29,853 nt of DNA from a virus. Below the pieces are notes generated by a model, which saw only the letters and a program-made list of their open reading frames with translations, did no database searches and was not told the origin of the DNA. Below are positions 1-29,853 of this stretch, piece by piece. Position 1 is the first letter of the stretch, and every line of letters begins with the position of its first letter. The stretch is taken from positions 1 through 29,853 of the IMG/VR virus record IMGVR_UViG_3300020021_000041. The stretch is one strand, 5' to 3'. The translations under genes were made by a program, and so were the position numbers.

Positions 1-71
1 GGACCCATCTGGGTCTCGCCGGAACCCGACGCGGCACGCCGCGAATCGGAATTGCTTGCTTCACTACCCAT
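1..71 (-). CDS. Start of a leftward gene cut by the window edge
   Basis: An ATG at 71 on the minus strand is preceded by a good Shine-Dalgarno GGAGG nine bases upstream, and the frame stays open to the window edge. Only about 23 residues are visible, rich in Ser, Gly and Ala (beginning MGSEASNSDSRR). It is the next gene in the leftward structural operon, 18 bases after the stop of the small virion-like gene. Nothing here identifies the product. Confidence 0.6.
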   Translation of the reverse strand, partial: MGSEASNSDSRRAASGSGETQMG

Positions 72-89
72 GACGGCATACCTCCAGAG

Positions 90-545
90 TTACGGTGAGA
101 TCTGGTCGTAGCCTACCACGATGATCACGTTCGCCGTGCCGGCAGGCGTACCGCCCGTCGGTGCAACGAAGGTCGCGATCAGGTCGTGAAGACCAGCGCC
201 GGAGTTGTAGTTGGCCGCCAGATAGATGGCTGCGCCTGCGGTACCGAACGTGTTGGCGGCACCGAACAGGCCGCCGGTCACATCCGACGCGCCGATCGTG
301 TTGCCGGCCGCCAGCGCACCGATGGTCAGTGAGCCGAACGCGTTGGCCGTGGTGCCGTCGCCGATTTCGACCTGTGCCGGGGTGGTGACCGCGGTGAACA
401 GGACCGAGCCGGCAACCAAGATGTCCTGCACGCGCGCCAGCTTGGCGCCGCGCGGAATCTTGAGCTTCTGGGTCGTGGTTGTCGCGAAGTTGACTGCCGC
501 AAACGGGTAGCAGACTTCGGTGAGGTTGTCGTAGCTGTTGGACAT
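90..545 (-). CDS. Small virion-type protein downstream of the capsid gene
   Basis: A 151-residue protein rich in Ala, Gly, Thr and small hydrophobic residues, with almost no Lys or Glu after the first 40 residues. This composition is typical of beta-rich phage head decoration or head-stabilising proteins. It lies two genes downstream of the major capsid protein, where such proteins are usually encoded. The GGAG of its ribosome binding site lies in the last codon of the preceding HNH gene, five bases before that gene's stop, so translation of the two may be coupled. I infer a virion role from composition and position only; no diagnostic motif is visible. Confidence 0.6.
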   Translation of the reverse strand: MSNSYDNLTEVCYPFAAVNFATTTTQKLKIPRGAKLARVQDILVAGSVLFTAVTTPAQVEIGDGTTANAFGSLTIGALAAGNTIGASDVTGGLFGAANTFGTAGAAIYLAANYNSGAGLHDLIATFVAPTGGTPAGTANVIIVVGYDQISP

Positions 546-550
546 GATCT

Positions 551-1030
551 TTACTCCGAGGAGATATTTAACTGCTGCCAGCGTTCGCGTCGAAGAATCC
601 GACCCACTTGCACTTGGTGCAACCCTACAACTTTTCCGATTCGGGCTTGGGAAAATCCTCGGCCACTAAGCACGAAAATCAATCGAATATCTTCTTCGTG
701 CATCTTGGCATTAGCGTTCCTCTCGCCCCATGTGCTGCGTTTCTTCTTCGCCATATCTGACTGGTTGGCTTTTGCCGTTCCAGCGAACAGGTGTTTCGGA
801 TTGCAACACTTCGGGTGATCGCAGGAGTGACAAGCGAACATCCCTTCCGGGAGTGGCCCGTGAGCTAGCTCATAGGCCATGCGATGGGAGTATGTGTTCT
901 TTCGCGTTCCCGGAATGCGGATCTGTCCGTACCCCTTTCCTGCGAGAGAGGCCATCCAAGGCCAGCACTCATCATCGCCACGCTTCTCAACCTTGTTCCA
1001 GAACCTTCTTACAAACGCTTCGCTATACAT
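551..1030 (-). CDS. HNH homing endonuclease
   Basis: A 159-residue free-standing HNH nuclease. The core spans about residues 44-85: a TYSHRMAYE segment (His49), then CHSCDHPKCCNPKHLF with His68, the paired cysteines, Asn77 and His80. This is the layout of phage HNH enzymes that cut DNA with a metal ion. A GERNANAKM linker and a helix-turn-helix-like tail (about 126-146) follow, the usual DNA-binding part of homing endonucleases. An upstream in-frame GTG exists, but ATG at 1030 has GGGGA eight bases before it and is preferred. The gene sits between the capsid gene and the small virion gene and is more AT-rich than either, as expected of an invading homing gene. Its ribosome binding site is buried in a hairpin (separate entry). 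Confidence 0.9.
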   Translation of the reverse strand: MYSEAFVRRFWNKVEKRGDDECWPWMASLAGKGYGQIRIPGTRKNTYSHRMAYELAHGPLPEGMFACHSCDHPKCCNPKHLFAGTAKANQSDMAKKKRSTWGERNANAKMHEEDIRLIFVLSGRGFSQARIGKVVGLHQVQVGRILRRERWQQLNISSE

Positions 1031-1031
1031 C

Positions 1032-1064
1032 GAATAGTCCCCACGGTACACGTGAGGACTATTC
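1032..1064 (-). promoter_or_regulatory. Hairpin covering the HNH gene's ribosome binding site
   Basis: Bases 1032-1045 and 1051-1064 form a 14-bp stem, complete if one G-U pair is counted, around a 5-base loop. On the leftward transcript the 3' arm contains the GUGGGGA Shine-Dalgarno, and the stem ends one base before the AUG of the HNH gene. The 5' arm starts nine bases after the capsid stop codon. No U-tract follows, so a terminator is unlikely. Stem-loops that hide the ribosome binding site of homing endonuclease genes are established in phage T4 (I-TevI); the same use here is inferred. Confidence 0.8.
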
Positions 1065-1072
1065 TAAACCTC

Positions 1073-2068
1073 TTAACTTGCGGAATTCCACTTGATGATG
1101 CGAGCGTTGGCCGAGTCTCCGGACGTTGCTCCATGTACCAAGCCAAACCCACCCAAATAGTACCACGCGATACCACGCGAGCGACCGAAGTCGGTCGGGA
1201 TCTTGCCGCGGATCTCCTCGGGGATCACCAAGCACTCGGCCACGGTGTCTTCACCGAAGAAGAACGCCCAGTCGCTCAGTCCGTTGGTCCACGGCACCGG
1301 GTTGCGGAACGTGTAGCCGCTGGCGTTGACGGCACCGCCGTGGGCGATAGCGGTCTGCTCGATGAAGCGGATGCCTTCGTAGCGACCGATCTCGCCGTTC
1401 GCGATCAGTTGGAAGCCGGTCTCCACGTACTGGTGGATCGACTCCAGCGAGTTCTTGAACGTGCGCAGCGTGGTCGGCCATGCGATCGAGTAGTAATCGT
1501 CGTCGATGTACGGCGGGATGTTCGATTCTTTCATCGCATCCGAGATCGCCTTCACATGCGAGTTGTTCATCGCGATGTTGTTGGTGATGCCGGTCGCGCC
1601 GACGGTGAGGGTCACCGAGGTGGTCGAGTTGCCGCCCGTGGGGGCAACCTGAAGGATCGTCGCGTTGAACTGTGCCCATGCGGCACCGTCCAGCGTTTCC
1701 TTCGCGTCGATCTTCAGCACCTTGTGGATGATCTCGGTCACCGGGTGCTTGGACATGTCATCCAGCTTGCCAGTATACGGCACGCTGTTGCCATACTCGG
1801 TCACGGTCAGGCTGGACTGGCTGACCGTGAAGTTGGTGGTCGGCATGTCCACGTTTTCACTGATCTGCCCACCACCGGTCACGACACGGCTATAGACGTT
1901 CCAGTTGAACTGCTGGCCCGTATGCAGACCCTTCTCGGTCGCATCCTTGGCATCGCAGAACTGACGGAATTTGACCGTGGGCAACAGCGCCATGCGCAAG
2001 ACGTTGCTCAACTGGTCGGAGTACATGAAACCGCCGAGGGCGTTGACACCCCAAACTTGACCGGACAT
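1073..2068 (-). CDS. Major capsid protein, N4-gp56 type
   Basis: A 331-residue protein that I recognise as an N4-gp56-family major capsid protein, an HK97-fold subunit of the icosahedral head. Family-like features are a start around YSDQLSNVLRMALLP, a middle with EYGNSVPYTGKLDDMSKHPV, and a C-terminal half with WAFFFGEDTVAECLVIPEEIRGKIPTDFGRSRG. Its length is slightly under the usual 350-400 residues. The start is supported by GGAGAG six bases upstream of ATG at 2068. It follows the scaffold-like gene by 18 bases, giving the standard order portal, scaffold, capsid. The identification is from sequence pattern, not a search. Confidence 0.8.
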   Translation of the reverse strand: MSGQVWGVNALGGFMYSDQLSNVLRMALLPTVKFRQFCDAKDATEKGLHTGQQFNWNVYSRVVTGGGQISENVDMPTTNFTVSQSSLTVTEYGNSVPYTGKLDDMSKHPVTEIIHKVLKIDAKETLDGAAWAQFNATILQVAPTGGNSTTSVTLTVGATGITNNIAMNNSHVKAISDAMKESNIPPYIDDDYYSIAWPTTLRTFKNSLESIHQYVETGFQLIANGEIGRYEGIRFIEQTAIAHGGAVNASGYTFRNPVPWTNGLSDWAFFFGEDTVAECLVIPEEIRGKIPTDFGRSRGIAWYYLGGFGLVHGATSGDSANARIIKWNSAS

Positions 2069-2086
2069 GGTGGCTCTCCGAAAGGC

Positions 2087-3274
2087 TTAATGGATTCGTC
2101 GACCGAAGTTCCGTCGCTCTTGCTGCTGCCGAACAATGTCGGCTGGGCTCAGCGCAGGTTCTTCGTCCGATGCGTGTGTGGCACTACTGGCCGTCGATGT
2201 GTTCGGCAGGCCGCGCTTGCGCTCAAGGACCGCATCGCGGGAGTTGCTGAACTTGTTCTGTCCCCATTCGCATGCATCGCGGGCGACATCCACCGCAAGA
2301 CGATTTGCATTCTGCGGGAGCTTCATGAGTTCCTTGCACTTTTCCCACGTAGCGACTTTCGCGACGGGGTCGTTGCAGATCTCAGGAAATTCCGCGATCG
2401 CCATCCGGTTGATGCTGTCGTTGATCGCCTGTGTAATGGCGTCAGTGACGGTTGCGGTGGTCCGAGGCTGCGCGGCGGCTGGCTGGGTTTCGACCCGCTC
2501 CTGTGCCTGACGATCGGTCAATACCTGCCCCTGCGATCGCGCGGTCTTGAGGACTTCGAGTAGCGCGCCTTTGGCCGCTCCCTCATCCCCGGAGTAGATC
2601 TGTGCCGCCAGACGAGCGGCTTGTGCCTCTAACTCTGCATCGGATGCGCCGGCCACGTTGCGTGGCTGACCCGTCGGTGCAACGGGTCCGGGGGCTGGTC
2701 CACCTTGGACCGGGCTGGGTTGCCCTGTGGCTCCTGTCGGACGGGCGGATTCTTGCAGTTCCCGACGCTGCCGCGCCAGATCCTGCTGTCCTCTCGCGAG
2801 AGCCAGTGCCTCGGCGTCCAGTTCGCGCTTGCGGCGATAACCCTCCTCGCCTCCCGCTCGATCCAAGTCCGCCTTGGTGACACTGACCGTGTTGCCGTCC
2901 TTGAGCTGGATGCTAACGTAACCATTTTCTTCACGCAAGGGTTTTGCGGGTACCGGTGCACGGTCCAGATTCTGGATCGGAATGCGTCCACTGGCCGCCT
3001 CGGCTTCCAGTGCCTTCACCTGTTCGGGCGTGAGGGCTGCGGTCGCGCCGGGTTCGCCACCGGCTTCCACGTCGCGCTGTTCGTCGCGCTGCTTGATCGC
3101 GCTGGCGTAGATCGCCTTGCGCTGATCGAGCGGGCTGGAGCGCGGTACCGGCGTCAACTCGTCGCCTTTGGCCACGCGTGTGTCGGTGCCTTTGGACAGG
3201 TCAGATTTTTCCCGCGCTGCGGCTTCGACGATCGCCTTGTCGGCCGGGCTTAGTGTGGTTTCACGCTCGCTCAT
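2087..3274 (-). CDS. Scaffold-like head assembly protein
   Basis: A 395-residue hydrophilic protein, rich in Glu, Ala, Arg and Gln, with long stretches expected to form helix or coiled coil (roughly residues 135-175, RRKRELDAEALALARGQQ and on). A Pro/Gly-rich linker follows near 180-210. A highly charged, helical, low-complexity protein between portal and major capsid genes is the signature of an internal scaffold, which guides capsid assembly and then leaves. Two starts are possible. ATG at 3280 has AAGGA directly against it; ATG at 3274 has it six bases upstream and is preferred. No protease motif is seen. Scaffold is inferred from position and composition. Confidence 0.65.
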   Translation of the reverse strand: MSERETTLSPADKAIVEAAAREKSDLSKGTDTRVAKGDELTPVPRSSPLDQRKAIYASAIKQRDEQRDVEAGGEPGATAALTPEQVKALEAEAASGRIPIQNLDRAPVPAKPLREENGYVSIQLKDGNTVSVTKADLDRAGGEEGYRRKRELDAEALALARGQQDLARQRRELQESARPTGATGQPSPVQGGPAPGPVAPTGQPRNVAGASDAELEAQAARLAAQIYSGDEGAAKGALLEVLKTARSQGQVLTDRQAQERVETQPAAAQPRTTATVTDAITQAINDSINRMAIAEFPEICNDPVAKVATWEKCKELMKLPQNANRLAVDVARDACEWGQNKFSNSRDAVLERKRGLPNTSTASSATHASDEEPALSPADIVRQQQERRNFGRRIH

Positions 3275-3276
3275 GG

Positions 3277-6121
3277 TCATTCCTTATCGCTGTCGTTGAT
3301 GATGTCGGCGGCGGTCAGGCCGTCGCGGATAAAGCCGTTGAGTTTTCCAAGGATGCCCGCGGCGATGCGCGCCCGGTAATGAGCCTCGCGCGCCACCGGG
3401 GACGCCGGATCCATCTGGGCAATGAACACCCGGCTTGCTTCCTGACAATCGATCTCGCACTGCGCAATCATGTTGGACAGGATCCTGCCCATGTCCTGCT
3501 GGGTGGACACACCCAGCATGATCTTCTGCGCCGCCTGACCCAAGTACATGCGGTCCCAGATCTCGGTGTCTTCGCCGGGATCGGCGGCCTCGATCGCGCG
3601 CCCAAGGCGCAAGGACGCGTCGCGTGATCTGCGAAGGTGGCGCGCCAAGCGGCGGCGGGGTGAGCATCGGCTGGTTCGGCATGGGTGTGGACAGGTCATC
3701 CGTCGGTGTCGCTTGCGGCGATGGTCCGCCCAGTCCGCCACGCTGCACGTAACTGCCGGCACTGGCCACGTCACGCTGGAACGGCGCGGCAGCGGTGAGC
3801 GATGATCCGGGCGTGTTGAGGGCCGCGGATTCCTGTTGACCCTCGGCGTCCACATCGACCACGGGCGGATTGGCACTGGCCACCGCGGTGAGCCGGGCCA
3901 GCTCGATCTCCATCCGCTGAATGGTGATGTCGTTGGACAGCTTTTCGCGGTTGAGCATGAGCTGCGCGCGGGCCACGTCGTTTTTCTCGTGGACCATTTG
4001 CAGGTCGATGTAGGCGATATTCAATTCGGCCGTCTTGATCTTCCATGCTGCTTCGGATTCGGCATTCTGGAGCTGGAGCTGACCCTCGATCTTCATCTGG
4101 GTCACGCGCTCCAGACCCTGCTGACGGATCTGCTCGCGCTGGATCAGGCCCTCGTTGTGCATCTGTCCCGGGTACAGCTTCATCACCATCGACTGCAACT
4201 GCTGTTGCAACGCGGCGACCTTGGGATCCTTGTCCGGCTGACCGCCGTTGTCGATGAACGGGAAGAATCGCGATACCTCGGGGAAGCCGGCGGCGGCGAA
4301 GACTTCCTTCAGGATCTCGGCCTGATCGGATTGGTAGAGCGCCATCGGAAACCAGCCGGCTACCGTCTGCATGGCGGTCTGCAACCGCTGCAATCGCTTG
4401 GCGGGATTGGTGGCACCGAAGCCCATGTTGACCAGCACTTTCGATTCGGTCTTGAGCGCCTTCCAGAACTGTTTGGCCGAGGTGGCCAGCTTCAGGCCGA
4501 TGATCTGCACCAGCTTCTGGTCGGTCTCCCAGTGCTTTTCCAGATCAAGGATCTGGGTCAGGATCTTGGTCAGGAAGGTCGACGCCAGCGTGTGCAGATC
4601 GTATTCCTGCAACTGGTTGGCGGACTCGCCCATGATCTGCATGCCGCCAACCGTCTCGTTGAGGTTGCGGTTGTCGGCGACCGATGCCTGACCGAAGTTG
4701 CCGATCAGGTCATCCAGTTCCGTCGACAGCAATTGGGTCTCCTCATAACTGCCGGTGGGCGGCTCCGGGGAGCGATCCCACTTCACGTCCGTGGTCGGGT
4801 TATCCATCTCCACCACGGCGCCCGGCGAGAAGCGGGCGAGCGCGTGCATGTCCACGCCCGTGTTGCGCTTGATGAACATGCGACCGGAAATCGCCATCTT
4901 GTTGGCGTCGACGCGCAGGTTGGTCACGTCGTTGATTTCGTCTTGGATGCCACCCATCAGGGTGACGCCACCGACTTGGAATGGGTTGTGCGCTTCGACC
5001 ATCATCGCGCCGATCACGTAGGGTCGGTAGTTGCGCGGATCGAATTCGGACAGCGGGATCACGTTCGACAGCATCATCGACGTGCCGACGGTATCGAACA
5101 CGTAGTCCTCGCCTTCGATCTTGATGATGTTGCGGTGAACCCACACCACGGCATAGTCCGACGGATCGTCGTTGCGCTCGTAGCGATTCATGCGATTGCG
5201 CTCACGCTGCATGCGGATCGCATCCCACTCGCCGGTATGGCCACCGGACATCAATTGACTGTCGGTCAGGTGCCGGTACTTCAGCTTCGCGCGCTTGTTG
5301 TTCTCGTACTTGCGAACATCACACACGAACATCGGCATAACTTCGATCAGGTAGGGCGAGGAGTTGATCGGATCCACCCAGTCGCTGGCCGGCGAGAAGC
5401 GCAGGCGCTCAACAGGGAGCAGTGACCAGCCCGGGCGATCCTTTACGGCCACCGTGTCGACGCGCGGAATGACACCCATGTCGGCGTGCATCTCGTTGTA
5501 GTAGATATTCGCCTCCTCGTATTCCCAGTAGGTCTTGGCGATGCAGAAACCTTGGCGATCGGCATCCTGTACGGAACCCACCACCAGCTTGTACCAGCGG
5601 TCATCCTCTTGCAGCCGGTAGTTGAGCAAGGCTTCCTGAATGCGGGCATCGAGCGTGGATCCAGTTTCGCCAGACTCAGCGCGGATGTTCACGATGTCGG
5701 AGGATCCGAACAGTGAGATCGCCGCCGCCGCTTCACGCCGACGCACGCTGGAACGTGTCTTGGGACGGAACAGCTTGGAGCGGCGCTCAAACGCCGGCTG
5801 GTTGTATTTGGATCCCTTGGGGTGTTCGTTGTTGAAGCGCGCCATCGCGTCGATGATGCGCGTGCGGTGCGCGGCGTTGAAGTACATTTCTGAGTTGTCG
5901 TAGGACTGCCGGGCCAGTGCCATACAAGCATCATCCGCCAGCGGCGCGGTGCGCAGCACGGACGGTGCGTTGATCAGTGGTGACTCGGGTCGTTCGTTGT
6001 CAGGGTTGCGCGCTGCCAGACTCGTGCGGGTGGGCGCCAGACTCATGATCGCGTCCTCCTGCGTGGCGTTCAGCCCACCTCCCTCAAGCTTCTGCTCGGA
6101 CGACGGATTAAAATCAGTCAC
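3277..6121 (-). CDS. Portal protein with a frame break near its C-terminus
   Basis: The first frame starts at GTG 6121, with GGGGAA nine bases upstream, and gives about 834 residues of a large podovirus/N4-like portal. The portal forms the dodecameric channel at one head vertex through which DNA is packed. The central part carries portal-like segments (WVHRNIIKIEGEDYVFDT, GGIQDEINDVTNLRVDANKM). A long helical Gln/Glu-rich region covers about residues 640-760, followed by a Pro/Gly-rich tail. Around 3616-3625 this frame turns into Arg-rich nonsense, while the +1 frame becomes sensible (RAIEAADPGEDTEIWDRMYLG and on, ending NDSDKE). That second frame ends in an ATGA overlap with the scaffold gene, supporting it as the true C-terminus of about 110 residues. 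A programmed +1 shift, a mutation or an assembly error could each explain the break. Confidence 0.75.
3616..3625 (-). repeat. Two-copy ACGCG tandem repeat at the portal frame break
   Basis: On the minus strand the sequence reads ACGCGACGCG exactly where the portal reading frame stops making sense. Adding one more five-base copy would give ITRRDASLRLGRAIEAAD in one continuous frame. The repeat is therefore a likely point of slippage, either biological or in sequencing. Confidence 0.6.
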
Positions 6122-6704
6122 GGCGGCGATTCCCCTGTCGAATCTCGATGATGTGGCCCTTGCCTTGGGTGCCGATGACAGTACCGGTGCCGTCGGCCAG
6201 TGCTTGTTCGATTTCCACGCGCTTGGTGAAGCGGGTGGCCTTCATGTCGCTGACATCCGGGATCGCGTCGCCGCGCGAGTTGCGCAGGATAGCCGTCATG
6301 TGGACAGCCTTGTAGACGGTACCGGGATACTTGAAGCGACGCAGCAGTTCGCGCCCGGCGCGGATAGCCTCTTTGCGCTTGGGGTCGTTGATGATATCCG
6401 GGTAACGGATGCGGTAGCCCCATCGTTCGGAGAAGTCCAGACAGAAGATATTGAACACGTGGCCAAACTCGTCGGGCTGCACGGCCCAACGGAAGCCCGG
6501 CATTTTCTTGGTCAAGAGATCGGCGATGTCCTTGACGATGATGTGGGTCGACGCATGCAGGCCGTTCAAATCGTTGTGATCGACCACGAAACCTTCGGGT
6601 TCGCCATTCGGATCAAAGCCGGTCAGTGAGTTGCCAATGCCCTTTTCCTTGACCATCTGCTTGACGGCAAGCAGGGCGCGCTCGTGGTTGGTTTGCTTAC
6701 TCAT
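6114..6704 (-). CDS. Hypothetical protein upstream of portal
   Basis: A 196-residue soluble protein, mixed alpha/beta in appearance, with no motif I recognise. Features include a GFRWAVQPDEFGHVFNIFCLDFS segment and many basic residues at the C-terminus. ATG at 6704 is preferred over the upstream TTG at 6719. It overlaps the preceding small gene by 8 bases and the portal start by 8 bases, so it is translated as part of the head operon. Position next to the portal suggests a virion or head-assembly role, but this is inference only. Confidence 0.6.
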   Translation of the reverse strand: MSKQTNHERALLAVKQMVKEKGIGNSLTGFDPNGEPEGFVVDHNDLNGLHASTHIIVKDIADLLTKKMPGFRWAVQPDEFGHVFNIFCLDFSERWGYRIRYPDIINDPKRKEAIRAGRELLRRFKYPGTVYKAVHMTAILRNSRGDAIPDVSDMKATRFTKRVEIEQALADGTGTVIGTQGKGHIIEIRQGNRRRD

Positions 6705-6849
6705 TGTCGGTCCAGCCAAAGAAAAGGTGGCGGAAAGTTTTGACAGGATGACGCATCGCTATCGACGCATGCACGTAGCGCCAGCCATGACTGACCATCC
6801 ACACGCGTGGTCCGTGACCATAGTCAGTGAGTTCGCGTGAGATCTTCAT
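6697..6849 (-). CDS. Small hypothetical protein (50 aa)
   Basis: The start ATG at 6849 shares its A with the TGA of the preceding gene (TGATG), and the stop lies inside the start of the next gene. This gives tight coupling on both sides. The product is basic and aromatic-rich (MKISRELTDYGHGPRVWMVS). No domain is recognisable. Confidence 0.55.
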   Translation of the reverse strand: MKISRELTDYGHGPRVWMVSHGWRYVHASIAMRHPVKTFRHLFFGWTDNE

Positions 6850-7112
6850 CACCCACCCCAGTCTGGCGATTGTGGATTCCAAGCGTAGGGCAGGTATTCG
6901 ACGAACAGCCGCACGCCGCCGTAGCTGTTGGAGGTGTGCAGCTCCGTGCCGTCGCGCAGGATGATGTAATCCGGCGCGGCACCACCAAAGGAATAGACCA
7001 CCGGGTAACGCACGGCCGGATCCAGCTCTTCGACCAGATCCGCCAGCGTGAATACCCGCGGCGGTGGCACGGGTGGCGGGAAGCCGATGACATCGTTTTG
7101 ACTGTAGGTCAT
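6849..7112 (-). CDS. Small hypothetical protein (87 aa)
   Basis: An 87-residue protein with an N-terminal Pro-rich patch (FPPPVPPPRVFTLADL), then an acidic segment and an aromatic C-terminus ending in DWGG. It starts two bases after the stop of the preceding gene and ends in a TGATG overlap with the next. No family is recognised; membership in the head operon is the only context. Confidence 0.6.
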   Translation of the reverse strand: MTYSQNDVIGFPPPVPPPRVFTLADLVEELDPAVRYPVVYSFGGAAPDYIILRDGTELHTSNSYGGVRLFVEYLPYAWNPQSPDWGG

Positions 7113-7113
7113 G

Positions 7114-7335
7114 TCATTGTCCGTCCACGTAACGCGCGGGTTCTTGTCGATCGTCAGCGCGGGCGCCCATGTGCAACGCCAGTTCGGCCTGACTCATCTT
7201 CGGCAGTGCGTGGACTTCCACGGCCTGCGTGTTCAATCGAAACTCCTGTCCCGCGTACAGGAGCTTCGATTGCTTGCCGATCCGGACTTCACACGCGTCC
7301 GGGCCGTCGTTGCGCACTACTACGGAAGCGCCCAT
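7114..7335 (-). CDS. Small hypothetical protein (73 aa)
   Basis: A 73-residue protein beginning MGASVVVRNDGPDACEVRIG, followed by several short beta-like stretches. Its ATG overlaps the TGA of the preceding Lys-rich gene in a TGATG junction. No recognisable domain; a small beta-rich virion or accessory protein is possible. Confidence 0.55.
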   Translation of the reverse strand: MGASVVVRNDGPDACEVRIGKQSKLLYAGQEFRLNTQAVEVHALPKMSQAELALHMGARADDRQEPARYVDGQ

Positions 7336-7475
7336 CAGTAACCTGTGAACTTCACGCCATGTTTCTTGGCGACACGCTTGTCGTTCTTCGTGTCTTCCGC
7401 GTAGGCGCGCTTCACGGCCCCCGGCTTGCTGGTGGGCTTGGCCACAAACTCTTTTTTGGGTGGCTGCTTTTTCAT
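7335..7475 (-). CDS. Short lysine-rich protein (46 aa)
   Basis: ATG at 7475 is preferred over an upstream in-frame start at 7592, because the upstream start would overlap the preceding gene by more than 100 bases. The 46-residue product is highly basic (MKKQPPKKEFVAKPTSKPGA and on). With the Lys/Glu-rich gene just upstream it forms a pair of very charged small proteins beside terminase. The ribosome binding site is weak. Confidence 0.5.
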   Translation of the reverse strand: MKKQPPKKEFVAKPTSKPGAVKRAYAEDTKNDKRVAKKHGVKFTGY

Positions 7476-7479
7476 GGCA

Positions 7480-7812
7480 TCACTTACCGTGATAGTTTGG
7501 TCCGCCCTTGGCAGCACCTTCGGCACGGGCGATATTTCCAATGACACCGCCCGGCACGCCCCTCGCTTCGAGCTGCTTGGCACGGCCGCCATGACCCAGT
7601 GCGTTCGACTTGCCCTCGAAGGATCCGGAGTGTTTTATACCCCCTTCCTTCTCCTCGGCATCTTTGGTGCGCTTCTCGGGTTTCTTGCCGGCATCTTTGC
7701 GACCTTCACCCTTTTCACGGTGAGCACCCTTTTCTTCGACTTTTTCATCCTTCTTCTCCTCACGCCCATGACGGGCATCGAGCTTGGCTCGCATCGCTTT
7801 TTCGTCGCGCAT
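7480..7812 (-). CDS. Highly charged Lys/Glu-rich protein (110 aa)
   Basis: The first 60 residues are mostly Lys, Glu, Arg and Asp with little hydrophobic content, so they are probably disordered or a single charged helix. A Gly-rich C-terminal part (GGRAKQLEARGVPGGVIGN) follows. A strong ribosome binding site (GGAGGGGA) precedes ATG at 7812. It lies between terminase and portal. Such proteins in head operons sometimes bind DNA or are packaged, but nothing here proves that. Confidence 0.65.
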   Translation of the reverse strand: MRDEKAMRAKLDARHGREEKKDEKVEEKGAHREKGEGRKDAGKKPEKRTKDAEEKEGGIKHSGSFEGKSNALGHGGRAKQLEARGVPGGVIGNIARAEGAAKGGPNYHGK

Positions 7813-7864
7813 GATCTTCCCCTCCGGGGTGAGTTGTGGTACGGCAGGATGGTACGGGTGGATT

Positions 7865-9382
7865 CTAAACTAATTCTGGCTCCGCAAACCCCTGTCCCTG
7901 TCCCCCGGCTGACGGCGTGAGGAACCAGAACGTGTTGGCCAGCGCATCGGCCTTGTTCGGCGAACGCAGCCCGCGGACGGCCATCTCTGCCTTGGGCTCC
8001 AGCAGCATGCGGTCGGAGGTCTTGTGGTTGCGGAACTTCGGGTAGCACAGCTCTTCGGCCAGCTCCTGATCGTCCGGGATGTCGGCGGTAGGTAGCCACT
8101 CGCGCATGCGGCTCCAGCACGTGGTACGCATGTTGGCGTACCGCTTGGCGTCCTCGGGGTCGTTCGGGCGCATGCCGGCCTGCACATCGACGATCTGCCG
8201 GCCAAAGCCGCGGCGACGCAGATTGTCGATCACCGGGCCACCAATGCCCACGCCGTCGACGAACACCAGATCCGGTTGCCATTCGTTGATTTCGCGCACA
8301 ATGAAGTCGACCGAGATCATGGTGTCGCGCTCGGACCACTGCTTGATGGCCTTGTGGACCTTGCGGCCCTGCCGCTTGAGGCACACGGACAGATCCTTGC
8401 CGCCACGGGCCAGATCGACGCCCATCAGGCGCGGCACCACGCGGGGGATGTAACGCCACTCGATGTCGGTCTCGATCGCCTGCTGCACGCGCTCGCTGTC
8501 GATGAACGTGCTGGTGGCCTGCGCAGGGAAGCGCCCGTAGATATGGATCTTGCAGAAGTCCGACTCGGCACCGTACATGTCGATCCACTTCTGGATCTCT
8601 TTTTTGTTGGCAAAGGTCACATGCCGGGCGTCGACGCGGAAGGTGTGCCAGATCGAACGGTGACGATTGTGGGTGTCGAAGAACCCACCCTCGTTTTCGC
8701 TGGGATTGCCGAAGGCGAAGAACAGCACGAGGCCGGTGGTCATGGCGCCTTCGATCACATCCCAGATCGAAGCGGCGATACCCGAGGCTTCGTCGAAGAT
8801 GACCAACACGTACTTCTCGTGCGTGCCGGCGAAGGCTTGGGGATTGGAGTCGGACCATGGTGTGGCGACAGCGGCCCATGTCTCAGGCATGTCGCGGTGC
8901 TTGTACTTGGTGGCGGTCCACTCGAACTGCCATCCGTTGATGGCCAGATCCTGCCACTTGCGCAGCTCGCGCCACGTCTTGTTGGACAGCTGCGCCTCGG
9001 TCGATGCCGTGACGACAGCTTCGGAGTTCGGGAACACCGACTCGAACCAGTGGATCACCCACGCCACAAGGCAGGTCTTGCCGACGCCGTTGCCGGCCGC
9101 TGTGGAAAAGCGGATCACCCGGTTGGCAATGTCATGCGGTGAGAGGTCGGTGCGCTGCAATTCGTCTTGCAGGTCCATCAACCAGTCTTTTTGCCATAGC
9201 TCGGGGACGCGATGCTCCAGCGGGGAGTCTTCCACGCCCCATGGGTAGCAGGTCAACACCCAGTCCCATGGCCGGAATTTGTACGACAGGATCCACTCTG
9301 CGTACTTCACCGCCTGCACCGGATCGAGTGCCGGCCGGGTCAGCCCAAACTGCTGACGCCATGGGATCTTGAGTGCTTCCAT
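7865..9382 (-). CDS. terL: Terminase large subunit
   Basis: A 505-residue DNA packaging motor with both expected domains. The ATPase part has a Walker A loop, AAGNGVGKT (residues 95-103), and a Walker B strand, VLVIFDEA (192-199), with the catalytic Glu. A coupling-motif-like FFAFGNPSEN follows at 221-230. The RNase H-like nuclease part has MGVDLARGGKD (Asp323), LVFVDGVGIGG (Asp376) and SPNKADAL (Asp479), the metal-binding acids that cut concatemeric DNA. Length is normal for the family. The ATG overlaps the stop of the preceding gene (TAATG). No small subunit is adjacent; a candidate lies far away on the other strand at 21.4 kb. Confidence 0.95.
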   Translation of the reverse strand: MEALKIPWRQQFGLTRPALDPVQAVKYAEWILSYKFRPWDWVLTCYPWGVEDSPLEHRVPELWQKDWLMDLQDELQRTDLSPHDIANRVIRFSTAAGNGVGKTCLVAWVIHWFESVFPNSEAVVTASTEAQLSNKTWRELRKWQDLAINGWQFEWTATKYKHRDMPETWAAVATPWSDSNPQAFAGTHEKYVLVIFDEASGIAASIWDVIEGAMTTGLVLFFAFGNPSENEGGFFDTHNRHRSIWHTFRVDARHVTFANKKEIQKWIDMYGAESDFCKIHIYGRFPAQATSTFIDSERVQQAIETDIEWRYIPRVVPRLMGVDLARGGKDLSVCLKRQGRKVHKAIKQWSERDTMISVDFIVREINEWQPDLVFVDGVGIGGPVIDNLRRRGFGRQIVDVQAGMRPNDPEDAKRYANMRTTCWSRMREWLPTADIPDDQELAEELCYPKFRNHKTSDRMLLEPKAEMAVRGLRSPNKADALANTFWFLTPSAGGQGQGFAEPELV

Positions 9383-9588
9383 TACAGCGCGTGTGAGATG
9401 ACGGCCAACAGGCCGATGATCACCAGAATGCCGATGACCAGCTGGATCGCGTGATGCTTCTTGCCGTCCGCTTCGAGCTTGGCCACAGCGGCAAGGATGG
9501 AGGCTTCGACCTTTTGCACATCACTCTTGACAGCGGTTGCGGTATCTGGATCGGTTCCGGTTGTTGCCAATGGAGGTACAGTAGCCAT
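9382..9588 (-). CDS. Tail-anchored small membrane protein (68 aa)
   Basis: A hydrophilic N-terminal 45 residues, including a short helical part around 22-40, is followed by one clear membrane segment at about 47-66 (AIQLVIGILVIIGLLAVISH). GGGAGAA eight bases upstream supports the start. It ends in a TAATG overlap with the large terminase. Holin or other lysis roles are possible for small phage membrane proteins, but a single C-terminal segment without further motifs does not decide it. Confidence 0.7.
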   Translation of the reverse strand: MATVPPLATTGTDPDTATAVKSDVQKVEASILAAVAKLEADGKKHHAIQLVIGILVIIGLLAVISHAL

Positions 9589-9590
9589 GA

Positions 9591-9869
9591 TTATTCTCCC
9601 TTGTGGTCGCCATCGGAGATGGCTTTGGCGATTTCATACTGCATCACTTGAACACCACCCAGTAGCGTCGTCATCGACCCCATGGGTGTCACGCAAAACT
9701 CAGCCACACGACTGTCCTTGGTGTAATAGCACACCGCGTAGGACTCAATATTGCCTTCCTCTGCCTGCTGAAGCATATCGCGTAACTCCTTCAGGTCGCG
9801 CAGCTCCATCACTAGTGGCCTGATCATGGCGCCTTTCATGTCGATGATGTTGCTGGGCTTGTCAGTCAC
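9591..9869 (-). CDS. Hypothetical protein (92 aa)
   Basis: The start is a GTG at 9869 with GGAG seven bases upstream, overlapping the end of the preceding gene by 8 bases. The protein is soluble, with a helical N-terminal half (ELRDLKELRDMLQQAEEG) and a beta-like middle (ESYAVCYYTKDSRVAEFCVT). No known family is recognised. Confidence 0.65.
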   Translation of the reverse strand: MTDKPSNIIDMKGAMIRPLVMELRDLKELRDMLQQAEEGNIESYAVCYYTKDSRVAEFCVTPMGSMTTLLGGVQVMQYEIAKAISDGDHKGE

Positions 9870-10137
9870 TGATCAGCTCCAGACCGTCGTAGTTCTTGTC
9901 GTGAAGCGCATCATGCGTGGCGATCGACATGATGCCAATCGTCTCGCCCTTGTTGAAGTGACTGCCGAATGGATATCTGGATACATAGCCATCCACAGCA
10001 AGTAGTAGCACGCCCATGTGAATGGGCTGCTGGCACTTTTCCACAAAGGTGGCAAGGTGCCGTAGCTTCTCGGCCATCTCCTTGTTGTCGGACGCCCGGT
10101 TGGTCAGGCCGTTGACGAGGCTTACGATATCACCCAT
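9862..10137 (-). CDS. Hypothetical protein (91 aa)
   Basis: ATG at 10137 with GGGAGAAA upstream is chosen over a longer in-frame start. The product is soluble and helical near the N-terminus (MGDIVSLVNGLTNRASDNKE) with a hydrophobic GVLLLAVDGYV centre. It sits in a chain of overlapping small genes and overlaps both neighbours by 8 bases. Function unknown. Confidence 0.6.
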   Translation of the reverse strand: MGDIVSLVNGLTNRASDNKEMAEKLRHLATFVEKCQQPIHMGVLLLAVDGYVSRYPFGSHFNKGETIGIMSIATHDALHDKNYDGLELISD

Positions 10138-10567
10138 CGCTTTTCTCCCATTCAAAAAACTGGAACAGCCGGGCAATGGTTGCGTCCAAGTCGACCAGCG
10201 CCTCTTTGGTTTTAGCGTCGTAAGCCGGATACAGTATCAATCGGTGTATGTGGCCAATGTGTCCACGGTCCCGAAAGGACGCAGCGCGTTCGGCCGTCCA
10301 GAATCCTTGCGGCATGGGCTCATGCATCAAGGGATTGTCAGGTAGATCACGCACCGGACCACCATCCCAGATGCCACGGATGTACGTCGGCTCTGGCTTG
10401 GTTTGCTGGATGACTGCTGGCTTGAACACTTTCATCCAGCGCGGCCGGCGCGGATAGAACACGAGGTAGATCCAGTTGGGTGCTTGCCATTGCACCCACT
10501 GGATCGTGGCGTCCTCGTGATCCTCCAGCCAATGAGCTGCCTTATATAGCATGGTCGACAAATGCAT
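10130..10567 (-). CDS. Hypothetical protein (145 aa)
   Basis: ATG at 10567 shares bases with the TGA of the preceding gene (TGATG), and AAGGAG lies seven bases upstream. The protein is rich in Trp, His and Pro in its first half (WVQWQAPNWIYLVFYPRR) and ends in a charged helix. No domain is recognised. Overlaps on both sides show it belongs to the same transcript as terminase. Confidence 0.6.
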   Translation of the reverse strand: MHLSTMLYKAAHWLEDHEDATIQWVQWQAPNWIYLVFYPRRPRWMKVFKPAVIQQTKPEPTYIRGIWDGGPVRDLPDNPLMHEPMPQGFWTAERAASFRDRGHIGHIHRLILYPAYDAKTKEALVDLDATIARLFQFFEWEKSDG

Positions 10568-10785
10568 CACAGCTCCTTGGCTCCGTGTTGTTTGCGGTAC
10601 TGCGATTCGTCGAACCGCTTACGGCCAGCTCGACTCTTCTCGCCGTACAGCCAGCGCAGCTGTTCTTCCAAGCGCGCGTTGGCGGCGGCACGTAGCCGCT
10701 TCTCCTTGGCAGTGCGCCGAACGATGATCAACAGGGTGATCAGGAATGGCAACACGAAAGTGAGAATGGCGACGAGTAGTTTCAT
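10567..10785 (-). CDS. Small N-anchored membrane protein (72 aa)
   Basis: One membrane segment at residues 2-24 (LLVAILTFVLPFLITLLIIV) is followed by a very basic helical tail (RRTAKEKRLRAAANARLEEQ). The positive charge after the segment suggests that the C-terminus stays in the cytoplasm. GGGGA upstream and an ATGA overlap with the preceding gene support the start at 10785. Function unknown. Confidence 0.65.
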   Translation of the reverse strand: MKLLVAILTFVLPFLITLLIIVRRTAKEKRLRAAANARLEEQLRWLYGEKSRAGRKRFDESQYRKQHGAKEL

Positions 10786-11366
10786 GGCTTGATTTCCCCG
10801 CGCTCTTGTGCGGCCTTGCGCAGCTCCGCTTCCATCAAGTGCTTCTGTACTGCGGTCAGCTCGCAACGCATGGTGGCCACTTCATCGGAGCACCGACGTT
10901 GCTGTCGACCCATGCTATTGCAGTCACGCACCAGTGTATCAACCGCCGTCTTCAGGTATTCACTATCACGCAATCGTCTGCGAATAGCATCGACACGCTT
11001 GGTGTTGACATCAATGAGATTACATAGACTTTTGAAGTCGTTCCCATCGCGCACATCGCGCTCATCAATGCGCTTGATGATGCTCTTGACCATGGCAGTC
11101 AACCCTTCGGATGTGTCGGGGATATAGCCCGGTCCGAAGTCAGGTCGCTTGTGCACCGCATACGGTGGAACCTTCACCACGTCGCCCGGTCCAGCTTTGA
11201 ACATCGCCTCGGTAGCTGCTCGGCCAGCGTCATAGCCGCGCCCGTAGTCAGCGGCCTTGTCCGACTCCGTGCGGATGGTGTGACGGAAGCGCCACGAGTA
11301 CAACACCATCAACCAGCCCACAAGGATGCCGTTGATGATGATCAGGAAGCCTTCCGTGGTGCTCAT
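10782..11366 (-). CDS. N-anchored helical membrane protein (194 aa)
   Basis: A membrane segment at about residues 6-23 (GFLIIINGILVGWLMVLY) is followed by a basic stretch and a long helical region with coiled-coil character (roughly 95-190). The positive-inside rule places the C-terminal part in the cytoplasm, unlike an Rz-type spanin. AGGAA upstream and an ATGA overlap support the start. It may form a pair with the next gene, also N-anchored. No family recognised. Confidence 0.65.
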   Translation of the reverse strand: MSTTEGFLIIINGILVGWLMVLYSWRFRHTIRTESDKAADYGRGYDAGRAATEAMFKAGPGDVVKVPPYAVHKRPDFGPGYIPDTSEGLTAMVKSIIKRIDERDVRDGNDFKSLCNLIDVNTKRVDAIRRRLRDSEYLKTAVDTLVRDCNSMGRQQRRCSDEVATMRCELTAVQKHLMEAELRKAAQERGEIKP

Positions 11367-11698
11367 GACCCGTTCCTTTTGGACATGCCGGTATAGCCCT
11401 CGCGACGGCGCTGTTCATCGCGAGCTTGCTGCTTTTCCAGCAGTCGCTGGTGGTCAGCCGCCCGGGTGTCGTGGTTGGCGTGACGCTCCTTGACACGGAT
11501 CTGGTCGATCCCGTAAAGCGACTCGACATGCAATCCATTGTGACCTTCCTCGACCAGCTTGATGTCATAGCGGATGGTGCCGTCGTTCAGGAAGTGCACG
11601 CCAATGACGTTGCCCTCCTGTGGCTCAAAGCCATTGAGTGAACCGACGTAGACAGGACTCCCCATTTGAAAGCGGCACGGTAGCGTTCCATTTCCCAT
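11363..11698 (-). CDS. Hypothetical protein (111 aa)
   Basis: ATG at 11698 has AGGGAGAA six bases upstream and is chosen over an earlier in-frame start. The N-terminal two thirds look like a small beta barrel (FQMGSPVYVGSLNGFEPQEG, then IRYDIKLVEEG). The last third is a charged helix (RLLEKQQARDEQRRREG). Function unknown; it is linked by ATGA to the following membrane protein. Confidence 0.65.
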   Translation of the reverse strand: MGNGTLPCRFQMGSPVYVGSLNGFEPQEGNVIGVHFLNDGTIRYDIKLVEEGHNGLHVESLYGIDQIRVKERHANHDTRAADHQRLLEKQQARDEQRRREGYTGMSKRNGS

Positions 11699-11806
11699 TG
11701 CGTTCTCCCTGCTCACCCACACTGGGTGGCTTCAGAGTCCCCGGTGGCCCCCGGGTCGGCCCACGCTGTGCGTTAACTACACAGTCCGTCGCCGAGGCTT
11801 CCCTCT

Positions 11807-12217
11807 CTACTCGCGGGTTGTTCGATGGCGTTCTTCGGCGATCCTACGAATCTCTTCCAGCCGGGCGAGTCCCGCTTGGGCATTGCTGCGCTCATCCTCG
11901 CTGTTCTTGGGAAACTCGATGCCGGCCTTGCGCAAGATCACCGCCAGATCCGCCATGGTCACCCACTCAGCCTTGGCCGTACCGGTCTGGTACGGCATCC
12001 ACTCGCAGTATTGGGCGTCGTCCGGTGCCTTGTCGCCTTCCTGCACCAGCGGCACCCCGGTCGCCGGGTGCGGCGAGCCATAGGGATCGATGGTCATCAG
12101 GTTGACCTTACGGTCGGTGTGCACGTAAGTGATCGTCGCAGCCCATGGCTGGTTGGTCACGGCACCGTGGTCGCGCGGATAAAACAACACAACGCGTCCA
12201 ACGCTTGGCTTGATCAT
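11807..12217 (-). CDS. Hypothetical protein (136 aa)
   Basis: A 136-residue soluble protein starting MIKPSVGRVVLFYPRD. The first 50 residues look beta-rich, and the C-terminus (about 95-136) is a charged helix. GAGGACA upstream supports ATG at 12217. Gene-free stretches of about 110 and 175 bases lie on either side, so it may form its own unit under the promoter-like motif at 12.36 kb. No family recognised. Confidence 0.65.
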   Translation of the reverse strand: MIKPSVGRVVLFYPRDHGAVTNQPWAATITYVHTDRKVNLMTIDPYGSPHPATGVPLVQEGDKAPDDAQYCEWMPYQTGTAKAEWVTMADLAVILRKAGIEFPKNSEDERSNAQAGLARLEEIRRIAEERHRTTRE

Positions 12218-12353
12218 CAGGGTTGTCCTCGGATGTGAAGGTGAACCGGTTACGTCTCCGGTGACTGGAAGGTCAGTCGCTCTTCAGCAGGCCGATGCTT
12301 CGTGTCCGTGCGCGTGGCAACCAACATCCGAGGTGATGGGCCGCCACGCGGTG

Positions 12354-12389
12354 TGTAGGTATAGTCTACCGATGTGTGAGTGTTTGCAA
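12354..12389. promoter_or_regulatory. Recurrent TGTAGGTATA site, copy 1, with a leftward promoter-like context
   Basis: TGTAGGTATA is exact at 12354-12363 on the plus strand, and GTAG/CTAC around it makes it partly symmetric. On the minus strand TTGCAA (12389-12384), a TCACAC box and an AT-rich -10-like region face the gene at 12217. The spacing of 19-20 to CTATAC or TATACC is not ideal. It lies in the gap between two leftward genes, so it could be an internal promoter or an operator. Confidence 0.45.
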
Positions 12390-12392
12390 GTG

Positions 12393-12587
12393 CTATCGAT
12401 GCAGCAGCGTGGTGACGTACGTGTCCCCCGACAGCCACACGATCGCCCACGCCAGCGCCAGCAAGAGGATCGCCAGCCAGCCGTACGTGACGTTGTGGCC
12501 CGCGGGCGGCGGGACGTTGAACGCGGCCTTGTAGAGGAACACGAAGGCCAGCACCAGAAGGATCAGGACAAGAATGGTCAGTAGCAT
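12393..12587 (-). CDS. Two-segment small membrane protein (64 aa), holin-like size
   Basis: Two membrane segments are clear at about residues 2-18 and 36-53, joined by a short loop with Pro and Gly. GGGAGA upstream supports ATG at 12587. A 64-residue protein with two segments fits class II holins in size and topology. No lysin or other lysis gene is adjacent, so the role is open. Confidence 0.65.
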   Translation of the reverse strand: MLLTILVLILLVLAFVFLYKAAFNVPPPAGHNVTYGWLAILLLALAWAIVWLSGDTYVTTLLHR

Positions 12588-12653
12588 CACTTATCTCCCG
12601 TCAAGGGCGTCACCCGGGGCCGGGCGCGCGGTGTAGCGTCAGCGGAAAAAGCG

Positions 12654-13178
12654 TCAATCCAGCGGCGCCGCTTGTGTGAGCTTCAGCTCGGCCGGGATCG
12701 CGTCGCCGGGCACGATCAGCACGAAGTTCGGTGTACCGTCACTCGCCGCCGACGGTTCGCGCAACCGATCCTGCACCTTCGCCAGCGTGCCGAACAACCA
12801 ATACTTCCCATACGGCACCTTGCTGCTGGACTCACTCTCATGCATGAGCCAAGCCCGCTGGCCCGCCTCGTTCTGAAACTGGTACTTACTGAACTGGGTG
12901 GTAGAGGTATTGGTCTCGGCCAAAATATTTTTTTCCAAGGCAGAGTTCGGACTCTCATGGGCCGGAAAAATCGGGCCTAAACCCGTCTTCTGTGGCGCCG
13001 ATTGTGCGTGCTCAAGCCCCTTTATGTCCGATCCCACAATATTCGTCGTATCGGGGTTTTGTGGCTCTGACCGAAACTCACGAGTAGCAGGAGCATGCAT
13101 GTCACTGGGTGATGCACTTACATGCAGTGGTGCGTTGGTGGGTATCTGGATGGTGTCGTCGGCTTTGACTGTGGTCAC
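12654..13178 (-). CDS. Hypothetical low-complexity protein (174 aa)
   Basis: The GTG start at 13178 overlaps the preceding stop (GTGA) and has AGGAGA seven bases upstream. The first 90 residues are rich in Ser, Thr, Pro and Asn and probably disordered. The last 80 look folded (KYWLFGTLAKVQDRLREPSA; then NFVLIVPGDAIPAELKL). The mid part is locally AT-rich compared with its neighbours. Function unknown. Confidence 0.6.
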   Translation of the reverse strand: MTTVKADDTIQIPTNAPLHVSASPSDMHAPATREFRSEPQNPDTTNIVGSDIKGLEHAQSAPQKTGLGPIFPAHESPNSALEKNILAETNTSTTQFSKYQFQNEAGQRAWLMHESESSSKVPYGKYWLFGTLAKVQDRLREPSAASDGTPNFVLIVPGDAIPAELKLTQAAPLD

Positions 13179-13537
13179 GGCTTGTCTCCTATGAGGTCTG
13201 CAAAGCTCACCCGGCTGGGTTGAGCTGGTGTCACGGACTCATTATCTATAGGTGCTGCATTCAGTGCGTTAATAGCGGCGTCATCCGCTGCCTTGATGTC
13301 GGCCTGTGGTGGTGGGCGCTTCAGGTGGCGTGGCGTCTGGTCGCCAAACACCGCGCGCCACTCTTCATGGTAGCGATAAGCGGTTGACTTGTTCACGCCG
13401 AACCGGTGCATCAGCTCTTTGGGCGTCCAGCGGCCACCGCGCAACAGTGCCCAGCGCACGATCATCAGCATCTTTACTGTACTGGACTTGCCGTTGAGTT
13501 CACTATGTCGGCCGGGTTTGAGCTTTGGGCGTGTCAT
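13175..13537 (-). CDS. Helix-turn-helix protein A
   Basis: A 120-residue protein with a basic N-terminus (MTRPKLKPGRHSELNGKSST) and a helix-turn-helix at about residues 36-64, ending KSTAYRYHEEW. The C-terminal half is Pro/Ala-rich and probably flexible. The motif closely matches that of the next upstream gene, so the two look like paralogues. ATG at 13537 lacks a strong ribosome binding site; a GGAGG lies 15 bases upstream in the preceding gene's end. It probably binds DNA as a regulator or packaging accessory; the target is unknown. Confidence 0.65.
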   Translation of the reverse strand: MTRPKLKPGRHSELNGKSSTVKMLMIVRWALLRGGRWTPKELMHRFGVNKSTAYRYHEEWRAVFGDQTPRHLKRPPPQADIKAADDAAINALNAAPIDNESVTPAQPSRVSFADLIGDKP

Positions 13538-13544
13538 GGCGTGT

Positions 13545-13784
13545 CTATTTTGCCTCCTGCGTGAAATCTGAGCGACTCGCTGGGGGTGAGTGCACCAGAA
13601 TCGAACCGTAGTGGTCATCCCACAACTGCAAATAGCGATAAGCCGTGGCCCGGTGGCACTCAAACCGGGCGATCACTTGAGCTGCCGTGGGTCGTTGCTT
13701 ACGTGTATCGAACCAGCGCACCAGCTCCAGCGCACGGCAAAAGCAATGCATACGACCAATTACTGTACTGGACGAATGTGGCAT
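13545..13784 (-). CDS. Helix-turn-helix protein B
   Basis: A 79-residue protein with a helix-turn-helix (RPTAAQVIARFECHRATAYR, continuing YLQLWDDHYG) that aligns with the downstream protein A over SSTV...LVRW...RF..(H/N)..TAYRY...W....G. The start is uncertain: ATG 13784 keeps the shared SSTV segment, while ATG 13751 would remove it. Neither has a strong ribosome binding site. It is the first gene after the parS-containing gap and could regulate that region, but this is inference. Confidence 0.55.
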   Translation of the reverse strand: MPHSSSTVIGRMHCFCRALELVRWFDTRKQRPTAAQVIARFECHRATAYRYLQLWDDHYGSILVHSPPASRSDFTQEAK

Positions 13785-13889
13785 TTGGTGGATATAACCC
13801 CGGGAATTCTGGCACCTGAAACAGCAAGAATGAGGCTGGGCCTCACTTCGATTCGATGTGTTACTTCACATATGGCAGTACAGTAATTG
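13755..13889. repeat. Inverted pair of CAGTACAGTAATTG 14-mers
   Basis: CAGTACAGTAATTG occurs on the minus strand within 13755-13773 and again on the plus strand within 13873-13889, facing the opposite way about 100 bases apart. Each copy is itself partly symmetric (CCA..TGG and GGCA..TGCC ends). A third, shorter copy (CAGTACAGTAAA) lies inside gene A near 13472-13483. The sites flank the start of HTH gene B, so they are candidate operators. Confidence 0.55.
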
Positions 13890-14012
13890 CCATCCATGGC
13901 CCTGAATGCTGTGGAACGCTGATGTTTCACGTGGAACAACAGCTATTCGCGTACACCCTGCGCCGGTGCGATAAGCGCGGCCAGAGTGCCTGTCTCTCTC
14001 TCGCGATTGCGG
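13785..14012. other. Gene-free control region with a parS match
   Basis: No convincing gene is seen here. The stretch holds a small hairpin at 13831-13845 (TGAGGC, TGG, GCCTCA) that could act as a weak leftward terminator. It also holds one of the inverted 14-mers and a 16-base parS-like palindrome at 13923-13938. It separates the first part of the leftward operon from the helix-turn-helix pair. Confidence 0.6.
13923..13938. promoter_or_regulatory. parS-like site (ParB binding palindrome)
   Basis: TGTTTCACGTGGAACA matches the bacterial chromosomal parS palindrome TGTT(T/C)CACGTG(A/G)AACA at every position; only the fifth and twelfth bases break perfect symmetry. parS is bound by the chromosome partition protein ParB, which then spreads and slides on DNA. 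No parA or parB gene is visible in the window, so host ParB would be the expected partner. The function for the phage is unknown. Confidence 0.75.
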
Positions 14013-14258
14013 CTAAAACCAGCTGCACACTGGGTTGCGACGTGCTGTCGTTGTTCTCGTAGCGCAGCACAGGGCTATCAGAATTAACCCCGCCACGAGC
14101 CACGGCCAGCCAATGCAGGCCACAACGAGAACAGGCAGGACGAAGAGCAACGCTATCAGTAGGCGTCGAGTGGAGTAGAGAGAGGTGAGGATGCGCCCGT
14201 GGGTCAATCCGAATCGAGCCACATCGGCTTCATGGTCACGCTGCATTTGCGTTTGCAT
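14013..14258 (-). CDS. Two-segment small membrane protein (81 aa)
   Basis: A polar N-terminal 30 residues is followed by two adjacent hydrophobic segments (about 33-50 and 52-66) and a basic tail. It starts four bases after the previous gene, with a short AGG close to the ATG. Size and topology would fit a holin or other membrane-active phage protein. The ribosome binding site is weak and no lysis partner is nearby. Confidence 0.5.
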   Translation of the reverse strand: MQTQMQRDHEADVARFGLTHGRILTSLYSTRRLLIALLFVLPVLVVACIGWPWLVAGLILIALCCATRTTTARRNPVCSWF

Positions 14259-14262
14259 GAGC

Positions 14263-14562
14263 CTACACCGTGCCGGTGGGGACACACTTGATGCCGGTCG
14301 AGGCATCCGCTTTGCGCTTGGCGATAAGCGCATCAACCTCTGAGCGGGGAAACGGGCGGCCATCGGCGTACTGCCAGCTGACATCGATCCCCATCGTTTC
14401 CATGTCTTCCGCGTCGAGGTTTTTGACCAGCGTATACCCGGTCGCCGGCCATAGCTTGCCGTCCTTGTCGATATACACACACAGGACCAGCTTCGCCGGC
14501 ATGCTCACGGGAAGCGCGATGTGTTTTACCGCCTGTGGCTCGATGGGTGAAATCTTGTCCAT
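14263..14562 (-). CDS. Hypothetical protein (99 aa)
   Basis: A soluble 99-residue protein with beta-like stretches (ALPVSMPAKLVLCVYIDKDG) and a charged helix near 73-88 (RSEVDALIAKRKADAST). AAGGGA ten bases upstream supports ATG at 14562. It lies in an unbroken run of short leftward genes. No family recognised. Confidence 0.6.
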   Translation of the reverse strand: MDKISPIEPQAVKHIALPVSMPAKLVLCVYIDKDGKLWPATGYTLVKNLDAEDMETMGIDVSWQYADGRPFPRSEVDALIAKRKADASTGIKCVPTGTV

Positions 14563-14568
14563 TGGTGC

Positions 14569-14892
14569 TTATCCCTTGGCTTGAGTGAGGTTTGTACTGC
14601 GAGTGGCCGTTGGTGTGCGTGCCAGTTTCGTTAAGGTCTTGCGTTTGAAGGCCGGGTGGCTGGGGTCTGAGCCGTTGTAACGCAGTTGACCCGCATTGAT
14701 CGGCCGTGGCCGTGGTGCCCGCGACTGGATCATGACCACGCGTGATTTGAGGTCCAATAGGTCAGCCGGCGCCGGCAGCATGTCAAACGCTTCACGAATC
14801 GCCTTGAGTGGCCAGCCGTGCTTGAGGTGCAACTGCCTCAGCGTCACGTGCTCTTCACCCAGCATGAAACGGGGGTTGGCTGGCTTAGTCAT
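14569..14892 (-). CDS. Hypothetical basic protein (107 aa)
   Basis: ATG at 14892 forms an ATGA overlap with the VRR-NUC gene. The N-terminal half contains a possible helix-turn-helix-like stretch (EEHVTLRQLHLKHGWPLKAI). The C-terminal half is very basic with many Arg, Lys and Thr. DNA or RNA binding is plausible from charge but not shown by a clear motif. Confidence 0.6.
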   Translation of the reverse strand: MTKPANPRFMLGEEHVTLRQLHLKHGWPLKAIREAFDMLPAPADLLDLKSRVVMIQSRAPRPRPINAGQLRYNGSDPSHPAFKRKTLTKLARTPTATRSTNLTQAKG

Positions 14893-15389
14893 GGTCCTAC
14901 ACCTTTGGCGGGCGCATCGTAGTGCACCCAATTGGGCCGGATGTACTTGCCGGCCATGTAATCGCCGATGATGCGCAATGCCTCGTCAACGCTGTCTGCC
15001 CACGTGGCCAGATAACCGTCTTCGCCCATGTCGCGGGCAAACTCCAGTTGTTTGGGTTTGGGCGTTTCACCGGACTTTTTCAGCTCCAGAAACAGGCCAT
15101 GCCAGCCACCGCGTGCGCCCGGTATGAACAGGTCAGCCGCCCCCGCACGCTTGCCCATCTTCGCTTGGATCGCGTGGCCTACACGCGTGCGCTTCGATTC
15201 ATTGGAGATGTGGAACGCGTGCCGTGCCTCATCCTTGCGCAGCTTGCACCACGCAATGACGGTGATTTGAATGTCGGTTTCACTGGGATGGAGCACTACA
15301 CGAGCGCCAGCTTTTGGCGTGATGTGGTTGCCCTTGCTGTCGATCCGCGCCGACAATAGGCCACACTCGAATAAACGCTTATTTTCCAT
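14889..15389 (-). CDS. VRR-NUC family nuclease
   Basis: A 166-residue stand-alone VRR-NUC domain of the PD-(D/E)xK nuclease superfamily. Residues 79-120 carry the core: GKRAGAADLFIPGARGGWHG with Asp87, LFLELKKSG with Glu102 and Lys104, and KPKQLEFARD with Gln114. In phages such proteins are often annotated as Holliday-junction or structure-specific nucleases. ATG at 15389 follows the preceding stop by four bases, so re-initiation is likely. It is the second gene of the leftward operon, far from the replication genes on the other strand. Confidence 0.85.
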   Translation of the reverse strand: MENKRLFECGLLSARIDSKGNHITPKAGARVVLHPSETDIQITVIAWCKLRKDEARHAFHISNESKRTRVGHAIQAKMGKRAGAADLFIPGARGGWHGLFLELKKSGETPKPKQLEFARDMGEDGYLATWADSVDEALRIIGDYMAGKYIRPNWVHYDAPAKGVGP

Positions 15390-15393
15390 GGAC

Positions 15394-15618
15394 TTACGCA
15401 GTTCCACGCTGACGCTTGCGACCACGCGAACCGCCCGTGGGCTGGTTGGGGCTGGGCGTTTGCACTGCGCCGAGCCCATCCGTGATCCTGACTTTGATCG
15501 GCGGCGGCATGCCATGCAGGCGTGGCGCCAGACCGGGCAGCTTTGGCGGGTTATCGCGCACTTTTTCAGGCTTGCCGATATTGCCTGAAATGGCGCTGGG
15601 TGGGGCTTTGTTGGCCAT
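15394..15618 (-). CDS. First gene of the leftward block, hypothetical (74 aa)
   Basis: ATG at 15618 has GAGG seven bases upstream, whereas the nearby ATG at 15624 would be too close. The protein is rich in Pro, Gly, Lys and Arg, with little predicted structure (GKPEKVRDNPPKLPGLAPRL). It ends four bases before the VRR-NUC start. No domain is recognised. It marks the 5' end of the leftward operon. Confidence 0.55.
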   Translation of the reverse strand: MANKAPPSAISGNIGKPEKVRDNPPKLPGLAPRLHGMPPPIKVRITDGLGAVQTPSPNQPTGGSRGRKRQRGTA

Positions 15619-15922
15619 CGTCATGCCTCGTGTGCGTGGCTGGGTCTGTAGGTTCCGATTCTACTCTTGTTTCATCCCTTGGGAATGAACTAACTGAACG
15701 CCAGTTAACTATATGAAACGGATTGCATATGAACTATCACACATGTAGGTATAGCCCTGATATGATGCACTCAACGCGAAACGCGCCGGACACCTCGCCT
15801 TTGGATGGCGACCACACCCGGGTCACTCGATCCTTTCCAATCAGGGCAACCCACACACAAGGCTTTCAAGCCATGTGCATGCAGCTCGCGTGCATATGAC
15901 TGGACAACCGGAGGAGAACGTT
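15619..15922. promoter_or_regulatory. Divergent control region between the two gene blocks
   Basis: About 300 bases without a gene. It contains a palindrome TAACTG-5-CAGTTA at 15691-15707 and a leftward TATAGT -10 candidate at 15713-15708 with no good -35. A recurrent TGTAGGTATA site lies at 15744-15753, facing the rightward genes, and a degenerate copy (TGTAGGTT, 15647-15654) sits near the leftward start. A long rightward leader follows with small inverted repeats (for example ATGCA/TGCAT near 15880-15898). The two operons probably start here. Confidence 0.6.
15737..15755 (+). promoter_or_regulatory. Recurrent TGTAGGTATA promoter/operator site, copy 2
   Basis: TCACAC, one base, then TGTAGGTATA with TATAGC as the likely -10 box at 15750-15755. 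A -35 at normal distance is poor (TTGCAT lies 21 bases away), so an activator or other sigma contact may be needed. It precedes the first rightward gene by about 170 bases. Confidence 0.55.
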
Positions 15923-16234
15923 ATGAATGGTCGGCGTAGGAAAGAATTGGAAGTGATCAAGTCTCGCTATTCCGCTCTGTACATTGAGCTGATGGCACTG
16001 GGTGGCAAGTTCGATGACCTGCGTGGAGAGCTTGGCAACATCATGGATGAGGAACAGGAAAGTTACGACAGCCGCACGGAAAACTCGCAGTTGAGCGAGA
16101 GCGGTCAGCAATCAGAACAGGCGGTTGAATATCTACAGGAGGCGTTGGCATTGATTGAAGCGATCGTGGAGACGTGCGAAGCCAGTGATGAAACTGAATT
16201 CCACGAGGCTATTGATAACGCACAAGGCAACTGA
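15923..16234 (+). CDS. Small coiled-coil protein (103 aa)
   Basis: A strong GGAGGAGAA seven bases upstream fixes ATG at 15923. The protein is almost wholly helical and acidic, with a basic start (MNGRRRKELEVIKSRYSALY) and heptad-like spacing through residues 8-45 and 65-85. Small helical proteins of this general form (basic start, E/Q-rich middle, paired helices) are common in phage early regions and usually annotated as hypothetical. No enzyme motif is present. As the first rightward gene it is probably expressed early. Confidence 0.75.
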   Translation: MNGRRRKELEVIKSRYSALYIELMALGGKFDDLRGELGNIMDEEQESYDSRTENSQLSESGQQSEQAVEYLQEALALIEAIVETCEASDETEFHEAIDNAQGN

Positions 16235-16241
16235 TTCAAGC

Positions 16242-16267
16242 ACAACGCATTGGCAACAGTGCGTTGT
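16242..16267 (+). other. Intergenic hairpin 1
   Basis: ACAACGCA and TGCGTTGT form an 8-bp stem around a 10-base loop between two early genes. No U-run follows, so processing or mRNA stabilisation is as likely as termination. Confidence 0.5.
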
Positions 16268-16290
16268 ACTGGACTCACGAGGAGAACGTC

Positions 16291-16524
16291 ATGGCTCACT
16301 TTTACGGAACAGTTCAAGGCTCACGCGGCACAGCATCGCGGATGGGCGGCAAAGTTAGTGGCATCACTACTCAGGCCGCTGGCTGGGGTGGATGCATCGA
16401 GACACACACGTGGCATGACGAGGCCACAGGCAAAGACATGTACCGCGTGGAGCTGACACCGTGGCGCGGTAGCGGAGGCAATATCACCACGCTCGCAGAA
16501 GGTGAGTTGAGGGCCGTTGAATGA
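16291..16524 (+). CDS. Conserved small phage protein, MAHFYG type (77 aa)
   Basis: It starts MAHFYGTVQGSRGTASRMGG, a pattern I recognise from a widespread family of small phage and mobile-element proteins of unknown function. The rest is beta-like with conserved Trp and Thr (WGGCIETHTWHDEATGKDMY; then ELTPWRG). GAGGAGAA upstream fixes the start. No catalytic motif. Confidence 0.75.
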   Translation: MAHFYGTVQGSRGTASRMGGKVSGITTQAAGWGGCIETHTWHDEATGKDMYRVELTPWRGSGGNITTLAEGELRAVE

Positions 16525-16573
16525 CACGCCACGATCTGCGCAACGCTTACCCATTCCACTATCGAGGTGACAC

Positions 16574-16777
16574 ATGGAAACCAACACGTTTGACGCTGGT
16601 GCGTTCATCCACGCATTCGAGACTGAGGAAATGGATAACGACACTGTTGTCGAGGGCTTTCAACAGCTGATTGACAGCGGCACGATTGAACATTTGCAGG
16701 GCACACACCAGCGCACTGCAAACGATCTGATGAATGCGGGCTTGTGCTGGCCGCGTGGCTGGAGGCATGCCGGCTGA
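16574..16777 (+). CDS. Conserved small phage protein (67 aa)
   Basis: A 67-residue protein with the pattern GFQQLIDSGTIEHLQGTHQR followed by LMNAGLCWP. This resembles a common small phage protein family (GFQxLIDxGxxxxLQGxxxRxAxxLIxxGxC) of unknown role. The ribosome binding site is GAGG, eight bases upstream. Next to the MAHFYG-type gene and the DUF932-like gene, it forms a familiar early accessory cluster. Confidence 0.7.
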   Translation: METNTFDAGAFIHAFETEEMDNDTVVEGFQQLIDSGTIEHLQGTHQRTANDLMNAGLCWPRGWRHAG

Positions 16778-16783
16778 TAAACA

Positions 16784-16815
16784 AGTATGGCCACTTGGTG
16801 ACAGGTGGCCATACT
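16784..16815 (+). other. Intergenic hairpin 2
   Basis: AGTATGGCCAC and GTGGCCATACT form a perfect 11-bp stem around a 10-base loop, followed by GGTTTATT. It starts six bases after the preceding stop. It could be a weak terminator or an RNA processing site. Confidence 0.6.
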
Positions 16816-16862
16816 GGTTTATTCAACGCACGCAAACCGCGTGCATCACACTGGAGTACGTT

Positions 16863-17846
16863 ATGCATCTCATTGACATGACCACCGGCAAGCCGGCCAT
16901 TGCGTTCACGGGTGAAAAGCCGTGGCATGGTCTTGGCACCGACATGGGCGCCAACAAGACATTACAGGATTGGCGCGAAGCGGCTGGGCTGGATTGGACG
17001 GCCAAAGAGTCAATCGTTCAATACAACGCCGAAACGAAACACGAGCTGTTGATTCCGAAAGCATTCGTTGATCGCAAGGTGCTGTATCGCAGCGACACGT
17101 TGTCGCCTTTGTCGGTGGTTGGCAAAGACTATCGCCCGGTGCAGCCGGGGCAGATCATCGAGTTCTACGATGAATTGTGCGAGCGGTACGGTTACGCCAT
17201 GGAGACCATGGGCTCGCTGAAGGATGGCAAGACCATCTGGGCGTTGGCTCAAACCGGACAGGGGCAGCTTATCGGTGGCGTTGATCTGGTCAAGGCATAC
17301 CTGTTGCTCTACACGAGCTTTGACGGTAGCTGCGCCACGACGGGAAAGTTTACTGATGTGCGCGTGGTCTGCAACAACACGCTAAGCATGGCACAAGGTC
17401 AAGGCGGCAAGGCTGTCACGGTTCGTCACAACGCCATGTTCGACGCCAGCAAGGTCAAAGCGGAGCTGGGCGTGGGTGCGGTATGGGAAGATCACAAAGC
17501 CCGGCTGGAATCGTTAGCACAAGCGAAGGTCACACCACAACAGCAAGTCAATTTCCTGTTGTCGGTTTATCACGACATGACCGCAAAGTCGATCGACGCG
17601 GAATCGCCGAAAGTGGCAAAGACCATGGAGCGGCTGGCCGGCATTCTGGCCAATGCACCGGGTTCGCAGATGAGCACCACAACCAACACGCTTTACGGCC
17701 TGTTGAACGCGGTCACATATGACGTGGATCACTCCATGCGTGCACGCAGCGATGATTCCCGTCTGTCCAGTGCGTGGATGGGTACGGGCGACCTGTTGAA
17801 AACCAAGGCGCTGGATACTGCCACCGCCATGCTGGAAACCGTTTAA
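16863..17846 (+). CDS. DUF932-like phage/plasmid protein
   Basis: A 327-residue protein with the family's start pattern (KPWHGLGTDMGANKTLQDWR) and a core around YRPVQPGQIIEFYDELCERY, then TTGKFTDVRVVCNNTLSMAQ. This matches the DUF932 or phage/plasmid-like protein family, common on mobile elements and without a proven activity. Full length, no break. GGAG six bases upstream supports ATG at 16863. It is the largest gene of the early cluster and is followed by a strong hairpin, so it may end a transcript segment. Confidence 0.85.
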   Translation: MHLIDMTTGKPAIAFTGEKPWHGLGTDMGANKTLQDWREAAGLDWTAKESIVQYNAETKHELLIPKAFVDRKVLYRSDTLSPLSVVGKDYRPVQPGQIIEFYDELCERYGYAMETMGSLKDGKTIWALAQTGQGQLIGGVDLVKAYLLLYTSFDGSCATTGKFTDVRVVCNNTLSMAQGQGGKAVTVRHNAMFDASKVKAELGVGAVWEDHKARLESLAQAKVTPQQQVNFLLSVYHDMTAKSIDAESPKVAKTMERLAGILANAPGSQMSTTTNTLYGLLNAVTYDVDHSMRARSDDSRLSSAWMGTGDLLKTKALDTATAMLETV

Positions 17847-17853
17847 TCAAATC

Positions 17854-17878
17854 ATGCCCCCTTTGGATAAGGGGGCAT
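17854..17878 (+). terminator. Hairpin after the DUF932-like gene
   Basis: ATGCCCCCTT and AAGGGGGCAT form a perfect 10-bp GC-rich stem around a 5-base loop. The following sequence CGTTGGTTT has only a weak U-tract, so it may be a leaky terminator or attenuator. Confidence 0.55.
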
Positions 17879-17903
17879 CGTTGGTTTAAGCGAGGAGAAT
17901 GCC

Positions 17904-18092
17904 GTGCGCAAAGATGTTTTTGAGGCAACCGTGAATCTATATAACTCGTGCATCAATGTAGCCGAGGCGAGTGCCCAACAGCACCACGTTCGCGGCGACT
18001 TGGCGCACGCTTTTTCATGTGAACATCTGGCCGATGAATTGCGCCACGTAGTTCATTCTTTTACCCATGCCGAAAATCCGGAATTACTGTAA
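17904..18092 (+). CDS. Small hypothetical protein (62 aa)
   Basis: GTG at 17904 has GAGGAGAA upstream. The protein is helical with several His and Cys residues (HHVRGDLAHAFSCEHLADEL), but they are not spaced like a known zinc site. It ends in a TAATG overlap with the next gene. Confidence 0.65.
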   Translation: MRKDVFEATVNLYNSCINVAEASAQQHHVRGDLAHAFSCEHLADELRHVVHSFTHAENPELL

Positions 18093-18295
18093 TGACCTAC
18101 AAGGCTGAGTTTTCACAGCATCGCAATGATATGCATTGGAAATTCTGGACTGGCAAAACGTTCGTGCGTTGGACTGGATACGATGACGCCAATTGGTGGC
18201 AAAACGTGTCTATGTCATCTAACGCACGCCAGCGATTGCAGGACGGAAAAACCTACACCATCAATTTCAATACGTGCGAGGTCACTGTTTCATGA
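18092..18295 (+). CDS. Small hypothetical protein (67 aa)
   Basis: A Trp-rich, beta-like small protein (MHWKFWTGKTFVRWTGYDDA). Its ATG overlaps the preceding TAA, and its TGA overlaps the next ATG, so three genes are coupled. No family recognised. Confidence 0.65.
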   Translation: MTYKAEFSQHRNDMHWKFWTGKTFVRWTGYDDANWWQNVSMSSNARQRLQDGKTYTINFNTCEVTVS

Positions 18296-18687
18296 AAGCC
18301 TATTTCATTAACCCGGTGGTGCGCTCGATCACCCGGATATGCCACGACGCGAGCGACTACCGCAATATTGACAAGGCCATCGGCTGTGAATACTTCACAG
18401 CTGTCGATCTTTGCCGAAACACATGCGATGCCGTCTATGTGGATGACGAGGGCTTAATCAATGGTCGGCGTGATACACATGGCGAATTCTGGCTCACGGT
18501 GCAGACGCCACGTGGGCCGTACACGCACCAGCTGATGGGGTGTGGCTTGGTGCTTGGCTGCGATCCGGAGGGCGATACGTGCGCGGCTGAGATTCAATTG
18601 CATGAGCTGGAGGCGATGATCAGCTTTGATCGCCCGGAGGGATGGGTGGATGTCAAGCCCGGATTCAAATTCATGTCACTTGATTGA
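18292..18687 (+). CDS. DUF3846-like protein (131 aa)
   Basis: A 131-residue protein starting MKAYFINPVVRSITRI, with a central EYFTAVDLCRNTCDAVYVDD and later GCGLVLGCDPEGDTC. This resembles DUF3846, a family of small phage and plasmid proteins without a known function. Length fits. It ends the coupled trio before a new promoter-like site. The assignment is from recall of the pattern and is moderate. Confidence 0.6.
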   Translation: MKAYFINPVVRSITRICHDASDYRNIDKAIGCEYFTAVDLCRNTCDAVYVDDEGLINGRRDTHGEFWLTVQTPRGPYTHQLMGCGLVLGCDPEGDTCAAEIQLHELEAMISFDRPEGWVDVKPGFKFMSLD

Positions 18688-18719
18688 TTGAATGGTGTCA
18701 CTTCGATGAGGTGGCACTG

Positions 18720-18753
18720 TTGAAACAATCACACTATGTAGGTATAGTCCTAC
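18720..18753 (+). promoter_or_regulatory. Sigma70-like promoter with symmetric TGTAGGTATA operator, copy 3
   Basis: TTGAAA at 18720-18725 and TATAGT at 18743-18748 are separated by 17 bases, a near-ideal housekeeping promoter. GTAGG-TATAGT-CCTAC is a perfect inverted repeat with the -10 box as its spacer, so a dimeric protein bound there would block RNA polymerase. TCACAC lies just upstream as in copies 2 and 6. It sits 20-50 bases before the small gene at 18772. Confidence 0.75.
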
Positions 18754-18771
18754 CAACCAAGGGAGAATGTC

Positions 18772-18921
18772 ATGGACAAAAGGTTACATGAAACCGGTAG
18801 TGGCGTGGGTTACACACCACCCATCGACAAGACTGTTTTTCGCATCCTTGTGGGGCTGAGCACGGCCATTGTGGTTCTGGCTGGGTTGGTGGCTCACATA
18901 CTTGCGCGCATCGGCTTCTAA
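18772..18921 (+). CDS. Tiny single-segment membrane protein (49 aa)
   Basis: A 49-residue product with a polar start (MDKRLHETGSGVGY) and one hydrophobic segment at about 24-44. GGGAGAA upstream gives a strong start. It is the first gene after the best promoter in the window, so it is likely made in quantity. Function unknown; membrane-active early proteins in phages sometimes exclude other phages or alter the host envelope. Confidence 0.7.
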   Translation: MDKRLHETGSGVGYTPPIDKTVFRILVGLSTAIVVLAGLVAHILARIGF

Positions 18922-18930
18922 GGAGGGTCT

Positions 18931-19332
18931 ATGCACAATAACCCGAATGAGGTCATGGAGAACGGTCCGACGCAGGATCACTTTGACCTTGCGTTCGATC
19001 GGGCAATCGAAGATGCCGAGCTGATGCAGGTATTCTTTGACAGCACGGAACTGGAGCCTTTCCGGCCGTACCAGTTGTATCACAAGTTCGGCGGTCTTCC
19101 CAAAATGGACAAGAGCGAGGCAGATGATGCCGAGCGTGATGTTTGGTCCGAAGAGATGGAAGACGTGCTGGAGCGTTTCAAGGCGTGGCTTGAAAGCAAT
19201 GGCACACTGGAAAGTCTGGCCAATGTGGTCATGACAGAAGAGATTGCCAACAACCAAGCCGAAGCGGCCGATTATGCGGCAGAGTGTGCACGAGATCACG
19301 AGGAGGTATCACGCCTTAATGGCGGCTGGTAA
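18931..19332 (+). CDS. Acidic hypothetical protein (133 aa)
   Basis: AAGGAGGG upstream makes the start firm. The protein is very acidic and helical (MEDVLERFKAWLESNGTLES; then EEIANNQAEAADYAAECARD). High negative charge is frequent among DNA-mimic inhibitors, but no specific resemblance is seen. It is in the same transcript as the small membrane protein. Confidence 0.7.
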   Translation: MHNNPNEVMENGPTQDHFDLAFDRAIEDAELMQVFFDSTELEPFRPYQLYHKFGGLPKMDKSEADDAERDVWSEEMEDVLERFKAWLESNGTLESLANVVMTEEIANNQAEAADYAAECARDHEEVSRLNGGW

Positions 19333-19340
19333 CCGCAATC

Positions 19341-19354
19341 TGTAGGTATATACT
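19341..19354 (+). promoter_or_regulatory. Recurrent TGTAGGTATA site, copy 4
   Basis: TGTAGGTATA is followed at once by TACT, giving TATATA or TATACT as the -10 box. No good -35 is found at 16-18 bases. It lies between the stop at 19332 and the gene at 19386. Confidence 0.55.
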
Positions 19355-19385
19355 GCACACTCTTTTTAATCGCGAGGAAAAACGC

Positions 19386-19961
19386 ATGGAATTCAAGATC
19401 ACGCTTACCCGGACCTATGAAGGTCCGTTCATCCTTCTGGCCGCTGCCGTATGGCTGATCAGTGGCATTACCATCACCAAAGAACAGGAAGACAAAGACA
19501 GCAAGGGATTCACTGCACTTGCTCAGTGTGGCGATACGTGGCTGTTGAATGCCATTGCCGATAGCAAGGCGTTCAGCAAGTTCCTGATGATCCCTGATTC
19601 AGTAAGGGAATTGCACCCCAAGGGTGATGCCTTCAGCGCCTGTTTTTTAGGCCACACGTTCCTTGAGGAAGTGGGCGGCGTGATCGGTCTGGCCCGGCTT
19701 CGCGATAGTTCGCACGAGGCTGAAAAGAACGAGCATCTAGAGGCATTCCTTGCCAGCAAGGGTGACACGGTAAGCGATGGCAAGCTGTCGCAATTGCTGC
19801 GTGATATGTTCAAGGGCAAGACGGACGGCAGTGATGCCAAGTTCAAGGTGGCCACAGCTAAGCTGGACGAAAAAGGTGAACTGGTGTTCGATGGTGAACC
19901 GCCGCCGCCTGACGTGGTGGAGCAGATCAAAAAGGCTCTGAAGGGGCAGCTCGAAGCCTAA
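19386..19961 (+). CDS. Hypothetical protein (191 aa)
   Basis: A soluble protein with an N-terminal hydrophobic patch (GPFILLAAAVWLISGITITK) that is too polar around it for a certain membrane helix. A charged helical middle and a Lys/Glu C-terminus (EPPPPDVVEQIKKALKGQLE) follow. GAGGAAA upstream supports the start. It is a single-gene unit between a promoter-like site and a clear terminator. Function unknown. Confidence 0.7.
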   Translation: MEFKITLTRTYEGPFILLAAAVWLISGITITKEQEDKDSKGFTALAQCGDTWLLNAIADSKAFSKFLMIPDSVRELHPKGDAFSACFLGHTFLEEVGGVIGLARLRDSSHEAEKNEHLEAFLASKGDTVSDGKLSQLLRDMFKGKTDGSDAKFKVATAKLDEKGELVFDGEPPPPDVVEQIKKALKGQLEA

Positions 19962-19977
19962 GCGTCTGAAGTAACCT

Positions 19978-20007
19978 AGCCCGGCCAGTCATCTGGTCGG
20001 GCTTTTT
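19978..20007 (+). terminator. Rho-independent terminator
   Basis: AGCCCGGCCAG and CTGGTCGGGCT form an 11-bp stem (one G-U pair) around a 4-base loop, followed by TTTTT. It is the clearest terminator in the window and ends the gene at 19961. Confidence 0.9.
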
Positions 20008-20033
20008 CGGTATCTATCTCAAGGGAGTGTCCC

Positions 20034-20357
20034 ATGACGGTCAACATCTTGAATCTCAGTGGCAAACCCGCTGTGACAGTGGGGCTGGCCAGCCATAGGC
20101 AGTGCGAAGTGTTGCTGGCCAGCGGCGCATGGAAAGCCGCGGCGAGCCAGCAGGAGGCCATGCGGTTCTGTCGCATGGATGAGACAACGGTCAGGCTAAG
20201 GGTTGACGCCCGGGTGCTGGTCGAGGATGTCCTCGTTACCTCTATCCCGTTCGGTGGCGATTCGCTGGCGTTGGTGAATGTCTCACTGGCCAACCCACAA
20301 GGGCTTGACGAGCTGACGCTCGCTGCCCTGCTAATACTTCAAGGAGCTATGTCGTGA
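20034..20357 (+). CDS. Hypothetical protein (107 aa)
   Basis: A 107-residue protein with alternating beta-like and helical stretches (LASHRQCEVLLASGAWKAAA). AAGGGAG upstream supports the start. It ends in a GTGA overlap with the next gene, so the two are coupled. No family is recognised. Confidence 0.65.
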   Translation: MTVNILNLSGKPAVTVGLASHRQCEVLLASGAWKAAASQQEAMRFCRMDETTVRLRVDARVLVEDVLVTSIPFGGDSLALVNVSLANPQGLDELTLAALLILQGAMS

Positions 20358-20617
20358 ATGCAAAACCCAACCTGACACGCGCAGAACAGTTCACGCGCAA
20401 CAGTCTTGATCGACGCAAGCGCATTGTCGCTGAGGGCGGCCGCCAGCTAATTCTGGTGCTGGAAAAAGAGCACGCCTTGCTACTTACGGAGCTAATGGCT
20501 ATCCGGCAGGCCCGCGATCCCAAGATGAGCATCACGGGCTGGCTGCGCCTGATGATTGAGCGTGACCACACGTCGCTGGTTAAGCAGCGAGCCCGACGCG
20601 CAAGTGGCGGCCGTTGA
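20354..20617 (+). CDS. Small basic protein, possible ribbon-helix-helix (87 aa)
   Basis: GTG at 20354 with AAGGAG upstream. A Lys/Arg-rich first half is followed by KEHALLLTELMAIRQARDPK and MSITGWLRLMIERD, which could form the strand and helices of a short DNA-binding fold. Its last 38 bases overlap the end of a leftward gene on the other strand. DNA binding is a guess from charge and helices. Confidence 0.55.
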   Translation: MNAKPNLTRAEQFTRNSLDRRKRIVAEGGRQLILVLEKEHALLLTELMAIRQARDPKMSITGWLRLMIERDHTSLVKQRARRASGGR

Positions 20618-20831
20618 AGTGCACGTTGCGTGCACTAACGCGGCCGCCTGTGGTCTCGCGCACGATACGGTCGATCACCACATAATCACCTTCAGTCAAG
20701 GTGATCTGCGTCGGCACATCGCCGCCCATGCGAGCGACGTTCTGCGCAATGGTATCGACTTTGCGCAGCAATCCAGCCAGACGATCCGGCAACGGATAAC
20801 GCTCAAGTTGAGTCATCTCTTGCATATTCAT
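20580..20831 (-). CDS. Lone leftward small gene (83 aa), possible control gene
   Basis: The only minus-strand gene supported in the rightward block. ATG at 20831 has GGAGAGGA just upstream, and a good promoter lies at 20862-20889. The protein is helical at its N-terminus (ERYPLPDRLAGLLRKVDTIA) and ends in a basic beta-like part (GGRVSARNVHFNGRHLRVGL). It has no clear helix-turn-helix. Its arrangement, divergent from a small helix-turn-helix gene with a shared operator, looks like a regulatory switch, but its own role is unknown. Confidence 0.6.
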   Translation of the reverse strand: MNMQEMTQLERYPLPDRLAGLLRKVDTIAQNVARMGGDVPTQITLTEGDYVVIDRIVRETTGGRVSARNVHFNGRHLRVGLAA

Positions 20832-20861
20832 CGTCCTCTCCCGTGGAGGGAGTTGGTGAGG

Positions 20862-20889
20862 AGTATACCTACCCATGGATGATTTGCAA
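20862..20889 (-). promoter_or_regulatory. Leftward promoter with recurrent motif, copy 5
   Basis: On the minus strand TTGCAA (20889-20884), a 16-base spacer and TATACT (20867-20862) make a good promoter for the gene at 20831. The spacer end reads GGTAGGTATA, nine of ten bases of the recurrent motif. The motif also lies between the Shine-Dalgarno and the ATG of the rightward helix-turn-helix gene at 20875. Confidence 0.7.
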
Positions 20890-21078
20890 AATCACCGGTT
20901 CACGTTATTGTCACACCGAGAATTCTTGGAACAGGCGGCTGATGTGACGGGTACGTATAAGGAGCTGGCCAAGCGCACCGGAATAAGTCGGCGACGCATC
21001 GGCAAGATCAAGGCAGGTTGTGACATGTCCGTGGCTGAACTACACGCCATGAAGCTGGTCACTGAAGGGGAGCTGTGA
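20875..21078 (+). CDS. Small Cro-like helix-turn-helix protein (67 aa)
   Basis: Residues 27-49 (TYKELAKRTGISRRRIGKIK, then AGC) form a good helix-turn-helix, and the whole protein is the size of a Cro-type regulator. GGAG lies eleven bases before ATG at 20875, a little far. Its start region holds the promoter of the divergent gene at 20831, so transcription of the two would interfere. It may bind the recurrent GTAGG sites; that is a testable guess. Confidence 0.75.
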   Translation: MDDLQNHRFTLLSHREFLEQAADVTGTYKELAKRTGISRRRIGKIKAGCDMSVAELHAMKLVTEGEL

Positions 21079-21449
21079 TGTTTAATCGATTCCTTATTTT
21101 CTTTGCGCTCATGTGCTTGTTCATCTTCTACCTGACGTTCTTTTCAGAAGCCGCACCCAAGCCAGCGCCACCCAAACCACCACTGATCGTGGCTATACCG
21201 ATCCCTATCCCACCTCTGGCTGCGACTGAAGATCCTGACGCGATCTGGCAAGAATCCAACACCATGTGCCTCGCTGACGTGCTGGCGTACACACCACGCG
21301 CGAACTGGGGCCAGATGAGCGAGGAGCTAAAAGACAATCCCCATGTGTGCGTGATTGCCGAGTCGTTATCAGGGCACAATATGCTCAGCAATAACCCACC
21401 GAAAGCTGCGTACATCTTTGCTCATGAGGCCGTTTATGCCCGCCATTAA
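21078..21449 (+). CDS. Secreted or N-anchored Pro-rich protein (123 aa)
   Basis: A TGATG overlap with the helix-turn-helix gene and GGGGAG upstream give the start at 21078. Residues 3-22 form a strongly hydrophobic signal or anchor (RFLIFFALMCLFIFYLTFF), followed by a proline-rich stretch at 27-48. A compact C-terminal part with two Cys residues follows. It is probably exported to the periplasm or held at the inner membrane. Function unknown. Confidence 0.65.
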   Translation: MFNRFLIFFALMCLFIFYLTFFSEAAPKPAPPKPPLIVAIPIPIPPLAATEDPDAIWQESNTMCLADVLAYTPRANWGQMSEELKDNPHVCVIAESLSGHNMLSNNPPKAAYIFAHEAVYARH

Positions 21450-22152
21450 TCTGAAGGATCTGCTACCCGCCCAGTCACGTGTCGAGATCGAGACGGAAAA
21501 GGTGGCGCCGATCAAGCGCGACAAGAAACAAACGGACCTATTGCGGCGGGAGACGTTCGCCCGGCTAGTGGCGCAGGAGTACGTGCGCAACGGGCTGAAT
21601 TTCCAAGCGGCCTACATGACGGTTGGCGGCACGAAGGTAGGTAAGGGCAACAATGTCTTCAGGTCACTTGGCGATCAGGCTGACACGTTCATGGCAGAGC
21701 TGTCGCGCATCATCGACAAGACCGATATCGACCGCGAGCAGGTACTGACAGCATTATGGGCCATGTTCAACACATCCATTCTGGATTTTGTGGATGACCA
21801 TGGCAACACGCTGCCGATCAAAGAGCTGCGTAAGCTTCCCCGGGTGCAGCAGATCATGCTGACCAAGCTGGATGTAACCAGCACACAGGAAGAGGTGCGC
21901 GACGAGACAGGCAAGGTCATGTGTGATGACAATGGCTCGCCTTACCTACGCACCATTCAACGCGTTCGCATCGAGATCCCTGAAAAGATGGTGGCCATTA
22001 ATCAGCTGGCACTGCTGATGAAGTGGGTTGGTCCAGCTACGCAGGTCAATCTACAACTCAACGTTGGCCGCATGATGGCTGATGCTGATGCGCGGCATAC
22101 CAAGTCGCAGCGCGTCTATGAAGGAATCACGGTGGATGTTAATCCGGAATAG
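21436..22152 (+). CDS. Terminase small subunit candidate
   Basis: A 238-residue protein resembling small terminases. A Lys-rich start is followed by ETFARLVAQEYVRNGLNFQA and AYMTVGG, the usual DNA-recognition helices. The rest follows the family layout: VLTALWAMFNTSILDFVDDH, then ELRKLPRVQQIML, then IPEKMVAINQLALLMKWVGP. Small subunits bind viral DNA and load the large terminase. ATG at 21436 has GAGG six bases upstream, inside the preceding gene. It lies over 12 kb from the large subunit and on the other strand, which is unusual. Confidence 0.65.
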   Translation: MPAINLKDLLPAQSRVEIETEKVAPIKRDKKQTDLLRRETFARLVAQEYVRNGLNFQAAYMTVGGTKVGKGNNVFRSLGDQADTFMAELSRIIDKTDIDREQVLTALWAMFNTSILDFVDDHGNTLPIKELRKLPRVQQIMLTKLDVTSTQEEVRDETGKVMCDDNGSPYLRTIQRVRIEIPEKMVAINQLALLMKWVGPATQVNLQLNVGRMMADADARHTKSQRVYEGITVDVNPE

Positions 22153-22396
22153 GCAGTACCCGATGGTGCTGGTGCGCATGATCCAGCTGTTGCATCCCGA
22201 ATGGACAGTGGCGTTTATTGCGCTCCAGCTTGGCGTTTCTGCTGACACGGTGCGCGCCATCTCGCGCGGCCAGTACGCAGTGAAGTACCCGATGCAATTG
22301 TTACTTGAATCCTATATCCACCGTGATGAAATCAATCGACTACGTGCACGGTGGCAGTCCCGCGGTAGATTCATAAAGAGAGGTAAGCGAGCATGA
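22136..22396 (+). CDS. Helix-turn-helix protein C (86 aa)
   Basis: Overlaps the end of the small-terminase candidate by 17 bases. ATG at 22136 has AAGGA ten bases upstream; later in-frame ATGs at 22163 and 22178 are possible. A helix-turn-helix lies at about residues 27-45 ([20 protein letters not shown]), followed by a basic tail. It precedes SSB directly (ATGA overlap), so it may help in replication control. Confidence 0.6.
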
Positions 22397-22881
22397 GAGG
22401 CGTAAACAAAGTAATTCTGGTTGGCAACCTTGGCGCCGATCCCGAGGAGCGCACCACTAACAGCGGTACCACCGTTACCACACTCAACGTGGCCACGTCC
22501 GAAAGCTGGACCGATAAGCAATCGGGCGAAAAGGTCGAGAAAACCGAATGGCACAAGATCGTGATGTTTGGCCGGCTGGCCGAGATCGCTGGCGAATACT
22601 GCAAAAAAGGCCGACAGGTCTATATCGAGGGCAAACTCCAGACGGACAAGTACACCGACAAGGAGGGTATCGAGCGGTACGCCACGAAGATCGTGGCCGA
22701 GACAATGCAGCTGCTGGGTGGCAATCCGGATGGTGAGCGTGGCCAGCAGCGCAGCAGCGAACCACAGACACGCGGACGTGGGGCTGAAGGTAATCGTGGT
22801 GACACTGGCCAGCGTGGCCGGCAACAGCAGCAGGCACCAGCTGATCAAGGATTTTTCGACGATTCGGAGGTGCCGTTCTGA
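22393..22881 (+). CDS. ssb: Single-stranded DNA-binding protein
   Basis: A 162-residue bacterial-type SSB. The OB fold occupies residues 1-110 with the family signatures [40 protein letters not shown] and [15 protein letters not shown] Gln/Arg/Gly-rich flexible linker follows, then the acidic tip ending DSEVPF, which recruits replication and repair proteins. Length and tip are intact. ATGA links it to the preceding gene and TGATG to the next. Confidence 0.97.
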
Positions 22882-23258
22882 TGAACGTGACCACTGTCTA
22901 CAAATCGGAGGCCATGGATCACGCTGTCATTATCGGTTTGCGTCAAGACTTTCTGACATGGCTCGATGTCAACTGGGAGATCTGGGCCGAGTTCTGCAAG
23001 CTGGCCGAGCTGGTGCGCGCCCGTGGGCGTAACCATTGGTCCGCTCGCGCCATCCTGCACGTGCTGCGCTGGAATCGCGTGGTGCGTGACGCAACGGACC
23101 CGAACTATAAGTGCAACAACAATTGGACGCCTAGTATGGCCCGGCTGTACAACCATCTGGCAGGCTTTGACTTTTTCCAAGAGCGTGAGCAGTTACGGTC
23201 GGCGGCAGGCTACCTGATAACCAGTAGCGCCATTGACGGGCCACTTCACGTCGCGTAA
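22881..23258 (+). CDS. Conserved hypothetical phage protein (125 aa)
   Basis: The core FCKLAELVRARGRNHWSARA, then LRWNRVVRDATDPNYKCNNN, then PSMARLYNHLAGFDFFQERE resembles small conserved proteins found in many phages near replication genes. I know of no assigned function. The start overlaps the SSB stop (TGATG). It is followed by a strong hairpin and a 460-base gene-free stretch. Confidence 0.7.
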   Translation: MNVTTVYKSEAMDHAVIIGLRQDFLTWLDVNWEIWAEFCKLAELVRARGRNHWSARAILHVLRWNRVVRDATDPNYKCNNNWTPSMARLYNHLAGFDFFQEREQLRSAAGYLITSSAIDGPLHVA

Positions 23259-23264
23259 AAAGAA

Positions 23265-23294
23265 CAACGCCCGGGCGACGAAACCCGGGCGTTG
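23265..23294. terminator. Strong GC hairpin, better as a leftward terminator
   Basis: CAACGCCCGGG and CCCGGGCGTTG form a perfect 11-bp stem around an 8-base loop. On the plus strand no U-run follows. On the minus strand TTCTTTTTA follows, so it would terminate leftward transcription well. It may also fold in the rightward mRNA after the gene at 23258. Confidence 0.65.
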
Positions 23295-23640
23295 GTATTG
23301 CTATCACTGGGTCAAACGGCAAGGTTCGACGCGCAGAGGATACACAATCTCTGGGCATCGAGCAACATCGAAACCCCAACCCCTAGTGAATGCAGTACCC
23401 ATGTCAAGCCCCGTGCAAGTTGGGGTGGTTGTGGGCGGCTGATCGTCGTGCCTGCAACCGGGTATGTCCGCGCATGTGAAACAAGCGGGCAGGCGCGAAA
23501 GCGACGGCTGGCTCCGGCTGGCATCGGCCCCCGATCTCACACTGTGGGGTTTAGGGGGCGCTTTGGCTCTGGCTTCACCCGCTGGCAACGAGCTATTTAA
23601 GGATTAGAGTGTGCACGTACCAACACACCGGGCGCGCTCC

Positions 23641-23655
23641 TAGGAAAAATTCCTA
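23641..23655. repeat. TAGGAA-AAA-TTCCTA palindrome
   Basis: A perfect 6-bp inverted repeat with a 3-base A spacer. The minus strand reads GTAGGAA at its edge, sharing the GTAGG half-site of the recurrent motif 30 bases further on. It may be a second binding site for the same protein. Confidence 0.5.
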
Positions 23656-23664
23656 CTTGTATTG

Positions 23665-23700
23665 TTGAACAGTCACACGTACATTGTAGGTATACGTCCC
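23665..23700 (+). promoter_or_regulatory. Recurrent TGTAGGTATA site, copy 6
   Basis: TTGAAC (23665-23670), TCACAC (23673-23678) and TGTAGGTATA (23685-23694) share order with copy 3. The -35 to TATACG spacing is 20, longer than ideal. It lies about 30 bases upstream of the TopoVI-A-like gene start and is probably its promoter. Confidence 0.6.
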
Positions 23701-23722
23701 GCAACCAGCGAAGGAACAACTA

Positions 23723-24610
23723 ATGGGAAAGTACGCATACATCGAAAGGAAATTCTCGGCGGGATCGGCAGCACTGATCCAAACAGCCAATGGCATCATT
23801 CGTGAATACCAGTCACAGGGCTACGTGCTCACGATCCGCCAGCTTTACTATCAGCTAGTGTCGCGTGATGTCATCGCCAACACTTTGCAGGAATACAAGC
23901 GCGTCGCCGGCATCTTCAATGATGCGCGTCTGGCTGGCCTGATGGACTGGGATGCAATTGAGGATCGCACGCGCTCATTCGAGCGCCGCAGTCGCTGGCA
24001 GAATGGCGCACACGCGCTGCAATCCATCGCTTCACAGTTTCATATGGACATGTGGGACAACCAGCCTGTGCGCCCCTTTGTCATCGTCGAAAAGGAAGCG
24101 TTGCTTGGCGTGTTTAGTCGCGTATGCAAGGAATACGATATCCCGGTCTTGGCGGCACGCGGCTACCCAAGCGTTTCGGTGGTGCGTGAGTTCGTGGTTG
24201 AGGATGTGCTGGATACGATTGATCGTGGACAGCAAGTTGCCATCTTCCACTTTGGCGATCACGATCCGAGCGGCATTGACATGAGCCGCGACCTACAGGA
24301 TCGGTTTAATCTCTTCCTTGAAGATAATGGCGAGTACGAGTTCACGCGTTGCGCCTTGAACATGGATCAGATTGATGAGTTGCGGCCACCGGAAAATCCC
24401 GCCAAGGCCACCGACTCGCGGTTCATCGAATATCGCAAGCGGTTTGGTAATTCGTCATGGGAGCTTGACGCGCTGCCGCCTGCGTACCTGACAGATCTGG
24501 TGCGCAACCACATAGCGCCACTGATCGACGACGATGCGTGGGAGGAGAAGCAGCAGGAGATTGAGGATATCAAGCAGCGCATCATCGAATCATCGAAGGG
24601 GTTCGAGTAA
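23723..24610 (+). CDS. Spo11/topoisomerase VI-A-like TOPRIM protein
   Basis: A 295-residue protein with two parts. Residues 30-90 look like the catalytic winged-helix domain of topoisomerase VI-A/Spo11, with the pattern TIRQLYYQL holding the candidate active tyrosine (Tyr42 or Tyr43). Residues 117-200 form a TOPRIM metal-binding fold: FVIVEKEALLGVF with Glu123/Glu125, then AARGYPSVSVVREF, then FHFGDHDPSGIDM with Asp179 and Asp181. Such enzymes cut DNA through a tyrosine. No B-subunit ATPase is present in the window, so it resembles the stand-alone 'Mini-A' proteins of mobile elements. It has its own promoter-like site and heads a replication operon. Confidence 0.85.
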   Translation: MGKYAYIERKFSAGSAALIQTANGIIREYQSQGYVLTIRQLYYQLVSRDVIANTLQEYKRVAGIFNDARLAGLMDWDAIEDRTRSFERRSRWQNGAHALQSIASQFHMDMWDNQPVRPFVIVEKEALLGVFSRVCKEYDIPVLAARGYPSVSVVREFVVEDVLDTIDRGQQVAIFHFGDHDPSGIDMSRDLQDRFNLFLEDNGEYEFTRCALNMDQIDELRPPENPAKATDSRFIEYRKRFGNSSWELDALPPAYLTDLVRNHIAPLIDDDAWEEKQQEIEDIKQRIIESSKGFE

Positions 24611-24930
24611 TGTGTTTCTTGGGTATCCCACGCTTTGACGACAAGATCATGCCCATACCAGAGTGCGGGTGCTGGATCTGGATGGGCGCTGTCGCCGGCA
24701 ACGGCTATCCGTCAATTAAGGATTGCGGGATAGCCATCGGTGCCCACGTCTACGCTTGGCGCAAGTTCTACAAGAAACGCATACCCAAGGGGTTCAAGCT
24801 GATGCATAGCTGCGACACCCCGCTTTGCTGCAATCCCCACCATCTCAAGCCCGGTACTCACACACGCAACATGCGCGACATGATCGCCCGCGGTAGAGGT
24901 CGTGGGCAATTCACCAAGGCGATCGCCTGA
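24610..24930 (+). CDS. HNH endonuclease 2
   Basis: A 106-residue HNH protein. CGCWIWMGAVAGNGYPSI is the family's N-terminal strand pattern; the active part HVYAWRKFYKKRIPKGFKLM and HSCDTPLCCNPHHLKPGTH gives His46, His66, Asn75 and His78 with paired Cys. It lacks a clear C-terminal DNA-recognition part. It is joined to both neighbours by one-base stop/start overlaps, so it is built into the operon rather than obviously inserted. It is related in pattern to the HNH gene at 551-1030. Confidence 0.85.
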   Translation: MCFLGIPRFDDKIMPIPECGCWIWMGAVAGNGYPSIKDCGIAIGAHVYAWRKFYKKRIPKGFKLMHSCDTPLCCNPHHLKPGTHTRNMRDMIARGRGRGQFTKAIA

Positions 24931-26465
24931 TGCTGCATCTCTACGACGATCAAATCCCTGTCTGCCGTGAGGTATGGCGCGAGCTGTACATCAACAACCA
25001 CAAGAGCGTGCTGTTGCAAGCACCCTGTGGCGCCGGCAAGACCGTAATGGGTGCGTACCTGTTGCGCAAAATGCTTGATCACATTCAGGATTTCAGCTCC
25101 ACCGTATTCGCACACCGTCGCGAGATCATCAAGCAGACGGCGCAGAAGCTTTCGCAAGGCAATGTTTGGCCGGGCATCATCATGTCAGGTGAGGTGCTTT
25201 CTCCATCGCGTCCAATCCAAGTATGCAGCGTGGACAGTTACCGGGCGTGGGTGAAGTCCGGCAAGATCAACCCGCTGAAGCCGATGCTTATTCTGATTGA
25301 CGAGTGCCACCGTAGTTCGTCGCCGACCTATCAGCACATCATCGAAGAGATGATGAAGAATCCCGTGTGCAAGATCCTTGGACTCACAGCTACACCCATC
25401 AGTAAGAGTGGTGTTGGTCTGGGTGATATCTACGAAGTGATGGTCAAAGCCAAGTCCGTGGCTGAGCTGCAAGCGTTGGGACGGCTATGCCCTGTGCATT
25501 ATAAGGTCGGCATCATTCCTGATGTTTCTGGCGTGAAGTTGACAGCCAGTGAGTACGATGCGTTCGAGCTGCAAGCGGTGTTGAATCAGAAAATGCTGAT
25601 TGGCAGCGCAGTCAAGCAATGGGTTAAGTGGGGTCGAGGTCGACCCACCATGGGATTCGCCACAGGCGTGGCGCATTCCATGAATCTGGTGGATCAGTTC
25701 AAGGGACTGGGTGTGCGTGCTGTGCACATTGACGGCGACACGAACAGCAAGGTTCGCGATGACGCAAACAGTGATCTTGGTCTTGGTCGTATCGACATGA
25801 TCATCAATGCCAATGTCTACATCGAAGGTACCGATATTCCGCCGATCGCCTGCATCATCGACGCGCAGCCCACCAAGAGCGTCGGTCGTTTCATCCAGAA
25901 GGGTTGCCGTGGTATTCGCGTATGCGAAGGCAAAGACGATCTGGTCTATCTGGACCACGCCGGCAACCTGCACGAGCACGGGCGGCTGGAGATGGACAGA
26001 GAATGGGAACTGTGCAAAGGCAAGGAGATGCTGGAGAAGTTCACTGAGGCACGCAACAGCTTGCGCGTAGAGCGCATCTGCCCTATCTGCACTACCTCCT
26101 ACACGGGCCTGATGTGCCCGGCCTGTGGTGATGAATACAAGCGGGAGGGTAAGGAGGTGGATTATTTGGATGCCGAGCTGGTGGATATGCCGCACGGTAA
26201 GGCTCAGAAGATCCAGATCGACCACTCGCCCGCGGAGAAGCAGCGGTGGTTTCAGGAAGCCAAAGGCAATGCGCTGGCGATGGCACGCAAGCCCGGCTGG
26301 GCCGACAACTGCTACAAGGCCAAGTGGGGTGAGTATCCACCCAAGGACTGGCAGAAGCTGCCACCGCGACAGCCGACGGATATGGTCAAAGAATACATGC
26401 GCAAACAACTGGCGCACTACGCGATCAAGGTCGCGGCCATCAAGAGGAAACAGTCAAATGGATGA
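24930..26465 (+). CDS. SF2 DEAD/DEAH-type helicase with zinc ribbon
   Basis: A 511-residue superfamily 2 helicase. Motif I is APCGAGKT (31-38), motif II DECH (124-127), motif III TATP (153-156). A motif V-like YIEGTDIP lies at 297-304, and motif VI is QKGCRGIR (323-330), where the usual Gly before the first Arg is replaced by Cys. Residues 384-399 hold a CPxC-8-CPxC zinc ribbon, and a long basic C-terminal part follows. The ResIII-like N-terminus suggests a DNA translocase used in replication or recombination. TGATG links it to the HNH gene. Confidence 0.92.
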   Translation: MLHLYDDQIPVCREVWRELYINNHKSVLLQAPCGAGKTVMGAYLLRKMLDHIQDFSSTVFAHRREIIKQTAQKLSQGNVWPGIIMSGEVLSPSRPIQVCSVDSYRAWVKSGKINPLKPMLILIDECHRSSSPTYQHIIEEMMKNPVCKILGLTATPISKSGVGLGDIYEVMVKAKSVAELQALGRLCPVHYKVGIIPDVSGVKLTASEYDAFELQAVLNQKMLIGSAVKQWVKWGRGRPTMGFATGVAHSMNLVDQFKGLGVRAVHIDGDTNSKVRDDANSDLGLGRIDMIINANVYIEGTDIPPIACIIDAQPTKSVGRFIQKGCRGIRVCEGKDDLVYLDHAGNLHEHGRLEMDREWELCKGKEMLEKFTEARNSLRVERICPICTTSYTGLMCPACGDEYKREGKEVDYLDAELVDMPHGKAQKIQIDHSPAEKQRWFQEAKGNALAMARKPGWADNCYKAKWGEYPPKDWQKLPPRQPTDMVKEYMRKQLAHYAIKVAAIKRKQSNG

Positions 26466-26631
26466 AGCAACGGTACGAGCACTGGGTTTCATACTTGCTT
26501 GCAATGCACGTGTGGCTGGCATGCAAGCAGCCAATCAACAACGCGTCATTCTCGGCGAGTCCATCATGTATGACGAGGAGCATTTCAACAACGAGGCTGC
26601 GCAGATGGAAAACATCGCGCATCTGCTGTGA
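26458..26631 (+). CDS. Small hypothetical protein (57 aa)
   Basis: ATG at 26458 overlaps the helicase stop by 8 bases and has AGAGGAAA upstream. The product is helical and acidic (MDEATVRALGFILACNARVA). Its end overlaps the next gene's ATG. No family recognised. Confidence 0.65.
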   Translation: MDEATVRALGFILACNARVAGMQAANQQRVILGESIMYDEEHFNNEAAQMENIAHLL

Positions 26632-26843
26632 TGGGAGAGTATGCCGATCTAATGTTAGAAGGTGAATGCTGCGAAGCGTGCGGCATGGACATGGGTGACG
26701 GTCAATCGCCGGGCTACCCACGTTATCACCGGGCGTGCCGGCCAAAGACTGCGCCGCCCGTAGCAAAGGTGATCTGTCCGGTATGCGGAAAAAAGGTCAA
26801 GGCGGCTGGGCTGGTTGATCATCGGCGTGATGCTCATGGCTAA
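26631..26843 (+). CDS. Small zinc-finger protein (70 aa)
   Basis: A 70-residue protein with two zinc-binding parts. The first is CCEACGMDMGDGQSPGYPRY followed by HRAC. The second is CPVCGKKVKAAGLVDHRRDA ending in HG, a C2H2-type finger (C-2-C, then H-4-H). Such small proteins occur in many phages beside replication genes and are thought to bind nucleic acid or proteins. The start shares bases with the preceding stop (TGATG). Confidence 0.75.
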   Translation: MGEYADLMLEGECCEACGMDMGDGQSPGYPRYHRACRPKTAPPVAKVICPVCGKKVKAAGLVDHRRDAHG

Positions 26844-27123
26844 ACATCCTGTGGATCTCGCATTCGACGCATGGGTAGCTACGCTTCCTGCCAAACACTG
26901 GGCTCGCTATGACCTGTCGGCTGCACGGCTTGGCTGGGATGCGCAAAAGACACACGTCTTGCGAGATTTCCAAGCAACTGTGGCGTTTGGTGATGACTTT
27001 GTTTTCACCGACATAGCAGCAGCTCGCGTGATGCCGAATGGCGAGATTGTTCGCACGGTGAATGGAGCTGTCATCACACCGGGCACTGATCTGTTTGTTT
27101 TACCACCCAAGGAAACGACATGA
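26836..27123 (+). CDS. Hypothetical protein (95 aa)
   Basis: Overlaps the zinc-finger gene end by 8 bases. ATG at 26836 is preferred, but 26830 is also possible; the ribosome binding site is weak. The protein looks beta-rich in its second half (AARVMPNGEIVRTVNGAVIT). Function unknown; coupled to the next gene by ATGA. Confidence 0.6.
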   Translation: MAKHPVDLAFDAWVATLPAKHWARYDLSAARLGWDAQKTHVLRDFQATVAFGDDFVFTDIAAARVMPNGEIVRTVNGAVITPGTDLFVLPPKETT

Positions 27124-27542
27124 CCACGTACACGAGTCAGGAAGTGGAACTTGTTTTGCATAGCCGTAAAGAATTATGGGCTAATGCGGACGGTCTGCTT
27201 TCCGAAATGGATGTAGACCCCATCAATATGCTTCACGCTTTCGCGGCCCTTCTCCGCGCAAGGGAGGAGGCGAAGCCTACCGGTTGGTATGTGCGACTGT
27301 GGCACGGCGATTTCCTCCAATACGGATACCATCCGCCAAATGACGATATTGGTTGGAAACCTTTCTTCGACCACCCACCCACCGATTCCGCTGAGGTCAC
27401 AGAAAAGCAGATTTCGGCATTCTCACATGGCTGGTTCTCGATTATAGGAAAACAAGGTATCGATCACACGTCATTCAATGACCGAGTTAAAGCTGGACTA
27501 GCCGCCATGTCCGCCGAGTCACGCGAGGAAAGCCATGAGTGA
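27120..27542 (+). CDS. Hypothetical protein (140 aa)
   Basis: AAGGAAA upstream and an ATGA overlap define the start. The first 50 residues are helical; the middle is aromatic (GWYVRLWHGDFLQYGYHPPN). From here to about 28.3 kb the DNA is visibly more AT-rich than the surrounding phage genes, which hints at separate ancestry. No family recognised. Confidence 0.65.
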   Translation: MTTYTSQEVELVLHSRKELWANADGLLSEMDVDPINMLHAFAALLRAREEAKPTGWYVRLWHGDFLQYGYHPPNDDIGWKPFFDHPPTDSAEVTEKQISAFSHGWFSIIGKQGIDHTSFNDRVKAGLAAMSAESREESHE

Positions 27543-27813
27543 GATGAATATGAAAACGCTATCTAGCGACTGGTACAAAAAATACATGTTCGCCTGCAAC
27601 AATCGTCTTAACTCAATTTCCGTCACGCCGACGGAGGTTCGTTTACTGGTGGAATGTATTGATGCCCACATCGCTGCGATGGATAAGGATGCGCAAACGC
27701 TGATGCGATTCATCTTCTCCCACTTTGGCGACGTATCGGAGTCTCACCATTTAACTGATGAAGTCGTGAATGCCGTTCGTCGTATCGAAGCATTATCAAA
27801 GGAATCGACATGA
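27535..27813 (+). CDS. Hypothetical helical protein (92 aa)
   Basis: GAGGAAA upstream of ATG at 27535. Mostly helical (TEVRLLVECIDAHIAAMDKD), no enzyme motif. It overlaps both neighbours and shares the AT-rich composition of this stretch. Confidence 0.65.
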   Translation: MSEMNMKTLSSDWYKKYMFACNNRLNSISVTPTEVRLLVECIDAHIAAMDKDAQTLMRFIFSHFGDVSESHHLTDEVVNAVRRIEALSKEST

Positions 27814-28295
27814 GTGCCGTTATCTCACCGTGTGGATTTTATCGCCTTCGCTTGGATCGCAAGGTCGCTTCGACTGGTCCAATCTACGGATTCTGTGGAG
27901 TGAATCCATCAACGGCTGATGCTGAGTTCAATGATGCAACAATCACAAAGGAAATTGGCTTCATTCGCGTCTGGGGCGGCTCTCGTCTTATTAAGTTCAA
28001 TGTGTTTGGCTATCGAGCAACTAATGTGCGTGAGCTGGCTTTGGTTTCAGATCCATACGGACCCTGCTTGTTGGACTACACACACCAAATTATCTCCGAG
28101 TGCGACATCATCATCCCATGCTGGGGCAATCGCTCAAAGATTCCTATGCGGCTACGTCCAGCCATGGAACGCATGAAGAATTTGATTCGAGATTCCGGCA
28201 AGCCAGTGAAGGTGTTCGGTTTCACCAAGTCTGGTGATCCCATGCACCCATTGATGCTTGGCTACAACACTACGTTAAAGGATATGTACCCGTGA
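27810..28295 (+). CDS. DUF1643 family protein
   Basis: A 161-residue protein matching DUF1643: CGFYRLRLDRKVA, then GVNPSTADAEFNDATITKEI, FNVFGYRATNVREL and a late WGNRSKIP. The family is common in phages and bacteria, and its biochemical role is not established. Full length. AAAGGAA upstream and an ATGA overlap support the start. AT-rich relative to the primase that follows. Confidence 0.85.
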   Translation: MSAVISPCGFYRLRLDRKVASTGPIYGFCGVNPSTADAEFNDATITKEIGFIRVWGGSRLIKFNVFGYRATNVRELALVSDPYGPCLLDYTHQIISECDIIIPCWGNRSKIPMRLRPAMERMKNLIRDSGKPVKVFGFTKSGDPMHPLMLGYNTTLKDMYP

Positions 28296-29236
28296 ACACT
28301 GATCCGCACACCGGCCTTGGCAACCGCTGGAAAGGCATCCTTGTCGAGATGGGGATTGATGCTGACTGCCTGACGGGCAAGCAGACGCTGTGCCCTGTCT
28401 GTGGCGGCAAGGATCGCTTCAGGTACGACGGCAAGGATGAAGGGATGTCGTTCTGCAACCAGTGCGGTTCGCGGGACGGCTACAGCCTGCTGATGGCGAA
28501 GTTCAACTGGGACTTCAAGGAAGCACTCGCCCGGGTTGGCAAGGTCGCTGGCACTGCCATGGTGGAACGCCACAAGGCCGAGCAGTCCGATGCCGACAAG
28601 GCTAAGCGCATGGGTAATCTGTGGAAGGAAGCGGAGCCCATGCATGGGGATTTGCTGGCGTACTTCCGTGAGCGTGGCTTGCCAGTGAAGTATGCCAACG
28701 ATCCCATGCTGCGTTGGCATAAGACGGTGCCGTATGAGCAAGGCAAATCGGCGCCGGCACTGTTGGTACGTTACTTCAACCGTGACAAGGATGGCAATCC
28801 TATGAGCTGCACCATGCAGCGCATCTGGCCAAGCCTCAAGCTCAAAAAGGTCATGCCATCGCCGATCAAGATGGAAGGCGTTTTCTGTCCGCTTGGTGGT
28901 GCGCCGCTGGACACACTTGGCATTGCCGAGGGCGTCGTGACAGCCCTGTCCGCACGCGCCATATCCGAGGACAAGTTTCCTGTCTGGGCCACGTACTCTG
29001 CTGAGCAGATGATTCGATTCGTTCCGCCGTCACAGGTCAAACGTCTTATCATTTTCATGGACACCGACGTGAGTTTCACCGGTCAGGCGGCCTCCTACGA
29101 ATTGGCAAAGCGACTCGGCGTCTCACATCCTGATCTGGATGTGCTGGTACTGCGTCCGTGCAATGACGATGACGTGGATTGGGATTTCAACGATGAACTG
29201 AGGCGGCGACTTGCCGCTGCGGAGAATGCAGCATGA
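28292..29236 (+). CDS. DNA primase, P4-type zinc finger plus TOPRIM
   Basis: A 314-residue primase starting at GTG 28292 (GTGA overlap). A zinc-binding domain uses Cys34, Cys37, Cys55 and Cys58 (CPVCGGKDRFRYDGKD; then FCNQCG). A TOPRIM fold follows with GIAEGVVTAL (Glu213) and LIIFMDTDVSFTGQAA (Asp257, Asp259), the metal site that makes RNA primers. No helicase domain is fused; the window's SF2 helicase or another gene may supply unwinding. Length and motifs are intact. Confidence 0.93.
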   Translation: MNTDPHTGLGNRWKGILVEMGIDADCLTGKQTLCPVCGGKDRFRYDGKDEGMSFCNQCGSRDGYSLLMAKFNWDFKEALARVGKVAGTAMVERHKAEQSDADKAKRMGNLWKEAEPMHGDLLAYFRERGLPVKYANDPMLRWHKTVPYEQGKSAPALLVRYFNRDKDGNPMSCTMQRIWPSLKLKKVMPSPIKMEGVFCPLGGAPLDTLGIAEGVVTALSARAISEDKFPVWATYSAEQMIRFVPPSQVKRLIIFMDTDVSFTGQAASYELAKRLGVSHPDLDVLVLRPCNDDDVDWDFNDELRRRLAAAENAA

Positions 29237-29487
29237 CGGGCGATATGGGCGACTTCTGGAATGACATCGACGCAGCTCGCAAGGAGCGCAACCGTGCCAG
29301 CCGTGCGGCGTTCGATCCCACTGGCTGGACGCGGCTGGATGACAACCATTTCAAGCGCGTGACCACGGCTGGCCGGTTCGACTACTGGCCCAGCACGGGC
29401 ACGGTGGAGTGGCACGGGAAGTATTACCGTGGCATCAGGCCACCGGAGATCGAGGCGTTCATTCGCAACCGGATCGGCGCATCGTGA
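29233..29487 (+). CDS. Small hypothetical protein (84 aa)
   Basis: ATGA overlap with the primase and GGAGAA upstream define the start. The C-terminal half is beta-like with conserved-looking aromatic residues (FDYWPSTGTVEWHGKYYRGI). This resembles small phage proteins that follow primase genes, of unknown role. Confidence 0.65.
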   Translation: MTGDMGDFWNDIDAARKERNRASRAAFDPTGWTRLDDNHFKRVTTAGRFDYWPSTGTVEWHGKYYRGIRPPEIEAFIRNRIGAS

Positions 29488-29786
29488 CTTCTATCATGAA
29501 GCATCGACGGTATGCGTGCCGGTGCAGCAAAGGCAACTGCCAGTCTCGCCGCACACTGCCCATGCATCCTGACAACTACCTTCGTCGGCCTAAATGCCGG
29601 CAGTGTCGCGTTGGTTTTTACCGGGTTGACAAGTTTCGTAGCGATGGTAGAGAGCAGCGCAACAAGACGTGTCGTTGCGATAATTATTCCTTCCCACATA
29701 CCCGTGGAAGGGGTTACTGTTCACACAACCAAAGCATGACGGCTGAGCATCACAGGGAACGCATGGAGTCTGGATCGTATGCCTGA
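29484..29786 (+). CDS. Cys/His-rich small protein (about 96-100 aa)
   Basis: GTG at 29484 would give a GTGA overlap; ATG at 29496 is the alternative, and neither has a strong ribosome binding site. Cysteines come in several pairs: CRCSKGNC, CRQC, then CRCDNYSFPHTRGRGYC. This suggests a zinc-stabilised fold. Similar Cys-rich proteins are common in phage replication regions. Binding of zinc is inferred from spacing. Confidence 0.65.
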   Translation: MTSIMKHRRYACRCSKGNCQSRRTLPMHPDNYLRRPKCRQCRVGFYRVDKFRSDGREQRNKTCRCDNYSFPHTRGRGYCSHNQSMTAEHHRERMESGSYA

Positions 29787-29853
29787 GATCATTCAAGTCC
29801 GTGGCACGCGCGAGCAAAGGATTGCCTACGCCAAGCGCATCCGTGATGAACTG
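29779..29853 (+). CDS. Start of a rightward gene cut by the window edge
   Basis: ATG at 29779 overlaps the preceding stop by 8 bases, and 25 residues (MPEIIQVRGTREQRIAYAKR and on) are open to the edge. Too short to identify. Confidence 0.55.
   Translation, partial: MPEIIQVRGTREQRIAYAKRIRDEL

Follow-up and report, generated by a model that had tools for sequence, protein, structure and literature searches.

The chromosomal ParB protein of many bacteria binds a 16-bp parS sequence, with the consensus TGTTYCACGTGRAACA, and spreads from a single site. The mobile element SGI1 has parS mimics and owes its stability to the ParABS system of its helper IncC plasmid (PMC10954446). ParABS systems of phages were described for P1 and for mycobacteriophage RedRock (PMC7157519); these phages encode their own ParA and ParB and use a different parS, which in RedRock consists of direct repeats of an 8-bp motif. 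In the lambda-parS (PMC13190303) and P22-parS (PMC8585504) systems, ParB supplied by the experimenter coats the infecting phage DNA; there the site is engineered, ParB is ectopic and the whole serves as a laboratory imaging tool.

We analysed a candidate parS site in a stretch of viral DNA of 29,853 bp, hereafter the window, which is a complete IMG/VR record and yet a fragment of a tailed-phage genome. The site has the same 16-bp consensus, with its free Y and R positions, as the bacterial chromosomal centromere of ParABS, and one such site is enough to nucleate a ParB complex, as the candidate might do here; unlike the chromosomal sites, it belongs to a phage record in which parA and parB are not detectable and it is not near a bacterial oriC. 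As in SGI1, a parS that belongs to another replicon sits on a mobile element which itself lacks par genes, but here the element is a phage and the proposed donor of ParB is the host chromosome. The resemblance to P1 and RedRock lies in the presence of a partition site on a phage genome, and that to lambda-parS and P22-parS in the proposed coating of phage DNA by ParB from parS during infection. Orphan host-type parS sites in phages are not reported in the literature searched, outside which lay preprints and most subscription papers; Livny et al. 2007, reportedly a survey of parS sites, may mention them. An orphan phage parS would be a case of parS mimicry, and the wider pattern that we describe is of more interest than the window site itself.

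Results

An exact parS site in a gene-free gap

The site and the features around it, in window coordinates, are the following.

13175-13663, minus strand: second small HTH protein gene
13474-13484, plus strand: third exact copy of TTACTGTACTG
13545-13784, minus strand: small HTH protein gene (HTH_IclR-like) beside the gap, with a homologue in the relative G001
13757-13770, plus strand: CAATTACTGTACTG, an operator-like repeat where the HTH gene starts
13785-14012, no strand assigned: non-coding gap of 228 bp that holds parS, from the ORF list
13876-13889, minus strand: operator-like repeat CAATTACTGTACTG, 33 bp from parS
13923-13938, no strand assigned: parS, TGTTTCACGTGGAACA (reverse strand TGTTCCACGTGAAACA), exact match
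14013-14258, minus strand: gene of a small membrane protein, at the far edge of the gap, with a homologue in the relative L122; start codon inferred from the sequence

A pattern scan of the window gave 0 mismatches between TGTTTCACGTGGAACA and the consensus, in agreement with the original prediction of a match at all 16 positions. The estimate that about 3 in 100,000 windows of this size would hold such a site by chance was also right, the expected number being 4 x 29838 / 4^16 = 2.8e-5 per window. The only other match in the window with at most three mismatches, at position 3981, is at chance level (chance mean 0.43). The gap, predicted to be free of genes, is bounded by the start codon of the HTH gene (13784) and the stop of the membrane-protein gene (14013), both genes reading leftward, and none of the relatives' proteins aligns significantly inside it. 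Its RNA fold does not go beyond that of shuffled sequences (z -0.74), and no tRNA was found in the window.

The copies of CAATTACTGTACTG at 13757 and 13876 make a perfect 14-bp inverted repeat. Exact TTACTGTACTG occurs three times near parS, at 13474, 13760 and 13876 (minus strand), and with at most one mismatch it occurs five times in the window against 0.15 expected; it is probably the operator of an HTH regulator. The label of control region given to this place is plausible because of these three copies, although no sigma-70-type promoter match was found in the region of the site. TTACTGTACTG is also present once in L122 (position 7247), near homologous HTH genes.

The window phage and its relatives

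Portal, major head protein and terminase are encoded in the left of the window, and SSB, topoisomerase, helicase and primase in the right. The relative G001 (59,416 bp), with a terminase 73% identical, is collinear with the window after circular permutation, and the window therefore holds about half of the phage genome. With the patterns used, relatives of the terminase (TerL) were not found in 84,980 species genomes, and tyrosine integrase was not detected in the window, in G001 or in the distant relative G008; a purely lytic phage is thus possible. We also observed that the portal ORF (window 3284-6121) overlaps an ORF at 3277-3876, on the same strand and in another frame, and that its similarity to G001 ends at residue 829 of 945, possibly by a frameshift or a gene overlap.

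A search for parS covered 47 whole records: the window plus 46 relatives by terminase. A site is present in three, namely the window, G001 and G008; all three are exact and none was found at one mismatch, while the reversed control pattern gave 0 matches in the same 47 records. The G001 site (9190-9205, TGTTCCACGTGGAACA) is inside an ORF that lies downstream of a pair of primase and zinc-protein genes, about 365 bp away; in the window phage, the corresponding place is expected just past the window end. In G008 the site (51020-51035, TGTTTCACGTGAAACA) lies where a 4172-aa ORF has a linker-like stretch (PPVSRETSG). The syntenic gap of G001 and of L125 has no parS, and the majority of the distant relatives are without any. 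The position is therefore not conserved in the window's group, with exact sites elsewhere in two relatives. The original prediction had proposed to look for the 16-mer at the same place in related phages: as to place it did not hold, G001 lacking the site there, but as to presence it did, G001 having an exact site elsewhere.

Two other matches were set aside. A two-mismatch match in L123 (9311) was dropped, being in a coding stretch (GQLFTWNT) of the capsid gene, and the 10-bp core TTTCACGTGG in L122 was not counted as a site since it is inside the coding sequence of an HTH ORF.

Absence of ParA and ParB

Neither ParB_N (PF02195) nor the ParA-type AAA_31 domain (PF13614) was found in the window, in G001, G006 and G008 or in a dozen further records, which bears out the prediction that parA and parB are not visible; neither G001 (59 kb) nor other relatives of 58-72 kb gave a match. 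No parA and parB pair was thus found on the same replicon in the visible half of the window phage, G001, G006 or G008. What the visible part of the genome and the near-complete relative do present is the ParB site of another replicon, without par genes of their own. More widely, a search for ParB_N at E <= 0.001 gave no match in 95 of 100 viral records that bear a site, many of them fragments.

Excess of parS across viral contigs

The exact 16-mer is present in at least 120 stretches of viral contigs, some of which may contain host DNA. Among three controls matched in composition, the reversed 16-mer gave 1 match, and two with permuted flanks and CACGTG kept gave 4 and 18. Taken at face value, no more than 1 to 15% of the exact viral matches would be due to chance, and a smaller share if the contigs hold more than 120 of them. 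When palindromes of the form N4-Y-CACGTG-R-N'4 were collected from 0.76 Mb of relatives' and control loci, we obtained only the three TGTT sites described above and the four selected controls; 1.06 Mb around parS matches yielded seven more sites, of other parS variants, and none from the other 255 flanks. Among the ORFs with a site are those of large terminase subunits, of portals, of a DNA polymerase and of a head morphogenesis protein, which indicates that many sites are in phage genes and not in host flanks; other sites are intergenic. One or two sites were counted in 20 of 24 matching records examined whole, in a set enriched for multi-site records, and one or two sites suffice to nucleate ParB.

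Larger numbers were also observed. G090, a viral record of 116.7 kb (that of locus L045), has 24 exact parS in two blocks at 91700-112396, many of them at gene junctions and in the extended form GATGTTTCACGTGGAACAT, and no ParB_N match. G062, a viral record of 169 kb (that of locus L017), also without a ParB_N match, has 12 exact sites at 9-18154 and 168792-169061; these surround both ends of the record and would therefore form one cluster if the genome is circular. In two loci, L009 (4096-5982) and L103 (150-1925), parS was seen within an HTVC008M-type adenylate/guanylate cyclase gene of a phage, where it codes for VPRETS; the two cyclase sequences are 54% identical. The cultured relative HTVC008M has a different sequence at this place and no parS there.

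Among 14 cultured phages, chosen as relatives of the queries used, one had a match: pelagiphage HTVC027P (MN698241.1), with the near-parS CGTTTCACGTGAAACA at 16412-16427, one mismatch, in an intergenic gap. Because the sample is small and chosen by relationship, these phages neither support nor refute the excess. A blastn comparison of the 16-mer alone with cultured phages returned no match, but this is uninformative, since a hit of such a length probably misses the E-value limit. The host of HTVC027P is known and this phage may serve as an experimental model.

Selection on the DNA in another phage group

In a large virion protein, L032 and L115 have parS at the same place, just past the transglycosylase domain, in two different variants, one coding for VPRET and the other for VSRET. 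Relatives of this group were gathered from viral contigs by a search for the transglycosylase domain whose peptide patterns lay clear of the site. An exact parS was found at that place, in the linker of the virion protein, in 54 of the 55 relatives where the region is complete. We then compared the codons of 43 distinct sequences, whose protein identity has a median of 81% and a minimum of 67%. The codons GTT (V), CGT (R), GAA and ACA (T) are invariant, whereas the one codon left varies between TCA and CCA (S or P), set exactly by the free Y of the consensus. The V, R and T codons were compared with 65 further conserved columns of four-fold or higher degeneracy, not one of which uses a single codon; residues and indels around the site vary. 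Since the parS codons are frozen and the other conserved columns are not, the constraint is on the DNA and not on the protein. ParB_N and tyrosine integrase were not found in the 19 records checked, from this group and HTVC027P, among them records of 61-63 kb. This selection is seen in the virion-gene group and not in the window's group; by analogy, it may apply to the window as well.

Discussion

We consider it likely that orphan host-type parS is a widespread and selected feature by which many unrelated phages devoid of ParA and ParB recruit host ParB onto viral DNA, and that such phages keep one or more copies of it, even within virion and replication genes. The presence in the window of a chromosomal-type ParB site without parAB, as had been proposed, is well supported by the excess of the 16-mer, by the exact sites of relatives and by the conservation at the DNA level in one group. 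Most likely, the window carries such a selected orphan site, which would load host ParB onto the phage DNA. The occurrence of such sites in many unrelated viruses, with one group under clear selection, points to phages making use of the host protein that recognises parS.

As to how the phage would profit, the main rival to partition is a decoy: parS copies of the replicating phage would titrate ParB, and through it ParA and SMC, off the chromosome and stall segregation or division to the advantage of the phage. Orphan arrays, with 24 exact sites in one record and 12 in another and no ParB, do exist, and the lifestyle may be lytic; nevertheless, most records have a single site, including the window as far as it is seen, and this would do little for titration unless the copy number is high. 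We hold this explanation to be unlikely. It is also rather doubtful that the site has a local role, in which ParB would spread over the HTH genes and the operator-like repeats and modulate or silence their transcription. Its place in the window in particular would suit such a role, since 33 bp separate it from one of the three exact TTACTGTACTG copies and it is upstream of the HTH gene by about 139 bp, and in Pseudomonas aeruginosa ParB is reported to repress promoters beside parS (PMC5521831). On the other hand, the sites of other phages are in unrelated genes, that of G001 is downstream of primase, and the region offers no sigma-70-type promoter match.

A functionless 16-mer that arose by accident in the window phage seems quite improbable to us. 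Relatives lack the site at the same place, the window is presumably one of many that were scanned and the 10-bp core also turns up in a coding region of L122, all of which would fit an accident; yet 2.8e-5 sites are expected per window, the control 16-mers leave a small share of the exact viral matches to chance and the near relative G001 has an exact site independently. The original prediction had further mentioned a phage-plasmid. Its own ParABS would then be encoded in the other half of the genome, and the site would be its own centromere. About half of the genome is visible in the window, but G001 (59 kb) gives this idea no support, neither it nor the other relatives of 58-72 kb having a ParB_N or AAA_31 match, and we find it very improbable.

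The reading that we favour, with confidence that is evenly balanced, is that of an orphan centromere: parS would be kept so that the chromosomal ParB of the host loads on the phage DNA and coats it. Host ParB would load at the phage parS as a CTP-dependent sliding clamp and would then coat the phage DNA; the phage genome, infecting or persisting, would be handled by the ParA/ParB machinery of the host and perhaps by SMC. The likely gain is that phage DNA would be held in position on the nucleoid, stay compact and be transmitted when the cell divides. We favour this reading because the sequence is that of a ParB site including its degeneracy, because records usually hold one or two sites and because SGI1 gives a precedent for parS mimicry. 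In addition, the place of the site is free between lineages and fixed within one, which argues for a function of the whole molecule and not of one promoter. We infer that the ParB of the window phage's host binds the site and that the phage benefits through partition or positioning, not through titration or silencing. Several points count against an orphan centromere: parS does not keep its position within the group of the window, the codon-level selection comes from another group, the single match among the 14 cultured phages has a mismatch, and partition would be of less obvious use to a purely lytic phage.

If a host centromere site is indeed maintained by selection in phages of many lineages, host ParB, known for its part in segregation, would also be a general partner of infecting phage DNA. 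The biology of ParB and CTP and the loading of SMC would then be linked to infection, and parS would be a marker, at the level of the sequence, of phages that engage host ParB.
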